Assembly: GCF_004364975.1 (NCBI RefSeq)
Contig: NZ_SOBW01000007.1
Span: 372,001-436,000, forward strand
Length of the DNA stretch: 64,000 nucleotides
Direction of reading: 5' to 3'
From: Gelidibacter sediminis
Lineage (GTDB): Bacteria; Bacteroidota; Bacteroidia; Flavobacteriales; Flavobacteriaceae
Part shown: positions 1 through 64,000 of the stretch, piece by piece
How the letters are laid out: every line of letters begins with the position of its first letter
How positions within the stretch are numbered: the first letter of the stretch is position 1
Position numbers and translations under genes: made by a program
The notes under the pieces: generated by a model
The model's database searches: none
Seen by the model: the letters and a program-made list of their open reading frames with translations, nothing else
What the model was told of the DNA's origin: nothing

Positions 1-385
1 AAGGCAAAAGTCCAAACCCCATACCAAATTTACCCATTGGCACTGAAAGCGCTAAGTAGTCGAATGTGGTGGCGTTTGCTTTTTGGTTACCATTTTCAGT
101 CTTTAGATTAAGATTGCTTGAGCTGCCGCCCACGGTAAATTTGACCGGCCTATTTTCATTATTCCAGATTTTCAGATTATTGCCCGCATATCCCGCAGGA
201 TTGCGCAAATTAACATGGATACTGTCTGTAAAAATACTTAAGCCACCCATACTTCTATTCTCTACTGTTCCTTTAAATTTCAAAGATCCGATGCCATAAA
301 ATGAATAAGGAGATGCTGTACCGTCTTGAGCTTGTGCCTGAATGGCAAAAACGGTAATGAAAACTATAACAAGTTTTTTTATCAT
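1..385 (-). CDS. Outer-membrane protein, N-terminal part (runs off left edge)
   Basis: The reading frame opens at ATG 385-383 and stays open to base 1, giving about 128 residues. It begins with a clear signal peptide (MIKKLVIVFITVFAIQAQAQ) followed by the mature start DGTASPYSFYGIGSLKF, a style typical of flavobacterial outer-membrane beta-barrel or FadL/PorV-like proteins. The rest is Gly-, Asn- and Ser-rich with alternating hydrophobic residues, as expected for barrel strands. The ATG shares one base with the coaX stop (TAATG), so the two genes are co-transcribed and probably translationally coupled. The exact family is not decidable from this fragment. What is seen is the signal peptide and open frame; the membrane location is inferred. 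Confidence 0.8.
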   Translation of the reverse strand, partial: MIKKLVIVFITVFAIQAQAQDGTASPYSFYGIGSLKFKGTVENRSMGGLSIFTDSIHVNLRNPAGYAGNNLKIWNNENRPVKFTVGGSSSNLNLKTENGNQKANATTFDYLALSVPMGKFGMGFGLLP

Positions 386-1113
386 TAGTGTGTATTATAT
401 TCTAAAATAAAGTTCAATCCCTCTAAAAGAAAATTCGAGTTGGCAAATATGCTATTTTTTAATCGCTTTGACAAGAAAATGGCATCCCCTCCTGTTAAAA
501 TAACTGTTAAATCTGAATATTTTTCGCGATAATCATCTATTACTCCGTCAATTTCTTTGATTATGCCAATGACCACTCCCGAATGAATTGCGGCCGCCGT
601 GGTATCTCCAACGATGCTAGCAGGCATTTCTGTTTCTAATAGCGGAAGATTAGCAGTTAACAGATGTAAACTTTTGTAACGCAGGCGGATACCGGGAGAA
701 ATTGCACCTCCCAAATAATCGTTTTCATTGGTTATAAAATCGTAGGTAATACAACTCCCGGCATCAACTATGAGCACATTTTGATGTGAATTGTTGTGTA
801 CCGAAGCGGCTACCAAAGCTATCCGATCTACACCTAATGTATGTGGCGTAGCGTAACAATTTTTAAAAGGTAATTTTAAACTGGCGTCCAAAACAAGTAC
901 TTTACAATGCATTTTTAAAATTTCAATCACCTCATTTGGCAGATTTCCTACTGATGAAAGGATCGATTTTTTAATATTTGGATACTTCTCAAAAATTTTT
1001 TTCTGTAGCGCTTCAAATCCAGAAATTACGACACTCTGTTTTTCAATCAACTTATCATCCTGAAATACAGCAATTTTAACGAGCGTATTCCCTACATCTA
1101 CGATTAAATTCAT
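385..1113 (-). CDS. coaX: Type III pantothenate kinase
   Basis: Phosphorylates pantothenate in the first step of coenzyme A synthesis. The 242-residue length is normal for the family. Visible motifs are the N-terminal phosphate-binding DVGNT (Asp6), GVDR (94-97), DAGS (117-120), the GGAISPG loop (135-141) and TGGDA (207-211). These are the hallmarks of the CoaX (ASKHA-fold) enzyme rather than the CoaA or PanK-II types. The stop overlaps the start of the outer-membrane protein gene on the same strand. A pairing of coaX with an outer-membrane protein gene is common in flavobacteria. The ATG is preceded by an AT-rich stretch with no obvious Shine-Dalgarno, which is normal for the phylum. Confidence 0.95.
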   Translation of the reverse strand: MNLIVDVGNTLVKIAVFQDDKLIEKQSVVISGFEALQKKIFEKYPNIKKSILSSVGNLPNEVIEILKMHCKVLVLDASLKLPFKNCYATPHTLGVDRIALVAASVHNNSHQNVLIVDAGSCITYDFITNENDYLGGAISPGIRLRYKSLHLLTANLPLLETEMPASIVGDTTAAAIHSGVVIGIIKEIDGVIDDYREKYSDLTVILTGGDAIFLSKRLKNSIFANSNFLLEGLNFILEYNTH

Positions 1114-1164
1114 ATCTAAAATTTAAAGTGTAAATTTACGAAAGCAATTTTTATATCTTTTATT

Positions 1165-1195
1165 TTTGCGAATAATAAAAATGCCTTTATATTTG
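1165..1195 (+). promoter_or_regulatory. Bacteroidota sigma-ABfr type promoter before tRNA-Phe
   Basis: TTTG at 1165-1168 and TATATTTG at 1188-1195 are separated by exactly 19 bases. This matches the Bacteroidota housekeeping consensus (TTTG, N19, TAnnTTTG) without a mismatch. Transcription should start near 1202, about 55 bases before the tRNA. Confidence 0.75.
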
Positions 1196-1256
1196 CACCC
1201 GCTTGGATGATTGAAATATGATATTTTTAATTTGAAAAGATCGCAAATTAGTGACT

Positions 1257-1332
1257 GGTGCCTTAGCTCAGTTGGTAGAGCAAAGGACTGAAAATCCTTG
1301 TGTCCCTGGTTCGATTCCTGGAGGCACCACCA
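1257..1332 (+). tRNA. tRNA-Phe (anticodon GAA)
   Basis: A full cloverleaf can be drawn. The acceptor arms are GGTGCCT and AGGCACC, the D arm is GCTC-AGTTGGTA-GAGC, the anticodon arm is AAGGA-CTGAAAA-TCCTT with GAA at the anticodon, and the T loop is TTCGATT. The T stem has one T-T mismatch at its centre. Discriminator A (1329) is followed by a genomically encoded CCA (1330-1332). A perfect promoter lies upstream and a hairpin terminator begins 3 bases downstream, so it is probably a single-gene transcript. Confidence 0.97.
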
Positions 1333-1334
1333 TC

Positions 1335-1363
1335 AAAAACCCGAACTTATGTTCGGGTTTTTT
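1335..1363 (+). terminator. Rho-independent terminator after tRNA-Phe
   Basis: The stem AACCCGAAC / GTTCGGGTT closes a 4-base TTAT loop and is followed by a run of six or more T. It lies directly behind the tRNA. Confidence 0.85.
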
Positions 1364-1484
1364 GGTTTTAATGATTGGCTCTAAATTTTTAAAAGGTTAT
1401 AATGCTAGTCAAGTTGCCTTTTTTTGCTCTCACTACTTTTATGGCTTAAAGTTTAGTATTTTAGAGCCTACCAATCTCTAAACC

Positions 1485-1670
1485 ATGGATTTTATAAAAA
1501 AATTAGGAGTTCCCAACCTGTTCATGTTAGTGCTTTGTGCGTTGATAATTGTGGTTGCAGAATATTTGTTCTTGAAAGGGTATCAAATGCATGCCATCTT
1601 TATTGGATTATGGGCACCGACACTTTTAGGAATAGCAATTTTTATAAAACTCATTAAGAATGGACGTTAA
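1485..1670 (+). CDS. Small two-helix membrane protein, unknown function
   Basis: 61 residues with two hydrophobic segments, roughly residues 12-30 and 37-56, separated by a short KGYQMH turn and ending in a basic KLIKNGR tail. No family is recognised. It starts at ATG 1485, downstream of the tRNA terminator, and overlaps an even smaller membrane ORF (1660-1767) by 11 bases in another frame. The overlap and shared membrane character suggest that the two are translated together. The composition is coding-like, but only conservation in relatives would confirm it. Confidence 0.6.
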   Translation: MDFIKKLGVPNLFMLVLCALIIVVAEYLFLKGYQMHAIFIGLWAPTLLGIAIFIKLIKNGR

Positions 1671-1767
1671 TGCAATTGTATTTTGGTTTTCAGGATTTGT
1701 AGCTATATGCGTTGCCATATGGGCCATACTTGTAATTAGAGCTTATGATAAGTCTGATGGGCATTGA
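1660..1767 (+). CDS. Tiny single-pass membrane protein, unknown function
   Basis: A 35-codon frame starts at ATG 1660 and stops with TGA at 1767. It encodes MDVNAIVFWFSGFVAICVAI followed by WAILVIRAYDKSDGH. One strong transmembrane helix (about residues 5-26) is followed by a short polar cytosolic-type tail. It overlaps the end of the preceding small membrane gene by 11 bases, an arrangement typical of coupled genes. The length makes a chance ORF possible. The helix and the tight overlap are what support it. Confidence 0.4.
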   Translation: MDVNAIVFWFSGFVAICVAIWAILVIRAYDKSDGH

Positions 1768-1860
1768 ATTGAAATTACTGATATACATTTTATGTTTATA
1801 TTCTCATCATCATTGGGCGTCATGCAAGACTCTCAATTGTACAATTTAATCTGAGGAATT

Positions 1861-2349
1861 ATGACTATTTTGTATATTCACGGCTTAAACGGCAGCCTAA
1901 GTCAAGAAAAGCTCGACATTTTGGAAACATATGGGAATGTGCTGTCTCCTTCTATAGATTATAACAACAACGTCAACAGTATTATTGATCTGCATTCTTC
2001 ACATCAGCAGACAGCAATTAATGTAATTATTGGCAGCAGCATGGGCGGATTTGCCGCTTACCATCTTTCTAAATTATATAAATTACCATGCCTGATATTC
2101 AACCCTGCCTTGGCACAAAGAAGTGTGCATCAACTTATTCCTGAGACCCCTAAAAGCAGCGAAAATTTGACACATATTGTGCTGGGCTCTAAAGATCCTA
2201 TAGTACAACCTAAAGGAACACTAGAGTTTTTAGGCAACTTATTGTATCAACCTCAAGATTACACTATTAGTATTCGGCACGATTTGGCACATCGGATTCC
2301 ATTGTCCGTATTTAAAGAGGAAGTATCTAAATTTATGGAAAAATTATAG
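1861..2349 (+). CDS. YqiA/YcfP-type alpha/beta hydrolase (esterase)
   Basis: 162 residues, the usual size of the small UPF0227/YqiA esterases. It begins with the family-type MTILYIHGLNGS (oxyanion region, HGLNG). The nucleophile elbow is GSSMGG (58-63, Ser60), a candidate acid is Asp112 in GSKDPIV, and the catalytic His is in the C-terminal HDLAHRI segment (140-146). The expected activity is a cytosolic carboxylesterase on short acyl esters with unknown physiological substrate. It stands alone, convergent with a small gene on the other strand two bases downstream. The fold assignment is firm; the substrate is not. Confidence 0.85.
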   Translation: MTILYIHGLNGSLSQEKLDILETYGNVLSPSIDYNNNVNSIIDLHSSHQQTAINVIIGSSMGGFAAYHLSKLYKLPCLIFNPALAQRSVHQLIPETPKSSENLTHIVLGSKDPIVQPKGTLEFLGNLLYQPQDYTISIRHDLAHRIPLSVFKEEVSKFMEKL

Positions 2350-2351
2350 TG

Positions 2352-2534
2352 TTAATATTGCCACCACGCTTTTATAAACTCGTCTGGCTTCAGTGGTGTA
2401 GAGATAAGGTTGAATCCTTTTTGATCCTCCCAAACCGCTTTGGCTTCACGTATATAGCCTTGCATGGTCAATACCTGAACAATATAAGTACCATTATCAG
2501 TTGGAGGCTTACTTTCTAAGTTATAGTATGGCAT
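2352..2534 (-). CDS. Small conserved-looking protein, unknown function
   Basis: 60 residues, soluble, without signal peptide, starting MPYYNLESKPPTDNGTYIVQ and ending in an aromatic WWQY. The pattern of short beta strands with Gly and Trp resembles small domains of the kind 'TDNGTYIVQVLTMQGYIREAKAVWEDQKGF'-like beta sheets, but I do not recognise a family. It is convergent with the esterase gene, with a 2-base gap. The start has an AT-rich upstream region. Function is left open. Confidence 0.55.
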   Translation of the reverse strand: MPYYNLESKPPTDNGTYIVQVLTMQGYIREAKAVWEDQKGFNLISTPLKPDEFIKAWWQY

Positions 2535-2777
2535 GATGTAATAGCTTTATAAGGTAAAATTAGATAACAGAATGGCAACGTATTGACCGTAACAAAAATA
2601 ACTTGAACTGAAAAGCGCATAAAATAATTTTCTATGATTAAGAAAACTATAGGCATTAGTTAACCTTTCAATTCCCGATATGAATAGTCTCCGAAAAGTT
2701 TGCATGACTGCTTCATTCTATTTTTGAACCACGACAAATTTTATGATCGGACGAGAGTTTCAATGATGGCTTCTATA

Positions 2778-2785
2778 TATATTTG
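2778..2785 (+). promoter_or_regulatory. Candidate -7 promoter element for the SBF-like permease gene
   Basis: TATATTTG followed by CAC matches the Bacteroidota -7 box and lies 20 bases before the ATG at 2806. The -33 box is poor (TTTC at 2758-2761, with short spacing), so this is only a partial match. Confidence 0.45.
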
Positions 2786-2805
2786 CACAAAGCCTCTGCA
2801 GACAA

Positions 2806-3795
2806 ATGCTAAAAAAAATACGAATTGATAAGTTTGTGATCGCAATCATCATTACCATCATAATTGCCTATTTTTTTCCTCAACTAGGCGCCTCAGATAG
2901 TCATGTCCCTTTGGGTTTAATAAGCAGCTTGGGCATTTCTCTCATTTTCTTGTTTTACGGCTTAAGTTTAAGTACCACAGCACTCAGAAGTGGGCTTAAA
3001 AATTGGAAATTGCACCTTTCCGTCCAAGCCTCCACTTTTATATTATTTCCATTGCTCGTTGTACCGTTCTACCCCTTAGTTAGAGACACAACCCATGAAT
3101 TGCTTTGGTTGGCTTTTCTATTTATGGCAGCGCTGCCTTCTACCGTTTCTTCATCAGTAGTAATGGTGTCTATGGCAAAAGGGAATCTCCCTGCAGCGAT
3201 TTTTAATGCCAGTATTTCTGGTATAGTAGGAATTATGCTCACCCCCTTGTGGATGCTACCTTTTATAAAACAAACAGAAGTATCTTTTGATTTTTCTGCT
3301 GTTTATATCCAACTCATTACTGAGATTGTTATTCCGTTAGCATTAGGCTTAGTCCTGCGACGCTTCTTTGGCATATGGGCACAGAAACACAAACGCACAC
3401 TTAGCAAATTTGACAAGACTGTTATTCTTTTGATTATTTACAAAAGTTTTGTGCACTCCTTTGAAGATAAAATTTTCAGTTCTTTAAGTGTATTCAAAAT
3501 GTTCACTATGGTAATTTTAGTAATAGGTTTGTTTTTTCTCGTCTATTTTTTAACGGGATGGATAGGAAGAATATTGAAATTTAATCACGCTGATCAAATC
3601 ACCAATCAATTTTGTGGCACCAAAAAGTCACTTGTCCATGGCACCGTATTTTCTGAAGCACTATTTGGACAAACTACAATAGTTGGCATCATACTTTTGC
3701 CATTGATGTTCTATCATGCCCTTCAAATTTTGATCATTAGCGTGATTGCAGCAAAAAAAGGAAGGGAACAATTAGAATCGAATGAGGTTGTTTAG
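2806..3795 (+). CDS. Bile acid:sodium symporter-like permease (SBF-like, YfeH/RCH1 type)
   Basis: 329 residues with about nine to ten hydrophobic helices. Hallmarks of the SBF-like branch of the BART transporter superfamily are the early YFFPQLGA segment, GISLIFLFYGLSLS, the AALPSTVSSSVVMVSMAKGN segment in the middle, and the C-terminal FCGTKKSLVHGTVFSEALFG stretch that parallels FCASKKSLA-G in YfeH-like proteins. Related eukaryotic members affect calcium homeostasis; bacterial substrates are mostly unknown. Single gene with its own promoter-like element. It is not the arsenite carrier ACR3, although that carrier belongs to the same superfamily. Confidence 0.85.
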   Translation: MLKKIRIDKFVIAIIITIIIAYFFPQLGASDSHVPLGLISSLGISLIFLFYGLSLSTTALRSGLKNWKLHLSVQASTFILFPLLVVPFYPLVRDTTHELLWLAFLFMAALPSTVSSSVVMVSMAKGNLPAAIFNASISGIVGIMLTPLWMLPFIKQTEVSFDFSAVYIQLITEIVIPLALGLVLRRFFGIWAQKHKRTLSKFDKTVILLIIYKSFVHSFEDKIFSSLSVFKMFTMVILVIGLFFLVYFLTGWIGRILKFNHADQITNQFCGTKKSLVHGTVFSEALFGQTTIVGIILLPLMFYHALQILIISVIAAKKGREQLESNEVV

Positions 3796-3904
3796 ACCTT
3801 ATCACGGTAGTTGGCGGAAGGACTACAAATTGAATTCCTAAATATCTAAATTAGTACGAAACAGTATTGATGTATTTATTAAAATGGACCAACTATAGTT
3901 AATA

Positions 3905-3937
3905 AAAAAGACCCAACGTTACGCCAGGTCCTTCTTA
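3905..3937 (-). terminator. Probable terminator of the fasciclin gene
   Basis: On the minus strand an AAGGACC arm and a GGTCTTTTTT arm form a short bulged stem with a trailing T run. It lies about 20 bases past the stop of the fasciclin lipoprotein gene. Confidence 0.45.
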
Positions 3938-3955
3938 AATTCAGCAAACTAATTT

Positions 3956-4597
3956 CTATTTTTTAAACATTAATACTGTGTCAATAATATAAATTCTACC
4001 ATTGGAAGCTTCTACATTACCCAAGATAACTTGTGCTTTTTTACCTGTTGCATCTTTAATCACAAATTGATCTCCACTCATTGAAGCAATCAATTCGTCC
4101 CCCTTCACAGTTTCAAATTTATAAGACCCTTTAGCACCTTTAATTGCTTCCGCAAATTTATCAGATGTAATAGCCCCTTTAACAACATGGTAAGTCAACA
4201 CATCAGTTAACATTTGCTTATTTTCAGGTTTCATCAATTCATCACGTTGTTTTTGTGTCAACTTCTCAAAAGCCTGATTAGATGGCGCAAAAACAGTGTA
4301 TTCTCCTGGTTCAGAAAGCATGGCCGCTAAATCGGCAGACTGCAACGCGCTGACCAAAGTGGTCAAATCTTCATTCTTCATCGCTTGACCTGCAATGCTA
4401 TTCGCTCTTGCTTCTTCTTTCAAGCGAGCTTCTTCAGCTTCCATTTCCATTCGAGCCTTTTCGGCCGACTCTCGTTCAACACGCTCGGTTTCAATTCTCA
4501 TCTGCTCCTCTTTTTTTTTGTTGTCCTCACAAGACGATACCAATACCAATGCTGTTAATGCAGCACCAAATAATATACTAGTGTTTTTAAATATCAT
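3956..4597 (-). CDS. Fasciclin-domain lipoprotein with charged coiled-coil linker
   Basis: 213 residues. The N-terminal signal peptide ends in a lipobox (LVSSC, lipidated Cys about residue 23). A strongly charged stretch of about 50 residues rich in Glu, Arg and Lys follows, likely a single alpha helix or coiled coil. Then comes one fasciclin (FAS1) domain from about residue 75 to the end, with the conserved EYTVFAPSNQAF motif and the YHVVKG motif; the last strand is GRIYIIDTVLMFKK. FAS1 domains mediate adhesion and are frequent as secreted lipoproteins in flavobacteria. The helix would hold the FAS1 domain away from the membrane. Monocistronic. Confidence 0.9.
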   Translation of the reverse strand: MIFKNTSILFGAALTALVLVSSCEDNKKKEEQMRIETERVERESAEKARMEMEAEEARLKEEARANSIAGQAMKNEDLTTLVSALQSADLAAMLSEPGEYTVFAPSNQAFEKLTQKQRDELMKPENKQMLTDVLTYHVVKGAITSDKFAEAIKGAKGSYKFETVKGDELIASMSGDQFVIKDATGKKAQVILGNVEASNGRIYIIDTVLMFKK

Positions 4598-4776
4598 AAT
4601 TCAAAATATTTTATTGGTTTATGTTAAGATATACGTTCAAAAGGGGTTAACGGAATGAAATTAATAGAATTTTAACATTATAGTTAAGAAATACGTTAAA
4701 ACATCTACCCAATAGAAGATTGAGAATAGAGTTATTATTAATTGCATTAAGCTACACGCTGCACGGCTTAAAATGA

Positions 4777-4784
4777 TAAATTTG
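4777..4784 (+). promoter_or_regulatory. Candidate -7 element for tamB
   Basis: TAAATTTG fits TAnnTTTG and lies 20 bases before the TTG start of tamB. No TTTG is found at the expected -33 distance. Confidence 0.35.
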
Positions 4785-4803
4785 TAAACAATAGAATTAC
4801 TGA

Positions 4804-7800
4804 TTGAAAGCACCACACGACAATATTAAAATTCCTAAATCTAAATTGCTTAGGGTTTTTAGAATAATTGGAAAGATTATTCTAGGTATCGTCATATGTC
4901 TTTTCCTTTTATTTTTATTCGTCCGAAGTCCTTGGGGACAGGGCATTATCGTTGATAAAATTGCTTCCTATATTTCTAATAAAACTAATACCGTAGTTGA
5001 AATTGACCGCTTATTCTTAACCTTTGATGGCAATTTGCAGGCTGAAGGTTTATTTTTAGAGGACAAACAGGGAGATACGTTAGTCTATTCAAAGTCAATA
5101 GTAGCAAACGTACCATTATGGGCCATGATTAAAGGCGAAAGTCTAGGGGTTGAATCCTTAGAGTGGGAAGGTGTCCGTGCCAATATCAGAAGATCAGATA
5201 CCATTGAGGGTTACAACTTTCAATTTCTGATGGATGCATTTGCCACTACAAATACGAATACTGCCACAACAGATACCACGGCAGTGACTCTTATTTTGGG
5301 CAAACTAGAATTTAAGGATTTCGATATCGTTTTTGATGATGCAGTAGTGGGTGTAGAGAGTCGTTTTAACATCGGAACGCTTAAAGCCCACATGAAAACG
5401 GTCAATTTGGAGCGTATGATTTTTGAGGCTTCAACTTTAAAAATGACAAATGCCAGAATTAAATACATTCAAAAACGTATCCCAATTGATCCTAACGCGG
5501 AAAATTTGCCACTGCCCTATTTAACGGTCGATGAATTGACACTTACCAACGTTTACGCCAATTATCAATCATACGGCGATCGAATTGCTGCAGAAGCGGA
5601 CATCAAAGACTTATATGCAGAAATCCAACAGGCTGATTTGGCCAATAACCAGTTTAAAGCTCGCACCGTCAGCCTTAAAAATTCTTCCATAGTCCTCCAC
5701 ACTCAAACTGAAACCAATGTCGTTACGCAAAAGGTTGTCGAAGTCACCCAAGATATCAAACAAGACATTCAAGCTTTTGAGTGGCCTGAACTGCGATTGG
5801 ACATTGGGACAATCGATTTTCAAAATAATAATTTTAGCTATTTTGTCGCTGCCGCAGAAGCTAAAGTTGGGCGTTTTAATCCGAATGCGATTGTGTTAAA
5901 CAAGCTTAATTTACAAGCAGATAATATTCAGTTAAAAGATAAAAAAGCGACACTACATATTGAAAATTCAACTTTTAAGGAAGTTTCAGGATTTGACTTG
6001 AAGGAACTGCAATTGCAATTTGTAGCTGATGATACCAGTCTAAAGGTAACCAAATTAAAGACGGCATTAAATAATAACACCCTGCAGGCTGATATCCGTA
6101 TGGAATATCCAAAATTGTCAGCGTTAATAGAAACTCCCGAAAAATCGAATATAGCGATCAATATTCCTTCATTTCAAGTGTCTTTAAGGGATGTTTTCTT
6201 AATTCAGCCAGAATTAATGAAAAATCCTTACCTCAATACTCTAAGTAAAAATTTATTGAGCGGTAATGTCAATGCCAGCGGTTACCTATCTGATATCAAC
6301 ATCAACCATATGACAAGCCATTGGGGGAGCACACATATTTCAGCCAAAGGCAACATTCAAAACGCCACCGATCCCAACCATATACAATTCAATATTCCTA
6401 ATTTTTCAGCCATCAGTAAACGCACAGACATTATTCAGTTTGTAGATGAAAGCACGCTCGGCGTCAGCCTTCCAGAAAATGTGAAAATAGCGGGCAGCCT
6501 TAAAGGGGGACCAAATCATATCTACACCAATACTTTGGTATCCACTTCTCAAGGCAATGCGTCCATCAATGGCCATTTTAAGAGTGGTAAGGTCATAAAT
6601 TTTGATGCTGATGTAACTCTTGAAAATTACCAACTAGACCAACTGCTCCAAAATGAACAATTAGGTGCTTTAAGCCTAACACTTAAAACAAGCGGTAAAG
6701 GCACCAACATCAATAGTCTTGATGCAGCAATTAATGCAGACATATCAAGTTTTAAATACAATAAATATGACATAAAGGACTTAAAAATTATTGGTGTTAT
6801 TGATAAGGGTCGCGGCAAAGTGACTTCTAATTATAAAGACCAAAATCTTAATATGTCTTTGTACGGCACAATTGTTTTGGATTCTATTTCGCCCGAAGCC
6901 AATGTTGAACTTGATATTATTGGAGCCGATTTACGTGCCTTAGGTGTCTTGCAACGCGAAGTAAGAACAGGCATGAAAATCTACGCCGATTTTAAAGGTA
7001 ATACTACCAACTATGATGTAGCAGCAATTGTAGACGAAGGCGTAGTTGTATATGATAATAAAACATATCTCATTGGCGATCTAAACGCATTAGCGCATGT
7101 GAGGAAAGATACGACTTCAGTATCCATTAAAAATAAGTTGGTAGACGTTTTATTGCAGTCCAATACTGATCCGAAGTCATTCAGCAAATCCCTAAAGCGC
7201 CATGTACTCAGTTATTTTTATCGTGATGAAAAACTACCAGATAGCATTACCAATCCCGTCAATTTAAAATTAAGAGGAAAGATCATTCAAGCCCCTATAT
7301 TAAATGATGTTTTTCTTGTAAATGTCAAAGATCTCGACACTGTTAAAATTGCAATTGACTTCCACGAAAAAGAACGTCAACTAAAAGCGGAGATTACTGC
7401 CCCTCACATCAATTATAGCGGTTATGAGTTAGACAGTTTGGCTTTTTCAATGGATACTGATACAGATAAATTTATTTTTGATTTAGGGTTTAATCGTGTT
7501 AAAGCTGGACCTTTTGATATTCCAAAGACTAAAATAACAGGGCAACAAACCAACAACGAAATGTCTCTAGCGTTTTCTGCCTATCAGGATAAGGACCTTT
7601 TGACACAAATAGACAGCAAGATTACCGGCCATAGGGAAGAATTACGGTTTCATGTTGTGCCGCAAGATTTAATATTGAACAAGAGCCCCTGGAAGGTCCC
7701 AGAGTCTAACGAAATCCTAATAAGAAACCAGAAGTTGGAATTTAATGATTTCATTTTCAGTAGGGAAAATCAGACTTTTGAAATGACAGACAAATTCCCT

Positions 7801-9888
7801 TCCATTTCTAAAGATCATATTGCTGCCGAGTTCAAAAATTTTAAACTTAGTGAATTACTCAACTATCTTAATCCTGAAGATGAATTAGCCACTGGAAATC
7901 TCAACGGCACTTTCATTTTGGAAGACCCATTTACAAACACCGGAATTGTTGCTGACTTAAATATTCAATCATTAAGTTTTATGCAAGTAGATATGGGAAC
8001 GCTCAGTTTAGATGCTAAATCTTTAGGTTTTGATACCTATGATTTTAATGTTGATATTGATGGTGGCGAGATTGACCTAAATTTAACAGGCGACTATGTT
8101 GCCGTACAAAATGACGCTCAATTGGATATGACTTTAGATATAAACAGGTTTAATATGGCCGCTTTAACAGGTTTCTCACAGGGAGAGATAATTGATACTG
8201 ACGGTAGCTTTTCTGGAAACTTTAAGTTAAATGGCACTTTAAGTGCTCCAAAATACGAAGGTAATCTTCATTTCAATAATGCTGACTTCAAAATTAGAAG
8301 ATTCAATTCAGCTTTTACGCTTGCCAATGAAACTCTAAAAATAACCAATGACGGACTGTCAATGGATAACTTTACCATTTTGGATGAAAATCTGAACAAA
8401 ATGGTGGCATCAGGCCGTATTGGTACGGAGTCATTTCTTAACCCAACGCTCGATTTGCAGTTAAACGCAGAGAATTTTCAGGTGCTCAACGCCACAAAAG
8501 AAGATAACGATTTTCTTTATGGAAAAGTAACGTTTGATGCTGAAGCAAAAATTTCTGGCGACTTGCAAATCCCAAAAATCACCATGAATGCCACGGTAGG
8601 ACCAGGTACAGACGTCACTTACGTGATGCCATCTGCTACCGTAAATGTTGAAGAACGTGATGGTGTTGTGGTTTTCGTAAATCGTAAAGATCCAGATGCC
8701 ATTCTAACCCGTACGGAAGAGCAAACCGCAACCCTCACCGGGTTTGACATTGCTGCATTATTGAAAATTGGGAAAGAAGCTGCGGTGACTATTGTGATTG
8801 ATGAGGAAACAGGAGACAATTTTAAAGTGGCGGGCGTAGGCGATCTCAACCTTAATATGAATCCAAATGGCAACCTTACCCTTGCGGGAGTTTACGAGGT
8901 ACAAAGCGGACATTATGAATTGAACCTCTACAGTCTCGTCAATCGAAAGTTTGACATAGTTTCAGGCAGCCGCGTGACGTGGTCTGGAGATCCTTTTGAT
9001 GCAAAGCTGGACGTAAAAGCGCTTTATGAAGTTAAGACTTCAGCCAGTTCATTAATGGCCCCTACCACCTCCAATCTGGATGAATCCGCAAGAGGTAAAT
9101 ACCGTCAAGTGCTACCATTCTATGTGTATTTAAATATTGATGGCCAATTAATGCAACCTAAAATTAATTTTAATTTAGACATGCCCAAAGATGAACAAGG
9201 CGCAATTGGTGGGCAGGTATTTGGGAGAGTGCAACAACTTAACCAACAAGAAGATGAGTTAAACCGGCAGGTGTTCTCCCTTCTGGTACTCAATCGTTTT
9301 TACCCAGACCCGGGAAGTGATGGAAGTGCCGGTGGCGTAGCATCTATAGCTAGAGATAACTTAAATGATGCGGTTTCAGATCAGCTAAATTTATTCTCTG
9401 ACAAATTATTTGGCAACTCAGGGTTTGATCTTAATTTCGGCTTGGACAGCTACACTGATTATCAGGGCAATACTCCTCAAGATCGTACACAATTAGATAT
9501 TGCAGCTCAAAAAAAATTGTTTAACGATAGGTTAATTGTAAGCGTGGGCAGCGAGGTTGATGTACAAGGAGGAAGTTCTACCGACGAGCAAACACCTATT
9601 ATCGGAAACGTGAGTATTGAATACATATTAACTGAAAATGGACGATATAGACTAAAAGGCTTCCATAGAAATGAGTTTGAAAATGTAATTGACGGACAAG
9701 TTATTGTTAGTGGTATTGCATTAATTTTCACTCAAGAGTTTAATAAGTTTAGTGAACTTTGGGATGCGCTGTTAAAATCAAAAACACAGCAAGAAAAGCA
9801 AATAGCCCAAGAAAAAAAGGCTGCTGAAGCTGCCTTAAAGGCAAAAGAGGAAGCCGTGGATGAAAGCATAGAAAAGAAAAAACAATAA
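4804..9888 (+). CDS. tamB: TamB-like translocation/assembly module protein
   Basis: A giant 1694-residue protein. It has an N-terminal signal anchor (about residues 18-42, ending FVRSPWGQG), a very long AsmA/TamB-type repetitive beta region, and the C-terminal TamB (DUF490) domain from about residue 1250, with the family-style ITENGRYRLKG-like strand repeats near the end. It closes with a charged coiled tail rich in Lys, Glu and Ala. TamB spans the periplasm as a hydrophobic groove and works with TamA/TamL in outer-membrane protein insertion or phospholipid transport. The start is taken at TTG 4804, because no ATG precedes the signal anchor in frame. tamL follows after 14 bases, so the two form an operon. 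Confidence 0.9.
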   Translation: MKAPHDNIKIPKSKLLRVFRIIGKIILGIVICLFLLFLFVRSPWGQGIIVDKIASYISNKTNTVVEIDRLFLTFDGNLQAEGLFLEDKQGDTLVYSKSIVANVPLWAMIKGESLGVESLEWEGVRANIRRSDTIEGYNFQFLMDAFATTNTNTATTDTTAVTLILGKLEFKDFDIVFDDAVVGVESRFNIGTLKAHMKTVNLERMIFEASTLKMTNARIKYIQKRIPIDPNAENLPLPYLTVDELTLTNVYANYQSYGDRIAAEADIKDLYAEIQQADLANNQFKARTVSLKNSSIVLHTQTETNVVTQKVVEVTQDIKQDIQAFEWPELRLDIGTIDFQNNNFSYFVAAAEAKVGRFNPNAIVLNKLNLQADNIQLKDKKATLHIENSTFKEVSGFDLKELQLQFVADDTSLKVTKLKTALNNNTLQADIRMEYPKLSALIETPEKSNIAINIPSFQVSLRDVFLIQPELMKNPYLNTLSKNLLSGNVNASGYLSDININHMTSHWGSTHISAKGNIQNATDPNHIQFNIPNFSAISKRTDIIQFVDESTLGVSLPENVKIAGSLKGGPNHIYTNTLVSTSQGNASINGHFKSGKVINFDADVTLENYQLDQLLQNEQLGALSLTLKTSGKGTNINSLDAAINADISSFKYNKYDIKDLKIIGVIDKGRGKVTSNYKDQNLNMSLYGTIVLDSISPEANVELDIIGADLRALGVLQREVRTGMKIYADFKGNTTNYDVAAIVDEGVVVYDNKTYLIGDLNALAHVRKDTTSVSIKNKLVDVLLQSNTDPKSFSKSLKRHVLSYFYRDEKLPDSITNPVNLKLRGKIIQAPILNDVFLVNVKDLDTVKIAIDFHEKERQLKAEITAPHINYSGYELDSLAFSMDTDTDKFIFDLGFNRVKAGPFDIPKTKITGQQTNNEMSLAFSAYQDKDLLTQIDSKITGHREELRFHVVPQDLILNKSPWKVPESNEILIRNQKLEFNDFIFSRENQTFEMTDKFPSISKDHIAAEFKNFKLSELLNYLNPEDELATGNLNGTFILEDPFTNTGIVADLNIQSLSFMQVDMGTLSLDAKSLGFDTYDFNVDIDGGEIDLNLTGDYVAVQNDAQLDMTLDINRFNMAALTGFSQGEIIDTDGSFSGNFKLNGTLSAPKYEGNLHFNNADFKIRRFNSAFTLANETLKITNDGLSMDNFTILDENLNKMVASGRIGTESFLNPTLDLQLNAENFQVLNATKEDNDFLYGKVTFDAEAKISGDLQIPKITMNATVGPGTDVTYVMPSATVNVEERDGVVVFVNRKDPDAILTRTEEQTATLTGFDIAALLKIGKEAAVTIVIDEETGDNFKVAGVGDLNLNMNPNGNLTLAGVYEVQSGHYELNLYSLVNRKFDIVSGSRVTWSGDPFDAKLDVKALYEVKTSASSLMAPTTSNLDESARGKYRQVLPFYVYLNIDGQLMQPKINFNLDMPKDEQGAIGGQVFGRVQQLNQQEDELNRQVFSLLVLNRFYPDPGSDGSAGGVASIARDNLNDAVSDQLNLFSDKLFGNSGFDLNFGLDSYTDYQGNTPQDRTQLDIAAQKKLFNDRLIVSVGSEVDVQGGSSTDEQTPIIGNVSIEYILTENGRYRLKGFHRNEFENVIDGQVIVSGIALIFTQEFNKFSELWDALLKSKTQQEKQIAQEKKAAEAALKAKEEAVDESIEKKKQ

Positions 9889-9902
9889 ACCATCATAATA
9901 TT

Positions 9903-12191
9903 TTGAATTTGAAATTCTATTTAAAATATATTCTTGTCCTCAGCGTCATATTTGGAAGCTTCTACTCTTGCAGTATAGCGAAACATATTCCTGAAGACGA
10001 ACGCTTGTATACTGGGGCACGTCTGATTATCAAGTCTGATTCAATTATTAAGAACGAAGATGGATTGAGAGCTACTTTAGAATCTGTGATGGGCCCGGAA
10101 CCCAATTCTAAATTCCTTGGGATGTATCCCGGATTGTACTATTATTATAAAAACCAAAAAGAACATCCAGGGTTCATCAACCGTTGGCTCTATAAAAAGT
10201 TTGGAGAAAAACCCGTTTACCAATCTGACGTAGAAACCTTTGATGTTGAAGATTTATTACTCAACAGACTGGAAAATAGAGGTTTTTTCTACAGTAAAGC
10301 ATCGTCCAATGTGGTAGAGTCTGGCAAGAAAGCCTCAGTGACTTACACCGTAAATGTGCCTAAGCCCTACCGTATGGCAACGTTCCAGCTAGACTCTTTG
10401 CCTGCTCCTATATACGGTGCAATTCAAACCCTTGTAGAAAGTTCTCCATTTACGAAAGGCATGCGATTTGATTTAAATGCCATGAAATTGGAACGACTTC
10501 GCATGGACACACAACTTAAAAGAAAGGGCTATTACAATTTTGACGATAGTTTTCTCATTTTTGAGGCAGACACCAATAGATATGATAATAAGCATTTTGA
10601 TTTATTCCTAAAATTAAAAAAGGCTGTACCAAGAAAAGCAACAGTACCATACAAAATTGCAAGCATTAATATTTATCCTAATTACGAAACTTCAGACTCC
10701 CTACAAACCGAATTTATTCGATATAATGAGAAAAACTATATTCAAAAAGAAGTGTTTTTGAAGCCAAAATATCTCGATCCATTTATAAAGCTTAAAGAAG
10801 GAACACTGTACAACCCTGACACTTCGCGTAACACCGCCAGGCGACTGTCAACAATTGGCGCTTATAAATTTGTCAATATTCAATATAAGGAGATTGATAC
10901 GTTGGTAACCGATAGTCTAGGGCTGTTAGAAGCCAACATTTATCTGTCACCATTAAATAAACGCGCATTTATGGCGGAATTGCAAGTGGTAACCAAATCT
11001 AACAATTTTACAGGGCCGGCATTGGCACTCACATATAGCAACCGCAACGTGTTTGGAGGTGGCGAAACGTACAACACCACTTTAAAGGTAGGGTATGAAG
11101 CGCAAGTTGGGGGCGAAAAAAGTTTAGGCGACAGTAGTCTCGAATTTGGATTAAAGAATGAACTAATTTTTCCGAGAGTAATTTTCCCTTTTAAAATAAA
11201 CGATGATTTCTTTCAATATTCCATTCCCAAAACAAAAACATCCATTAGTGTAGACTATTTAGACCGGACCAAATTATACACATTACTCTCTGGCACAGCT
11301 TTATTTGGATATGTCTGGGACGCCAATAGATATGTGACACATCAAATTAATCCTATCTCTGTGAGTTATACTGACCTCGTAAACTCTACGCCAGAATTTG
11401 AGGACATCCTGAGTGAAAATCCTTTTTTGAGACGCAGTTTTGAGCAGCAATTTATTTCAGGGCTCACCTATTCCTTTACCTACAATGAGCTGGTTGATAC
11501 GCAGCGAACACATCAAAAGTATCTCAATTTCACATTGGATGTGGCAGGAAATTCCATAAGCTTATTTGGCAAGGAAGAGACCCCAAATTCCCCTAAAACG
11601 TTTTTAGGTTTAGAATACGTACAATATGCAAAAGCAGATGTGGATATACGTTACCATTTTAACTTTGGCAAAGAACAGACAATTGCTGCCCGTCTTTTTG
11701 CTGGTTACGGACTTGCTTATGGCAACTCAGATGTCGTCCCCTTTGTAAAACAGTATTATGCTGGCGGACCATATAGCGTGCGGGCCTTTAGAATTCGATC
11801 GTTGGGCCCTGGCACCTATAATGCTGTTCAAGACACCAATAATACTAGCGACAATTTTTTTGATAAGACCGGCAATGTCAGATTAGAAGCTAACTTAGAA
11901 TACAGATTTCCCATTGTATCATTTTTTAAAGGGGCTATATTTGCTGATGCAGGAAATATTTGGAACACCACAGAGAATCCCATTTTTGATGGAAAAGATA
12001 AATTTTCTGGAGATTTTATCAGTCAATTGGGTATGGGTGCTGGTGTTGGACTTCGCGTAGACATTCAAAGTTTTGTCATTAGGTTTGATTTGGCTGCACC
12101 GTTTCACGATCCGTCCCTCCCAAAAGGAGAGCGTTTTAATTTTGACGTAAGCAAACCCATCTTAAACTTCGCCATCGGATATCCGTTCTAA
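9903..12191 (+). CDS. tamL: TamL: lipoprotein-type BamA/TamA outer-membrane assembly factor
   Basis: 762 residues. A signal peptide with lipobox (FGSFYSC, Cys about residue 23) precedes POTRA-like periplasmic repeats (about 40-350) and an Omp85 beta-barrel (about 360-762) that contains the YAGGPYSVRAFRIRSLGPG segment, the counterpart of the VRGF/Y loop of Omp85 proteins. The protein ends in the aromatic FAIGYPF typical of barrel C termini. The lipid anchor distinguishes Bacteroidota TamL from proteobacterial TamA. It starts with TTG at 9903, or TTG at 9909; neither has an alternative ATG. Its partner tamB lies directly upstream. Confidence 0.9.
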   Translation: MNLKFYLKYILVLSVIFGSFYSCSIAKHIPEDERLYTGARLIIKSDSIIKNEDGLRATLESVMGPEPNSKFLGMYPGLYYYYKNQKEHPGFINRWLYKKFGEKPVYQSDVETFDVEDLLLNRLENRGFFYSKASSNVVESGKKASVTYTVNVPKPYRMATFQLDSLPAPIYGAIQTLVESSPFTKGMRFDLNAMKLERLRMDTQLKRKGYYNFDDSFLIFEADTNRYDNKHFDLFLKLKKAVPRKATVPYKIASINIYPNYETSDSLQTEFIRYNEKNYIQKEVFLKPKYLDPFIKLKEGTLYNPDTSRNTARRLSTIGAYKFVNIQYKEIDTLVTDSLGLLEANIYLSPLNKRAFMAELQVVTKSNNFTGPALALTYSNRNVFGGGETYNTTLKVGYEAQVGGEKSLGDSSLEFGLKNELIFPRVIFPFKINDDFFQYSIPKTKTSISVDYLDRTKLYTLLSGTALFGYVWDANRYVTHQINPISVSYTDLVNSTPEFEDILSENPFLRRSFEQQFISGLTYSFTYNELVDTQRTHQKYLNFTLDVAGNSISLFGKEETPNSPKTFLGLEYVQYAKADVDIRYHFNFGKEQTIAARLFAGYGLAYGNSDVVPFVKQYYAGGPYSVRAFRIRSLGPGTYNAVQDTNNTSDNFFDKTGNVRLEANLEYRFPIVSFFKGAIFADAGNIWNTTENPIFDGKDKFSGDFISQLGMGAGVGLRVDIQSFVIRFDLAAPFHDPSLPKGERFNFDVSKPILNFAIGYPF

Positions 12192-12215
12192 TCACGTTTT
12201 AATAATTATAGTATG

Positions 12216-12247
12216 TTTGCTAACCTTTAATAAAATGGTATGTTATG
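12216..12247 (+). promoter_or_regulatory. Candidate promoter for the deaminase gene
   Basis: TTTG at 12216-12219 and TATGTTATG at 12239-12247 are 19 bases apart. The -7 box deviates from TAnnTTTG at one position. It supports the ATG at 12277 as the real start, because the upstream in-frame TTG at 12217 would lie within this promoter. Confidence 0.35.
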
Positions 12248-12276
12248 CAGACAATAAAAATTTAAATCTTATAAAA

Positions 12277-12756
12277 ATGAAAACAGATACTAAAAATAAA
12301 TTTATGTTGGAAGCTGTTAACGCAGCACTTAAAGGCATGCAAAATAACGAAGGTGGACCATTTGGCTGTGTAGTTGTAAAGGATGGAAAGATTGTAGGAC
12401 GAGGTAATAACAAAGTGACTTCAAATAACGATCCTACAGCTCATGCTGAGGTGATGGCCATAAGAGATGCTTGTAAAAACCTGAACACCTTTCAATTGGA
12501 AGGTTGCGAAATTTATACATCCTGTGAACCTTGCCCTATGTGTTTTGGTGCCATTTATTGGGCGAGACCAGATAAGGTTTTTTATGGCTGTAGCCAACAA
12601 GATGCGGCCGACATTAATTTTGATGACGAATTTATTTACAAAGAAATTGAATTACCCTACGCAAAAAGAAGCATCCCTTTTGAACAATTAGCGAGAGACA
12701 TTGCGCTAGAGCCATTCCAAAAATGGAGCGAAAAAGAGGATAAAACAGTGTATTAA
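12277..12756 (+). CDS. Nucleoside/guanine deaminase (cytidine-deaminase-like zinc fold)
   Basis: 159 residues from ATG 12277. Zinc ligands are His in HAEVMAIRDA (with catalytic Glu) and the two Cys of CEPCPMC, with the preceding GNNKVTSNNDPTAHAE segment conserved in this group. The C-terminal extension ending in WSEKEDKTVY resembles Bacillus GuaD, where the tail is swapped between subunits and shapes the guanine pocket. Guanine deaminase is therefore the likeliest role (guanine to xanthine, purine salvage), though tRNA adenosine or other nucleoside deaminases share the core. It stands alone after tamL and is followed by a tandem-repeat region. A start at ATG 12235 would add 14 residues without homology-like content. 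Confidence 0.8.
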   Translation: MKTDTKNKFMLEAVNAALKGMQNNEGGPFGCVVVKDGKIVGRGNNKVTSNNDPTAHAEVMAIRDACKNLNTFQLEGCEIYTSCEPCPMCFGAIYWARPDKVFYGCSQQDAADINFDDEFIYKEIELPYAKRSIPFEQLARDIALEPFQKWSEKEDKTVY

Positions 12757-12770
12757 TCGCCCTCCAAGTT

Positions 12771-12878
12771 CGAGTGATTCCGATTTATCGGAATAGTATC
12801 GAGAACCGAGTGATTCCGATTTATCGGAATAGTATCGAGAACCGAGTGATTCCGATTAATAGGAATCGTTGCTAGAAC
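12771..12878. repeat. Three 36-base tandem repeats, each with a hairpin
   Basis: Units lie at 12771-12806, 12807-12842 and 12843-12878. The first two are identical; the third is diverged. Each begins CGAGTGATTCCGAT and carries the perfect inverted repeat ATTCCGAT/ATCGGAAT around TT, then AGTATCGAGAAC. There are no spacers between units, so this is not a CRISPR. The flanks CGAGTG and AGTATCGAGAA recur at 58421-58466 and 58697-58743 with a different hairpin inside. The remainder of the 346-base gene-free stretch 12757-13102 shows nothing else apart from the AT-rich upstream region of the next gene. Confidence 0.85.
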
Positions 12879-13102
12879 CGTGTAACACCCTTCCAGCATA
12901 GTTTTTGTATGAAAATCCACAAGAATTAAACTCTTAATTAATATGTCTTTTAACAAAAAACTTCATGATGTTTTAGTTCCTTATTGAAGGATCAACAAAC
13001 AACTGCTTTATTAATTATCAGATTTCTGTTAAGTTTACAACAGATTACCGACTGAAAACCGAACCTAAATTTTTATCGTACCTATAACCAACACCATATT
13101 CC

Positions 13103-13438
13103 ATGCAAAAAACATATTACGATCCCGCAGACCTTAAAAAATTTGGAAAAATATCCGAATGGAATGAAGAACTTGGCAGCAAATTTTTTGATTATTATGC
13201 TAAGGTTTTTGAAGAAGGCAAACTTTCTGCCCGTGAGAAATCATTAATTGCTCTAGCAGTGGCACACACTGAGCAATGTCCATACTGTATTGATGCCTAC
13301 ACACAAGATGGTTTACAACGTGGCATTACCAAAGAGGAAATGATGGAAGCGCTCCACGTAGGTGCTGCAATAAAAGGTGGCGCAACGCTGGTGCATGGGG
13401 TGCAAATGATGAACAAAGTGAATAAATTAGAAATGTGA
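13103..13438 (+). CDS. AhpD/carboxymuconolactone-decarboxylase-like peroxidase of the arsenosugar cluster
   Basis: 111 residues. A single AhpD-like domain carries the redox pair C59-P-Y-C62, preceded by His55 and Glu57 (the AHTEQCPYC motif) and followed by His85, which forms the usual proton-relay set of alkylhydroperoxidase D. This small version is characteristically encoded beside arsS, and its family carries the name arsenosugar biosynthesis-associated peroxidase-like protein. Here it lies 346 bases upstream of arsS on the same strand, separated by repeats. Its biochemical role in the pathway is unproven; disulfide chemistry or thiol reduction of arsenic intermediates is an inference. Confidence 0.88.
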   Translation: MQKTYYDPADLKKFGKISEWNEELGSKFFDYYAKVFEEGKLSAREKSLIALAVAHTEQCPYCIDAYTQDGLQRGITKEEMMEALHVGAAIKGGATLVHGVQMMNKVNKLEM

Positions 13439-13473
13439 GCAGAGAACCACTCTCGATTTTTCATCGGGAGTGT

Positions 13474-13700
13474 GTGAATCGCTCATCCCGATGAAAATCG
13501 GGATCTCTAAATTGAAATAAAAGCAAAGATTTTTTTAAGAGGTACCCCCACTTATGAAATCGACGTGAATCGCTCATCCCGATGCACATCGGAATCTCTT
13601 AATCGAAATAAAAGTAAAGTGCCTATTTAAGAGATACCACTTCTGAAATCTCCCTGAATCATTAATCCCCATGCAAATCAGGATTTTTCAGAATTAAAAG
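13474..13700. repeat. Diverging tandem repeats of about 90 bases upstream of arsS
   Basis: Units begin near 13474 (GTGAATCGCTCATCCCGATG), 13565 (same words) and 13654 (degraded), with spacings of 91 and 89 bases. Units one and two contain the stem CCCGAT/ATCGGG around a short loop (13487-13502 in the first copy), with one mismatch in copy two, then an AATTGAAATAAAAGCAAAG-like stretch and a (T)TTAAGAGGTACC box. A related imperfect hairpin lies at 13450-13470 just after the peroxidase gene. The repeats occupy most of the 346-base gap 13439-13784. They could act as transcript-processing or attenuation elements; no protein is encoded. Confidence 0.75.
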
Positions 13701-13784
13701 AATACAGCCATCAACTTAGAGATGGTCACAAAAAGAATAAAGTAAAAGCCTAACATGCTTAAACTTTAAATATGAAATCTATAC

Positions 13785-14837
13785 ATGATCAAGTCCTTAA
13801 AAAAACGCGAAAGCGAATTAGCCAATAGCAATAGACAAGTCGAAATATTATCAAATGGTATTTTTAAGAACGGAGAGCTACCCACGTTTAAAAATAAAAT
13901 TTCTGAAACAGGCCAATTTCCATTAAAAGCCAAGAAGCTCGAAATCTTACAAATCAACCTGGGTTATATGTGTAACCAAGTGTGCGAACATTGTCATGTA
14001 GATGCTGGGCCAGACAGAAAGGAAATCATGATCCGAGAGACGATGTTGCAATGTTTGGAGGTAATTAAAAACACTGGGGCCCATACCTTAGATTTAACCG
14101 GGGGTGCCCCAGAAATGAATCCTGATTTCAGATGGTTTGTGGACCAAGCGTCTAAAGCTGGTATTAAAGATTTTATCGTGCGTTCTAACTTGACTATTAT
14201 TAGGGCCAACAAAAAGTATTACGATCTTACTGAATTTTTTAAAGCCCATAACGTACATGTTATTTCTTCCATGCCCCATTGGACTAAGGGCAAAACTGAT
14301 AAGCAACGTGGTGATGGGGTTTTTGACAAATCGATTCGCGCTTTACAAGACCTGAATGCTATAGGTTATGGCATGCCGAACAGCGATTTACGATTGGATT
14401 TGGTTTATAATCCATCAGGCGCCTTCTTGCCAGGTAATCAGAATAGCATGGAAAAAGATTTTAAAAAGGCCCTAAAACAGGACTTTGACATTCATTTTCA
14501 CAATCTTTTTGCGATTACAAATTTGCCTATTGCCCGGTTTTTGGATTATTTGATTGCTTCGGAAAACTATGAAGATTACATGTATGCTTTGGTAGAAGCC
14601 TACAATCCGAATGCCGTTAAAAATGTGATGTGTACTAATACACTATCCATATCTTGGGATGGTTATTTATACGATTGTGATTTTAACCAGATGCTAAACC
14701 TTCCCGTCAATAGTAAGGTGAAGCATATTTCTGACTATAATGAAGAGCTTTTAGAAGGACGTACCATCATGATCTCCCAACATTGTTACGGCTGTACCGC
14801 AGGCGCAGGAAGTAGCTGCCAAGGGAGCGTCATCTAG
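13785..14837 (+). CDS. arsS: Arsenosugar biosynthesis radical SAM protein ArsS
   Basis: 350 residues. The radical SAM cluster motif is C63-xxx-C67-xx-C70 within GYMCNQVCEHCHVDAGPDRK, followed by the SAM-binding DLTGGAPEMNP segment. The C terminus carries the ArsS-specific Cys-rich tail QHCYGCTAGAGSSCQG (Cys 334, 337 and 345), probably holding an auxiliary cluster. Some relatives encode selenocysteine in this family; no UGA is read through here. Studied ArsS joins dimethylarsenite to the 5-prime-deoxyadenosyl group of SAM, giving the dimethylarsinoyl-deoxyadenosine precursor of arsenosugars. Start ATG 13785. The downstream rhodanese gene begins 38 bases later, consistent with an operon. Confidence 0.93.
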   Translation: MIKSLKKRESELANSNRQVEILSNGIFKNGELPTFKNKISETGQFPLKAKKLEILQINLGYMCNQVCEHCHVDAGPDRKEIMIRETMLQCLEVIKNTGAHTLDLTGGAPEMNPDFRWFVDQASKAGIKDFIVRSNLTIIRANKKYYDLTEFFKAHNVHVISSMPHWTKGKTDKQRGDGVFDKSIRALQDLNAIGYGMPNSDLRLDLVYNPSGAFLPGNQNSMEKDFKKALKQDFDIHFHNLFAITNLPIARFLDYLIASENYEDYMYALVEAYNPNAVKNVMCTNTLSISWDGYLYDCDFNQMLNLPVNSKVKHISDYNEELLEGRTIMISQHCYGCTAGAGSSCQGSVI

Positions 14838-14875
14838 ACCCTAATTTATTAAAAGCAAATGATCAATAAGGTGCA

Positions 14876-15388
14876 ATGCGTAAATATTTCTCTTTAATTC
14901 TAGTCATCTTTAGCTGCGCAATGCATTCTCAAAATAGTTTGGCAGAACTATTACAACAACATAATAACCACGACGTACCTTATATCTCAGTACATGAATT
15001 GGCGATGCCTAAAACAAATGCGATTATTTTTGATGCACGCGAGTATGAAGAATACCAAATAAGCCGTCTCATCAATTCAATTTTTGTGGGCTATAACACC
15101 TTTGATATTAACCAAGCCACTTTACATCTTAAAGACAAAAACCAAGCTATCGTTGTCTATTGCTCATTGGGAATCCGTTCTGAAAAAATAGCCCAACAAC
15201 TGCAAGAAGCAGGCTACACCAATGTGTACAATCTTTACGGTGGTATTTTTGAATGGAAGAATGCAGATTTTCCCATTGTTGATAGTGACGGCCATCCTAC
15301 TGACAACGTACATGCTTATTCAGAAGCCTGGAGCAAATGGCTCCTTAAAGGCACCAAAGTATACGGTCCAATTTTAGACAAAATTTAA
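14876..15388 (+). CDS. Secreted rhodanese-like sulfurtransferase domain protein
   Basis: 170 residues. A signal peptide (MRKYFSLILVIFSCAMHSQN) is followed by a single rhodanese domain with FDAREYEEYQ and the active-site loop C96-SLGIRS, then YGGIFEWKNADFPIV. The peptide SCAMHSQ could be read as a weak lipobox, but ordinary cleavage after HSQ is as likely. Rhodaneses transfer sulfane sulfur or act on thiol-bound species, and a similar domain recurs beside arsS in bacteria. In arsenic chemistry it might thiolate an arsenosugar in the periplasm, which is only an inference. It lies between arsS and the TIGR04282-type gene, all in one direction. Confidence 0.85.
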   Translation: MRKYFSLILVIFSCAMHSQNSLAELLQQHNNHDVPYISVHELAMPKTNAIIFDAREYEEYQISRLINSIFVGYNTFDINQATLHLKDKNQAIVVYCSLGIRSEKIAQQLQEAGYTNVYNLYGGIFEWKNADFPIVDSDGHPTDNVHAYSEAWSKWLLKGTKVYGPILDKI

Positions 15389-15466
15389 CCTTGGATTCGT
15401 GTAATACACCCTCTTAAAGACTAACTTTGAGTTTCGAAAAAAACGAGTTAATTATACACCTTCTGT

Positions 15467-16138
15467 ATGGGCATACTTTCTTCAAAAGATACGGCTAAGG
15501 CTAATGATATGGCTACCGACTTTCATTTTCCAAGCTCTAAAAATGCGCTCATTATTTTTACCCGGAATCCTGAATTAGGCAAGTGTAAAACGCGATTGGC
15601 AGCAAAAATTGGTAATGAAAATGCGTTGGAAGTTTATAAATTCTTACTAGAGCATACCGCTACCATTTCTAAAGAAATCAAAGCGGACAGGTATGTGTTT
15701 TATTCTGAAACTATTGAAAAAGAAGATTTGTGGAATGCTTCCTTATTCAAAAAAAAACTACAGCACGGAAATAATTTGGGTGCGCGCATGCACAACGCCT
15801 TTTCAGAATTATTAGCCATGGGCTATAACAAGGTAATGATTATTGGTAGCGATCTGTTAGACTTGAACGCTGATCTTATCCAAGAGGCCTTTTTTCAACT
15901 TGAAGCGAATGATGTGGTGATAGGACCTGCTTTAGATGGCGGGTATTATTTATTGGCAATGAAGACGCTTCACCATAAGGTATTTCAGAATAAATCTTGG
16001 GGTACGGATACCGTTCTAAAAGATACCCTTCATGATCTGCAGGCATCAAAACTTCACCTCTTGAAAGAATTGAATGATATTGATACCTTTGAAGACATGC
16101 AGCATTATCAGCAACTTAAAAAATTTTACAATATATGA
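15467..16138 (+). CDS. TIGR04282-type (DUF2064) glycosyltransferase-like protein
   Basis: 223 residues with a CofC/GT-A-like nucleotidyl-sugar fold. The sequence shows an N-terminal IIFTRNPELGKCKTRLA (nucleotide-binding loop), GARMHNAF, IIGSDLLDL (the metal-binding Asp of the DxD position), GPALDGGYYLLAM and SWGTDTVL. These mark the DUF2064 family that is named for its place in arsenosugar clusters. It probably uses a nucleotide sugar or transfers a nucleotidyl group to the arsenical sugar. The last codons overlap the phosphorylase start by four bases (ATGA), showing tight coupling. The N-terminal 18 residues are extra relative to the fold, and a start at the internal Met 15 is possible. Confidence 0.87.
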   Translation: MGILSSKDTAKANDMATDFHFPSSKNALIIFTRNPELGKCKTRLAAKIGNENALEVYKFLLEHTATISKEIKADRYVFYSETIEKEDLWNASLFKKKLQHGNNLGARMHNAFSELLAMGYNKVMIIGSDLLDLNADLIQEAFFQLEANDVVIGPALDGGYYLLAMKTLHHKVFQNKSWGTDTVLKDTLHDLQASKLHLLKELNDIDTFEDMQHYQQLKKFYNI

Positions 16139-16950
16139 TGATTAAAAATATAATCGAAACTACCAATTACTTAAAAAGTAAGGGTTTTGACAATCCTGAA
16201 ATAGGCATTATTTTGGGTACTGGGCTAGGACAATTAATCAAAGAAGTAGAAATCCTTCACGAAGTCAGCTATAACCACATTCCTAATTTCCCAACGGCCA
16301 CCGTTGAGTTCCATAAAGGCAAATTAATTTATGGAAACTTAGAAGGTAAGAAAGTAATTGTAATGCAAGGCCGTTTTCATATTTACGAAGGATATTCGCT
16401 ACAAGATGTGACCTATCCGGTACGAATCATGGAAAAATTAGGCATCCATACCTTACTAGTTTCCAATGCATCAGGCGCTATCAATCTCAATTATAAAAAA
16501 GGAGAGTTGATGTTGATTGATGACCATATTAACCTTCAAGGAAGTTCGCCACTTGCTTTTAAAGATGTAGGGCAATTGGGCGAACGTTTTGCAGATATGA
16601 GCGCACCTTACGATGCGGACATTAATTCTAAATTTGAACGTATTGCTGCTGCCCATAATATAACCCTACATAAAGGTGTTTATGCCTCAGTAGTTGGACC
16701 TCAATTGGAGACCAGAGCAGAATACCGAATGTTGAAAATAATTGGTGCTGATGCGGTAGGCATGAGTACAGTTCCAGAAATTATTGTGGCCAACCATTTA
16801 AAATTAAAAGCCGCGGCCGTGTCAGTTTTGACTGATGAATGCGACCCAAACAACCTGAAGCCCGTAGATATCTCTGAGATTATCGCAATGGCGGAAAAAG
16901 CAGAGCCAAACATGATTGTTCTGTTTAAGGAATTGATAAAAAGCTTATAA
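16135..16950 (+). CDS. Purine nucleoside phosphorylase (trimeric type) with adenine-type Asp
   Basis: 271 residues, PNP/MTAP superfamily. The phosphate-binding GTGLGQL is at 28-34, followed by the MQGRFHIYEGY segment, SNASGAINL, SVVGPQLETRAE (purine-binding Glu192) and GMSTVPE. Human PNP has Asn243 in SLITNK, which selects 6-oxopurines. The aligned segment here is SVLTDECDP with Asp234, as in MTA phosphorylase, where Asp contacts the 6-amino group. The enzyme may therefore accept adenosine-type substrates, fitting phosphorolysis of dimethylarsinoyl-deoxyadenosine made by ArsS. Overlap with the upstream glycosyltransferase gene supports a pathway role. Ordinary purine salvage remains possible. 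Confidence 0.9.
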   Translation: MMIKNIIETTNYLKSKGFDNPEIGIILGTGLGQLIKEVEILHEVSYNHIPNFPTATVEFHKGKLIYGNLEGKKVIVMQGRFHIYEGYSLQDVTYPVRIMEKLGIHTLLVSNASGAINLNYKKGELMLIDDHINLQGSSPLAFKDVGQLGERFADMSAPYDADINSKFERIAAAHNITLHKGVYASVVGPQLETRAEYRMLKIIGADAVGMSTVPEIIVANHLKLKAAAVSVLTDECDPNNLKPVDISEIIAMAEKAEPNMIVLFKELIKSL

Positions 16951-16957
16951 TTTTTTT

Positions 16958-16989
16958 AAACCTCTCAGACAAAGTCATCCGGAGGTTTT
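16958..16989 (+). terminator. Weak terminator-like hairpin after the phosphorylase gene
   Basis: AAACCTC at 16958-16964 can pair with GAGGTTT at 16982-16988, followed only by a short T-G stretch. The 17-base loop is long. It may attenuate rather than end transcription before the sterol-desaturase-like gene. Confidence 0.35.
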
Positions 16990-16995
16990 GTGACT

Positions 16996-17883
16996 ATGGA
17001 AAAATACCTCGACATTATTGTAAAATCCTATACGGGTTATTGGAATTATCTCAAATATGAGCTCATTGATATCTACCACTGGGATAACTATTTTTACGGG
17101 CTGATCATCATTTCATTAGTGGTTTGGGGTTTAGAAATTGCATTCCCGTGGCGCAAAAACCAGTCTATTTTTAGAAAAGATTTCTGGTTGGACACGTTTT
17201 ATATGTTCTTCAATTTCTTTTTATTGAATTTAATTGTCCTGATTGCACTTTCCAATACCACAGCTGAGTTTTTTAATGACATCCTCGGTTTCTTTGGATG
17301 GCACGTAGATAGCTTACAAGTTTTTGACGTAGATGAATTACCTCGTTGGTTAGGACTGCTCATCTTTTTCTTAATCACCGATTTTGTGCAGTGGAACACC
17401 CATCGCCTTTTACACCGAGTGCCTTTCCTTTGGAATTTCCATAAAGTCCACCACTCCATTAAAGAAATGGGATTTGCTGGGCATTTGCGTTACCATTGGA
17501 TGGAACCCATCCTCTACAAATCTTTACAATACATACCTATTGCGATAATTGGCGGTTTTGACGCCCAAGATGTGGCCATTGTTTACTTTTTCGCCATCAC
17601 CATCGGACATTTGAATCATGCCAATGTGGGGTGGAACTATGGGCCTTTAAAGTTCATCTTGAACAATCCGAAGATGCATATTTGGCACCATGCTAAAGAA
17701 TTGCCAACCCATTTAAAATACGGTATGAACTACGGACTGACCTTAAGCATCTGGGATTATATTTTTAAAACCGACTATATTCCTCATGATGGCAGAGACA
17801 TTGAATTGGGGTTTGAGGACGATCATAAATTTCCCAAGACTTTTATCAAACAAACCATCTATCTTATTAAAACTGACAAGTAA
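16996..17883 (+). CDS. Sterol desaturase/fatty acid hydroxylase family membrane protein
   Basis: 295 residues from ATG 16996; a GTG at 16990 is also in frame but less likely. There are four to five hydrophobic helices and the three-part di-iron histidine signature of the fatty acid hydroxylase superfamily: HRLLH, then FHKVHH with SIKEMG after it, then the later HLNHAN and MHIWHH boxes. The enzyme is expected to hydroxylate or desaturate a lipid in the inner membrane. Its placement inside the arsenosugar block suggests that the product could be a lipid, but the substrate cannot be read from sequence. The upstream hairpin and the 45-base gap leave operon membership open; the direction is the same. 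Confidence 0.85.
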   Translation: MEKYLDIIVKSYTGYWNYLKYELIDIYHWDNYFYGLIIISLVVWGLEIAFPWRKNQSIFRKDFWLDTFYMFFNFFLLNLIVLIALSNTTAEFFNDILGFFGWHVDSLQVFDVDELPRWLGLLIFFLITDFVQWNTHRLLHRVPFLWNFHKVHHSIKEMGFAGHLRYHWMEPILYKSLQYIPIAIIGGFDAQDVAIVYFFAITIGHLNHANVGWNYGPLKFILNNPKMHIWHHAKELPTHLKYGMNYGLTLSIWDYIFKTDYIPHDGRDIELGFEDDHKFPKTFIKQTIYLIKTDK

Positions 17884-17919
17884 TTTTATATAACCCAAAA
17901 GCATCTAGAACTACACCTC

Positions 17920-18720
17920 ATGAACTACGTTATCACAATTTTGTTTTCAATAATGGTAGTAGTCAATTTGAGCAGTTGCAATTTAACCACAGCAGGCATT
18001 GGAAACCAAGGGCTGACGATTAAAGAAGTGGATGGCAAATTGGTTTCGATAATGCCAAATTCCAATATTAAAGTGGATCACAACGCTTGGGATGTTTTAT
18101 TGAAAAAATATGTCAACGACAAAGGATTTGTCGATTATAAAGAATTTAAAAAGGATCACGATAAACTTAAAGCCTACCTGACCAAACTTTCGGAGACGCC
18201 ACCTAACGCAGAATGGAGCGTTCAGGAATTATTAGCCTATTACATCAACCTGTACAATGCGGCCACGGTGGATTTGATTTTGGATAATTACCCGCTTAAA
18301 AGTATCAAGGACATCAGTCGCCCTTGGGGAAAAGACTTTGTGAAGATTGGGGATAAAGTCGTCTCGCTAAACACTATTGAACATGGTATACTGCGCAAAA
18401 TGAATGAACCGAGAATTCATTTCGCCATCAATTGTGCTTCGATTTCGTGTCCTAAATTACTACGTGATGCCTTTTTGGCAGATAAAATACAGGAGCAGCT
18501 GCAAAAAGCAACAGACGAATTTATCAATAGCAATCAAAATGATATTTCAGAAAATAACCCTAAATTGTCGAAGATATTTGATTTTTATACCTCCGATTTT
18601 AAGCTAAACGGCAAAACTGATTTGATAGGATTTATTAATCAATACAGCCGCATTAAAATCAATCCGAAGGCTAAATACAGCTTTAAGGACTACGATTGGA
18701 GATTGAATGAACAAGACTAA
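17920..18720 (+). CDS. DUF547 domain lipoprotein
   Basis: 266 residues. The signal peptide ends in a lipobox (VVNLSSC, Cys about 20). A DUF547 domain fills residues 50-250, with the typical LLAYYINLYNAATVDLIL, LNTIEHGILRK, RIHFAINCASISCPKL and DWRLNE motifs. The domain has a transglutaminase/cysteine-protease-like layout with conserved His and Cys, but its activity is unknown. DUF547 genes recur beside arsS, rhodanese and GT genes in marine bacteria, so this belongs to the block. Predicted location is lipid-anchored in the periplasm or outer membrane. Confidence 0.88.
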   Translation: MNYVITILFSIMVVVNLSSCNLTTAGIGNQGLTIKEVDGKLVSIMPNSNIKVDHNAWDVLLKKYVNDKGFVDYKEFKKDHDKLKAYLTKLSETPPNAEWSVQELLAYYINLYNAATVDLILDNYPLKSIKDISRPWGKDFVKIGDKVVSLNTIEHGILRKMNEPRIHFAINCASISCPKLLRDAFLADKIQEQLQKATDEFINSNQNDISENNPKLSKIFDFYTSDFKLNGKTDLIGFINQYSRIKINPKAKYSFKDYDWRLNEQD

Positions 18721-18790
18721 TTAAAATTTTCATAGTATTTTGTGGTTAAGCTATTCTATACTATAACGAATTAAGGATGGTTTTCAACTT

Positions 18791-19543
18791 ATGAACTACA
18801 GGATTTCCATCATTATTCCCATTTTAAATGAAGCCGAAACCATAACGAGATTGCTTCAACATATTGTAGCTAATGCATCGGTCGAGTCTATTTCTGAAAT
18901 TATTTTAGTGGATGGCGGAAGCACGGATGAATCTCAGGACGTCATTCAACAGTTTATTTTAGAAGTTACTTCAAACGGCACTACAACACTTCAAAATAGT
19001 GCTGGTTCTAAAATGGACATCCGATTAATTTCATCAGAAAAAGGACGCGCCAAGCAAATGAATAGTGGAGCACAACTTGCAACAGGAGACATTCTCTACT
19101 TTTTACATGCGGATTCCTTTCCTCCGAAACACTTTGACCGCTACATTATTAACGAAGTAAAAAACGGCAATCCTGCTGGTTGTTTTAGAATGCAATTTGA
19201 TAGTACACATTGGTGGTTAAGATTGGCGAGTTGGCTTACGCAATTCAGCTGGCGCGCTTGCAGAGGTGGCGATCAGAGCCAATTTATTACCCGACACCTT
19301 TTTGATGAGATTGGTGGTTACGATGAAAACTACATCATTTATGAAGATAACATCTTGATCAATCAGCTATTTGAGAGGAAGCAATTTGTAGTGATTAATA
19401 AAAAACTCCAAACTTCAGCAAGACGGTATCGCAAACACGGCGTTTGGACATTACAATTCCATTTCTGGATGATCTATATTAAAAAATGGTTTGGTGCTGA
19501 CGCCCAAGAATTGTTGACGTATTATAAAAGACACATTTCCTAG
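18791..19543 (+). CDS. TIGR04283-type family 2 glycosyltransferase
   Basis: 250 residues, GT-A fold. The N-terminal ISIIIPILNEAETI is followed by LVDGGSTDES, RAKQMNSGAQLATGDILYFLHAD (with the metal-binding HAD position) and GGDQSQFI, a motif set specific to the mycofactocin-like/TIGR04283 subgroup. This subgroup is the second glycosyltransferase named for arsenosugar clusters, and together with the DUF2064 protein at 15467 it forms the usual pair. A short hydrophobic C-terminal stretch (FHFWMIYIKKWFG) may contact the membrane. The stop overlaps the convergent phosphoesterase gene by four bases. The sugar donor and acceptor are unknown; glycosylation of an arsenoribose is inferred. Confidence 0.9.
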   Translation: MNYRISIIIPILNEAETITRLLQHIVANASVESISEIILVDGGSTDESQDVIQQFILEVTSNGTTTLQNSAGSKMDIRLISSEKGRAKQMNSGAQLATGDILYFLHADSFPPKHFDRYIINEVKNGNPAGCFRMQFDSTHWWLRLASWLTQFSWRACRGGDQSQFITRHLFDEIGGYDENYIIYEDNILINQLFERKQFVVINKKLQTSARRYRKHGVWTLQFHFWMIYIKKWFGADAQELLTYYKRHIS

Positions 19544-20301
19544 AATTGGTTTCCGAGGATGTCATTTAAGGATTGTTGGTTCCTTCCCCTTTCATCAGGA
19601 TACAATTCCATTAACGCTTTACTTTGATAAATATCTTTTGAATGGATATCCACGGCCGATAATTTACCAAAAAATGCCGCCCCAGTATCCACATTCCAAA
19701 CATTAACAGCATTCATTGGTTCCACTGAATTAAAATTAAGAGTTGGGGTATGCCCAATATAAATTTCGTGATAGTGTTTTAGGCGTTTTGGGAAAAATGC
19801 AGAGTCTTCATCAATACTTTTGTCTACAGTAATGGCCATTTCCCACAAAGTCCGGTCATAATAAAACGTACTCTTAGAATTTTCCTGACTTACACCGTGA
19901 AGCGATGTAAATCCGGCATGAACAAATAACCGATTCTGTTCATCCAAATGATAGTGTTTCATTTGCTCAAAAAATTTAAGATGTACTTGTTTCTTCTCTT
20001 TCGACAGACCCGAATAACTTTCAATCGTCCCTTCTCCACCGTGGTCCAACCAAACTTTAGGCGCCTTGTTGTTCCGAAGCCAAGTTTCACACCACGCATC
20101 ATGATTACCTTTTATAAAGATACAGTCATTGGTCTGTGACAACTCATACAGATATTGGACGGTTTGTGCGGATTCACTCCAGCCATCAACATAATCGCCC
20201 ATAAAAATCAAGCGGTCGTCAGTATTAACTGTTGCAGTTTCCAACAATTCCACTAAGCCTTTTAATCCGCCATGAATATCCCCTATTGCTAGTGTTCTCA
20301 T
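19540..20301 (-). CDS. Metallophosphoesterase (PPP/ApaH-like)
   Basis: 253 residues, calcineurin-like phosphoesterase. Metal-binding motifs are GDIHG (7-11), GDYVDGWSE (about 36-44), GNHDAW (about 61-66), HAGF (about 128-131) and GHTP (about 191-194). It belongs to the serine/threonine protein phosphatase-like group that also includes diadenosine tetraphosphatases. Translated on the minus strand together with the GH113-like gene (stop and start adjoin at 20301). It is convergent with the TIGR04283 gene with a four-base overlap. The substrate is unknown; sugar-phosphate or nucleotide hydrolysis is plausible in this context. Confidence 0.88.
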   Translation of the reverse strand: MRTLAIGDIHGGLKGLVELLETATVNTDDRLIFMGDYVDGWSESAQTVQYLYELSQTNDCIFIKGNHDAWCETWLRNNKAPKVWLDHGGEGTIESYSGLSKEKKQVHLKFFEQMKHYHLDEQNRLFVHAGFTSLHGVSQENSKSTFYYDRTLWEMAITVDKSIDEDSAFFPKRLKHYHEIYIGHTPTLNFNSVEPMNAVNVWNVDTGAAFFGKLSAVDIHSKDIYQSKALMELYPDERGRNQQSLNDILGNQF

Positions 20302-21320
20302 TACCGGTAGTGTTTATAAGTTGTACTTATGATTGCTTCAACAGGTTTGTTTTGCGGTGTAAACTGCGTGTCTTGGTCGCCACCCACATTATTATGGTCA
20401 TGAAACCATTTCCAGATAAATCCTCCTGCAAACCAATCTTCATTCCAATTCTCATCATACAAGGCTTGCATGGCGTTGGATTGCGCTTCCATATTCATTT
20501 CATTCATTTCTCTATCAAAATTCCACGGAGCTTTGGCCGTATAATCCACACTTCGGTAACCGTATTCCGTAAACAATATGGGTTTATGATGACGTTCAGA
20601 TATGGCTTTCAACTGTTTCTTATATGGTTGCCAAGCCGCCTTGCACTCTGCAACGGTTGGGGTTTTCTTATCGCTCAAAGGAAAATAAGCATCAATACCT
20701 ATAAAATCCAGATCTGACCAAAAAGGCGTTCGGTCATACTCATTCCAATTGGCTGCATAGGTAAGCTTCCCTTTGTATATTTCCCTAATATCCTTGATTA
20801 ATTGTTTCCAAAATTGGGGTCTAGCATCAACAAAGTTTTCCAACTCTGTTCCGATGCAAAATATATCAACATTGGTATCTTCCGCAATTTTTGCATACGT
20901 CAGAATAAAATTACGATAAGTATCTTCCAACAGTCTCCAATCTTCTTCGTGCACCATCTTAATGAATCCGGTAAACTCGCCTTTACGCACCCAAATTTGA
21001 GGCTTCATCATTGTTTTTATATGATTCTTTTGAAGAGTTTCGACGTATTGTCTCACACCCTTATCAGTTTCACCAAACCACTGGCGTTCGCTATTAAAGT
21101 TTATTTCTGGATGTGACAATTCGCGGATAAATCCAAAAGGCATCACAGCAGCGTAATTAGCATTAAGCTGCAGCAATGGCGCCATATGCGTATCATCAAC
21201 CGCCACTCTTGAGGCTACAAAACTTACCCCATTGATTTTCTGAGGTTTTTCTACCATAGCACTGCAGGAAGAGAGCAAACATATTAAACTGAAATATAAA
21301 AAATGTAAAACCGATTTCAT
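20301..21320 (-). CDS. GH113-like glycoside hydrolase lipoprotein
   Basis: 339 residues. The lipoprotein signal ends LLSSC (Cys about 19). A TIM-barrel of the GH113 (beta-mannanase) or GTA-like type follows, with the acid/base candidate Glu in FCIGTELENF and the nucleophile candidate Glu in ILFTEYGYRS, and an intervening DFIGIDAYFPL strand. The C-terminal GGFIWKWFHDHNNVGGD segment fits the substrate-binding wall. It is co-transcribed with the phosphoesterase gene that follows at the same boundary. GH113 enzymes act on beta-1,4-mannans; here the position in a glycolipid-type block suggests trimming of a surface glycan, but this is inference. Confidence 0.8.
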   Translation of the reverse strand: MKSVLHFLYFSLICLLSSCSAMVEKPQKINGVSFVASRVAVDDTHMAPLLQLNANYAAVMPFGFIRELSHPEINFNSERQWFGETDKGVRQYVETLQKNHIKTMMKPQIWVRKGEFTGFIKMVHEEDWRLLEDTYRNFILTYAKIAEDTNVDIFCIGTELENFVDARPQFWKQLIKDIREIYKGKLTYAANWNEYDRTPFWSDLDFIGIDAYFPLSDKKTPTVAECKAAWQPYKKQLKAISERHHKPILFTEYGYRSVDYTAKAPWNFDREMNEMNMEAQSNAMQALYDENWNEDWFAGGFIWKWFHDHNNVGGDQDTQFTPQNKPVEAIISTTYKHYR

Positions 21321-21411
21321 TCGTGTTATTTATCCCTAAATTTAAACAAACTCAATTTAAAATATTAAGTTTTGAAAAAAACTACGACAAATCAAGCCTA
21401 AAAGTCACCAT

Positions 21412-22710
21412 ATGGAACACATCGTTATTATCGGCAATGGTATTTCTGGAGTTACAGCAGCCCGTCACATCCGAAAACTATCCGATAAGAAAATCACCAT
21501 TATTTCTGCAGAAACCGAACATTTTTTCTCTCGTACTGCCCTCATGTACATTTATATGGGCCATATGCAATATGAACATACCAAACCTTACGAAGATTCC
21601 TTTTGGAAAAAAAATCGGATAGATTTGAAATTTGGCTTGGTGACCGCCATTGATACGGAGCACAAATCACTTCAATTTGAGAATAACGAAAATCTGCAAT
21701 TCGATAAACTCATCATTGCTACTGGAAGCATCTCCAATAAATTTGGATGGAAAGGTCAAGATTTAAAGAGTGTTATTGGTTTGTATAGCAAACAAGATTT
21801 GGACCAATTGGAAGCTATTGCGCCCAACAATGAGGTTTGTCAACGCGCAGTTGTGGTTGGAGGCGGTTTGATTGGTATTGAATTGGCTGAGATGTTGCAC
21901 TCCCGTAAGATTCCAGTAACGTTTTTAGTGCGGGAAGAAAGCTTTTGGGATGTCGTTTTACCAAGTGGTGAAGCGCAAATGCTTGATAGACATATAAAAA
22001 GTCACGGCATCGATTTACGCTTAAACTCAAATCTAGGCGAAATCACTTCTGATGACCACGGACATGCCAATGGTGTCATCATTGCAGAAACAGGTGAAAC
22101 AATTTCTTGTAATTTGGTTGGATTAACCGCAGGTGTCTCTCCTAATATAACTTTGGTAAAGTCGTCAACTATTGAAACGGACCGTGGCGTGTTGGTCAAT
22201 AGATATTTAGAGACCAATGTTAAAGATGTTTATGCCATTGGCGATTGTGCGCAACAACGCGAACCAATAGGGAATCGGAAACCAATTGAGGCCGTGTGGT
22301 ATACAGGCAGAATGATGGGTGAAGCATTGGCACAAACCATCTGCGGGAATCGGATGGCCTATAATCCTGGACACTGGTTTAATTCCGCCAAGTTTTTTGA
22401 TATTGAATACCAAACTTACGGATGGGTGTTTGCCACGCCTAAAGGTGGCAATGCACATTTTCATTGGAAACATAACGATGACCAAAAATGTATTACCATT
22501 GAATATCAGGAAGCATCCAATATCTTTTTAGGCATCAATACCTTTGGAATCCGCATGCGACACGAGGTGTTTGACCGATGGCTTACAGAACAACGGACGA
22601 CTGATTATGTCATCAAAAATTTAAAAGAAGCCAACTTTGATCCTGAATTTTATAAAACTTTTGAGGATGCGATTATCAGGGCTTATAGTAATCAATTTAA
22701 TATGGCTTAA
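21412..22710 (+). CDS. NAD(P)/FAD-dependent oxidoreductase
   Basis: 432 residues of the pyridine nucleotide-disulfide oxidoreductase class (rubredoxin/NirB-like). An N-terminal FAD site reads IIGNGISGVTAARHIR, a central NAD site reads VVVGGGLIGIELAEML (about residues 145-160), and the second FAD motif is DVYAIGDCAQ (about 270-279). No redox-active CxxC pair is visible, so it is of the non-disulfide type. A C-terminal extension of about 120 residues is unusual and contains a His/Trp-rich stretch. It is divergent from the GH113-like gene and runs toward the polyferredoxin gene, from which a transposase remnant separates it. It probably supplies electrons to that membrane Fe-S protein. Confidence 0.87.
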   Translation: MEHIVIIGNGISGVTAARHIRKLSDKKITIISAETEHFFSRTALMYIYMGHMQYEHTKPYEDSFWKKNRIDLKFGLVTAIDTEHKSLQFENNENLQFDKLIIATGSISNKFGWKGQDLKSVIGLYSKQDLDQLEAIAPNNEVCQRAVVVGGGLIGIELAEMLHSRKIPVTFLVREESFWDVVLPSGEAQMLDRHIKSHGIDLRLNSNLGEITSDDHGHANGVIIAETGETISCNLVGLTAGVSPNITLVKSSTIETDRGVLVNRYLETNVKDVYAIGDCAQQREPIGNRKPIEAVWYTGRMMGEALAQTICGNRMAYNPGHWFNSAKFFDIEYQTYGWVFATPKGGNAHFHWKHNDDQKCITIEYQEASNIFLGINTFGIRMRHEVFDRWLTEQRTTDYVIKNLKEANFDPEFYKTFEDAIIRAYSNQFNMA

Positions 22711-22717
22711 CGATAGA

Positions 22718-22748
22718 GACCTCACAGGTTTTGAAAACCTGTGAGGTC
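22718..22748. repeat. REP-type palindrome, left copy
   Basis: A perfect 15-base inverted repeat around a central G. Each arm contains GACCTCACAGGTTTT. It lies just after the oxidoreductase stop and 22 bases before the transposase remnant. It matches the right copy at 23337. Confidence 0.85.
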
Positions 22749-22770
22749 TTCCAACATCTAAAAAATACGT

Positions 22771-23328
22771 ATGAATTACGAACCTCTCATAGAAGGCAAT
22801 TACTATCATATATATAATTGTGGAAACAATAAAGAGAATATTTTTATTGAAGAAAGAAATTATGCGTATTTTTTGATTTTACTAAAAAAACACGTTCTGC
22901 CTTGTTCAGATGTTTTGGCTTTCTGTCTATTGAAAAACCATTTTCATTTGCTGTTTATTTAAAGGAAAATTTTGAGTCAAAAACAATCTCGCAATGTTAC
23001 TCAAATTTCTTTAACGCGTATGCAAAAGCGATCAACAAGTCATATGATAGAACTGGGTGTTTATTTAAAGAGAGATTTTCAAGAATTAAAATAACTGATG
23101 AAACATATTTAAAATCGTTGATTGTATATATCCACACAAATCCAACACATCACCAATTTACTGATGATTTCAGAGGATAAATATTCTTCTTATAAGTCAA
23201 CTCTATCAAAGCAACCGATATTATTGAATAGAGAATTTGTGCTTAATTTATTTGAGAACAGAGAGAATTTTGAATTTATCCACAACGATAAAGGATTAAG
23301 AATTAAAGAAAGATTTCTTTTAAAATAA
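22771..23328 (+). pseudogene. Decayed REP-associated tyrosine transposase (RAYT, IS200-like)
   Basis: The first segment (from ATG 22771) reads YYHIYNCGNNKENIF and ends at the HUH motif HFHLLF. A +1/-1 shift near 22960 is needed to continue with YLKENFESKTISQ, the catalytic-Tyr segment NAYAKAINKSYDRTG, LFKERFSRIK and YIHTNPTHHQ. A second shift near 23175 restores the end KYSSYKSTLSKQPI to 23328. All landmarks of a Y1-type transposase are therefore present in order but split over three frames, so the gene is inactive. Matching palindromes flank it at 22718-22748 and 23337-23366, the classical arrangement of RAYT with its REP sequences. Confidence 0.88.
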
Positions 23329-23336
23329 CGTCATAA

Positions 23337-23366
23337 GACCTCACAGGTTTCAAAAACCTGTGAGGT
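23337..23366. repeat. REP-type palindrome, right copy
   Basis: Arms of GACCTCACAGGTTT and AAACCTGTGAGGTTT around a short CAA(A) centre, the same sequence as the left copy with small changes. It ends 18 bases before the polyferredoxin ATG, so it could also affect the leader of that transcript. Confidence 0.85.
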
Positions 23367-23383
23367 TTAAAAAAAACCGAACT

Positions 23384-24982
23384 ATGAGTACCAAAATAAA
23401 TTCAAGCATGTCTCTAGCGAAACCCGATTCGCAAACGCTTTCTAAAACCCAAAAAATTGCCGTAGCATTAGGAGTTGTGGGACTGTTTATCATGGCCTTG
23501 GCACTTTTTAATGTTGATTTCCCCAATAAAATAATATTTCTGTCCCTCTCCTTAGGACTAATTACGGCAGGCACCATTATGTTCTCGAACAATGCTTATT
23601 TAACAAAACAAGCAGGGATTAAAAATGATGGAGTTTGGTTTAAGTCCATTGCTTCACGCGGACTTTGGGGTTGGGCTTTAGGGATTGCGCTTACCCTTTT
23701 TTATGTTGTTCTTTATTTTAAGGCAGAATGGCTCGGACTTGCCGCTGACGGTGGCGTGAACGGTGGACTGGTAGCAATGTTTGATCCTTTAAGTAGATTG
23801 CTGAATGGCGGCCCCGCAAGTCAATGGTTTGTATATGGCACATTGTATACGGTAGCTATTTTAGTCTTTGGCTATAAATTTATGCTCAAATACCGCCATA
23901 ACCGTTACGAACAGTTACGCACCATTTCAGTGATGTTCTTTCAATTGGCCTTTGCCTTCTTAATTCCGGAATTTATGGCGCGGTTAAATTCAGAAACCTT
24001 TAGCCTTCCGTATTATGATTTAAAGAATATTTGGCCCCTTAATTTTTACAATTTTGACAAGTATCGTGTGGATTCTATGATTGAAGCGGGAGATATCGGT
24101 TTGGCATTTTTAATTTTCGGAATTGTTTCGATTTTTGTCATTTCTCCAATTTTGACTTATAAATACGGTAAACGGTGGTATTGTTCTTGGGTGTGTGGTT
24201 GCGGTGGACTTGCTGAAACGGCAGGAGATCCGTTTCGCCATCTGAGCGATAAAAGTCAATTTGCATGGAAAGTTGAACGTTGGGTAGTACACAGCGTGGT
24301 GGTATTTGTCACATTGATGACCACTGCGGTTATTTATTCGTATTTAGGAAATGATTCCAGTAAATATTGGCTAACAAAAGATGTGTTTCTTCTTGGCGTT
24401 GCCGGATTACTCACTGTAGTATTCGCTTGGGTGATGATTTTTAAACGTAAAGAATTGGCAAAGGATGCCCAATATGGTGCCATTGGCTATTTTGTGATTA
24501 TCATGGTGCTCATCGGGATGCATTATTTTAGCGGCACTAAAAATGTCTTTTTGGTGGATACTTATTTCCTAAAGTCATCTTACGGCTTTTTAATCGGTGC
24601 CATATTTTCGGGCGTGATTGGTGTTGGATTTTATCCCATTTTTGGGAACCGCGTTTGGTGTCGTTTTGGTTGCCCAATGGCCGCAATGTTAGGTTTCCAG
24701 CAACGTTTGTTTTCAAAATTTAGAATCACCACCAACGGTGGCCAATGTATTTCGTGTGGCAACTGTTCTACCTATTGCGAAATGGGTATTGATGTGCGTG
24801 CCTATGCTCAAAAAGGCGAAAATATTGTAAGAAGTAGTTGCGTAGGCTGTGGCATTTGTGCTGCTGTATGCCCAAGAGGGGTCTTGAAATTGGAGAATGA
24901 TTCTATGAATGGGCGCATCAACAGCAACGATATCCTATTAGGTAATGACGTGGATTTGATGGATTTGGTAAATCAAAAATAG
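23384..24982 (+). CDS. Membrane-bound 4Fe-4S protein (NosR/NapH/CcoG-like polyferredoxin)
   Basis: 532 residues from ATG 23384. A GTG at 23360 lies inside the right palindrome and is rejected. About eight to ten hydrophobic segments surround two NosR/NapH-type cysteine signatures, CSWVCGCGG (about 268) and CRFGCP (about 430). Then come two ferredoxin-like clusters, CISCGNCSTYC and CVGCGICAAVCP, near the C terminus. Such proteins pass electrons across the inner membrane from quinol or NAD(P)H-linked partners. The adjacent FAD oxidoreductase is the natural partner. Within arsS neighbourhoods this pair could reduce an arsenical or supply the fatty-acid-hydroxylase-like enzyme; that is inference. 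Confidence 0.88.
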   Translation: MSTKINSSMSLAKPDSQTLSKTQKIAVALGVVGLFIMALALFNVDFPNKIIFLSLSLGLITAGTIMFSNNAYLTKQAGIKNDGVWFKSIASRGLWGWALGIALTLFYVVLYFKAEWLGLAADGGVNGGLVAMFDPLSRLLNGGPASQWFVYGTLYTVAILVFGYKFMLKYRHNRYEQLRTISVMFFQLAFAFLIPEFMARLNSETFSLPYYDLKNIWPLNFYNFDKYRVDSMIEAGDIGLAFLIFGIVSIFVISPILTYKYGKRWYCSWVCGCGGLAETAGDPFRHLSDKSQFAWKVERWVVHSVVVFVTLMTTAVIYSYLGNDSSKYWLTKDVFLLGVAGLLTVVFAWVMIFKRKELAKDAQYGAIGYFVIIMVLIGMHYFSGTKNVFLVDTYFLKSSYGFLIGAIFSGVIGVGFYPIFGNRVWCRFGCPMAAMLGFQQRLFSKFRITTNGGQCISCGNCSTYCEMGIDVRAYAQKGENIVRSSCVGCGICAAVCPRGVLKLENDSMNGRINSNDILLGNDVDLMDLVNQK

Positions 24983-25090
24983 CATGAGGCAACCTTGATT
25001 TTTATCTTATATTTTTGAATTAAGTCTTCTCATACTAATGTATAATCATACTACCGTCTCATCCGTGACCATGTTCCGCAAACAAATGTT

Positions 25091-25098
25091 ACTTTTGC
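25091..25098 (+). promoter_or_regulatory. Candidate -7 element before the DPM1-like gene
   Basis: TACTTTTG followed by CACC matches TAnnTTTG and lies 20 bases before ATG 25118, which implies a very short leader. No TTTG occurs at the ideal -33 spacing. The element suggests that the glycosyltransferase trio has its own transcript. Confidence 0.45.
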
Positions 25099-25117
25099 AC
25101 CACCGTTAAATCATCTG

Positions 25118-25810
25118 ATGTCCATTATTAAAGTAATCATTCCTGCCTACAACGAAGCAGATTCTATAGGGCTTGTCATTAAAGACATTCCAGATATAGT
25201 AGATGAAGTTATTGTGGTCAACAACAACTCTACAGACGCTACTGCCGAAGTAGCGCAACGTGCAGGTGCTACCGTATTATTAGAATCTCAAATGGGTTAT
25301 GGCTATGCGTGTCTAAAAGGCATGGCGTATATTGCAACGCTGTCTACAACACCAGATATCATCGTTTTTATGGATGGTGATTATAGCGACTATCCTGAGG
25401 AATTACATAAAATTGTACGGCCTATTTTAGAAGAAAACGTTGATTTTGTTGTCGGATCTAGAGTGCAACGTCTACAGGAAAAAGGCTCCATGACGCCCCA
25501 ACAACACTTTGGAAATTGGCTGGCCACATTTTTAATGCGGATTCTTTTTGGCGCTACATTTACGGATCTCGGTCCGTTTAGAGCTATCAAATATCAGAAG
25601 CTGCTCGATTTACACATGCAGGACAAAACATACGGTTGGACTATTGAAATGCAACTAAAGGCTCTAAAACAAGATTTAACCTATACTGAAATTCCCGTAA
25701 AATATAAAAAAAGAATTGGCGTCTCAAAAGTATCAGGAACCATAAAAGGTACTATCTTTGCGGGCGTAAAAATCCTAGGTTGGATTTTTAAATATAGTTT
25801 TAAGAAATGA
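25118..25810 (+). CDS. Family 2 glycosyltransferase, dolichyl-phosphate-mannose-synthase-like
   Basis: 230 residues, GT-A fold. The motif order is IIPAYNEADSIG, VVNNNSTD, GYGYACLKGM, then DGDYSDY (DxD site) and GPFRAIKY, with KMxGxS-type KRIGVSKVSGT near the end. This is the layout of polyprenyl-phosphate glycosyltransferases that charge undecaprenyl phosphate with a sugar. The short hydrophobic C terminus (IFAGVKILGWIFKYSF) would associate with the membrane. Four-base overlap with the next glycosyltransferase gene (ATGA at 25807). It follows the arsenosugar block after a 135-base gap. Confidence 0.88.
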   Translation: MSIIKVIIPAYNEADSIGLVIKDIPDIVDEVIVVNNNSTDATAEVAQRAGATVLLESQMGYGYACLKGMAYIATLSTTPDIIVFMDGDYSDYPEELHKIVRPILEENVDFVVGSRVQRLQEKGSMTPQQHFGNWLATFLMRILFGATFTDLGPFRAIKYQKLLDLHMQDKTYGWTIEMQLKALKQDLTYTEIPVKYKKRIGVSKVSGTIKGTIFAGVKILGWIFKYSFKK

Positions 25811-27297
25811 TTCTAGAATCCTTTATCATAGTTGTTTACACTATTGCTCTCGTACTTATTTTGTTATATGCATTAGCGCAACTCAACCTTTTAATTAATT
25901 ATTTATCTGCAAAAAAGAAGACGGACACTTCTGAAGTTTTCGATTTTTCTAACCCTGAAGAAATTCCTTTTGTCACCATTCAACTTCCTGTTTATAATGA
26001 GATGTACGTTATGGACCGTCTGTTGGAAAACATCGCTTTAATAGATTACCCAAAGGACAAATTAGAAATTCAAGTTCTTGATGATTCTACTGACGAAACT
26101 GTTGAGTCTACCTTTCAACACGTTCAAAAATTAAAAGCTTCAGGTCTCGATATTCAGCATATCCGTCGTACGGATAGAAGTGGCTTTAAAGCGGGCGCTT
26201 TAAAAGAAGGTTTAAAAATTGCTAAAGGAGAGTTTATTGCCATTTTTGACGCTGACTTCTTACCAAAACCAAATTGGCTTAAACAGACAATTCCTTATTT
26301 TAAAGACGAAGAAATTGGCGTGGTACAAACCCGTTGGGGACATATCAATAGAAATTATTCGATACTTACAAAAATTCAAGCCTTTGCTTTAGATGCGCAT
26401 TTCACCTTAGAACAAGTTGGCCGTAATAGTAAAGGGCACTTTATCAATTTTAATGGTACCGCTGGTGTGTGGCGTAAAACCTGTATCCTTGATGCTGGAA
26501 ACTGGGAAGGCGACACGCTTACTGAAGATTTAGATTTAAGTTATAGAGCACAACTTAAAAATTGGAAGTTTAAATATCTAGAAAATGTAGAAACACCTGC
26601 TGAATTGCCTGTGGTCATCAGTGCAGCCCGTTCGCAACAATTCCGCTGGAACAAAGGTGGTGCTGAGAATTTCAGAAAAATGATGTGGCGGGTATTAACT
26701 TCAAAAAACATCTCCTTTAAAACGAAGGTGCACGGCCTCTTACATCTTTTAAACAGTACCATGTTTTTAAACGTCTTCTTGGTAGCTATTTTAAGTATCC
26801 CAATGTTGTATATTAAAAACGAATATGCCCACTTGAGATTCTACTTTTATTTTATGAGTTTCTTCGTAGTAAGTACCATCATCTTTTTTGTGTGTTATTG
26901 GATGATGTATAAAGAGATTTATGGTAAGGGCTTTAAAAACTTCTTTACCTATGTTGGGTTGTTTTTTACCTTTTTCTCCATTGCGATGGGGTTCTCGCTC
27001 CATAATTCCATTGCCGTTATTGAAGGACATATTGGTAAGCGAAGTGAATTTATCAGAACACCAAAGTTTAATATCAGCACATTGAAGGACACTTGGAAAG
27101 GCAATAAGTACTTGCGTAAAAAAGTGTCGATGAACGTTATTTTTGAAGGCGCTCTAATGCTTTATTTTGGATTTGGATTATATAGCGCCTTTGTAGTAGG
27201 TGACCAGGGCGGCGACTTTGGGTTGTTTCCTTTTCACTTGATGCTTTTTGTTGGGTTTGGGTATGTGTTTTTCAAATCGTTGACATCTAAAGCATAA
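25807..27297 (+). CDS. Processive family 2 glycosyltransferase (cellulose-synthase-like)
   Basis: 496 residues. The GT2 catalytic set is complete: QLPVYNEMYV, LDDSTDE, FDADFLP (DxD), TEDLDLSYRA (catalytic base ED) and the QQFRW acceptor motif (Q/RxxRW). One N-terminal helix (about 5-30) and at least four C-terminal helices (from about residue 315) place the catalytic domain at the inner face of the membrane. No PilZ domain is present. Related flavobacterial proteins make glycolipids or short polysaccharides. Overlaps its upstream neighbour, so both are in one transcript, and a strong terminator hairpin follows. Confidence 0.9.
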   Translation: MILESFIIVVYTIALVLILLYALAQLNLLINYLSAKKKTDTSEVFDFSNPEEIPFVTIQLPVYNEMYVMDRLLENIALIDYPKDKLEIQVLDDSTDETVESTFQHVQKLKASGLDIQHIRRTDRSGFKAGALKEGLKIAKGEFIAIFDADFLPKPNWLKQTIPYFKDEEIGVVQTRWGHINRNYSILTKIQAFALDAHFTLEQVGRNSKGHFINFNGTAGVWRKTCILDAGNWEGDTLTEDLDLSYRAQLKNWKFKYLENVETPAELPVVISAARSQQFRWNKGGAENFRKMMWRVLTSKNISFKTKVHGLLHLLNSTMFLNVFLVAILSIPMLYIKNEYAHLRFYFYFMSFFVVSTIIFFVCYWMMYKEIYGKGFKNFFTYVGLFFTFFSIAMGFSLHNSIAVIEGHIGKRSEFIRTPKFNISTLKDTWKGNKYLRKKVSMNVIFEGALMLYFGFGLYSAFVVGDQGGDFGLFPFHLMLFVGFGYVFFKSLTSKA

Positions 27298-27320
27298 ATA
27301 GAAGCAGAAAGAAATTAATG

Positions 27321-27360
27321 ACCTGATAATTGTTAAGCACTAACATTTATCAGGTTTTTT
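27321..27360 (+). terminator. Rho-independent terminator after the processive GT2 gene
   Basis: ACCTGATAA and TTATCAGGT form a nine-base stem with an inner TGTTA/TAACA extension, followed by TTTTTT. It lies 24 bases behind the GT2 stop and covers the TTG at 27330 that could be mistaken for the start of the next gene. Confidence 0.8.
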
Positions 27361-27467
27361 GTTTGACAATTATTGATAAAGACGCGAAGTTATTAAAGCA
27401 AAAATCTACCTATCTTGTCAATCCTTATGAACCCAAAGTCTCCTTAGATAACCCGACAACGTGTAGC

Positions 27468-28871
27468 ATGTTTCATCCAGCCCTTCTAAAAGTATATCAA
27501 TCGCCCCTACTTTGGGCATTATTGAGCATATTACTTTATGGATTTTTTGCTTATGATCTGGTCAGGACAGATTACACCAAGCTTATAGTATTATATACCG
27601 CCCTATTTATAGGGTTTTATAAACTCCTCCAAAACAAGAACATAAATTTCAATTTCTTAGTAGTAGTAGCCATTTTATTAAGATTGGTATTTTTATTTGC
27701 TACACCTAATCTATCACAGGATTTCTACAGATTTATATGGGATGGCAGGATGTTATTGCAAGGCTTCAACCCCTACCTTTTTACACCAGAATCGTTTATA
27801 AGTGCTGCCCAATTCCCCATTGCCCAAGCCCAACAACTATACAGCGGCATGGGCTTATTAAACGCAAGCCATTTTACAAACTACCCGCCGATAAAACAAT
27901 TTGTATTTATGATTGCGGCGCTGTTTTCTGGCAAAAGCATATTTGGTTCTGTCATTATATTTAGAATCTTTTTAATTGCAGCCGATATAGGAACCCTTTA
28001 TATTGGAGCAAAGCTCTTAAAGCGACTAAAAATACCTGTAAGGCACATCTTCTGGTATATTTTAAATCCGTTTATCATCATTGAACTCACCGGCAATCTC
28101 CATTTTGAAGGATTAATGCTCTTTTTTCTGGTGTTGAGTTTTTATCTTTTGCATTTGGGCAATTGGAAAATAGCCGCGGTTGTTTTTGCGCTATCAGTAT
28201 CGGTAAAACTATTTCCACTTTTATTCTTGCCCCTGTTTTATAAGTTTTTCGTGAATCGTAAGCCTACTACTGCTGGAGCTTCTATCACTAATTTAGAAAC
28301 TCCAAAGTTGAATTTTCAAGCCTTACTCGGGTTTTATACTATCGTGGGCATTACTACTCTACTATTGTTTATGCCATTTTATTCTTCAGAATTCCTTTGC
28401 AATTATTCAGAAACGGTAGGCTTGTGGTTTAGTAATTTCGAATTTAATGCGAGTCTCTATTATATAGCTAGAGAAATTGGTTATATGACCACTGGGTACA
28501 ACCAAATTGCTATCCTCGGGAAATTCATCCCCATCGTGACAGTTGTAGTGGTCCTACTTTTTACATTTTTTAGGAGAAATAATACATGGCACGACCTGAT
28601 GGTTTCTATGCTTTTGGTAGCAACTATCTATTTCTTTATCTCAACCACCATTCATCCTTGGTATTTGGCCACGCTTGTGTTGCTATCTATATTTACCAAC
28701 TATAAATTTCCGATCGTCTGGTCGTTTGTAATTATTTTAAGTTATTTAGCCTATGCCAACTCAGACCATACAGAGAATTTATGGATTGTTGCCATTCAAT
28801 ACATGGTAGTATATGCTGTATTTTTCTGGGAAATCTTCAAAAAAAAAGACCGCCAAACAGCAGTCTTATGA
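27468..28871 (+). CDS. Polytopic GT87-type mannosyltransferase-like membrane protein
   Basis: 467 residues from ATG 27468. The in-frame upstream extension starts within a terminator and is rejected. About eleven hydrophobic segments alternate with short loops; the first periplasmic loop contains NLSQDFYRFIWDGRMLLQGFNPY, the acidic DGR motif typical of GT-C/GT87 enzymes that use polyprenyl-phosphate sugars. Later loops include NFEFNASLYYIAREIGY and ISTTIHPWYLATL. Such enzymes transfer a sugar from a polyprenyl donor to a lipid or glycan on the outer face of the inner membrane. The DPM1-like enzyme at 25118 would make exactly such a donor, so a functional link is likely. Its 3-prime end contains the terminator of the convergent gene. 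Confidence 0.8.
   Translation: MFHPALLKVYQSPLLWALLSILLYGFFAYDLVRTDYTKLIVLYTALFIGFYKLLQNKNINFNFLVVVAILLRLVFLFATPNLSQDFYRFIWDGRMLLQGFNPYLFTPESFISAAQFPIAQAQQLYSGMGLLNASHFTNYPPIKQFVFMIAALFSGKSIFGSVIIFRIFLIAADIGTLYIGAKLLKRLKIPVRHIFWYILNPFIIIELTGNLHFEGLMLFFLVLSFYLLHLGNWKIAAVVFALSVSVKLFPLLFLPLFYKFFVNRKPTTAGASITNLETPKLNFQALLGFYTIVGITTLLLFMPFYSSEFLCNYSETVGLWFSNFEFNASLYYIAREIGYMTTGYNQIAILGKFIPIVTVVVVLLFTFFRRNNTWHDLMVSMLLVATIYFFISTTIHPWYLATLVLLSIFTNYKFPIVWSFVIILSYLAYANSDHTENLWIVAIQYMVVYAVFFWEIFKKKDRQTAVL
28838..28867 (-). terminator. Terminator of the 28889 gene inside the end of the GT87-like gene
   Basis: On the minus strand AAGACTGC pairs with GCGGTCTT (one G-U pair) around a six-base loop and runs into at least eight T. 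It lies fully within the last codons of the convergent glycosyltransferase gene. Confidence 0.7.
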
Positions 28872-28888
28872 AATAAATTATAACAGTA

Positions 28889-29248
28889 TTAAATCGCTTT
28901 TAGGCGCACTATTGTAAAAATCTCCTCTTCTTCATCAAATCCATTCTCATCTTTAGTAACCACCTTCTTGACGGTATAGGTGACTTCAAATTTTTGGTTT
29001 AAAAAGACCTCGCCATCCAAATCAAATTCTTTTGAAACCGATTCACTCACCTTTTGAAAGGTCATAGTGTATTCAGAGTCGTCCTCTTTATGTTGGGCTA
29101 TAAAATTGTACCCATATCCTTCATTTCCATCATAAACACCAACAATACTCATTTCTTGGATAGAGTTAATTGCCGTGAAATGCATTGGTTTAACAGACAT
29201 TAGAATAAGACATAACACAGAAAGTGCCATTATAAATTTTGTTTTCAT
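28889..29248 (-). CDS. Small secreted protein of unknown function
   Basis: 119 residues. A signal peptide (about residues 1-28, MALSVLCLILMSVKPMHFTA core) is followed by a beta-rich domain with an acidic loop (KDENGFDEEEEIF). The pattern resembles small lipocalin-like or DUF-type periplasmic proteins that follow a GVYDGNEGYGYNFIA start, but no family is certain. It is a single gene with a strong terminator and is not clearly linked to its neighbours. Confidence 0.65.
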   Translation of the reverse strand: MKTKFIMALSVLCLILMSVKPMHFTAINSIQEMSIVGVYDGNEGYGYNFIAQHKEDDSEYTMTFQKVSESVSKEFDLDGEVFLNQKFEVTYTVKKVVTKDENGFDEEEEIFTIVRLKAI

Positions 29249-29390
29249 AATAATTTATTTTGTTTTAATAAAAGCTTTATAAGGTTTCGGAAATTGGCCA
29301 CAACAAGTCCGTTGGCTTTTAGCAACCTCAATCTAACTGAGGCGTGCACGTGGATTTTAATATGGAATAGCGACTATAAAATCTAACAAA

Positions 29391-29804
29391 TTAAGATTCA
29401 AAAACTTCAGAAGGAGTGTCAAAACATTTAAATTCTACCGTATAATCATTAGGGTCTTTAACAAAAAATGAATGATGCGCACCTTTTTTATGCTCCAAAA
29501 ACTTCACCTTAGAGGCAATTGGAACATTATGGGCATTAAGCCTTTCCAACATCTTATTCCATTCATCATGCAACAGGATTACTCCAAAATGAAATGATGG
29601 TAAAATATCACCATTAAAATTATAGCTTTGGCAGTCAAATTTAAAAGGCCCACATTCTGTAAAAGTTATCTGATGTGTAAATAAATTAATATCAGCCCAT
29701 TTAACGTCAGAGCGTCCAATTTCTGCACTAAAAACATCTTTATAAAATATTTTAGTTTTGTTAATACTAATACATGGTAAAGCTAAATGAAATTGTGTTG
29801 CCAT
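29391..29804 (-). CDS. VOC (glyoxalase/dioxygenase-like) family protein
   Basis: 137 residues forming a vicinal-oxygen-chelate fold. A first half starting FHLALPCISINKTKIFYKDVF and a second half with HFGVIL and HHSFFVKDPNDYTVEFKCF end in the conserved Glu region. Metal ligands His near residue 8, His about 74 and Glu about 125 are in the expected places. Members range from glyoxalases to dioxygenases and antibiotic-binding proteins, so the activity is not assigned. The gene is isolated, with AT-rich flanks of 142 and 264 bases. Confidence 0.8.
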   Translation of the reverse strand: MATQFHLALPCISINKTKIFYKDVFSAEIGRSDVKWADINLFTHQITFTECGPFKFDCQSYNFNGDILPSFHFGVILLHDEWNKMLERLNAHNVPIASKVKFLEHKKGAHHSFFVKDPNDYTVEFKCFDTPSEVFES

Positions 29805-29977
29805 AATATGATTAATTTAACCTGTTAAACGACAATGCTTTGTAACAAAATTTAACTAGCCATAAAAAATAGCTTTAACAATTTCAATAATGGCTGGTAG
29901 GTTAAAGTTACATTATTTTTTAATACGGAAATAAGTGCAACGTAACTTTATTTAAGTGGCTTTATTGATGATAAGAC

Positions 29978-30010
29978 CAAAAAAGTTGCCCACATAATAG
30001 GCAACTTTTA
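29978..30010 (-). terminator. Terminator of the polyamine operon
   Basis: AAAAGTTGCC (29981-29990) and GGCAACTTTT (30000-30009) form a ten-base stem around a nine-base loop. On the minus strand it runs into TTTTTTGG. It lies about 60 bases past the last gene of the speA operon. Confidence 0.8.
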
Positions 30011-30068
30011 CTACTTTTTATGAGGCAGTACTTGCCCATACATTGGCAAAGCTACCCTATAATTATTA

Positions 30069-30407
30069 TTAATCGATATCTTCATCCAACTCAACTTCCG
30101 GATCGTCCTCACCCAATTCAGGGTCTTGAACCGCATCTGGATCGTCGCCTTCAAAATCTTCATAATCATCTTCATCATAATTCTCCATAGTCACTTGCAG
30201 TTTCGTGCTGACCTTAACAAGGTACTTTGTATCCTTTGTGGTCACTTCTACGGCCTCTACAATTTCATTGTTGGCATTCTTGAAAGTTATGATATTATCA
30301 TCATCATATCCATCAGGATATTTCTCTACCAACAACGAGAGAATTTCTGGCGTCAATTTTTTAAAATCGACGATTACGCGTTTTAGATTATCTCTTTTAG
30401 TGCTCAT
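30069..30407 (-). CDS. Small protein with highly acidic tail, in polyamine operon
   Basis: 112 residues. The N-terminal half (about 1-75) is a compact alpha-beta domain: KRVIVDFKKLTPEILSLLVE, then YPDGYDDDNIITFKN and VEAVEVTTKDTKYLVKVS. The C-terminal 38 residues are almost only Asp and Glu with a few Pro. The start follows the stop of the deoxyhypusine-synthase-like gene after two bases, so it is part of the operon. Similar proteins are widespread in flavobacteria without an established function. A polyanionic tail near polyamine enzymes could bind polyamines or act as a counter-ion; this is speculation. Confidence 0.75.
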   Translation of the reverse strand: MSTKRDNLKRVIVDFKKLTPEILSLLVEKYPDGYDDDNIITFKNANNEIVEAVEVTTKDTKYLVKVSTKLQVTMENYDEDDYEDFEGDDPDAVQDPELGEDDPEVELDEDID

Positions 30408-30409
30408 AA

Positions 30410-31387
30410 TTACATGTCTAATAGGTAGGCAAATATAAGTGGTGCAACAATTGTAGCATCACTTTCAATAATAAATTTTGGGGTATCAACATCTAATTTT
30501 CCCCAAGTTATTTTCTCATTAGGAACGGCTCCTGAGTATGAACCATAACTTGTTGTAGAATCGCTGATCTGACAGAAATAACTCCAGAATGGTGTATCTG
30601 TACGTTCCATATCTTGGTATAACATTGGCACCACACATATCGGGAAATCTCCTGCAATACCACCACCAATTTGAAAAAATCCAATACCGTTCTCTGAATT
30701 ATTTGTATACCAATCAGCCAAGAACGTCATATATTCTATTCCTGACTTTACGGTACTTGCTTTCAACTCTCCTTTAAGAACATAGCTTGCAAAGATATTA
30801 CCCATAGTGCTATCTTCCCAACCTGGTACAATTATAGGCAAATTTTTCTCTGCTGCTGCATACATCCAAGAATTTTTAAGGTCAATTTCATAGTACTCCT
30901 CAAGCACGCCACTCAAGAGCATTTTGTACATAAATTCGTGTGGAAAATAACGCTCTCCCTTAGCTTCGGCATCTTTCCAAATTTTGACAATATGTTTTTG
31001 TAAACGTCTGAAAGCCTCTTCCTCTGGAATACAGGTATCCGTAACACGGTTTAGACCTTTCTCCATTAAATCCCACTCTTCTTGAGGCGTTAAATCACGA
31101 TAATTAGGTACGCGTTTGTAATGTGAATGTGCTACCAAATTCATAATATCTTCTTCAAGATTCGCCCCTGTACAAGAAATAATCTGTACTTTATCTTGGC
31201 GGATCATTTCTCCAAATATTTTACCTATCTCGGCTGTACTCATTGCACCGGCCAAAGACACTAACATTTTAGATCCTTTTGCCAACTGTGCTTCATAGCC
31301 TTTAGCGGCATCAACCAATGCTGCTGCATTAAAATGCAAGTAGTAATGTTCAATAAAATTTGAAATAGGTCCTTTAGTTGTCGTCAT
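30410..31387 (-). CDS. Deoxyhypusine synthase-like enzyme (homospermidine synthase candidate)
   Basis: 325 residues from ATG 31387, the start chosen because upstream in-frame Mets lie in the agmatinase gene; the reading frames overlap by 14 bases. The DHS fold is clear. NAD-site segments include SLAGAMSTAEIGKIF, SCTGANLEEDIMNL and GFFQIGGGIAGDFP, and the active Lys297 sits in ITWGKLDVDTP, matching the catalytic lysine of human DHS. Bacteria lack eIF5A, so the reaction is probably aminobutyl transfer to a free polyamine (homospermidine-type) or a related step using agmatine or putrescine. Position after speA and speB supports this. Confidence 0.85.
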   Translation of the reverse strand: MTTTKGPISNFIEHYYLHFNAAALVDAAKGYEAQLAKGSKMLVSLAGAMSTAEIGKIFGEMIRQDKVQIISCTGANLEEDIMNLVAHSHYKRVPNYRDLTPQEEWDLMEKGLNRVTDTCIPEEEAFRRLQKHIVKIWKDAEAKGERYFPHEFMYKMLLSGVLEEYYEIDLKNSWMYAAAEKNLPIIVPGWEDSTMGNIFASYVLKGELKASTVKSGIEYMTFLADWYTNNSENGIGFFQIGGGIAGDFPICVVPMLYQDMERTDTPFWSYFCQISDSTTSYGSYSGAVPNEKITWGKLDVDTPKFIIESDATIVAPLIFAYLLDM

Positions 31388-32318
31388 CATTATCGAATTT
31401 TGAAAATTTGTTTGAACTTGAAGCTGATTCATTGAAGGTGCTTTCGTAACCATCTTCAACATTATCATCCAAGAATTTATAGCTTAACATTTTGTAGTAT
31501 AATTTTGCAGCAAGAAAATCAGAAGATTTTTCTTCAGCATCTGGACACAGTTCTACAATATCGAATCCTACTACATTTTTTTCTTCAAATACTTTTCGAA
31601 GGAAATCTAAAGTTTCATACCATAGCAAGCCACCTGGCTCAGGAGTTCCGGTAGATGGCATAATAGAAGGATCAAAAGCATCCAAATCAATAGTAATAAA
31701 TACATTTTCAGTCATTTGGTCTACTGCGCTGTCCATCCAAAACTCATCATTGACCATGTCATGGGCAAAATAAGTCTTGTCCTTGTCCATTACGGTAGTC
31801 TCAATAACATCCATACTTCTGATGCCCACTTGAATCAGGTTAGTTGTTTGACTAGCCTCATATACGGCGCAAGCATGGTTGCATTTTGAACCCTGATATT
31901 CCTTGCGTAAATCAGCATGCGCATCAATTTGTAATACCGTCAGATTGTCAAAACATTCATTAAAAGCACGAATGGTTCCTATGGATATAGAGTGCTCTCC
32001 ACCAAATGCGGTAACAAATTTGTTACGGGTAATATATTTTTTAACCGTTTGATGGACCGCATCTACCATTTTTTCCGGAGATGAATTTTCAGTTACGGCA
32101 TCTGCAAGATAAATCCCTTGTTTATAAACCTCCGTCTCTGTCTCTATATCATAAAGTTCCATGTTTTCGGAAGCGTCCAAAAATGCTTTCGGACCTTGGT
32201 CAGCACCTTTTTGCCAAGTACTGGTACCATCATACGGCACAGGAATCAATACGATTTTGGCATTGTCTAATTTGGAATATTCTTCAGGTATTCCCGCATA
32301 TGTGATATTACTGTTCAT
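31374..32318 (-). CDS. speB: Agmatinase (ureohydrolase family)
   Basis: 314 residues of the arginase/agmatinase superfamily. Mn-binding motifs are GGEHSIS, IDAHADLR and DLDAFDPSIMPSTGTPEPGG, all with the required His and Asp residues. The substrate loop SKCNHACAVYEA differs from the typical YEGEPYSHGT loop of agmatinase, so agmatine as substrate is likely from context but not certain. The enzyme would convert agmatine from the SpeA homologue upstream into putrescine and urea. The start is 67 bases after the speA stop, and its end overlaps the following gene. Confidence 0.9.
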   Translation of the reverse strand: MNSNITYAGIPEEYSKLDNAKIVLIPVPYDGTSTWQKGADQGPKAFLDASENMELYDIETETEVYKQGIYLADAVTENSSPEKMVDAVHQTVKKYITRNKFVTAFGGEHSISIGTIRAFNECFDNLTVLQIDAHADLRKEYQGSKCNHACAVYEASQTTNLIQVGIRSMDVIETTVMDKDKTYFAHDMVNDEFWMDSAVDQMTENVFITIDLDAFDPSIMPSTGTPEPGGLLWYETLDFLRKVFEEKNVVGFDIVELCPDAEEKSSDFLAAKLYYKMLSYKFLDDNVEDGYESTFNESASSSNKFSKFDNDDDN

Positions 32319-32384
32319 TTTGTAATAATTATTATTTAAAGTAAATGCAATTGGTGTTTGAAAGTTAATGATTTTATTGAGAAA

Positions 32385-33797
32385 CTATGAGTTCTCATCC
32401 GTGTCGTTGTAACCTAATATTTTTAATAAGTCTTCACTTTTCTGTTGTTCACTAAAGATCTTTGTACTGAAATTACCATCGTCATCCTTATCAATTAAAA
32501 TGTGCTTAGGTGATGGTATCAAACAGTGTTGCAATCCGCCAAATCCGCCAATGGTTTCTTGATATGCTCCAGTATTAAAAAAGCCAAGATACAAAGGTTT
32601 TTCCTTATTGTATTTTGGAAGATAAATTGCATTCATATGTTGCTCACTATTGTAATAATCATCACTATCGCAAGTCAAACCTCCTAAAAGCACACGCTCA
32701 TAACTATCATTCCAGCGGTTAATTGGCAGCATTACAAAACGCTTATTAATAGCCCATGTGTCTGGCAGCGTGGTGATAAATGATGAATTGATCATGTTCC
32801 ACTTTTCCTTATCATTCTGTTGCTTTTGATAGAGCACTTCATAAATGGCACCACCGCTTTCTCCTACTGTAAAACTTCCAAATTCCGTAAAGATATTTGG
32901 CACATCTACTTCTTCCTGCTCACAGAACAATTGAATTTGATTGATGATTTCATCTACCATATACTCATAGTCAAAATCGAATGCCAACGAGTTTTTTATG
33001 GGGAAACCACCACCAATATTTAAACTGTCCAATGTTGGACAGATGCGCTTTAAACTGGTGTATACTTTTAAACATTTTGATAATTCATTCCAATAATAAG
33101 CATTGTCACGAATGCCTGTGTTGATAAAAAAGTGAAGCATTTTTAACTTTACTTTCTTATTTTCCTTAATCTGATTTCTATAAAAAGGAAGAATATTTTT
33201 ATATCCAATTCCTAAACGGGAGGTATAGAACTCAAACTTTGGTTCCTCTTCTGATGCAATACGGATTCCAATATTAAATTTACCTTTAATCTCTTGAGAC
33301 AATAAATCAATTTCTTCGTAATTGTCTATAATTGGAATACAATTCTTATGGCCACTATTAATCAATCGCGCAATATTGGTCACATATTGTGCTCGTTTAA
33401 ATCCGTTGCTGATTACATAGGTTTTATTTGTAATCTTGCCTTCTTCCTTTAGTTTTTCTACAATATCAATGTCAAACGCGGAAGAAGTCTCTATATGGAT
33501 GTCATTTTTTAAAGCTTCATTTAAGACATGTTTAAAATGGGAGCTTTTAGTACAATAGCAATAATGATATTTCCCTTTGTATTTATGCTTTTTCATGGCT
33601 TTATTAAACCATGTTTTGGCACGTCCTATATTATTGGAAATTTGAGGCAAGTAAGTAAATTTTAAGGGTGTCCCATAATCTTCTACCAATTGCATTAAAT
33701 CAATATCATGGAATTGAAGTGTTTTATCTTCCAGCTTAAATTCGTCTTGTGGAAAATAGAAGGTTTGATTGATGAGATCAATATATTTTGTATTCAT
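32385..33797 (-). CDS. speA: Biosynthetic arginine decarboxylase (fold-type III PLP enzyme)
   Basis: 470 residues, in the size range of Bacteroidota arginine decarboxylases and shorter than the 630-residue E. coli SpeA. The PLP lysine is Lys84 in YHYCYCTKSSHF. Further signature positions are the glycine loop LNIGGGFPIK, CDSDDYY (substrate Cys/Asp motif, GGLTCDSDDYY) and the YLGFFNTGAYQ near the C terminus. It decarboxylates arginine to agmatine for the agmatinase directly downstream. It is the first gene of the minus-strand operon; the 447-base non-coding stretch upstream (33798-34244) has no gene but contains an inverted repeat CTTTTGAA/TTCAAAAG at 33984-34014. Confidence 0.9.
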   Translation of the reverse strand: MNTKYIDLINQTFYFPQDEFKLEDKTLQFHDIDLMQLVEDYGTPLKFTYLPQISNNIGRAKTWFNKAMKKHKYKGKYHYCYCTKSSHFKHVLNEALKNDIHIETSSAFDIDIVEKLKEEGKITNKTYVISNGFKRAQYVTNIARLINSGHKNCIPIIDNYEEIDLLSQEIKGKFNIGIRIASEEEPKFEFYTSRLGIGYKNILPFYRNQIKENKKVKLKMLHFFINTGIRDNAYYWNELSKCLKVYTSLKRICPTLDSLNIGGGFPIKNSLAFDFDYEYMVDEIINQIQLFCEQEEVDVPNIFTEFGSFTVGESGGAIYEVLYQKQQNDKEKWNMINSSFITTLPDTWAINKRFVMLPINRWNDSYERVLLGGLTCDSDDYYNSEQHMNAIYLPKYNKEKPLYLGFFNTGAYQETIGGFGGLQHCLIPSPKHILIDKDDDGNFSTKIFSEQQKSEDLLKILGYNDTDENS

Positions 33798-33983
33798 TAT
33801 GTATTATTAAGTTTTAAAATTCTGAAAAAAAAATCAATTAGAGTAATAAATTCCTGATAAATAATGACAATCAAACCTGAATTTGCTGATGCGAAGGCAC
33901 ACACACGACAACGAGGTGCTTGCTATTTGAAATTTTATGATTAGAAGTAAGCTTTAAAATCTGGTGACTTATCTTATAAGCTG

Positions 33984-34014
33984 CTTTTGAAATTGACTTC
34001 CTAAACTTCAAAAG
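33984..34014. repeat. Inverted repeat in the speA upstream region
   Basis: CTTTTGAA (33984-33991) and TTCAAAAG (34007-34014) are perfect 8-base arms around 15 bases. They lie about 200 bases before the speA start, in the only otherwise empty 447-base stretch. A leader hairpin or regulator site is possible; nothing else is seen in 33798-34244. Confidence 0.35.
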
Positions 34015-34244
34015 CCCAAACGTAAAAACACGATTCAAGGGTTCAGCAAATGAAGTGCAAAAGAACTATAAAAAAATTAAAAAACAAGATGCAAAAGATA
34101 AAAATATGACCTCATTGGTTAAACCCTTTAATGAGATCACTTATTGCAGAAAAAAAAGGCTTAAAACGCTAGGCGTCAAACCTTTTATAATTTCATTCTA
34201 TTTTGAAAAAATACCTGTTGACACACCGGTCAAGACTGTTGGTA

Positions 34245-35156
34245 TTATGGCAGCATTTTTAAGGTGTTAATTTCTTGCTCGGTGAGGTGCTTCCAATGAC
34301 CTCTAGGAATATCTTTCTTGGTTAAACCAGCAATGGCAACACAATCTAAAGACACAATTTCATAATGTAAATGATCAAAAATTGAACGTATAATTGTACT
34401 GCCCGTATTTTTTATTTTTAAACCAATTAAATTCTTAGCCTGGCCCTCGACAAAACTAATTTCTTCTACACTTACAAATTTTCCCTCAATGTTTAATCCA
34501 TCCTGAATTTTCTTCAAATCTTCGAATTTTAGGTTTTTATCCAATTCAATTTGGAATACACGTGGTACTCCTTTTTTTGAGTTGGTAAACTTTTGCATTA
34601 AATCGTCATCATTAGTAAAAAGGATGAGTCCTAATGAATTTCTTCCTAAGCGGCCAATTGGTTTAATACGCGAGGTTGTTGCATTTGCTACCAAATCCAT
34701 CACGGTTCTTCCCTTACCTTCGCTTGCAGTAGTCGCAAATCCTTTAGGTTTATTTAGTAAAACATATGCTTTTTTTTCCGGATTAATTCGAGCGCCATCA
34801 AATCGAACATCATCATCCAATTTCACTTTATAGCCCATTTCAGAAACAATCTTGCCATTAACGGTTACATTTCCAGTAGAAATATGCAAGTCAGCATCAC
34901 GACGCGAACAAATACCAGAGTTGGCAATATACTTGTTCAATCTGATTTCATCTGAATGGGTTTTTTTCGATGGAGCTTTTTTATCATAAGAAGGTTTTGT
35001 AGTATCTTTTGAAACTTTTTTCAATGGAGCATTACCTCTCGCAAAGCTCTTGTTTTTAGGCTTAGCACTTCCCCTTCCTGAATCTGCAGCACCCATTTTA
35101 CTATGCCCTCTTCCCGAAGATTTTCCTTTTCCACTACTCCCTTGATGTCTACTCAT
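34245..35156 (-). CDS. RluB/RsuA-family pseudouridine synthase with altered active-site motif
   Basis: 303 residues. A basic low-complexity N-terminal tail (1-68; Ser, Gly, Lys, Arg) precedes an S4 RNA-binding domain (about 70-115, IRLNKYIANSGICSRRDADL) and the synthase domain with YVLLNKPKGFATT and RTVMDLVAN. The family catalytic motif is GRLD; here residues 168-171 read GRLG, codon GGA at the Asp position, so the usual catalytic Asp171 is replaced by Gly. The remaining motif NSLGLILFTND is intact. Either activity is lost, or this is a lineage-specific variant with a substitute residue. The gene ends the isoprenoid operon, 68 bases after ubiA. Confidence 0.85.
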   Translation of the reverse strand: MSRHQGSSGKGKSSGRGHSKMGAADSGRGSAKPKNKSFARGNAPLKKVSKDTTKPSYDKKAPSKKTHSDEIRLNKYIANSGICSRRDADLHISTGNVTVNGKIVSEMGYKVKLDDDVRFDGARINPEKKAYVLLNKPKGFATTASEGKGRTVMDLVANATTSRIKPIGRLGRNSLGLILFTNDDDLMQKFTNSKKGVPRVFQIELDKNLKFEDLKKIQDGLNIEGKFVSVEEISFVEGQAKNLIGLKIKNTGSTIIRSIFDHLHYEIVSLDCVAIAGLTKKDIPRGHWKHLTEQEINTLKMLP

Positions 35157-35173
35157 GACTTAAAAATTTTACG

Positions 35174-35181
35174 CAAAGATA
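35174..35181 (-). promoter_or_regulatory. Candidate -7 element for the pseudouridine synthase gene
   Basis: The minus strand reads TATCTTTG followed by CG, 18 bases before the ATG at 35156. It fits TAnnTTTG but lacks a TTTG at -33, so the gene may have its own promoter besides readthrough. Confidence 0.4.
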
Positions 35182-35224
35182 CTTTAATATATAACTATTT
35201 TAGAACTTGAAAATAGGATTTTCA

Positions 35225-36127
35225 TCAAATCCTATTCAATACAACGTCTACATTAATCAAAACAATACAAAACACACCGGCAACAATGATAAATTTCAAG
35301 ATGTTGTGTAGAATGAGATAGTGCGTTTTGGTTTTTGAATTCCATAACATCAATATAAAAACTCCTAATAAAAAGGTGCTCAAATAAAAGAAGTAGGTCA
35401 TGTGTCCAATATCAAAATAGTTGATAAGCAAGAGTGTTGGCAACAGTGTAAATACGGCCAACACTGAAAGCATAATTTTGGAAACGGACTCGCCATAAAC
35501 CACCGGAATGGTGAAATAGCCCTGCGCTAAATCGCCTTTGATATTTTCAAGATCTTTAGTCAATTCCCGCATTGAGATGATCAGGAACAAAAACATAGCA
35601 TGGAAGAAAATGACCGTTTCAAAATTTTTGTAATATATAAAGATAGCAAAAAATGGTGTTATGGTCAGCACGGCAGAGGTCAGATTACCAATAAACGGGA
35701 GTCTTTTTAATTTATGCGAATAAAACCAAATTCCAAAAATGTAAAGTGAGAAGAATATTACAGCATTAAATGACACATAGCTTGCCATCACGACGGCTAA
35801 GAAATTTAAGACAAAATAAAAGGACAGTTTTGTATTCTGGCTCACCAATCTGTCCAACATTGACTTATTTGGACGGTTGATCAGATCCTTTTCAGAATCG
35901 TAAAAATTATTGATTATATATCCAGCAGCAATGGTAGAGCCCGAAGCTAACACCAACATGAACAAATTCAAATCGAGCACCACTTCGCGCAGAGGTCTAT
36001 CATGCGCTAAAATGTATATGGAAGTTAAGTATTGTGCAATTACTACAACTAAAATATTGTAGCCTCTAATTACAGAAAACATGCTAAAAAACTTAATTAA
36101 TACATGTTTCTGCTTTCTGGATAACAT
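35225..36127 (-). CDS. UbiA-family prenyltransferase (GGGP-geranylgeranyltransferase-like)
   Basis: 300 residues and about eight membrane helices. The first Asp-rich motif is NNFYDSEKDLINRPNKS (NxxxDxxxDxxNRP), and the second is RELTKDLENIKGDLAQGY, both typical of UbiA enzymes. In flavobacteria this subgroup is usually called geranylgeranylglycerol-phosphate geranylgeranyltransferase because of archaeal similarity, although no ether lipids are expected. It transfers a prenyl chain to an aromatic or polyol acceptor. It follows mevalonate kinase after 67 bases, which links it to isoprenoid supply. The true acceptor cannot be read from sequence. Confidence 0.87.
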   Translation of the reverse strand: MLSRKQKHVLIKFFSMFSVIRGYNILVVVIAQYLTSIYILAHDRPLREVVLDLNLFMLVLASGSTIAAGYIINNFYDSEKDLINRPNKSMLDRLVSQNTKLSFYFVLNFLAVVMASYVSFNAVIFFSLYIFGIWFYSHKLKRLPFIGNLTSAVLTITPFFAIFIYYKNFETVIFFHAMFLFLIISMRELTKDLENIKGDLAQGYFTIPVVYGESVSKIMLSVLAVFTLLPTLLLINYFDIGHMTYFFYLSTFLLGVFILMLWNSKTKTHYLILHNILKFIIVAGVFCIVLINVDVVLNRI

Positions 36128-36194
36128 AAAAAACTAAGGAATTTAGAATAAAATACAGCGTCTGTAAAAGTATACCTGAACGCGCAAACAACGT

Positions 36195-37124
36195 TTAAAA
36201 ATTATAAACTACTTCCAACTTGTAATCCTTAAGAGACTGTTTCGCCTTTTCAATATCCTCAGTAAAACCTAGGATATAACCGCCACCTCCTGAGCCACAC
36301 AGTTTAAGATAATAATCATTAGTGTCCAGTCCATTTTTCCATAGGGCATGAAATTGTGGGGGAATCATTGGTTTAAAATGGCTCAAAGCCACTTTTGAGA
36401 GTTTCTTGGTATTGGTAAATAAGGATTTAAAATCACCTTTAAGAAAATCATCAACACACGCATCCGTATGTTTTATAAATTGATTTTTAAGCATGTTACG
36501 AAACCCTTCCTGTTTCATTTTCTCCATAAAAATCCCTACCATTGGCGCTGTTTCGCCTATGATACCACTATCTAATAGAAACACAGCCCCCTTACCATCA
36601 CTTTTTTGTGAAGGAATTCCGGCAGCTTCAATATGATCTTTAGAATTGATGAGTATAGGGATACTCAGATAACTGTTTAGAGGGTCTAAACCTGACGACT
36701 TACCATGGAAAAAAGATTCCATTTCCGAAAAAATTGACTTTAACGTCATGAGTTTCTCGCGCGTTAGGTTTTCTAATACCGTAATTTTATCGTATGCATA
36801 TTGATCATATATAGCAGCCACTAATGCGCCGCTACTACCTACACCATAACCCTGAGGAATTGAGGAATCAAAATACATACCTGCATTGACATCCTTATCC
36901 AAAGACTCTAGATCAAAAGTCACTAGTTCTGGACTAATGCCTTTTAAATACTCCACATACTTCTTCAAATTTTCATTTGATTTTATGGCAGCGTCAGATT
37001 GAAGCCCGTCAGATTTTAACGCACCGTTGTAGAAATTGTAGGGAATAGATAAGCCTTTGGAATCTTTAATGATACCATATTCGCCAAAAAGTAGAATTTT
37101 AGAATAAAATAGAGGTCCTTTCAT
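36195..37124 (-). CDS. Mevalonate kinase-like GHMP kinase
   Basis: 309 residues of the GHMP family. The ATP-binding glycine-serine loop is PQGYGVGSSGALVAAIYD (about 90-107), and the C-terminal GHMP motif is KLCGSGGGGYILGF. The substrate is phosphorylated mevalonate or mevalonate; position 60 bases after diphosphomevalonate decarboxylase makes mevalonate kinase the best call, with phosphomevalonate kinase as the alternative. The mevalonate pathway is used by most Flavobacteriaceae for isopentenyl diphosphate. The protein is cytosolic. Confidence 0.87.
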   Translation of the reverse strand: MKGPLFYSKILLFGEYGIIKDSKGLSIPYNFYNGALKSDGLQSDAAIKSNENLKKYVEYLKGISPELVTFDLESLDKDVNAGMYFDSSIPQGYGVGSSGALVAAIYDQYAYDKITVLENLTREKLMTLKSIFSEMESFFHGKSSGLDPLNSYLSIPILINSKDHIEAAGIPSQKSDGKGAVFLLDSGIIGETAPMVGIFMEKMKQEGFRNMLKNQFIKHTDACVDDFLKGDFKSLFTNTKKLSKVALSHFKPMIPPQFHALWKNGLDTNDYYLKLCGSGGGGYILGFTEDIEKAKQSLKDYKLEVVYNF

Positions 37125-37184
37125 ATTGTAATCTTCAAGTAACAGTTTAGGGCTGCACTATATATTAAGCAAATATAAGCAATA

Positions 37185-38294
37185 TTATTGGGTTTGAACT
37201 GCCCCAAAACCAATTTGGTCGCAAATATAATGCCCATTTTGACAATAGACAACCAACTCATCTTTAATAAATTGTAAGATTTGTTGACTTTCGTTTTTAG
37301 GATAAAGCACGTGTACATTCGCACCTGCATCAAGCGTAAAACTCACGTGCAAACCAGTGTCTTTTCGAAAATTCCAAATTTTATTGATAATCTCCAAAGT
37401 GTTGGGTTTCATCAAAATAAAATATGGCATGCTGGTCATCATCATGGCGTGCAATGTCAACGCTTCACTTTCTACCAAGCTATTAAAAGCCGCTAAATCT
37501 CCAGATTTTAAAATTGTCTTCAGGCTATCCATATGCCTATGGGCTTGTTCAAATCTGCGCTCCGCGAACGGATGGTTGTGCATCAAATTATGTCCTACCG
37601 TACTACTCACCTGCTTTTCACCCTTATCAACAAGCAAAATAGTATCCTGATAATACTTAAAATTCTTATGCACCTCATATGGATACTTTGTTCCAAACAA
37701 ATCTGTACTATTTTCAATACTTTCAGTCTCTCCCCAAACAATGATATCACCTTCTATACTTCTACATGCACTGCCTGACCCTAAACGCGCTAAAAAGGAC
37801 GCCTTCTTATTAAAGTAATGGGCATCTAGAGTATTTTCGTTTAATACATTGTGAGCTGCCAATAACTGTTTTTCAACACTCATCAAGCACAGTGCTAAGG
37901 CACTCATTCCGCTAGCTGAAGAAGCTATCCCAGAACTGTGTGGAAATGTGTTTTCAGTTTCGATCTTAAATTTATAATCCCTCAAAAATGGCAGATAATT
38001 CTCTATTCTTTCAAAAAATGTCTGAATTTTAGGCTTAAAATCCTCCTTAACTGTACCGTCCAAATACACCTCAAAACTGAACACATTATCAACTGCTTCC
38101 TTCTTAACAAAACTAAGTGAGGTAATCGTTTTACAATGACTTAATGTAAAACTCAAAGAAGGATTCTCTGGCATTTGATTCTTTTTCTTTCCCCAATATT
38201 TAACAAGGGCTATATTACTTGGAGACTCCCAAGTAACCTTTCCGGATGCAACATTTGGTGCATAATCTTCAGGAATAAAATCTTTTTCAGTCAT
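37185..38294 (-). CDS. mvaD: Diphosphomevalonate decarboxylase
   Basis: 369 residues. The start ESPSNIALVKYWGKKKNQMPENPSLS-type segment (about 24-50) is the enzyme signature (NIALVKYWGK), followed by the FPHSSGIASSASGMSALAL ATP loop and SGSACRSIEGDIIVWGE. These motifs are complete, so the ATP-dependent decarboxylation of mevalonate diphosphate to isopentenyl diphosphate is the expected role. First gene of the leftward isoprenoid operon; a TATCTTTG promoter element lies 18 bases upstream of its ATG. Confidence 0.93.
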   Translation of the reverse strand: MTEKDFIPEDYAPNVASGKVTWESPSNIALVKYWGKKKNQMPENPSLSFTLSHCKTITSLSFVKKEAVDNVFSFEVYLDGTVKEDFKPKIQTFFERIENYLPFLRDYKFKIETENTFPHSSGIASSASGMSALALCLMSVEKQLLAAHNVLNENTLDAHYFNKKASFLARLGSGSACRSIEGDIIVWGETESIENSTDLFGTKYPYEVHKNFKYYQDTILLVDKGEKQVSSTVGHNLMHNHPFAERRFEQAHRHMDSLKTILKSGDLAAFNSLVESEALTLHAMMMTSMPYFILMKPNTLEIINKIWNFRKDTGLHVSFTLDAGANVHVLYPKNESQQILQFIKDELVVYCQNGHYICDQIGFGAVQTQ

Positions 38295-38311
38295 TTTTAT
38301 AATATCAGCGG

Positions 38312-38319
38312 CAAAGATA
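38312..38319 (-). promoter_or_regulatory. Candidate -7 element for mvaD operon
   Basis: Minus-strand TATCTTTG followed by CCGC matches TAnnTTTG, 18 bases upstream of the mvaD ATG. A -33 TTTG is not seen. Confidence 0.45.
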
Positions 38320-38511
38320 AGGGTTTTTCAATTGGGTCATTAAAATTCTAAATCTAACATTCTGAATTCTTTATACACAATTGAAACGCCACTACACCAG
38401 TAACTATCTGCATATCAATAACTTACAAATTACCCAATTGTTAAAATTATATTTTTCACCAACTAAGCAATGTTTAAACACTAATTAACAGACTAATAAA
38501 CATAAAATTTA

Positions 38512-38519
38512 TACTTTTG
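38512..38519 (+). promoter_or_regulatory. Candidate -7 element for the hybrid histidine kinase gene
   Basis: TACTTTTG followed by CC fits the -7 box and lies 43 bases before ATG 38562. It overlaps the TTG at 38517 that might be taken for a start, which argues for the later ATG. Confidence 0.45.
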
Positions 38520-38561
38520 CCGAGATTTTTTAGCCTATATTTTTATTCATATCCCCAAATC

Positions 38562-40763
38562 ATGAATTTATTAAAATCATTATTGATATTAATAGCACTT
38601 TCTTGTATTCCTAATTTTTGTGTTTCACAACCTAAAGAGCCTTCATCCAGGAAGCAGCGCATAAATCAACTTGTTGAGAATGACAGTATAATTGAAGCAA
38701 CCTCTCTGTTACATGCTGACATTTCACGCTTTAAGGCAAACAACCAACCTTTATCCTTGGCTTACACCTACCAAACTTTAGGATCGGTGTTTTCGCATAT
38801 AGAGAGTTACAATACCGCCTCCAACTATTATGTTGAAGCTTATCACCTTTTTGACTCTTTAAATAAACCGAAAGAAGTTGATAATATTCTTACACAATTA
38901 TCGCGAAACTATGTAGATGGCAAAGATTATAGCAAATTTGATAGCATTATTCCTATTGCCATACAGCATTCTACCAAGCTTGGAAGTATTAATGTTTTTT
39001 ATAGTTTAGAATCCAAAATTCGTAAAAATTACTTTATAAGGGATTATGCCCGCACTTTAGAGGAGGCCGATAAAGCCCTAAAATATTTAGAGGATTTTGA
39101 GTTTTCTTCAGAAAACAAAATTGAAAAAGTACGTTTGGATGCTTCATATAAATACTACCGTGGTGTTGCACTGGTAAATTTAAAGCAATTTAGAGAAGGC
39201 TATCAAGTACTTTTCAAAATAGACCCGAACAATTTTCGAACTTACGGAAAGGAAAACGTGTTCCCATTAAGTCAAGTGTCAACACTCAATTATTACAAGT
39301 TTAGATATTTTAACGAACGTACAAAACATTTAGATTCAGCAAATACTTATTTACTGATAGCTGATTCTTTAAAATATCTCGCTATTCAAGATTTTCAACA
39401 TCGCATATCAAAAAATGGCGATTTAATTTATAAAATTATAACCACAGAAAAACAGTTACAACTTACAAATACCAAGCGGAGGCAACAAAAGGTATTGTCT
39501 AATGCTTTCTTGTTATCCACCATTATCCTAAGTTTACTGCTTACCGGATTGATAATTTTCTTTTATTATTTTTATACCAATAGAAAGCGCATTAATATAA
39601 TCAACTTAAAACTAAAGGAATCCAACAAGAAATTGAAAATTATAGACAAAGAACGTCTGGAGTTTTTTTCAATTTTAAGCCATGAACTCCGTACGCCCAT
39701 ATATGGTATTGGTGGACTGGCAACCCTAATTAAACAAGAGCAATCTCCTGAAAAAAGGAGAAGCTATTTGAACGCTTTAATTTCTTCCAGCAACTATATT
39801 TCCGTGCTTATTGATAACGTTTTGCAAATTTCAAAAGTAAAGTTTGAAAATAAACAATTACACTCAAAACCAACTAACGTATTGCAACTTGTTAAAAGAA
39901 TTTCCAGTTCGTTAAAAGTTTCTGCCAACCAAAAGGGATTGGAACTCTACACCAATGTTGAGAAAACCAAATGGGACGAATTGTTATTGATAGATGGTGT
40001 AGTACTGAGTCAAATTTTAATCAATTTATCTTATAATGCCATCCGATACACCTCCAAAGGCTTTGTTTCTATAAATCTCACCGAGCAACGTCGTACAAAT
40101 ACGCACGTTAATATTTTATTTGAAATTAAAGATTCAGGTATTGGAATCCAATCCAAACACCGAGATATTATTTTTAATGCCTTTGAAAATAAAACATTTC
40201 TTGAAAAAAACAGCACGGGGTCTGGGTTGGGTCTTTATATTGTAAAAACTTTACTAAAGAGCTATAACTCTGAAATTAACTTTGTCTCAAAGCCCAATGA
40301 AGGCAGTACATTTTACTTTGATATCGATTTTGAAATTGCACAAGTTGCAAGCAAAACAAACCAATCTTCAATTATTCAACTGCAAAGTATACCAACAAAA
40401 ATACTTGTGGTAGATGACAACTCCATCAATTTAATGGTAACTCAAAAAAATGTAGAAAAGATTTCTGGTTTTGGCTCTGATACCGCATCAAATGGCAGAG
40501 AAGCCATCTGTTTGGTGAAAGAAAAAGATTACGACCTTGTGTTAATGGACATTAACATGCCAGATATGGATGGCTATGAGGCTACAAAACATATCAGACT
40601 ATTTAATCCAAATATTCCAATTTTAGCACTGACAGCGTTAAATTCTGCTGAAATCCACACAAAAGCTTTGGCATGTGGAATGAATCACGTTATTACAAAA
40701 CCGTATGACTTTGAAGAATTCAAATCAATTCTATTAAGTTACAGTCACGTGTATCAAGACTAG
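38562..40763 (+). CDS. TPR hybrid sensor histidine kinase/response regulator
   Basis: 733 residues from ATG 38562. A signal peptide is followed by a periplasmic TPR-like helical sensor (about 30-310), one transmembrane helix (about 318-340), and a coiled linker. Then come a HisKA domain with His374 in FFSILSHELRTP, an HATPase domain with the N box ILINLSYNAIRYT and G boxes DSGIGI and GSGLGLYIVKTLL, and a C-terminal receiver domain with Asp617/618 and phosphoacceptor Asp663 in LVLMDINMPDMDGYEA plus the conserved Lys of ITKPYD. It combines sensing and receiver in one chain; no separate DNA-binding output is nearby. Ligand unknown. Confidence 0.92.
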   Translation: MNLLKSLLILIALSCIPNFCVSQPKEPSSRKQRINQLVENDSIIEATSLLHADISRFKANNQPLSLAYTYQTLGSVFSHIESYNTASNYYVEAYHLFDSLNKPKEVDNILTQLSRNYVDGKDYSKFDSIIPIAIQHSTKLGSINVFYSLESKIRKNYFIRDYARTLEEADKALKYLEDFEFSSENKIEKVRLDASYKYYRGVALVNLKQFREGYQVLFKIDPNNFRTYGKENVFPLSQVSTLNYYKFRYFNERTKHLDSANTYLLIADSLKYLAIQDFQHRISKNGDLIYKIITTEKQLQLTNTKRRQQKVLSNAFLLSTIILSLLLTGLIIFFYYFYTNRKRINIINLKLKESNKKLKIIDKERLEFFSILSHELRTPIYGIGGLATLIKQEQSPEKRRSYLNALISSSNYISVLIDNVLQISKVKFENKQLHSKPTNVLQLVKRISSSLKVSANQKGLELYTNVEKTKWDELLLIDGVVLSQILINLSYNAIRYTSKGFVSINLTEQRRTNTHVNILFEIKDSGIGIQSKHRDIIFNAFENKTFLEKNSTGSGLGLYIVKTLLKSYNSEINFVSKPNEGSTFYFDIDFEIAQVASKTNQSSIIQLQSIPTKILVVDDNSINLMVTQKNVEKISGFGSDTASNGREAICLVKEKDYDLVLMDINMPDMDGYEATKHIRLFNPNIPILALTALNSAEIHTKALACGMNHVITKPYDFEEFKSILLSYSHVYQD

Positions 40764-41998
40764 TTGGCGCATATAGATTTTGAAACAATGTAAGCACCTG
40801 TCCATGCATTCTGAAAGTTAAAGCCTCCTGTAACAGCATCAATATTAAGGACCTCTCCAGCAAAAAAGAGATGCTTATGGAGCTTACTTTCAAAAGTTTT
40901 AAAGTTGACTTCCTTAAGCTCAACTCCACCGGCAGTTACAAATTCTTCCTTAAATGTACTTTTACCGTCTACTTTAAAGACAGCCTGGGTCAGTTGTGCC
41001 GCCAAACTTTCCAGTTGTTGTTTGTTTAATTCGGCCCATCTGGTGTCCTGTGCAATAGCAGAAACGCTCACCAATTTATGCCACAAGCGTTTGGGAAGTT
41101 CAAATTGTGGCGACTTAAACACTGTCTTTTTAGCAAAAGTAAGCTTACAGTCCTTCAAATTTTCTATGCAATCTTCGTAGGATTTTTTAATGAAATTGAC
41201 TTCTATATTAAATTTATAATGTCGTTGTGCCAATTCAATTGCGCCGTATGCCGAAAGTTTCAAAATGGCCGGCGCACTCATGCCCACGTGTGTTATTAGC
41301 AATGGCCCCTCAGAATACAAATCTGTGCCAACAACTTTCACTTCCACATTTGGTGCAACAACTCCTGGAATGTCGTTGATACGTTCGTCCTTAATATCAA
41401 AGGTAAATAACGAGGGTACTGCCGGTATAATTCGATGCCCCAAATCTTCCAATAATTTCCAGATCTTTGTATTACTACCCGTGGCTATAACGAGCTTGGC
41501 ACAAAGATAAGTATTCAACTGTGTCATTACCTTATAATGAGGGCTAGAAATTCCTGTTCCATCTTGTGGTAAAGGTTCAACACTTTTTACACTTTCATTG
41601 TAACAAACCTCTACTTGGTGCCTTTTAGCTTGGCTCAAAAAACAATCAATTATCGTTTGAGAAGAATTGGTAATTGGAAACATGCGCCCGTCCTCTTCAA
41701 TTTTAAGAGCCACACCGCGTTTTTCAAACCACTCTATAGTATCTCCGGTCATAAACTGATGAAAAGGGCCTAAGAGCTCCTTTTCACCTCTAGGATAATT
41801 TTGAACCAATTCAGATGGCACAAATTCAGCATGCGTTACGTTGCAACGGCCACCTCCAGAAATGCGAACTTTTTGCAAACCTTCTTTCCCACGTTCAAGA
41901 ATCGCCACTTTTAAATGGGGATGTTGTTCCGCAATGTTTATTGCGGCAAAAAAGCCTGCTGCTCCACCACCAATAATTATGACATCTTTAAAATTCAT
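40760..41998 (-). CDS. HI0933-like/BaiN-type FAD flavoprotein
   Basis: 412 residues. The N-terminal FAD motif is VIIIGGGAAGFFAAINIA, followed by the family-specific ISGGGRCNVTHAE, the inserted HI0933-type middle domain, and the C-terminal GGVELKEVNFKTFESK and ITGGFNFQNAWTGAYIVSK segments. Members are YhiN/BaiN flavoproteins; BaiN acts in bile-acid reduction in gut bacteria, but most homologues have no assigned substrate. It overlaps the GDPD gene stop by four bases and converges with the histidine kinase, whose stop it overlaps by four. The GDPD-flavoprotein pair is probably one transcript. Confidence 0.88.
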   Translation of the reverse strand: MNFKDVIIIGGGAAGFFAAINIAEQHPHLKVAILERGKEGLQKVRISGGGRCNVTHAEFVPSELVQNYPRGEKELLGPFHQFMTGDTIEWFEKRGVALKIEEDGRMFPITNSSQTIIDCFLSQAKRHQVEVCYNESVKSVEPLPQDGTGISSPHYKVMTQLNTYLCAKLVIATGSNTKIWKLLEDLGHRIIPAVPSLFTFDIKDERINDIPGVVAPNVEVKVVGTDLYSEGPLLITHVGMSAPAILKLSAYGAIELAQRHYKFNIEVNFIKKSYEDCIENLKDCKLTFAKKTVFKSPQFELPKRLWHKLVSVSAIAQDTRWAELNKQQLESLAAQLTQAVFKVDGKSTFKEEFVTAGGVELKEVNFKTFESKLHKHLFFAGEVLNIDAVTGGFNFQNAWTGAYIVSKSICAN

Positions 41999-42681
41999 AT
42001 GTAGTCCGGGAAATCAGAAATAATACCATTAACTCCAAATGACTTTATCATCGCAATATCTTCAAAATTATTAACCGTCCAGGTATTCACATCAAAACCC
42101 AAGTCTTGAATCTCCTGAACTCCTTCTTTGGTTAACAAATGATATTCTGGATGTATGGCTTTTGCACTGATTGATTTAGCAAAATTGAGAGCTCCACTGA
42201 GATTGTCTTCAGTTAGCACTGCCAAAGGAATATCCTTATTTATGTTGGAAACACTCACTAATTCTTCAAAGTCAAAGCTTGACACGATAAAATCTTCAAA
42301 AGACCAATCTTTTACTTCAGTATATAATTGGATACTTTTACAAACTTCAAAAGCAGTCTGTTTACCTTTCAACTCTATATTAAGGACACATTTTCTATTG
42401 ATAATATCTAAAACTTCAAGCAATGTCGGAATCTTAAATTGATCATTAACCTTCAATGCCTTCAACTCCTCAAGTGTTTTCATGGCAATTTGACCAAAGC
42501 CATCCGTTAGGCGTTCTAAAGTAAAGTCATGAAACACCACCAACTCACCAGTTTGACACAGATGCACGTCAATTTCAATACCATCTACACCTAAATCCAA
42601 CGCTTTCTGAATGGACTCCAATGTGTTTTCTGCCACATGCCCTTTGGCACCTCTGTGCCCAATTCTTTTTATGGTGTTCAT
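41995..42681 (-). CDS. Glycerophosphodiester phosphodiesterase
   Basis: 228 residues of the GDPD family. The N-terminal RIGHRGAKGHVAENTLESI (catalytic HRGxxxxxxENT) is followed by GVDGIEIDVHLCQTGELVVFHDFTLERLTDGFG, carrying metal Glu/Asp and catalytic His. The C terminus has AIHPEY and VNTWTVNN typical of the barrel end. There is no signal peptide, so it is cytosolic. It hydrolyses deacylated phospholipid diesters to glycerol-3-phosphate and an alcohol. Coupled to the flavoprotein gene by a four-base overlap. Confidence 0.93.
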   Translation of the reverse strand: MNTIKRIGHRGAKGHVAENTLESIQKALDLGVDGIEIDVHLCQTGELVVFHDFTLERLTDGFGQIAMKTLEELKALKVNDQFKIPTLLEVLDIINRKCVLNIELKGKQTAFEVCKSIQLYTEVKDWSFEDFIVSSFDFEELVSVSNINKDIPLAVLTEDNLSGALNFAKSISAKAIHPEYHLLTKEGVQEIQDLGFDVNTWTVNNFEDIAMIKSFGVNGIISDFPDYI

Positions 42682-42724
42682 CTTACAGTCGTAGGTTATA
42701 GATAATAACCAATAGTTTTATCGG

Positions 42725-43588
42725 TTAGGTTTTTGGTCGCATTAATCCTTCCTGCGCCACTGAAGCTACGAGTAGACCATCTCTGGTAAAGATGTTACCT
42801 TTTGCAAATCCGCGTGCGCCTGATGTATTTGGAGATTCAATAGAATACAACATCCAATCATCAAAATCAAACTCTCTAAAATACCACATAGAGTGGTCCA
42901 AGCTTGCGGTTTGGGTATTTCCCCAATGTGCTTTGCTGGCATGTCTATTCATAGCTGCCGCTAGAATATTATAATCTGACACATAGGTTAGTAGTTGCTG
43001 TTTTAGAGCGAAATCTAATATTGAGGTATCACCATTAAGCTTGAACCACACGTTGGTAAATGCAGGCAAGTCTTTAGTATTAAACGGATTGACAAGTTCT
43101 ACCGGCTTAAATTCTACGGGGCGTTCCACTTCCAAAAAACCTTTCATCTGTTTTGGAATCACTTCACCAAACTGATCCAAAATATCTGTCCAACTCAATA
43201 ATTCTTCAGGCTGTTTAATGTTCTCAGCCATACTGATTTGATGGTTATGCCCTTCTTCTTTATTCTGAAATGAGGCCGAAAGTATAAATATAGTAATCCC
43301 ATTTTGTTCCGCCGTAACGCGTCTTACAGAAAAACTCCCTCCATCTCTAGTGGTATTTACCGTGTAAATTATGGGTTTTTCTAAATTTCCAGCCTCCAAA
43401 AAGTAAGAGTGCATAGAATGTAAAACTCGGTTATTAGTAATGGTTCTATATGCCGCATTAAGAGCCTGCGCCAAGACCTGGCCGCCAAAAACATTTGGAC
43501 TCCCTACGGTTTTACTATAGCCCTCAAATTGGTTGGGATTGATCTGTTTTAATGTGATGAGCTTAATTAAATCTTTTACATCAGTCAT
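42725..43588 (-). CDS. tesB: Acyl-CoA thioesterase II
   Basis: 287 residues, the double hot-dog fold of TesB. Motifs are VFGGQVLAQALNAAY in the first half (about 31-45), SMHSYFLEAGN, RDGGSFSVRRV, and in the second half LTYVSDYNILAAAMNRH and LDHSMWYFREF near the catalytic Asp/Gln region. It hydrolyses medium- to long-chain acyl-CoA in the cytosol. Stands alone, 43 bases upstream of GDPD in the same direction. Length and order of motifs match the family throughout. Confidence 0.92.
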   Translation of the reverse strand: MTDVKDLIKLITLKQINPNQFEGYSKTVGSPNVFGGQVLAQALNAAYRTITNNRVLHSMHSYFLEAGNLEKPIIYTVNTTRDGGSFSVRRVTAEQNGITIFILSASFQNKEEGHNHQISMAENIKQPEELLSWTDILDQFGEVIPKQMKGFLEVERPVEFKPVELVNPFNTKDLPAFTNVWFKLNGDTSILDFALKQQLLTYVSDYNILAAAMNRHASKAHWGNTQTASLDHSMWYFREFDFDDWMLYSIESPNTSGARGFAKGNIFTRDGLLVASVAQEGLMRPKT

Positions 43589-43652
43589 TCATAATGTGTT
43601 TATGCTATTCAAAGGTATTTAAATGTGTGGAACTTCTAAATTAAATTGACTA

Positions 43653-44969
43653 TTAAACCTTAAAATCAGATTCGTTCAGAGCTTTTAATTTAGACATTCG
43701 CGTTTTTAACGCGGTTAAATCCATTTCATTATTTTGATTTTCTATGGCGTCTTTGTATAAAGTATTAATCTCCTTAACGATTGTTTTTCTGTAAAGTGGA
43801 TCATAAACTTCAGCATGCCCCAATAGATACTCAAGCATCATAAATAATTTCTGAACCACAATAATGTCATGCTTGCTATACGTGCGCAACGCAGCCATTA
43901 CATTGTACATCAACACTTCAAAACTCACCGTTTTGATGCTAATAATGGCCTTATCATCATCAAAGATAAAACTGGTATCACGTTTTTTCATTCGGAGCAC
44001 AAATAGTTCTGTCATATAATCTATTGCATTAATTGCGGTGCCGGGATCATTGATACCTGGCGACATTGCTTTTAAGGCAATTTCTGTAATTTGTTTAAAC
44101 GCCAGAACGTAATTTTCTTCAACGAGCTCATTTTTAGAAAAATTAAAAGCACCCAAAGCCTGGTTGACATTTTCCTCTCCTAACTCAGGCCCGGAGTATC
44201 GGAATAAAGGGATGCTATTAAAAACATATGTGCCTTTAATTTGGGAGATTTCAATTTTAATTTTGTGTTCCTTAGCAAAACTAGCAAGTGCATTTAAACT
44301 GACATCCTGAAAATAACCTGATTTTTTACAGGAGACTTCATTCCAGCTTTTGGTCTCTGGAAAATCTGTTTCTATTGATTTCTCATTTTCTATGAGTCTG
44401 CCCAACCGAGCATGAGCGGAATCATAAATTTTATCCATAATGGTACCTACCTGAATTTGTTGTGATATGGAGTGGATAAAGTAAATAAATGCCCCCAGAC
44501 ATAAGGTCATAAAAATAATGGCCAACAGTACTGAAAATCCAGGAAGCTGATACTTATCGCCTGTTGGTGTAATGGAAACCAAGGTGAAAATACAGTATAA
44601 TAAAGAGGAGTTATAAATTCCCAATATAATCTGATGCCTTCTATTGGAAATTAATCCGGGCAGTAAGCGCGGCGAAAAGTTACTCGAAGCCTGATTAAGC
44701 AAAATCATTACCAAAGAGAAACTAAACACCATAATGGAGATTAAGCCTCCAATAAACGTAGTTAATAAACTCCGTGCAGTTTCTGTATTATTAATAACCA
44801 GAAGCGGTGCATTTTCAATTAAATATGTAGAGATGCCCCAACTTTCAGCATAATACATAAAGAATGCAAAAAACAGTCCGATTAAACTGATTAGCGTAGG
44901 ATAGAATGCAATATTACTTTCTAATTTGATAATATATTCAATAATCCTATAAAATCGCTTTTTCATCAT
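43653..44969 (-). CDS. DUF2254 membrane protein
   Basis: 438 residues. Four transmembrane helices occupy roughly residues 15-180, including LLTTFIGGLISIMVFSFSLVMILLNQASSNFSPR, the DUF2254 hallmark. A cytosolic part follows with KAMSPGINDPGTAINAIDYM, also diagnostic. The function of the family is unknown; it is common in Bacteroidota and Proteobacteria. It lies 23 bases downstream of the start-proximal end of the phosphoesterase-barrel gene, on the same strand, so it is probably cotranscribed. The C terminus is predicted to be helical and charged. Confidence 0.88.
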   Translation of the reverse strand: MMKKRFYRIIEYIIKLESNIAFYPTLISLIGLFFAFFMYYAESWGISTYLIENAPLLVINNTETARSLLTTFIGGLISIMVFSFSLVMILLNQASSNFSPRLLPGLISNRRHQIILGIYNSSLLYCIFTLVSITPTGDKYQLPGFSVLLAIIFMTLCLGAFIYFIHSISQQIQVGTIMDKIYDSAHARLGRLIENEKSIETDFPETKSWNEVSCKKSGYFQDVSLNALASFAKEHKIKIEISQIKGTYVFNSIPLFRYSGPELGEENVNQALGAFNFSKNELVEENYVLAFKQITEIALKAMSPGINDPGTAINAIDYMTELFVLRMKKRDTSFIFDDDKAIISIKTVSFEVLMYNVMAALRTYSKHDIIVVQKLFMMLEYLLGHAEVYDPLYRKTIVKEINTLYKDAIENQNNEMDLTALKTRMSKLKALNESDFKV

Positions 44970-44992
44970 AAAAATGCTTGTGGTTGGCCGGT

Positions 44993-47900
44993 TTAAAAAT
45001 TGAATCCGAAACCAAATGAAAATCGAGAGCCATCTTCCCCGGTGAACAGATTGAACGTTCCTGACAGCGACTTGGCCGCGGTAATTCTTAGTCCACCTCC
45101 GTAATCATTATGCCATTTATCAGAATAATCTCCTTTAAACCACACTCTACCAACGTCTCCTCCTCCAAATATTGTAATTTGCAACGGGAGCAAGCGCGTT
45201 TTGATGGATGGAAAACTGTAGCGCAAGTCAGCGCTAGCTACCATAGAATTCTTACCAGTAAAGCGTTCTGCCCTATAGCCTCGCAAACCATTGTCACCAC
45301 CAATATTTGCAGCTTGATAGAATAAAAAATTATTTCCAAAACGAAATTGTGTGCGTACATCCGTCTTTAATACCAACGTCTTATCTTTGGTCAATGCGTT
45401 ATAAAAGCCTACGTCAGAATTGATATAGGCATACACCTCATCAGCATCCTGTAAGTTGGTTCTTGCCCCAACGTCCAAATGAAAGGTCATTCCTTTAGTT
45501 GGGTTCATCAAATTGTCAGCACTCAAATAATCATATTCAGCCTCCAATGCTGAAAAATAATGACGTTCATAAAATTCCTCATCACTTGCGGGACGGAATG
45601 TGGTAATAAACCGATCAGAAGATGCATCTAATTGAATCCCTTCAAAAATAGCTCTAAATCCATAATCACTACCAAATGGCGATCTTTTTAAGATCTCAAT
45701 ATGACCACTGTAGATACTTGTTCTTACTCTATTATAATCATAATGATCAGCATCATAAACAGATTCGTTACCATAACCAAAGAAGTTATTGGTGTAAGAT
45801 TCATTGGTATAGGTACCACCCACACTTAAATTCCAATCGTAGAAGAAATTAGCAAATTCTCCATGATAATCCAATTTAAAACCACTAGTTGCAAATGCAT
45901 ATTTAGCATTAAAAGAATGTTGTTGTGAAAACGGATTGCGCTGAAATCCGTTAACCGTATAGGCCGCAGACCCACCTAGCAAAACACCATCATCTGGGTT
46001 ATAACTAAAATTTGGGGTAATTGCTGTGCCTTTTGTCCTATTTTTCTCAAAATCAAAAAGATTCAATTTGTAAACATCTGTAAATTTAATTGCTGCTCCA
46101 TTATTAGCTAACACCGTATTCTCTTTAGACTTATGGTCATACACTTTAATGCGTTTACCTTCTTTTATATTATATACATCATTGCCTTGACCTCCCACTA
46201 TCCTCGTAAAAATCATGTTGTCTCCTTTGCCTGTCACTTCAAATTGATCATCGTCATTTAGTCCATAAATCCAGAGTTCCTTGGTTATATTGCCATCAAA
46301 TATCTGTTCAAGAAAAGGCTCACTGATGCCACCATCCTTGAGGCGTGAAACTTTCACTCGGGTAGAATCTTTCCCTAATCTGATAATTTCAAAATAATCA
46401 TCTTTGTCAGTGCCGGTCAAGACCACCAATTCATTCAAATAATTATAATATCGGCTTGCAATATCCTGCATGTTGCTGCGACGCCCTTTCAATTTAACTT
46501 TAATATCTTCAATAATGCTATCCTGAACCTCAACTGGCACTTTACTGAAAGCCTTATCTATAATCTCATCAGTAACATGCTCTTCCAAAAATTTTGCCTG
46601 CTTTAACCATGCCTCTTTAGAGCTTTGCTGTAATATGACTCTATCTAATTTGACGCCTGCACTATTCATCCACTTAATATCCTTTAGTTCTTCATCATAA
46701 ACTTGAAGCTGCCTTGAGGATCCTGAAATAACTCTTACAATATCGAGTAGGGTGCCGTCAAAATTAGAGAATACCTGATCTCTATCCCTTGGTATAGGTT
46801 TATATAATTTATCGCCATTCTCTTGATTAAACTGTGCCCAACGCCATTGGTCCTGATGCCTATCCCAATCGCCAATCAACATATCAAATAAGCGTGCTCT
46901 GATATAGGCGTTTTCATCTATCTTATACTTTTCATCCTTACGCACCTTTTCAATAATATCATAGGTGCTTTCAATATCATCAGCGTAACCAAAATTGCGC
47001 TCATCAGTATAATTTTCTTCTGGTCGTTCTTCAATCATATACAATTGGCCGCCATAACTTGAGTTATATTCACCCAAATGCTTGTGTTTAGGGATATAAA
47101 ATATTTGAGGATTGGTATGGTAAATTTTAGCGGCATCTGATAAATCAGGAATGGCCATAAATGCATACGGGTGAGCGGCGGTATAAAAATCGAGTATCAA
47201 ACTTTCAATTTCTGTTTGCTCATAGGCATCCGCCACATATGTGTTTTTAAAAAGCACTTTCTCTAAATATTGCGTCGGACTCTTGCGCAATGCGCGCATA
47301 TTTAATTCTCTACCATCTTTAGTTTTTAATCGGAGAGATTTTGTTTGATGTCCACCACCAGCGCGTACCACTTCCAAACCTCCATAAAGCGTGTCTAATG
47401 TAGCTACAGGCGCCTTAATTGGCTTGCTGTAAATGTTCCGGTAACGATCTCCCAAAAGCATTTTGTAAACAGATGATTTGTCTGTTTCTTCATCAGAATA
47501 TATGGAGACTTCTACTTCATTAGGAAAGGTGTCTGGCAAAATTGAATAATCATAAGGTTTTTTGGGCGGATAAATTTCTTTCTGAAACAATAAATGTGGC
47601 GTATTATTTTCTGAACCGAAAGCCTGTACCCAAGAGCTGCCATCCTTGAAAACGGTCATCACCGCAAATCCTTGCAAACCATAGGCAAATACTCCATGGG
47701 CTTTTAGGTTGACTTGTCCAGTTTTGGAACCAGATCCAGAAACAATCTGTTTAATATTTCCATTGTCTATATACTGCAAGGTATGTTCATGACCGGACAC
47801 AAAAACGATATTGCCATTTTCAGTGGCCAAATTTTCCAACCGATCCATAAGATTATTATAAAGCTCGTTATATCTATCCTGTATGGATACACCGCCCTGA

Positions 47901-48694
47901 GACCTGATTTGAGTTACTAATGAGGCCAGGCCTGGCATTGGTATTTTACGTTGCATTGGGAATAGATGCTTTTCTAACGCAAACTGACCGCCATGGGTAC
48001 TATTGGTGTACATTGGATGATGCATAGCAAAAACAATGGTTTTGCCTTGAGCTTTTTTTATTTCACCCTCCAATTCAAGCATTAATCGTTCTCTTGTTTT
48101 TATTTGACAGCCTTCATTTATGGTAGGATGACGATCCCAGTTGACAAGATACCATTGCGTATCTACAATAATTAATTGAATGGTCTCACTAACATCAATA
48201 CTTTTTAGCGGACAGCCATCTTCTGGAAAAAAACTATTATCATCTAGAGCTTCTTTTATGTATTCTTCCTGCAAACGCACACCGGTTAGTCCTCCAGAAT
48301 ACCACTCGTGGTTGCCAGGAATAAAAATAGTCTGACCCTCAAAATTTTCGACAGCATTTATTTGCGCATTAAGCATGTTCTCAGCGGTACCACGGTATTT
48401 GTGTTCAATTTGAGGCAAACCCGCAGGGTAGATATTATCTCCCAAGAAAAGAGTATAGTCTCCTTTGGTATCCTTGTCTGAAATATATTTCTGGAATGCT
48501 ATTAAACCTTGAGACATCCCATTCATTGGAGAAAAACCAGCATCTCCTACTAAATAGAACACCTTGTCAACTTCCTTGTCCGGAAACGTATTATTTTGAT
48601 CTTCTTTATTTAGATATTGTGCCTGATAAGATGCACATGCGTTCAATAAGAATGCAGCTAATAAAAGTATGGTGAGGTTTTTAATTGTATTCAT
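44993..48694 (-). CDS. Metallophosphatase-Omp85-barrel fusion lipoprotein
   Basis: 1233 residues. A lipobox (AFLLNAC, Cys about 19) is followed by a calcineurin-like phosphoesterase (about 45-350): LVGDAGFS, LGDNIYPAGLP, PGNHEWYSGG, MHHPMYTN and SGHEHTLQ. A long middle region (about 400-880) contains RDRDQVFSNFDGTLL and is of unknown function. The C-terminal third (about 900-1233) is an Omp85/D15-type beta-barrel with GGDNGLRGYRAERFTGK (the RGY/F lid motif) and the terminal FSFGFGFNF. The chain thus carries an enzyme tethered to an outer-membrane barrel. Which phosphate it cleaves is unknown. DUF2254 follows closely. Confidence 0.9.
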   Translation of the reverse strand: MNTIKNLTILLLAAFLLNACASYQAQYLNKEDQNNTFPDKEVDKVFYLVGDAGFSPMNGMSQGLIAFQKYISDKDTKGDYTLFLGDNIYPAGLPQIEHKYRGTAENMLNAQINAVENFEGQTIFIPGNHEWYSGGLTGVRLQEEYIKEALDDNSFFPEDGCPLKSIDVSETIQLIIVDTQWYLVNWDRHPTINEGCQIKTRERLMLELEGEIKKAQGKTIVFAMHHPMYTNSTHGGQFALEKHLFPMQRKIPMPGLASLVTQIRSQGGVSIQDRYNELYNNLMDRLENLATENGNIVFVSGHEHTLQYIDNGNIKQIVSGSGSKTGQVNLKAHGVFAYGLQGFAVMTVFKDGSSWVQAFGSENNTPHLLFQKEIYPPKKPYDYSILPDTFPNEVEVSIYSDEETDKSSVYKMLLGDRYRNIYSKPIKAPVATLDTLYGGLEVVRAGGGHQTKSLRLKTKDGRELNMRALRKSPTQYLEKVLFKNTYVADAYEQTEIESLILDFYTAAHPYAFMAIPDLSDAAKIYHTNPQIFYIPKHKHLGEYNSSYGGQLYMIEERPEENYTDERNFGYADDIESTYDIIEKVRKDEKYKIDENAYIRARLFDMLIGDWDRHQDQWRWAQFNQENGDKLYKPIPRDRDQVFSNFDGTLLDIVRVISGSSRQLQVYDEELKDIKWMNSAGVKLDRVILQQSSKEAWLKQAKFLEEHVTDEIIDKAFSKVPVEVQDSIIEDIKVKLKGRRSNMQDIASRYYNYLNELVVLTGTDKDDYFEIIRLGKDSTRVKVSRLKDGGISEPFLEQIFDGNITKELWIYGLNDDDQFEVTGKGDNMIFTRIVGGQGNDVYNIKEGKRIKVYDHKSKENTVLANNGAAIKFTDVYKLNLFDFEKNRTKGTAITPNFSYNPDDGVLLGGSAAYTVNGFQRNPFSQQHSFNAKYAFATSGFKLDYHGEFANFFYDWNLSVGGTYTNESYTNNFFGYGNESVYDADHYDYNRVRTSIYSGHIEILKRSPFGSDYGFRAIFEGIQLDASSDRFITTFRPASDEEFYERHYFSALEAEYDYLSADNLMNPTKGMTFHLDVGARTNLQDADEVYAYINSDVGFYNALTKDKTLVLKTDVRTQFRFGNNFLFYQAANIGGDNGLRGYRAERFTGKNSMVASADLRYSFPSIKTRLLPLQITIFGGGDVGRVWFKGDYSDKWHNDYGGGLRITAAKSLSGTFNLFTGEDGSRFSFGFGFNF

Positions 48695-48864
48695 TAAATG
48701 TAAAGAATTTTAAAGCCAGTTGGTACCCATCTCAACTTAGTCAATAGGCGCCCCTGATAGTTTTCAATGTAATATTTACTAAGTAAGATACTCTAATTTG
48801 ATCTATTTCTAAAATGTACAAGTTAATTCAGTTTAGGTGTTAGTTTATTTTTATACTTAAATAA

Positions 48865-50085
48865 TTAGGCTAAAACCTCAGTATCTATAACAATCTCACT
48901 CAACAAAGTTTTGTGGACCGGACATTTCGAGGCAATCTCAACTAACTTATCCTTTTGTGTCGCATCTAAATCGCCCACAAACTTTAGTTTTTTAAGAAGG
49001 TGATCAAAACGTGTGGGTTTATCTGGGCCTTGCATTAAATCTGCGCTATGTTTTTTAGAATAGGTGATATATACAAACACTTCCTGTAAATCCCATTTTT
49101 TACGTTCAGCGTATAGTTTTAAGGTCATAGCTGTACAGGCTGCCAGTCCCGCACTTAAAAAATCATAAGGAGTGGGTCCAAAATCATCACCACCAAAAGA
49201 CACCGGTTCATCGGCTACAAAATTATGCCGCTTTGTCTGAATGGATATGGTAAAATTATCTTCCAACAGATTAAGATGCGCTACTAATTGTTCATCTTCC
49301 GTATCTAGTATTTTATTGTCAGCGGTCTCAAAATAGCGTTGCACCCAAGCCCCGATCATATTGCCCACATACAAACTGTCCTTATCTCTCAACAGCAAAT
49401 GATCAGCATCATTTAAGCTGATAAAACTTTTTGGATGAAACGCATTAACAAATAATTGCTGTGCGTTATCTATCCCTACCACCTGATCAAATGGCGCATG
49501 CATAATGAGAATGGGCTTTCGAAGTTGTTTGGTGATTTCTGGCAAATCTGTTTTATCAAAATCTTCCACAAACTCTTGATTAATCTTAAATGGACGCCCT
49601 CCAATGTTCACCTCAACATGCCCTTTTTCTGGAATCTCATCAAATTGATGTGAGAAATGGCGTTTTACATGCTCAGTAGTTGCAGGAGCCCCTATGGTAG
49701 CCACAGCTTTAACATTGTCCAATTGCGATGCTGCCACAATTACTGCTGCACCACCTAAAGAATGCCCTACAAGCAATGAAGGCGCTCTATAATGCTCAGC
49801 CATATATTTATTCACCGCCAATAAATCATCTACGTTAGCCGAGAAATGACTGTCTGCAAACGCGCCCTCACTCTTGCCTAATCCCGTAAAATCAAACCGA
49901 ACTACGCCAAATCCGTGAGTGGTGAGTGCTCTACTAATATTTTTAACAGGTTTTAAGGTGCTACTGCAGGTAAAACAATGTGCAAAAATAGCATAGTTTT
50001 TAGGTTTCTGATTTGCTGGCAGTTCCAAGTAAGCTTGTAATTGTAAACCTTTTGAATTAAGTATATGGAGTTTTGTGCTTTGCAT
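48865..50085 (-). CDS. Alpha/beta hydrolase fused to OsmC domain
   Basis: 406 residues. The N-terminal serine hydrolase (about 1-250) has the oxyanion HCFTCSS, nucleophile Ser of GHSLGGAA, Asp in APFDQVVG and His in ADHLLL. The C-terminal OsmC domain (about 265-406) has the peroxidatic Cys in LAACTAMTLKLYAERKKW and the second Cys of SKCPVHKTLL. Fusion of this kind is a recognised class. OsmC reduces organic hydroperoxides; the hydrolase may free a peroxidised acyl group. It is the last gene of the leftward redox operon, 11 bases behind the MsrA-like gene. Confidence 0.93.
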   Translation of the reverse strand: MQSTKLHILNSKGLQLQAYLELPANQKPKNYAIFAHCFTCSSTLKPVKNISRALTTHGFGVVRFDFTGLGKSEGAFADSHFSANVDDLLAVNKYMAEHYRAPSLLVGHSLGGAAVIVAASQLDNVKAVATIGAPATTEHVKRHFSHQFDEIPEKGHVEVNIGGRPFKINQEFVEDFDKTDLPEITKQLRKPILIMHAPFDQVVGIDNAQQLFVNAFHPKSFISLNDADHLLLRDKDSLYVGNMIGAWVQRYFETADNKILDTEDEQLVAHLNLLEDNFTISIQTKRHNFVADEPVSFGGDDFGPTPYDFLSAGLAACTAMTLKLYAERKKWDLQEVFVYITYSKKHSADLMQGPDKPTRFDHLLKKLKFVGDLDATQKDKLVEIASKCPVHKTLLSEIVIDTEVLA

Positions 50086-50096
50086 TTTGAATGTGT

Positions 50097-50615
50097 TTAC
50101 GCTTTTAAATGAGACAATTTAGCTGAATTGACATGCTCTGAAAATTGTTGTAAAATAAGTTTCAATTTCGGATTAATATAGTTCTCACAGAAAGGTTTCT
50201 CCGGATTTTTAAAATAATAATTTTTAAGCGCTTCCCGTGAAGGTTTAAAATAACTAAATGGTAACACTTTTGTGATCAATTTGTTGTGAAATTTTAATTG
50301 AAAACCCTTGAGCAAATCCGTTACTGAATTTTGTTGTGTTTTGCTAAAAGTATAGATGGCAGAACGGTGTTTCTTTCTCATGGAATGATCGGACTTGCTA
50401 TTATGCGTTAACAAATGTATTTCAATTAAGGTGGATAGCGTAACGCATTTACCATTATAATGAACGATAATAGCTTCAGAGAGCTCCCTATTGCACGTTG
50501 TAGAAGCCACATAGCCCTGCTCCACTTTTTCGACACCTATAATAGACTGAAAAACGGCCTCCGTACACCAATGACATCCGCCTCCAAAGGCGATTTTTGA
50601 AACCTCAACCGGCAT
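50097..50615 (-). CDS. Divergent MsrA-like protein
   Basis: 172 residues from ATG 50615, chosen because it leaves a four-base gap to the DUF427 stop; an upstream in-frame ATG at 50678 would overlap that gene. The active-site loop reads GGGCHWCTEAVF with Cys14 and a second Cys17; canonical MsrA has GCFW. The YxGG and HDPT motifs of MsrA are replaced (YVAST; TLSTLIEIHLLTHNSKSDHS), whereas KHRSAIYTF recalls the QYRSxI segment. It therefore keeps the nucleophile and Glu19 but has a changed pocket. A methionine sulfoxide reductase with altered substrate, or a different thiol oxidoreductase, is possible. Confidence 0.8.
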   Translation of the reverse strand: MPVEVSKIAFGGGCHWCTEAVFQSIIGVEKVEQGYVASTTCNRELSEAIIVHYNGKCVTLSTLIEIHLLTHNSKSDHSMRKKHRSAIYTFSKTQQNSVTDLLKGFQLKFHNKLITKVLPFSYFKPSREALKNYYFKNPEKPFCENYINPKLKLILQQFSEHVNSAKLSHLKA

Positions 50616-50619
50616 GACG

Positions 50620-50901
50620 CTATGGTTCAATTTGGACACCTCCCCAAAAGGCAACATGATTTTTAATAGCTTCAGCATTTTCAGAAACCTTAGGATAATA
50701 CCAAGCGCCGCCTATATTTTGTTTACCATCAACTTCAAGGTTGTAATAGGAAGCCTTACCTTTCCAAAGACAGGTGGTGTGGGCAATACTGGGCATAACG
50801 TATTCTTGTTTAACACTCTCATGAGGGAAGTAATGATCGTTTTCTACCACCACAGTTGCATCACTTTCTGCAATAATGGTATTGTTCCAAATGGCCTTCA
50901 T
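50620..50901 (-). CDS. DUF427 domain protein
   Basis: 93 residues, a complete DUF427 (NTP-hydrolase-like beta fold): MKAIWNNTIIAESD, NHYFPHESV-type strand, PSIAHTTCLWKGKASYYNLEVDG, and GGAWYYPK plus KNHVAFWGGV at the end. Widespread in bacteria and fungi and of unknown biochemical function, frequently next to redox genes. It sits between the standard msrA and the MsrA-like gene, four bases from the latter. Cytosolic, no signal. Confidence 0.92.
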   Translation of the reverse strand: MKAIWNNTIIAESDATVVVENDHYFPHESVKQEYVMPSIAHTTCLWKGKASYYNLEVDGKQNIGGAWYYPKVSENAEAIKNHVAFWGGVQIEP

Positions 50902-50965
50902 ATCAAATTTTGTAATAAGTTATCACAACACAATTCGTTTAAATCAAAACTCTCCTACTAATAAC

Positions 50966-51460
50966 TCAGATAAAAGGTTGGTCAAATCTCTCAAAATGAC
51001 ACGTATAACCATCTGGTTTTCTCAGCAAATAATCTTGATGTTCTGGTTCTGCGGTCCAAAACTTGGTATAGGGCTCTAGAGTGGTTACAACCTTACCATC
51101 CCATTTGTTAGAAGCATTTACAATATTGATAACATCTACAGCTTCGGCCTTTTCTTCTTCATTTTGAAAAAATATGGCAGAGCGATAACTGGACCCTATA
51201 TCATTCCCTTGACGGTCTACCGTAGTGGGATTGTGGATTCTGAAAAAATAATCTAAAATCTGTCTGAAAGAAGTTTCATCAGGATCATACGTGATTTCAA
51301 TCCCTTCTGCATGTCCTGGATGATTCCTATATGTAGGGTGCTCGTTCTGACCACCAATATAACCTACCTCAGTATCCTTTACACCTGGGCGCACTCTGAA
51401 AAGATCTTCCATCCCCCAGAAACAACCACCAGCGATATATGCTTTTTTATAATTGCTCAT
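50966..51460 (-). CDS. msrA: Peptide-methionine (S)-S-oxide reductase
   Basis: 164 residues with canonical motifs: [11 protein letters not shown] (Cys13), [20 protein letters not shown], the [20 protein letters not shown] stretch. This is the short, stand-alone MsrA that reduces the S-diastereomer of Met sulfoxide in the cytosol. It is followed by DUF427 at 64 bases and lies 78 bases downstream of selO. Only Cys13 is in the N-terminal half, so recycling probably uses thioredoxin directly. Of the three MsrA paralogues here, this one is the standard form. Confidence 0.95.
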
Positions 51461-51538
51461 TATTTTCTTCTAAATTATCTGTAATTAAATTCAATTTTTT
51501 TGTGTACACCTGAATGTATCTGACTAGACACCTGTTCG

Positions 51539-53101
51539 TTATGAACTGCAGGACAACATGCTGCAGCCTACTTTATCACGGGCCCATTCTGGCCGTTTCG
51601 CGAACCATTGCTCGTATTCGGGCTGTTCATCGTATGGCTTTTTCAACATTATAAACAAGTCATCAATAAGTGCATACTCCCCTTTATCAGCTGCATCAAT
51701 AGCTAATTGCGCCATATAATTACGCAGTACGTATTTAGGGTTGACGGCATTCATTTTGGATACGCGTTCTGAATTTGACAAGGCTTCCGTCAGCAACCGT
51801 TCTGCATAACGTTCAAACCAGGCATTCCACTGTCCTTTGATGTGGTCAGAAAGCGTTATCGGGTCGTAAAAAGCATCGTTTACTAGATGTAAACCTTCAG
51901 ATGGATGTTGCGGTTTAAACTTGCTCAATTGCCTAAAGAAAATGGTCATGTCCGTTTCAGTGAGTTGCAAAACATCTTCTAATGCTTGAATGAGCAAGAC
52001 ATCAGATGCATTTTCCGATTGCAACCCTAACTTGTCGCGCATCATTGCTAAGGACTGCGTTTCAAAATCGGTGGTGTAAGATTCCAAAATCGCTTCCATA
52101 GATTCCGCATCTTCAATAAGCGGATACAGTGCATTGGCAAGTTGGTAAAGATTCCATAGTCCTATATTAGGCTGATTTCCGTACCTATATCTTTTATGCT
52201 GCCTGTCAGTAGTATTTGGGGTCCAACCATAGTCAAAACCCTCCAGCCATCCATAAGGACCATAATCTATAGTCAACCCAAGGATGGACATATTATCGGT
52301 ATTCATTACACCATGCACAAAACCAACACGTTGCCAATGGATGATCATCTCCAACGTTAGCGTACATACTTCAGAAAAAAACCGAATATAGGTATCCTTT
52401 GAAGGCGCACCTAAATGCGGAAAATGTTCTTTTATGGTGAAATCTACCAGAATTTTTAAATTTTTATGATCTTGTCGCGCTGCGAAGATTTCAAAACTTC
52501 CAAATCTTAGAAAGCTAGGTGACACTCGACTCACAATAGCACCCTTTTCATACTCAGGATGACCATCATACATCACATCCCGCAATACGTTATCGCCTGT
52601 CAACGCTAATGACAAGGCTCTGGTAGTGGGCACACCTAAATAATACATGGCTTCACTACACAGGTATTCACGAATGGAAGAACGCAACACTGCCAATCCG
52701 TCTGCTGAACGCGAATAGGGCGTTTCTCCCGCACCTTTTAGCTGCACTACCCAGTTTTGGTGTTCATGCTCTATTTCAAATAAATTAATAGCACGACCAT
52801 CTCCTAACTGTCCTGCCCAATTCCCAAATTGATGCCCCGCATAACACATAGCATATGGGGTGGTATTTTTTAATACCATATTTCCCGTCATCACGTTTAA
52901 AAAGTCTTGAGACTCCGCATCCTTTTTGGTCAGTCCCAAATTATTTAGCATTTCAGGCGACACGTGTAATAATTTAGGGTTTGATGTTTTTCTGGGGGAA
53001 ACGTAAGAAAAACAGGCATTTGTAACTTGACGCCTACTATTCTCCAAATTAGGATCAGCAGGCAGTTGCGTGGTAAATTTATGGTTGATGTTAAGTTTCA
53101 T
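51539..53101 (-). CDS. selO: SelO-family protein adenylyltransferase (YdiU)
   Basis: 520 residues, the bacterial SelO length. The pseudokinase motifs are QLKGAGETPYSRSADGLAVL, RSSIREYLCSEAMYYLGVPTTRAL, GFVHGVMNTDNMSILGLTIDYGPYGW and the C-terminal GCSMLSCSS, with Cys in the place of the selenocysteine in eukaryotic SelO. Known SelO enzymes transfer AMP to proteins and respond to oxidative stress. The context of msr genes on both sides is consistent with this. The ATG follows the MsrA-GNAT stop after 18 bases. Confidence 0.94.
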   Translation of the reverse strand: MKLNINHKFTTQLPADPNLENSRRQVTNACFSYVSPRKTSNPKLLHVSPEMLNNLGLTKKDAESQDFLNVMTGNMVLKNTTPYAMCYAGHQFGNWAGQLGDGRAINLFEIEHEHQNWVVQLKGAGETPYSRSADGLAVLRSSIREYLCSEAMYYLGVPTTRALSLALTGDNVLRDVMYDGHPEYEKGAIVSRVSPSFLRFGSFEIFAARQDHKNLKILVDFTIKEHFPHLGAPSKDTYIRFFSEVCTLTLEMIIHWQRVGFVHGVMNTDNMSILGLTIDYGPYGWLEGFDYGWTPNTTDRQHKRYRYGNQPNIGLWNLYQLANALYPLIEDAESMEAILESYTTDFETQSLAMMRDKLGLQSENASDVLLIQALEDVLQLTETDMTIFFRQLSKFKPQHPSEGLHLVNDAFYDPITLSDHIKGQWNAWFERYAERLLTEALSNSERVSKMNAVNPKYVLRNYMAQLAIDAADKGEYALIDDLFIMLKKPYDEQPEYEQWFAKRPEWARDKVGCSMLSCSS

Positions 53102-53119
53102 TCCTATGTCATTGGAGAT

Positions 53120-53971
53120 TTAGCCAATAATAGCATTCCATTTATTACTTTTGCTGGCCACAGATTTGATATAGCCACATACCGCGATGGCTTTATAACC
53201 CTCATCAGTCAACTTTTCAAAAGTTTTTTCAACAAGCACCTTCCCAATGCCTTGACCGCGGATATTAAAGGGCACTTCACTATAAACCAAATGCATTATT
53301 CCGTCGCGCATTTTATAGTCTATTTTAGCAATTTCACCATCAACTTCCATAGTAAATTGCTGTTTTTCCTTATCGTGTTGTACTTCCATAGCCTCAGTAT
53401 AATTGTTAGTATTTCTGTATTTTAGTTTATCGGCATGCATAGTACGCAACTTTGCCAATTTAGGAGTGATAACAGCAGAACAATAACGTTCCGATTTGTT
53501 TCTACTGTAATAATTTTGATGTTCCTCTACAGCTTTATGAAATTTCTCCACTGGGCTGATTTCGGTCACAATGTGAGTTTCAAAATAGGGTGCAATTTCT
53601 TCAACCACAAATTCTGCGATGCTTTTTTGTTCTAAATCGTTATAAAAAATAACCGATCGGTATTGTGTACCTACATCTCCACCTTGTTTGTTTAAGCTCG
53701 TAGGGTCGTGACTTGTCATAAACACCACCAATAAATCTTCATAGGAGACAATAGTTGGATCAAACTGCACCTGAACAACTTCGGCATGCCCCGTTAAACC
53801 AGAACAGACCTCTCGGTAGGTCGGGGTTCCGGGCACCGTACCGCCCATATATCCCGAAGTGACTTGACGTACACCTTTAATTTCGTTAAAGACAGCCTCC
53901 ATACACCAAAAGCAGCCACCGCCAACCGTCATTGTTTCCAAATTTAACTCTGTCATTGCTATAGCTTCCAA
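53120..53971 (-). CDS. msrA: MsrA fused to a GNAT-like (YjdJ) domain
   Basis: 283 residues. An MsrA domain (about 10-180) has GGGCFWCMEAVF (Cys20), SGYMGGTVPGTPTYREVCSG and SHDPTSLNKQGGDVGTQYRSVIFY. It is followed by a Gcn5-related N-acetyltransferase-like domain of the YjdJ type (about 195-283): FTMEVDGEIAKIDYKMRDG, YSEVPFNIRGQGIGKVLVE and CGYIKSVASKSNKW. The Q-x-x-G-x-G/A acetyl-CoA loop is RGQGIG. A two-domain MsrA of this type is uncommon. It starts two bases after the msrB stop, thus translational coupling is likely. The acceptor of the acetyl group is unknown. Confidence 0.92.
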   Translation of the reverse strand: MEAIAMTELNLETMTVGGGCFWCMEAVFNEIKGVRQVTSGYMGGTVPGTPTYREVCSGLTGHAEVVQVQFDPTIVSYEDLLVVFMTSHDPTSLNKQGGDVGTQYRSVIFYNDLEQKSIAEFVVEEIAPYFETHIVTEISPVEKFHKAVEEHQNYYSRNKSERYCSAVITPKLAKLRTMHADKLKYRNTNNYTEAMEVQHDKEKQQFTMEVDGEIAKIDYKMRDGIMHLVYSEVPFNIRGQGIGKVLVEKTFEKLTDEGYKAIAVCGYIKSVASKSNKWNAIIG

Positions 53972-53973
53972 GC

Positions 53974-54441
53974 TTACACTTCTTTATGTGAAGTATCCAT
54001 AGTCATCGATTCTGAATTAACACAATAGCGTAATCCGCTAGGTTGCGGTCCGTCAGGGAATACATGACCTAAATGAGCATCACACACATTACACATCACC
54101 TCTACACGTACCATCCCGAAGGTGGTGTCCTTTTCGTATTTAATGGCATTTTCTTTAATGGGCTGAGTAAAACTTGGCCAGCCCGAACTTGATTCAAACT
54201 TTATGGAAGAATCAAATAACGGCGTATTGCAGCACACACAATTATACTGTCCTTCTTCATAAACACTGCATAACGCGCCAGTTCCAGGTGCTTCCGTTCC
54301 TTTTGCTCTAGCAATTTTAAATTGCTCTGGTGTTAATACCTCACGCCATTCGGCATCCGTTTTCTCTACTCTTTTATCAGGTTTAGGATTGCCATTTACA
54401 GCAAAATCCATCACGTTTTTCCATGTCAACATATCAATCAC
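53974..54441 (-). CDS. msrB: Peptide-methionine (R)-S-oxide reductase
   Basis: 155 residues. Zinc Cys pairs CVCC and CNVC, the conserved GWPSF and GHVF segments, and the catalytic Cys140 in RYCVNSES are all present, so it is an intact MsrB. It reduces the R-diastereomer of Met sulfoxide and complements the MsrA proteins downstream. There is no signal peptide. It is first in the leftward operon; the 136-base gap to the divergent HD-PycTM gene must hold its promoter. Confidence 0.95.
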   Translation of the reverse strand: MIDMLTWKNVMDFAVNGNPKPDKRVEKTDAEWREVLTPEQFKIARAKGTEAPGTGALCSVYEEGQYNCVCCNTPLFDSSIKFESSSGWPSFTQPIKENAIKYEKDTTFGMVRVEVMCNVCDAHLGHVFPDGPQPSGLRYCVNSESMTMDTSHKEV

Positions 54442-54577
54442 TAATTTTTCTTAAAGTTAAAAATTATAATAGCATTTGGTCGGATTTTAACGTTTTGCAT
54501 TACAATTAGTGGTCATAGTGTTCATCTTCTTCATTTATTTTTTAGTAATTTGTCTCACCAATTATACACTATATTAT

Positions 54578-55861
54578 ATGGCTGATATCATCAAAAAAAC
54601 TGAAGAGTTTGTATTCAATCTTTTTAAGAACGAATTACCTAATACTTTTCTATACCATAATTTCACGCACACCAAAAGAGTTCTAAAAAGTACGAACGAA
54701 ATTATTGAGCATTCAGATATTAGTTCTGATGACGCTACAGTATTGCAATTGGCTGCCCTTCTGCATGATACCGGCTATACTAAAGTAAGAGATGGGCATG
54801 AGGAAGAGAGTGTTAGAATTGCAACCACTTTTTTACAGCAACAAAAGGTGGATCAAGCTATCATTGACGCTGTGAACCAATGCATCATGGCGACAAAGTT
54901 TAAAGATACCCCTCAAAATGAATTGGCAAAGATTATAAGAGATGCTGATGCTTCACATTTTGGAAAGTCCTACTTCACTGAGGCCAGCGAATTTTTAAGA
55001 AAAGAACTCGAATTACAAAATGTGAGAACCTATTCTCCCGCAGAATGGTTAAAGGAAAACATTGCAGTACTTTCACAAAGCCATCAATTTTATACGGATT
55101 ACGCTTTGAAAAATTGGCAAGATCAAAAAGAAGATAATTTAGCTGACCTCATAAAATCAAATAAGAAAGAAAAAAAGAGACGCCAAAAAGAGAAAATGAA
55201 GGCACAACTTAAAGCGAAGGCAAAAGATGCGAGTCCGGAACGTGCCATACAGTCCTTTTATAGAACATCTCTGAGAAATCATATTAAATTGAGTGATATT
55301 GCAGATACCAAGGCTAATATTTTGCTTTCTGTAAATGCCATTATTATTTCATTGATGCTATCTACTCTTTTTGCAAAATTTGACAATCCGGCCAATCAAT
55401 TTTTAATTGTTCCTACTATAATATTAATGTTGTCGAGCATCATTTCAATGATCTTATCCATCATTGCTACACGCCCTAATATCACGAGCGGTGAATTCAC
55501 TAAAGAAGATGTTGAGAATCGGAAAGTCAATTTGACCTTCTTTGGGAATTTCCATAAAATGAAATTGGAAGATTTTGAATGGGCCATTAATGAATTACTA
55601 AAAGATAAGGACTACGTTTACAGCTCGCTTACCAAGGACCTTTATTTTTTAGGAAAAGTTTTAGACAGAAAGTACCGTATTTTGAGAGTTACCTACACTA
55701 TATTTATGACAGGGATGATTGTTTCTGTAATCGCGTTTGCAGTGTCCTTTAAATTTTCACCGGGGGCTGACATAGAGGAAGTTTTGAAAACAGAAGACCA
55801 AGCGATGCATTATATTGATCAAAAGGGCACATGGCCTTCTGACTATTTTGTGCAATCTTAG
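54578..55861 (+). CDS. HD-domain protein fused to PycTM (Pycsar effector-like) membrane domain
   Basis: 427 residues from ATG 54578. The N-terminal HD domain has NFTHTKRV, LAALLHDTGYTK (HD 63-64), His74 in DGHEEE and D122/D124 in RDADASHFG, so the metal site looks intact. A basic coiled linker (about 180-225, KKEKKRRQKEKMKAQLK) leads to a C-terminal domain with SPERAIQSFYRTSLRNHIKLSDIADTKANILLSVNA and two or three membrane helices, which matches the PycTM (DUF5706) effector of cyclic-pyrimidine defence systems. No pyrimidine cyclase is adjacent. The HD part might hydrolyse a cyclic nucleotide or nucleotide; the function is open. It converges with the GAF gene, overlapping by four bases. Confidence 0.85.
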   Translation: MADIIKKTEEFVFNLFKNELPNTFLYHNFTHTKRVLKSTNEIIEHSDISSDDATVLQLAALLHDTGYTKVRDGHEEESVRIATTFLQQQKVDQAIIDAVNQCIMATKFKDTPQNELAKIIRDADASHFGKSYFTEASEFLRKELELQNVRTYSPAEWLKENIAVLSQSHQFYTDYALKNWQDQKEDNLADLIKSNKKEKKRRQKEKMKAQLKAKAKDASPERAIQSFYRTSLRNHIKLSDIADTKANILLSVNAIIISLMLSTLFAKFDNPANQFLIVPTIILMLSSIISMILSIIATRPNITSGEFTKEDVENRKVNLTFFGNFHKMKLEDFEWAINELLKDKDYVYSSLTKDLYFLGKVLDRKYRILRVTYTIFMTGMIVSVIAFAVSFKFSPGADIEEVLKTEDQAMHYIDQKGTWPSDYFVQS

Positions 55862-58230
55862 ACCTCCTTCATCAAATCTTCATAGGTATAATAACGTTGC
55901 TCAGTGGCATCTGTGTGATATAGAAACGGCACACGGATAGCTTTTAATCCAGTAACACCCTGAAGATTTTCCAACTCTAAAAGTTCAATCTCAGAGTCAA
56001 AGACATTTTTAAACTGTAAAAATTTAATATAATTAAGGTAGGCGTCTTCATCTTCTTTTTGCGAATATATGATGGTAAGTTTACCTTTTTGTGTCACCCG
56101 TTCCTCTGTATCCTTAACTAATGCTTTGTCTACACGTTTTTTCACCACCTCATAACGCGCATTGTACGTACCGTCCACATCAAATTGTTTTTCATCCATT
56201 CTAAAATGAATGGACAAGGGTTGATGATATGCTAAAATCATTGATGCTACATCAACCGTTGCCGGAAATCCATGCTTACTTTGATAGAATTCATTTTCCA
56301 TTTCAGCCATGACTTGAAGTTGCCATAATCTTAAATTGTAAAGATACACCTCATTAAAGCTCTTTTCTTTAGTAATTGATTCGCCTATGTACATATTATG
56401 CTCTACACCATCGGTTTTATAGCGTTCAAAATAATGTGGGTACATGCGTTGTGCTTCAATTTGTTTTTGATCAATAATGTATGCCATTTTTTTATTGATC
56501 ATGGTTATTGTATCATCATAATGTTTGCGGTAATAATATATAAGCCCCAAATTGTCATTAATTTTACTGAAGTAGTCGTCTATAGCCATTGCCAAGTTTT
56601 TATTTTTAGTTCTCACAAACTCAAATAATGGATGGATTTCCTTTTCAAAAAATTTGATGAGTTGCTGCTCAGTGTCTACTTTAAAATGCTCTATCAATGC
56701 ATTAGACAGTTCGTCCATTTGAAAATTCAATTGTTCATAAATAGGCAGTTCTTCTGTTTCCAAAATGGTTTCCAAAAGTTTTCTCACCAAGCTAATTTGC
56801 AAAGACAAATCCTTACGCGTGGCTTGATTTCTGGCATCTGAAGAGCCCTTAACATCTATTTGCCCAAACAATGGATAGACATCAGGAAACGCAATTTGAC
56901 CAAAGGACACATGATTTCCTTCTTTTTGTTTTCTATCTAAAAAAATGCGTGCCTCTTCCTCAAATTTCCATCGTACACTGGGATGAATGGAAGTGCACTC
57001 CTGTTGAATAACGGCTTCAATTAAATTCTCCTCCTCTTTTTTAGAGCGCATGACTGACGCCACTATAAAAGGCATCACATCAATTAAGATATTGGCATTG
57101 ATACTGTTTAACTCATTTACCTTTGTTGAAACAATTTCCAATACCCCTAACAACTGTCCGTTAGAAGCAATAGGAGCCAAAATTGCACTTTTAATACCGT
57201 GATCGTGTAGGGTTTGATATTGAGCCTCGCCATTTGAAAGTTTGTAATATTTTTCTACATCAGGGATGGAAAAATAACTATTATCTGTAATCAGCGATTT
57301 GTAGGATGCTTCACACAATATAGTTTTGCAAGACCCAACATCAGAATTAAAAAGTAAGTAGCTATCAATACCCGCCCCAGTAACGCGTTCAAATTGCTCT
57401 TCAGATTTATTATATGATAAAAATCCCACTTTCACATCCTTTAAATTTAAAAGCGATTCAAAAAGATGTTTAAAGTCATGGGCAAAATTATGATGTTCAC
57501 CGTTTCCTGTAGCCAATAAGCTTGACTTAATCTCTGAAATGGAACGGTCATCTGTAACATCAAAAATATTATTGATGGTAAAGCCTTTAAAAACATAACT
57601 TTGTGGAGGAAACTTTTCTCGCCAAAGACCAATATTATCGTAACTCTCCAACAACAAACTATAGTCCTCCTCAGTTATTTCAGGCGCCTGTTTCGTTTTG
57701 ATTATTTCCACAAAATCTGCATTGTACAGTATTTTATATGTTCGTAAGATGCCATCTGCATTGGGGATTTCATAAAAGAAAGAGCGTCTAAAATTGATGT
57801 CGTAACCATAATAAAACTTTAAGATAATGGCACACGCCTCCCTGAACATATCATCTTCTGGCTGATTCGTGATTTTTAACTCAAATTCGTCGCCTGCATT
57901 CTCAATAATTGTTTTAAACCGTTTTGAGGCATTAAATATCAAACTGTGGAGAACCACCGAAGCTGTTTTAATTTCATTTTTAGACAACAACTCACTAAAA
58001 GCATCTTCTAAAAGAATGCCTATTTCCTTTTGATAAGTATACAATAAATCCGTATTCGTAAAACCCTCCCTAAGTTCTGGAGCCACATTGCCTGCGTCAA
58101 GTACACGCTTTGCCTTTGCCACCAAAAATGGGTCGTTACTTTTGGCTAATGCTTCATAATGTCTTAGAAGTTTTTCAAAACTTATTTTAATAATGAATGG
58201 CGAATCTATATGCTCATTAATGTCTGTCAT
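55858..58230 (-). CDS. Large GAF-domain protein
   Basis: 790 residues, no signal peptide. A helical N terminus (about 1-210) is followed by a GAF domain (about 245-390) with LLFNSDVGSCKTILCEASYK, SAILAPIASNGQLLGVLEIVS and DVMPFIVASVMRSKKE. The remaining 400 residues are mostly helical and end in a beta-containing region (HYHTDATEQRYYTYEDL-like). No kinase, cyclase or HTH is seen, so signalling must be through protein contacts. The assignment as GAF-domain protein is firm; the rest is of unknown role. It converges with the HD-PycTM gene and has a terminator-like hairpin 46-87 bases upstream that ends the starch operon. Confidence 0.85.
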   Translation of the reverse strand: MTDINEHIDSPFIIKISFEKLLRHYEALAKSNDPFLVAKAKRVLDAGNVAPELREGFTNTDLLYTYQKEIGILLEDAFSELLSKNEIKTASVVLHSLIFNASKRFKTIIENAGDEFELKITNQPEDDMFREACAIILKFYYGYDINFRRSFFYEIPNADGILRTYKILYNADFVEIIKTKQAPEITEEDYSLLLESYDNIGLWREKFPPQSYVFKGFTINNIFDVTDDRSISEIKSSLLATGNGEHHNFAHDFKHLFESLLNLKDVKVGFLSYNKSEEQFERVTGAGIDSYLLFNSDVGSCKTILCEASYKSLITDNSYFSIPDVEKYYKLSNGEAQYQTLHDHGIKSAILAPIASNGQLLGVLEIVSTKVNELNSINANILIDVMPFIVASVMRSKKEEENLIEAVIQQECTSIHPSVRWKFEEEARIFLDRKQKEGNHVSFGQIAFPDVYPLFGQIDVKGSSDARNQATRKDLSLQISLVRKLLETILETEELPIYEQLNFQMDELSNALIEHFKVDTEQQLIKFFEKEIHPLFEFVRTKNKNLAMAIDDYFSKINDNLGLIYYYRKHYDDTITMINKKMAYIIDQKQIEAQRMYPHYFERYKTDGVEHNMYIGESITKEKSFNEVYLYNLRLWQLQVMAEMENEFYQSKHGFPATVDVASMILAYHQPLSIHFRMDEKQFDVDGTYNARYEVVKKRVDKALVKDTEERVTQKGKLTIIYSQKEDEDAYLNYIKFLQFKNVFDSEIELLELENLQGVTGLKAIRVPFLYHTDATEQRYYTYEDLMKEV

Positions 58231-58273
58231 AGGGTCTGAATATATTCAAATTTACGGTTTTTTGATTAGGGTA

Positions 58274-58317
58274 TAAAAAAAGAATCGTGAAGTCTTACAA
58301 GGAGAATCACGATTCTT
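58274..58317 (-). terminator. Terminator of the starch operon (upstream of GAF gene)
   Basis: AAGAATCGTGA (58280-58290) and TCACGATTCTT (58307-58317) are perfect 11-base arms around 16 bases. On the minus strand the second arm runs into a T run (bases 58280-58274), as expected for a Rho-independent terminator. It lies about 640 bases past the last amylase gene, behind the tandem duplication. Confidence 0.65.
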
Positions 58318-58404
58318 GTACGATAGGGTTTTACTAATTTTTATTACATTATGAATGCCATGGAATGTTTAGTTCCAATGAGGGATTAGATAAACTTGCT
58401 TCTT

Positions 58405-58958
58405 GATACACAATGTCACATCGAGTGATTTTCTAGCACCATAGTGATTGAAAATAGTATCGAGAAGCGTGCGATAACTCAAAATTTAATGATGTAAAAT
58501 TCCCGACATGTCCCGAAAGCTTTAGCATAATTTTCCTTTATCAAATTATTGAAACACTGCGGTTCTTGATACATTTTTAATGCTGCCGCTAACGCGACAG
58601 ACTTAAAAACACTGAGGTTCTCGATACATTTTTAAAGCTGTCGCTACCGCGGCAGCATTAAAAACACTCGAACTGACAAACGATACACAATGTCACTTCG
58701 AGTGATTTTCAAGCACCATAGTGATTGAAAATAGTATCGAGAAGCATGCGATATCTCAAAATTTAATGATGTAAAATTCTCGACATGTCCCGAAAGCTTT
58801 AGCATAATTTTCCATTATCAAATTATTGAAACACTGCGGTTCTCGATATATTTTTAATGCTGCCGCTACCGCGACAGCATTAAAAACACTGCGGTTCTCG
58901 ATACATTTTTAATGCTGCCGCTACCGCGGCAGCATTAAAAACACTCAAACTGACAAAC
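58405..58958. repeat. 277-base tandem duplication with nested hairpins
   Basis: Unit A is 58405-58681 and unit B is 58682-58958; most positions match between them. Each unit contains a CGAGTGATTTTC...GAAAATAGTATCGAGAAGC element, an AT-rich spacer with CGACATGTCCCGAAAGCTTT, and two direct sub-repeats of about 61 bases that start ACTGCGGTTCTCGATACA. The sub-repeats hold a hairpin with arms TTTTTAATGCTGCCGC and GCGGCAGCATTAAAAA around TACC, a perfect 16-base stem in the best copies. The first element is shared with 12771-12878. No protein is encoded in the 731-base stretch 58231-58961. Confidence 0.9.
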
Positions 58959-58961
58959 GAA

Positions 58962-60623
58962 CTATTTTATTTCTAATAGGACAATGTCATATTCTGAATC
59001 TATTTGAACGCGACCGTCAATCACCTTTGACTCTTGTTTTGAATACGCATCTCGCACTGTTGAACCTTCCTTAAACACCCGAGATACGTCTAAGGTTTTT
59101 ATTCCCGTTGACAACTCAAGACCTACTACAACAACATCTTCAAAATCATCATTTTTGTAACTTCTATAGAACATATAAGGACTTTCGGTAATCATTTGAT
59201 GCACGCCAGCGCCAACTGCAGGATGATTTTTCCTGAACTGTCCCAACTTCTGCCAATGATTTAAAACACTTTTTGTATGGGCTTCAGAAGTGATGCTTTC
59301 CCAATTCATAAACGAACGCAAGGTCGCGTCTCCCACAGTGCCTTCTATAACCAACGCCCTTGCGGATTCATCACCATAATACACTTGTGATGTTCCAGGA
59401 GCTAATAACAGCTTGGTAGCGGTTTCAAAAGGTTTTTCCCTGTTGGCATCAAAAGGTTGGCCATCATCATGAGATGATAAGTAATTCAATACTCCATACC
59501 CTTTTAAAGGATTTTGAAGAGCATCCGTATATTTTTTAAAGAGTTGTTCGTAGCTTAACTGGGCTGCATCATATTTAAACTCAAAATTAATCAAACTGTT
59601 AAAAGCCTTATCAAAATAATTGATGTGTTTTCCGCCTAAGTCATACGCTTTCCCTGAGGATACGCCATAGCCATAAACTTCCCCAACCAAATAAAAATCA
59701 TTCGCATCTAATACCGCTTCTGGATTATTGGTTTTCCATTGATTAAAGGCATAATCACATGCTACTTTAAATTCTTGCCAAACGGATTCCTCCGTATGTT
59801 TTACGGTGTCTACGCGATAGCCATCAATACCATATTCCGTAATATAATCGGTAAGCCATTTCATGATATAAAATCGCGGGGCTCTAGGATGGCCAGTTCG
59901 TTCAAAAAACGCATCCAATTCTGCTACCTCTTGGTCATAACGTCCTTCTGCCTTCCATTTTTCCACAAGTTGCGGTGGCAATGCGACGTTTTCATTACTT
60001 TCCGTTCTAATGTCCGGTAAATTTTGAACCAACGTACACGAAACAGTCGCATCATACGAGCTATAATCGCAGGTAGGATCAGTACGTACCCACTCGTCTG
60101 GCCAAACCGGATCTACAGGTGTGACAGGCCCGGTATGATTGATTACCGCGTCCAACACCACGCGAATCCCTTTACTGTGCGCCGCATCCACCAATGCTTT
60201 TAAATCTTCCTTTGTTCCAAAATTTGGATCAATTGCTGTCCAATCTTTGGTCCAATAGCCGTGAAATCCATAGGTAACACCCGTACCTTCATCAGTTCCT
60301 CCGTGGATTTGCTCCACAATAGGTGTCATCCAAATGGCATTGACACCAAGGTCCGAAAAATAACCTTCTTCAATTTTTTGGGTGATGCCTTTTAAGTCGC
60401 CGCCTTCAAAACCTCTCAATTCCCCTACTTCCTGCGTCCGATCAAAATTCACGTCGTTGGTACTATCGCCATTATGAAATCGATCGGTCAACAAAAAATA
60501 TAAATTAGCGCCTTCCCAAACGAAAGGCGCATTAGTCTTCTCTTCCATGCTCACTCGCGAATTTTCTTCTTGACAACCCATCAGAACAAAACCACAAAGC
60601 AAGCACACTAAAACTTTTGACAT
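58962..60623 (-). CDS. GH13 alpha-amylase-family lipoprotein
   Basis: 553 residues. A lipobox (LMGCQ, Cys about 17) is followed by a full GH13 barrel: region I AVINHTG, the nucleophile Asp in GYRVDTVKH, the acid/base Glu in YLVGEVYGYG, and the third Asp in NYLSSHDDGQ. It ends in a beta-sandwich domain. It would be surface- or periplasm-anchored, attacking starch or maltodextrins. The repeats follow. It is distal in the leftward operon, with the next amylase stop only two bases upstream of its start. Confidence 0.92.
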   Translation of the reverse strand: MSKVLVCLLCGFVLMGCQEENSRVSMEEKTNAPFVWEGANLYFLLTDRFHNGDSTNDVNFDRTQEVGELRGFEGGDLKGITQKIEEGYFSDLGVNAIWMTPIVEQIHGGTDEGTGVTYGFHGYWTKDWTAIDPNFGTKEDLKALVDAAHSKGIRVVLDAVINHTGPVTPVDPVWPDEWVRTDPTCDYSSYDATVSCTLVQNLPDIRTESNENVALPPQLVEKWKAEGRYDQEVAELDAFFERTGHPRAPRFYIMKWLTDYITEYGIDGYRVDTVKHTEESVWQEFKVACDYAFNQWKTNNPEAVLDANDFYLVGEVYGYGVSSGKAYDLGGKHINYFDKAFNSLINFEFKYDAAQLSYEQLFKKYTDALQNPLKGYGVLNYLSSHDDGQPFDANREKPFETATKLLLAPGTSQVYYGDESARALVIEGTVGDATLRSFMNWESITSEAHTKSVLNHWQKLGQFRKNHPAVGAGVHQMITESPYMFYRSYKNDDFEDVVVVGLELSTGIKTLDVSRVFKEGSTVRDAYSKQESKVIDGRVQIDSEYDIVLLEIK

Positions 60624-60625
60624 GC

Positions 60626-62047
60626 TTAGTTGGTTAAAATTTTATATTCCCAAGGTTTTAAAACAATGTTCTCCTTTTTCAATTCTAACTTTTTGCCTTG
60701 GATATAATCCGTAAAACTTCCTTCGAGCGGTGCCGCAACGGATTGCTCTTTATCAGAAAAATTCCCAATAAAGGTTACGGTTTGATCATCTTTTGCACGC
60801 TGAAATGCCAAAACTTTAGCATTAGCAGTTTCCAAATTGGTGTACGATGCTGGATTCTTTCCACCGTTTAAAGCTGGATTTGTATTTTTCAACGCACCAA
60901 GTTTTTCAAGTAATGGCCACATTGTTTTTTTCGTTTTCGGAATTGAATCTTTTTCAAAAAACTTTAATCTGTGGTCCATATCATACTCCATACCTGAATA
61001 AATAAGCGGCATTCCAGGAATCACATAACTAAACGCGGTCATTAAAGGTGCCGCTTCTTTCATGCGCTCATTAATGGTACCACTCCAAGAATTTTCATCA
61101 TGATTGGTCACAAAATTCATCATGATATCATTCTTTTCGTATAACGAATCGATTTGCGCCTTACGATTGTTCCAAGCGTCTAATCCTTTCTTTCCTTGTG
61201 CCAAATCATTCATAATATGGTGCGTATCCCAACCGTAAACCATATCAAAAAGACCATCTTTAGCCAATTCTGGCTCCCAAGCTTCTGCAAGCATAAAAAT
61301 ATCTTTGGTCGCTCTTAGTTGCGGAATAGCTTCCTCCCAGAAATCAGTAGGCACTGAACCCGCTACATCACATCTAAAGCCATCTACGCCTTCTTCCATT
61401 AACCAATATTGCATGTCAGCAATCATCTCTTTGCGCATGTCTTTATTGTCATAATTAAGGTCGGCAACATCCGTCCAATCCGTTCCTTCTGGATAAGTGA
61501 TGTTTCCATCTTTATCCTTTGTATAGTAATCCGGATGGTTTTTGATCCACTCATGATCCCATCCCGTATGGTTTGGTACCCAATCTAAAATGACATACAT
61601 GCCATTGTCGTGCGCCGTTTTGATTAAATTTCTAAAGTCTTCAATGGTTCCAAATTCTGGATTGATTTTAGTAAAATCAGAGACCGCATAATAGCTGCCC
61701 AAGTATTTTGATTGTTCCGCTTCAGGAAAATCTGAGGCGAATTTGCTGTCTGCTCCGCCTGTCGCTTTACGATTGGTCTCGCTAATTGGAAAAATTGGCA
61801 TCAACCAAATGACTTTTACACCCAATTGTTTTAACTGCGGAATGTCTTTAGTGAATTCGTCAAAATGTCCCGAAGGCGAGTATTGACGAATATTGGCTTC
61901 ATAAATCACCCCGGTCTCTAGAACGTCGTCAGTGATCGGTTGAAATGTTTCCTGAGTATTTTCAATGACTGTTAAGTCTTTTTTCGGTTCTTCCTTGCAG
62001 GCCGTAATCAGCATTAAACTGAAGGCTGCTAACATAATTTTTTTCAT
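60626..62047 (-). CDS. GH13 alpha-amylase-family lipoprotein, second
   Basis: 473 residues. A lipobox (MLITACK, Cys about 17) is followed by GH13 motifs: DWVPNHTGWDHEW (region I), the nucleophile Asp in GFRCDVAGSVP, the acid/base Glu in LAEAWEPEL, and the third Asp in FVTNHDENSW. It lacks a long C-terminal extension. It lies in one transcript between the GH31 gene (stop six bases upstream of its start) and the first amylase gene. The two GH13 enzymes differ in motif context, suggesting distinct linkage or chain-length preference. Confidence 0.92.
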   Translation of the reverse strand: MKKIMLAAFSLMLITACKEEPKKDLTVIENTQETFQPITDDVLETGVIYEANIRQYSPSGHFDEFTKDIPQLKQLGVKVIWLMPIFPISETNRKATGGADSKFASDFPEAEQSKYLGSYYAVSDFTKINPEFGTIEDFRNLIKTAHDNGMYVILDWVPNHTGWDHEWIKNHPDYYTKDKDGNITYPEGTDWTDVADLNYDNKDMRKEMIADMQYWLMEEGVDGFRCDVAGSVPTDFWEEAIPQLRATKDIFMLAEAWEPELAKDGLFDMVYGWDTHHIMNDLAQGKKGLDAWNNRKAQIDSLYEKNDIMMNFVTNHDENSWSGTINERMKEAAPLMTAFSYVIPGMPLIYSGMEYDMDHRLKFFEKDSIPKTKKTMWPLLEKLGALKNTNPALNGGKNPASYTNLETANAKVLAFQRAKDDQTVTFIGNFSDKEQSVAAPLEGSFTDYIQGKKLELKKENIVLKPWEYKILTN

Positions 62048-62053
62048 GTGTAG

Positions 62054-64000
62054 TTACTTTAATTTGATGTTTAGTTTTAAATCTTTTGCCGTGTTCCATT
62101 CCAAAGGAATGGTCACCGTATTGTTATCTTCGTTATAATCGAATGCTATTCTCTTGCGGTTTAATTTGATCCATTTTGGCTTAGCGGTGATTTGGTGCAC
62201 CACAAGATCAATCTGCTTAGATTGCGCTGTGTATGCCGATCCAACCTCAGCTTCAAATTCGATTTCAATTTTAGAACGAGTCGTTTCTGATTCGAAGTTC
62301 AGTAGTTCATAATTGCCGTTTTCATAGGCATTGGCAGTTACGCCGTCATCATTATACAATTGCCCCTTACTTTCTTCAACAGATGCGTCATGATAATAAT
62401 GTAATTCAAATTTATTTCCATCGTAATCCTTGGTACTTTGCATTGGGTTTGCCATCGGAATGAATGCGCCTGCACGCACAAAGGTTGGAATGTTATCTTC
62501 AACCACGTTGACGGTTGCTGATTGTCCGCCATCAAATTTGTTGCCGGTATAAAAGTCAAACCAAGTGTTGTTTTTAGGGAAATAAATGTCTTTGCTAATC
62601 ACTTTTGAATTCATAATTGGTGACACCAGAAAATCATCTCCCCAAAAATAAGTGGACGCGTCTGTCTTAAGCGCCTCAGTAGTGTCTTCAAAAAACAACG
62701 GACGCATTAATGGGGTGCCATTTTTATGGTTTTGAAAACTCAAATGGTAATTATAGGGCAGTAATTGATAGCGTAATTCGATAGATTTTTTCGCCAAAAC
62801 TTTGGTATGCTCATCCCAAAAAACAGGTTCTGCAGGCACATCTTCTTGCGCATGCGGACGGTAAATTGGTTGGAAAACGCCGTATTGCAACCAACGCGTA
62901 TAGAGTTCCGGATCTTGAAGATTCCCCGCAAATCCGCCCAAATCAGAGTGCATATAGCCTAAGCCTTGCATGCCCATTTGAAGCGCAATTTCCGGTTGAC
63001 TTTGTAAACCGCCCCAAGTTCTGTTGACATCGCCTGACCACGGAATCATACCAAAACGCTGCGAGCCCGAATAGCCTGCACGCATTAAAATAAAAGGACG
63101 TTGGTTAGGGAAGTCGGCTTTGTATCCTTCTGAAATCAAGCGCGCCCAATCGTGACCGTAAGTATTGTGGATCTCATCTGCCGTTCCTGTGGCATGCAAT
63201 AAGTCTGAAGGATGAACTTCAGGTTCGCCCAAATCGCCCCAAATGCCGGTCACACCCATATCGGCGAGTCCTTTATAAATGTCCCAAAACCAGGTTTTCC
63301 CTTTCGGATTATAAATATCGATCAGTCCCGTATTGCCAAAATAAAAATCATAAGTAAATGGATTTCCGATCGAATCTTTAGCCAGTATATCTTTTTCAAC
63401 AGCCTCTTGCCAACGCTTCGAAGTGGTCAATACAAAGGGTTCTGAAACCAACACCATGTTCACATGATCAGATTTTAAGTTTTTAATCATTTGGGTTGGA
63501 TTTGGAAACGAATCTTTTAAAAATTCTAAATTCCCCATATGGCCTTGAATGTCTTTCCCAAACCAAAAAATATCGATGATGATGGCATCTAACGGAATTT
63601 CTTCATTCCTGAATTTCTGAACAGTCGCTTCTACTTCTTTTTGCGAATGGTAACCAAATCGGCTGGAAAAATTCCCCAAAGCCCAACGTGGCAGCAACGG
63701 TTGCTTTCCGGTTAAATCGGTATAACTATCGATCAAATCGGTCCATGAATCGCCAACAATAACCTGGTAGGTCTTTCTACCCGAGATTGTTTCATAAGTT
63801 AAGGTATTGTCTTTGTGGCTGTCCAAATCTAAAAATCCGATAGGCGCATTATCAAAATGGACCATATAAGTATTGGAAGACATCACAATCGGCATGGTGT
63901 AATTCATCAATTCAGAATGGGTTTCATAGCCATAATGCGCACGGTTATAAAGCTCCAATCGGTAGCCACGGCGGTTCATACCTAAAGCGCGTGCACCACC
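62054..64000 (-). CDS. GH31 alpha-glucosidase, C-terminal part (truncated by right edge)
   Basis: The frame is open from the right edge of the window; the first visible residues GGARALGMNRRGYRLELYNR are internal, so the N terminus is outside. At least 648 residues remain. Visible motifs are DAIIIDIFWFGKDIQGHMG, the catalytic-nucleophile region GIWGDLGEPEVHPSDL (Asp), and the acid/base region MIPWSGDVNRTWGGLQ (Asp), followed by a C-terminal beta-sandwich. GH31 enzymes release glucose from maltooligosaccharides. In Bacteroidota, GH31, GH13 and SusCD genes share an operon; the upstream genes would lie beyond base 64000. Confidence 0.9.
   Translation of the reverse strand, partial: GGARALGMNRRGYRLELYNRAHYGYETHSELMNYTMPIVMSSNTYMVHFDNAPIGFLDLDSHKDNTLTYETISGRKTYQVIVGDSWTDLIDSYTDLTGKQPLLPRWALGNFSSRFGYHSQKEVEATVQKFRNEEIPLDAIIIDIFWFGKDIQGHMGNLEFLKDSFPNPTQMIKNLKSDHVNMVLVSEPFVLTTSKRWQEAVEKDILAKDSIGNPFTYDFYFGNTGLIDIYNPKGKTWFWDIYKGLADMGVTGIWGDLGEPEVHPSDLLHATGTADEIHNTYGHDWARLISEGYKADFPNQRPFILMRAGYSGSQRFGMIPWSGDVNRTWGGLQSQPEIALQMGMQGLGYMHSDLGGFAGNLQDPELYTRWLQYGVFQPIYRPHAQEDVPAEPVFWDEHTKVLAKKSIELRYQLLPYNYHLSFQNHKNGTPLMRPLFFEDTTEALKTDASTYFWGDDFLVSPIMNSKVISKDIYFPKNNTWFDFYTGNKFDGGQSATVNVVEDNIPTFVRAGAFIPMANPMQSTKDYDGNKFELHYYHDASVEESKGQLYNDDGVTANAYENGNYELLNFESETTRSKIEIEFEAEVGSAYTAQSKQIDLVVHQITAKPKWIKLNRKRIAFDYNEDNNTVTIPLEWNTAKDLKLNIKLK

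Follow-up and report, generated by a model that had tools for sequence, protein, structure and literature searches.

Gene content of the locus

Our analysis of a 64,000-nucleotide stretch of the Gelidibacter sediminis genome (hereafter the window) covered a series of genes between positions 13103 and 24982, and every protein named in the original prediction proved to be an open frame at or near its predicted position, with matches to family profiles. The series starts on the + strand with an AhpD/CMD-type peroxidase-like protein (13103-13438; TIGR04169, 191.1 bits for a cut-off of 120; CPYC at residue 59), followed by ArsS, the radical SAM enzyme that adenosylates dimethylarsenic (13785-14837; TIGR04167, 437.9 bits, cut-off 300; CX3CX2C at residue 63), and a rhodanese (14876-15388; NF045521, 199.2 bits, cut-off 145) with the Cys loop CSLGIR and an N-terminus that, by eye, is hydrophobic and signal-peptide-like. 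On the same strand are a TIGR04282/DUF2064 protein, a probable nucleotidyltransferase (15467-16138; 210.2 bits, cut-off 134; KTRL at residue 41), and a PNP of the trimeric type, in which Ile246 occupies the position of mammalian His257 (16135-16950; NF006054, 336.8 bits, cut-off 218), whose gene overlaps that of TIGR04282 by 4 bases. A fatty-acid-hydroxylase-type membrane protein (16990-17883), a DUF547 protein with a lipobox recognised by eye (17920-18720; PF04784, 97 bits, cut-off 27), and a TIGR04283 family 2 glycosyltransferase (18791-19543; 224.3 bits, cut-off 182), all on the + strand, complete this part. The curated cut-offs were thus passed by ArsS, the peroxidase-like protein, the rhodanese, PNP, TIGR04282, and TIGR04283.

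The locus had been described as one 12 kb block. The genes from arsS to TIGR04283 (13785-19543) do form one tight run on the + strand, but they are followed by two genes on the - strand, encoding a calcineurin-like phosphoesterase (19540-20301; Metallophos PF00149, 55.2 bits, cut-off 21.5) and a GH113-like lipoprotein (20301-21320; PF22612, 155.3 bits, cut-off 27), both weakly linked to the cluster, and only then by a redox pair on the + strand. The latter includes an FAD-dependent pyridine nucleotide oxidoreductase (21412-22710; Pyr_redox_2 PF07992, 166.7 bits, cut-off 26.1) and a NapH-like polyferredoxin membrane protein (23384-24982) that, at 56.4 bits, remains below the TIGR02163 cut-off of 213.05. 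The gap between them holds a disrupted frame (22771-23328) flanked by two nearly identical palindromes. For the NapH-like frame, a GTG start at 23360 would fall within one of these palindromes, and translation more probably starts at the ATG at 23384.

The hydroxylase-like protein carries three His boxes, HRLLH138, HKVHH151, and HIWHH230 (HX3H, HX2HH, and HX2HH), which, with a score above the PF04116 (FA_hydroxylase) cut-off (93.1 bits, cut-off 31), make it a predicted member of the fatty acid hydroxylase superfamily; no solved chain matches it by sequence at E <= 1. The predicted structure of the DUF547 protein is confident (pLDDT 91.6), and had no match in the PDB at E <= 0.001 (best E 1.9).

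ArsS and the source of methylated arsenic

ArsS attaches 5'-deoxyadenosine to dimethylarsenic. The protein in the window has the expected CxxxCxxC motif (CNQVCEHC at residue 63) and a tail rich in Cys, and an alignment of seven ArsS from Bacteroidota, a cyanobacterium, and Proteobacteria revealed eight invariant Cys. No solved chain matches it by sequence at E <= 0.001. An ArsS above the TIGR04167 cut-off with CX3CX2C, and TIGR04169, TIGR04282, and TIGR04283 proteins beside it, all above their cut-offs, mark the locus as a probable arsenosugar cluster. This filing requires a substituted ArsM, because a search of the genome for the arsenosugar ArsM (NF038099) gave nothing at E <= 1e-40. The block itself contains no arsenite methyltransferase gene, and the "full enzyme series" originally attributed to it is therefore wrong, since the ArsM usual for such clusters is missing. 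A canonical ArsM is encoded elsewhere in the genome (376.4 bits, cut-off 263) as part of an arsR-arsM pair, which may stand in for it.

The locus differs in this respect from the cyanobacterial ArsM/ArsS pathway (NF038099 and TIGR04167), with which it shares ArsS and the invariant Cys, but not the arsenosugar ArsM, absent from both block and genome. Conversely, the window cluster holds PNP, TIGR04282, TIGR04283, the hydroxylase, and DUF547, whereas the single cyanobacterial plasmid locus that we read (n=1) has, of this set, only arsM, TVP38 proteins, and arsS.

Conservation of the cluster in relatives

We compared a panel of 80 genomes, including all 31 ArsS-positive genomes found among 246 and 49 hand-picked ArsS-negative ones (20 listed genomes of the same family, 17 of them from one genus, and 29 from other families). 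TIGR04282 is present in 31/31 ArsS-positive and 5/49 ArsS-negative genomes, such that ArsS never occurs without it, and the Fisher values for these co-occurrences ignore relatedness. The other genes follow TIGR04282: a PNP lacking the His (His-less) is found in 34 of the 36 genomes with TIGR04282 and in 2 of the 44 without, and the corresponding counts are 33/36 and 0/44 for the hydroxylase-like protein, 29/36 and 0/44 for TIGR04283, and 22/36 and 0/44 for the arsenosugar ArsM. A regular pairing of ArsS with canonical ArsM was considered and rejected (5/31 ArsS-positive vs 3/49 ArsS-negative genomes). The association is also physical, at most 120 bases separating His-less PNP from TIGR04282 in 31 of the 34 genomes having both. 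In genus g2, all three ArsS-positive genomes have a His-less PNP plus an ordinary one, and none of the 17 ArsS-negative genomes has the former (10/17 lack any PNP match). The module can also part from ArsS: TIGR04282 is more than 10 kb away or on another contig in 12/31 ArsS-positive genomes, and ArsS is absent from 5/36 TIGR04282-positive genomes, which retain parts of the unit.

Neighbourhoods were counted in two sets of loci, using those with 8 kb on both sides (62/80 and 26/30), which gives a reach of about 9.6 kb from ArsS. The peroxidase-like protein accompanies ArsS in 58/62 and 23/26 loci, the phosphoesterase in 11/62 and 5/26, and GH113 in 16/62 and 3/26. As this reach misses genes as distant as the window's NapH, we recounted from TIGR04283 in the nine loci with 5.5 kb of following sequence, where FAD and NapH were each found in 5/9. 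The original expectation that the neighbours are kept with arsS in relatives is thus borne out for the cluster genes, which recur, and for PNP and the hydroxylase, which follow the module genome-wide; the phosphoesterase, GH113, FAD, and NapH-like genes are rarer near arsS. These outer genes are more weakly linked to the cluster, partly because of short flanks, most of which end close to these genes or before reaching them.

Across the wider phylum, 121/296 genomes were ArsS-positive. Forty loci were hand-picked across families, three of them without a called ArsS frame (L184, L200, L219), and none of the 33 with 8 kb on both sides had a PNP or MTAP near ArsS. We also read 6 of 52 plasmid records, among them 1 of the 47 from Burkholderia glumae. 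An MTAP above the TIGR01694 cut-off lies within the cluster in 3/6 plasmid ArsS loci, all three proteobacterial, and neither PNP nor MTAP is near ArsS in the other three. The proteobacterial clusters (Cupriavidus, B. glumae, and Acinetobacter plasmids) resemble that of the window in bringing together ArsS, TIGR04282, TIGR04283, DUF547, and a nucleoside phosphorylase, but the latter is MTAP instead of PNP, TVP38/FAD genes are added, and 2/3 have a phosphate transporter (the one of Cupriavidus recognised by eye).

The cluster phosphorylase

The cluster PNP resembles trimeric PNPs in its whole-length NF006054 match and in retaining the equivalent of Glu201, and departs from them in having Ile246 for His257 and Asp234 for Asn243 of the mammalian enzyme. 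It narrowly misses the inosine/guanosine-specific model TIGR01700 (286.5 vs 293.35 bits) and falls far below the MTAP model TIGR01694 (98.1 vs 274.85 bits); it is not an MTAP, yet may function like one. According to a published account, His257 of mammalian PNP bonds the 5'-OH of the substrate (PMC12648331). The residues were read in the 31 ArsS-positive genomes and in 30 of the 32 ArsS-negative ones with a PNP match at E <= 1e-30 (G032 and G033 being left out); the PNPs of G025 and G028 are distant, with a doubtful alignment, and were excluded from the tree, in which the His-less PNPs form one clade. The residue change therefore arose once. We discarded the idea that Asp at the Asn243 position identifies a dedicated enzyme, as it also occurs in ordinary flavobacterial and some other solved PNPs. 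The same genome also encodes a DeoD-type PNP above its cut-off, and thus has a purine phosphorylase besides that of the cluster.

The TIGR04282 protein

The original prediction took the DUF2064-type protein for a glycosyltransferase. Its predicted structure (pLDDT 91.3) points elsewhere: in a Foldseek search with this model, nucleotidyltransferases occupy ranks 2-10 and glycosyltransferases appear from rank 15, the closest solved folds of stated function being guanylyl- and cytidylyltransferases and the nearest functional ones FbiD, 3-phosphoglycerate guanylyltransferase, and CofC. It shares with the guanylyltransferases CofC and FbiD the predicted fold and the KxRL loop (KTRL aligns with KSRL of CofC), but only 14-20% sequence identity in the fold alignment, and it does not reach the cut-off of the CofC model TIGR03552 (36 bits in the window, 36 to 53 overall, for a cut-off of 105). 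Judging from the model, the protein is probably a nucleotidyltransferase rather than a glycosyltransferase, and so may activate a sugar phosphate instead.

Discussion

Our results suggest that the run 13103-19543 encodes an arsenosugar pathway, a proposal that rests on the gene content, an order that recurs in relatives, co-occurrence across genomes, the residues of PNP, and a predicted fold, and to which, with its steps as given here, we attach even chances; we infer all that follows ArsS, including the final product. Arsenite would be dimethylated, here perhaps by the arsR-linked canonical ArsM encoded elsewhere, and ArsS would join the arsenic to 5'-deoxyadenosine. The PNP of the cluster would then exchange adenine for phosphate, giving 5-deoxy-5-dimethylarsinoyl-ribose 1-phosphate. 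Two findings point to phosphorolysis of the ArsS product, a step that we consider fairly probable: the missing His257 contact and the MTAP of three proteobacterial ArsS clusters. TIGR04282 would add a nucleotide to this ribose 1-phosphate, yielding NDP-arsinoylribose, a step that we consider about as likely as not. We lean towards TIGR04283 as the enzyme that would move the arsinoylribose to an acceptor. This acceptor would most likely be a glycerol head group, e.g. that of phosphatidylglycerol; we give a lipid acceptor somewhat less than even chances. The membrane hydroxylase would modify the lipid part, and the lipidation originally predicted is conjectural. Several observations speak against the pathway: the five TIGR04282-positive genomes without ArsS, the distance of TIGR04282 from ArsS in 12/31 genomes, the lack of PNP or MTAP at the 33 wider-phylum and three of the plasmid loci, the single origin of the PNP residue change, the missing arsenosugar ArsM, and the low TIGR03552 score of TIGR04282. 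We found no enzyme assigned to the steps after ArsS in the open-licence literature.

The unit from TIGR04282 to TIGR04283, with PNP, hydroxylase, and DUF547, might instead make an arsenic-free glycolipid, ArsS and ArsM being an add-on or mere neighbours. This would fit the 12/31 ArsS-positive genomes in which the unit lies apart from ArsS, and the ArsS-negative genomes that retain rhodanese-TIGR04282-PNP-DUF547-TIGR04283 (G105), rhodanese-TIGR04282-hydroxylase-DUF547-TIGR04283, one gene, then FAD-NapH (G086, G091), TIGR04282-PNP-DUF547 (G013), or TIGR04282-PNP (G023). Yet all 31 ArsS-positive genomes of the panel have TIGR04282, the arsenosugar ArsM sits within the unit even where ArsS is elsewhere (L149, L153, L154, L155), and proteobacterial ArsS clusters have MTAP in PNP's stead; we consider an arsenic-free product unlikely. 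A somewhat less probable variant of the arsenosugar pathway would have TIGR04282 as a true glycosyltransferase, the two working in series on arsinoylribose. The NCBIfam name and the glycosyltransferases from rank 15 speak for it, but the closest folds of stated function, the alignment of KTRL with the CofC loop, and the weak matches to the CofC model do not.

The role of PNP might also be unrelated to the arsenical. It could clear 5'-deoxyadenosine or methylthioadenosine, as housekeeping or for a radical-SAM side product, since the lost 5'-OH contact and the proteobacterial MTAP suit any 5'-modified adenosine, and MTAN was not found in the genome. We judge this improbable: the tight link of PNP is with TIGR04282, and only 5/41 MTAN-less ArsS-negative genomes of the panel have a His-less PNP, which also weakens the idea of a general MTAN substitute. 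To our knowledge, TIGR04282 has no action in methylthioadenosine salvage. Finally, PNP could be the cluster's arsenate reductase, as the mammalian enzyme is reported to reduce arsenate in vitro with dithiols (PMC12608789). This is very improbable, as that account concerns in vitro dithiol conditions, and the proposal explains neither the lost 5'-OH contact nor the MTAP found in place of PNP.

Returning to the arsenosugar pathway, a broader and rather doubtful reading would be that bacteria produce a nucleotide sugar containing arsenic: nucleoside phosphorylases recruited on two occasions, the His-less PNP of flavobacteria and the MTAP of Proteobacteria, would cut the ArsS product, TIGR04282 would produce NDP-5-deoxy-5-dimethylarsinoyl-ribose, and TIGR04283 would use it for membrane arsenolipids, while ArsS-bearing relatives without a recognisable ArsM would take up the arsenical by way of a SusC/SusD-symporter module next to arsS, a comparison tested after the pattern had been noticed. 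Arsenic in marine life commonly takes the form of arsenosugars and arsenolipids. If the assignment of TIGR04282 is right, the function name given by NCBI to this family needs correcting.

Layout and conservation of the block

The arsenosugar block (13103-24982) is real and conserved, and belongs to a known kind of cluster; its outer genes (19540-24982) are possible members of the pathway. All the genes listed for it in the original prediction are present in the window as open frames with family profile matches. The host genome is flavobacterial (3.56 Mb); its ArsS and the ArsS of an uncultured Gelidibacter share 95% identity. From arsS (13785) to the family 2 glycosyltransferase TIGR04283 (19543) the + strand carries a run of seven genes, no more than 78 bases apart, with a sole overlap, of 4 bases, between TIGR04282 (a DUF2064-type protein) and PNP. 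The 3' end of the AhpD-like gene lies 346 bases upstream of arsS, with repeats between; short tandem and interspersed repeats at 12771-12878 and 13474-13708 (36-base units; 55-base units) lie on either side of this gene, so also in the stretch before arsS. On the strand opposite to the arsS run are the phosphoesterase and GH113 genes. Beyond them, on the + strand, the FAD (21412-22710) and NapH-like (23384-24982) genes are parted by a stretch (22717-23366) with two 31-base palindromes, 94% alike, and between them a broken frame that by eye resembles a REP-associated transposase. After the block (25118-28871) come two more family 2 glycosyltransferases, the first with relatives near arsS in 13/109 loci, and a mannosyltransferase-like membrane protein.

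The gene-order comparison called for by the original prediction showed that the neighbours of arsS recur in relatives, with a frequency varying by gene. We used the best 80 of at least 591 named ArsS loci and 30 from other ArsS-positive genomes of the order sample, and counted neighbours only in loci with 8 kb on both sides (62/80 and 26/30, respectively), up to about 9.6 kb from ArsS, so that outer genes are undercounted and the window's NapH falls outside the limit. Named and order-sample loci had nearby AhpD-like (58/62; 23/26), TIGR04282 (49/62; 14/26), rhodanese (41/62; 11/26), PNP (39/62; 14/26), arsenosugar ArsM (37/62; 15/26), DUF547 (35/62; 11/26), TIGR04283 (27/62; 7/26), hydroxylase (18/62; 3/26), GH113 (16/62; 3/26), phosphoesterase (11/62; 5/26), FAD (11/62; 4/26) and NapH (8/62; 4/26) genes. 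Downstream of the nine TIGR04283 genes followed by at least 5.5 kb of sequence we found FAD in 5, NapH in 5, GH113 in 4 and phosphoesterase in 2. Among 33 loci of the wider phylum, TIGR04282 was near ArsS in 19 and TIGR04283 in 13; PNP or MTAP was near it in none.

Genome-wide co-occurrence

ArsS (E <= 1e-60) was found in 31/246 genomes of the order, which we compared with 49 ArsS-negative genomes, counting genomes regardless of relatedness. TIGR04282 scored over its cut-off in 31/31 ArsS-positive vs 5/49 ArsS-negative genomes. Within this panel, the 36 genomes with TIGR04282 and the 44 without it differed in ArsS (31 vs 0), His-less PNP (34 vs 2, genomes with PNP unread or not found being scored as lacking this form), hydroxylase (33 vs 0), TIGR04283 over its cut-off (29 vs 0) and arsenosugar ArsM (22 vs 0); canonical ArsM was in 5 vs 3. 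The hydroxylase (16990-17883; one stop codon inside the match in 2 of 33 hits) occurs in 29/31 ArsS-positive genomes, though frequently away from ArsS, and thus provides evidence beyond neighbourhood. Three ArsS-negative flavobacteria (loci L239, L240 and L175 of genomes G086, G091 and G105) retain a rhodanese-TIGR04282-(PNP or hydroxylase)-DUF547-TIGR04283 unit. DUF547 (17920-18720) recurs with ArsS in both Bacteroidota and Proteobacteria; its confident predicted model had no solved relative in Foldseek, so its fold may be undescribed.

The proposed phosphorylase step

Using alignments to solved homologues, we placed the residues of the window's PNP on mammalian numbering. In all 31 ArsS-positive genomes there is a PNP of the trimeric type whose residue at the place of mammalian His257 is Ile (29) or Val (2). 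In the mammalian enzyme, two studies describe His257 as bonding the 5'-OH of the substrate (PMC12648331) and Asn243 as bonding O6 (PMC9916683). The 30 ArsS-negative genomes with PNP read comprised 24 with the His form only (G028 on a doubtful alignment), 5 with a His-less form (G105, G013, G023, G024, G014) and one too distant (G025). In one genus, both forms were present in 3/3 ArsS-positive genomes, and the His-less form in 0/17 ArsS-negative ones, 10 of which gave no match to PNP at E <= 1e-30. His-less PNPs formed one clade (SH-aLRT 99, in a quick tree with a long-branch warning) and lay at most 120 bases from TIGR04282 in 31/34 genomes with both (0.8, 0.9 and 3.3 kb in the rest). Besides the cluster PNP, the window's own genome encodes a DeoD-type PNP and a uridine-phosphorylase-like protein, and has no match to MTAN.

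What most strongly supports the proposed step by PNP is the presence of MTAP, a phosphorylase known for 5'-modified adenosines, in ArsS clusters of distant bacteria, at three loci. Of the 52 plasmid records that carried ArsS, 47 were from Burkholderia glumae; we read six plasmid loci. That of Acinetobacter portensis has arsS, TVP38/FAD, DUF547, TIGR04283, TIGR04282, methyltransferase, phosphate transporter, MTAP and a sterol-desaturase-type protein. The unannotated Cupriavidus locus has an ArsM-like gene (under its cut-offs), YciW/AhpD-like, arsS, TIGR04283, TIGR04282, MTAP and DUF547 and, by eye, phosphate transporter, FAD, TVP38 and second radical SAM genes. In B. glumae, DUF547 is on one side of arsS, and FAD, TIGR04282, TIGR04283 and MTAP are on the other, some 6 kb away. 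All three MTAPs exceed the TIGR01694 cut-off. Within the fetched 10-12 kb, no phosphorylase was found at the loci of Thiodictyon (TIGR04283-like at 162.4 bits, cut-off 182; sterol-desaturase-type protein, arsS, TIGR04282), Hymenobacter (DUF547, TIGR04283, two dehydrogenase-type genes, arsS) and Pseudanabaena (arsM, TVP38, arsS). The second radical SAM protein of the proteobacterial clusters is at L181:15377-16849 and L182:13081-14478 (B. glumae by annotation; Cupriavidus by eye).

Methylation and possible uptake

Arsenosugar ArsM (NF038099) is contained in 66/109 loci and adjoins PNP in many relatives; the hydroxylase directly follows PNP in the window and in loci L002, L037, L051 and L133. 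The window's own genome has no NF038099 match and carries a canonical ArsM on another contig, its frame starting 7 bases after an ArsR-family gene; canonical ArsM is in 3 of the 9 ArsS-positive genomes without NF038099. The methylation step has probably changed in the window's cluster, and replacement of arsenosugar ArsM by the canonical enzyme in this genome is plausible.

A SusC-SusD-symporter-phosphoesterase module stands beside arsS in 5/6 ArsS-positive genomes lacking both NF038099 and canonical ArsM vs 4/25 others, a pattern seen before testing and with two of the five genomes sharing a genus; this suggests that bacteria of this kind may take up an arsenical made by others. In the module, possibly an arsenical uptake system, SusC, SusD, a sodium/solute symporter and a metallophosphoesterase are joined by a second TIGR04282-like protein, divergent and lacking the KTRL loop. 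The module adjoins arsS in 9/30 panel loci (L119, L123, L127, L134, L138, L142, L143, L144, L145) and occurs in named loci such as L003, L010 and L039.

A proposed role for TIGR04282 and the steps after ArsS

TIGR04282 had been taken for a glycosyltransferase, a reading that its predicted model (61 sequences, mean pLDDT 91.3) does not favour. Foldseek ranked first 3cgx, of the same family and of unknown function, then FbiD/Rv2983 (with PEP and without it), product-bound 3-phosphoglycerate guanylyltransferase and CofC. IspD and further nucleotidyltransferases followed, and glycosyltransferases appeared from rank 15. The KTRL of TIGR04282 (residue 41), which the Cupriavidus protein shares, is aligned to KSRL of CofC; identity with CofC itself was ruled out by score. 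We propose that TIGR04282 would load a nucleotide onto arsinoylribose 1-phosphate, and that the nucleotide-loaded arsinoylribose would be the donor for TIGR04283. Arsenosugar-glycerol and arsenosugar phospholipids are described as natural products (PMC7345539). The comparison gives a more precise proposal, open to testing, for what follows ArsS.
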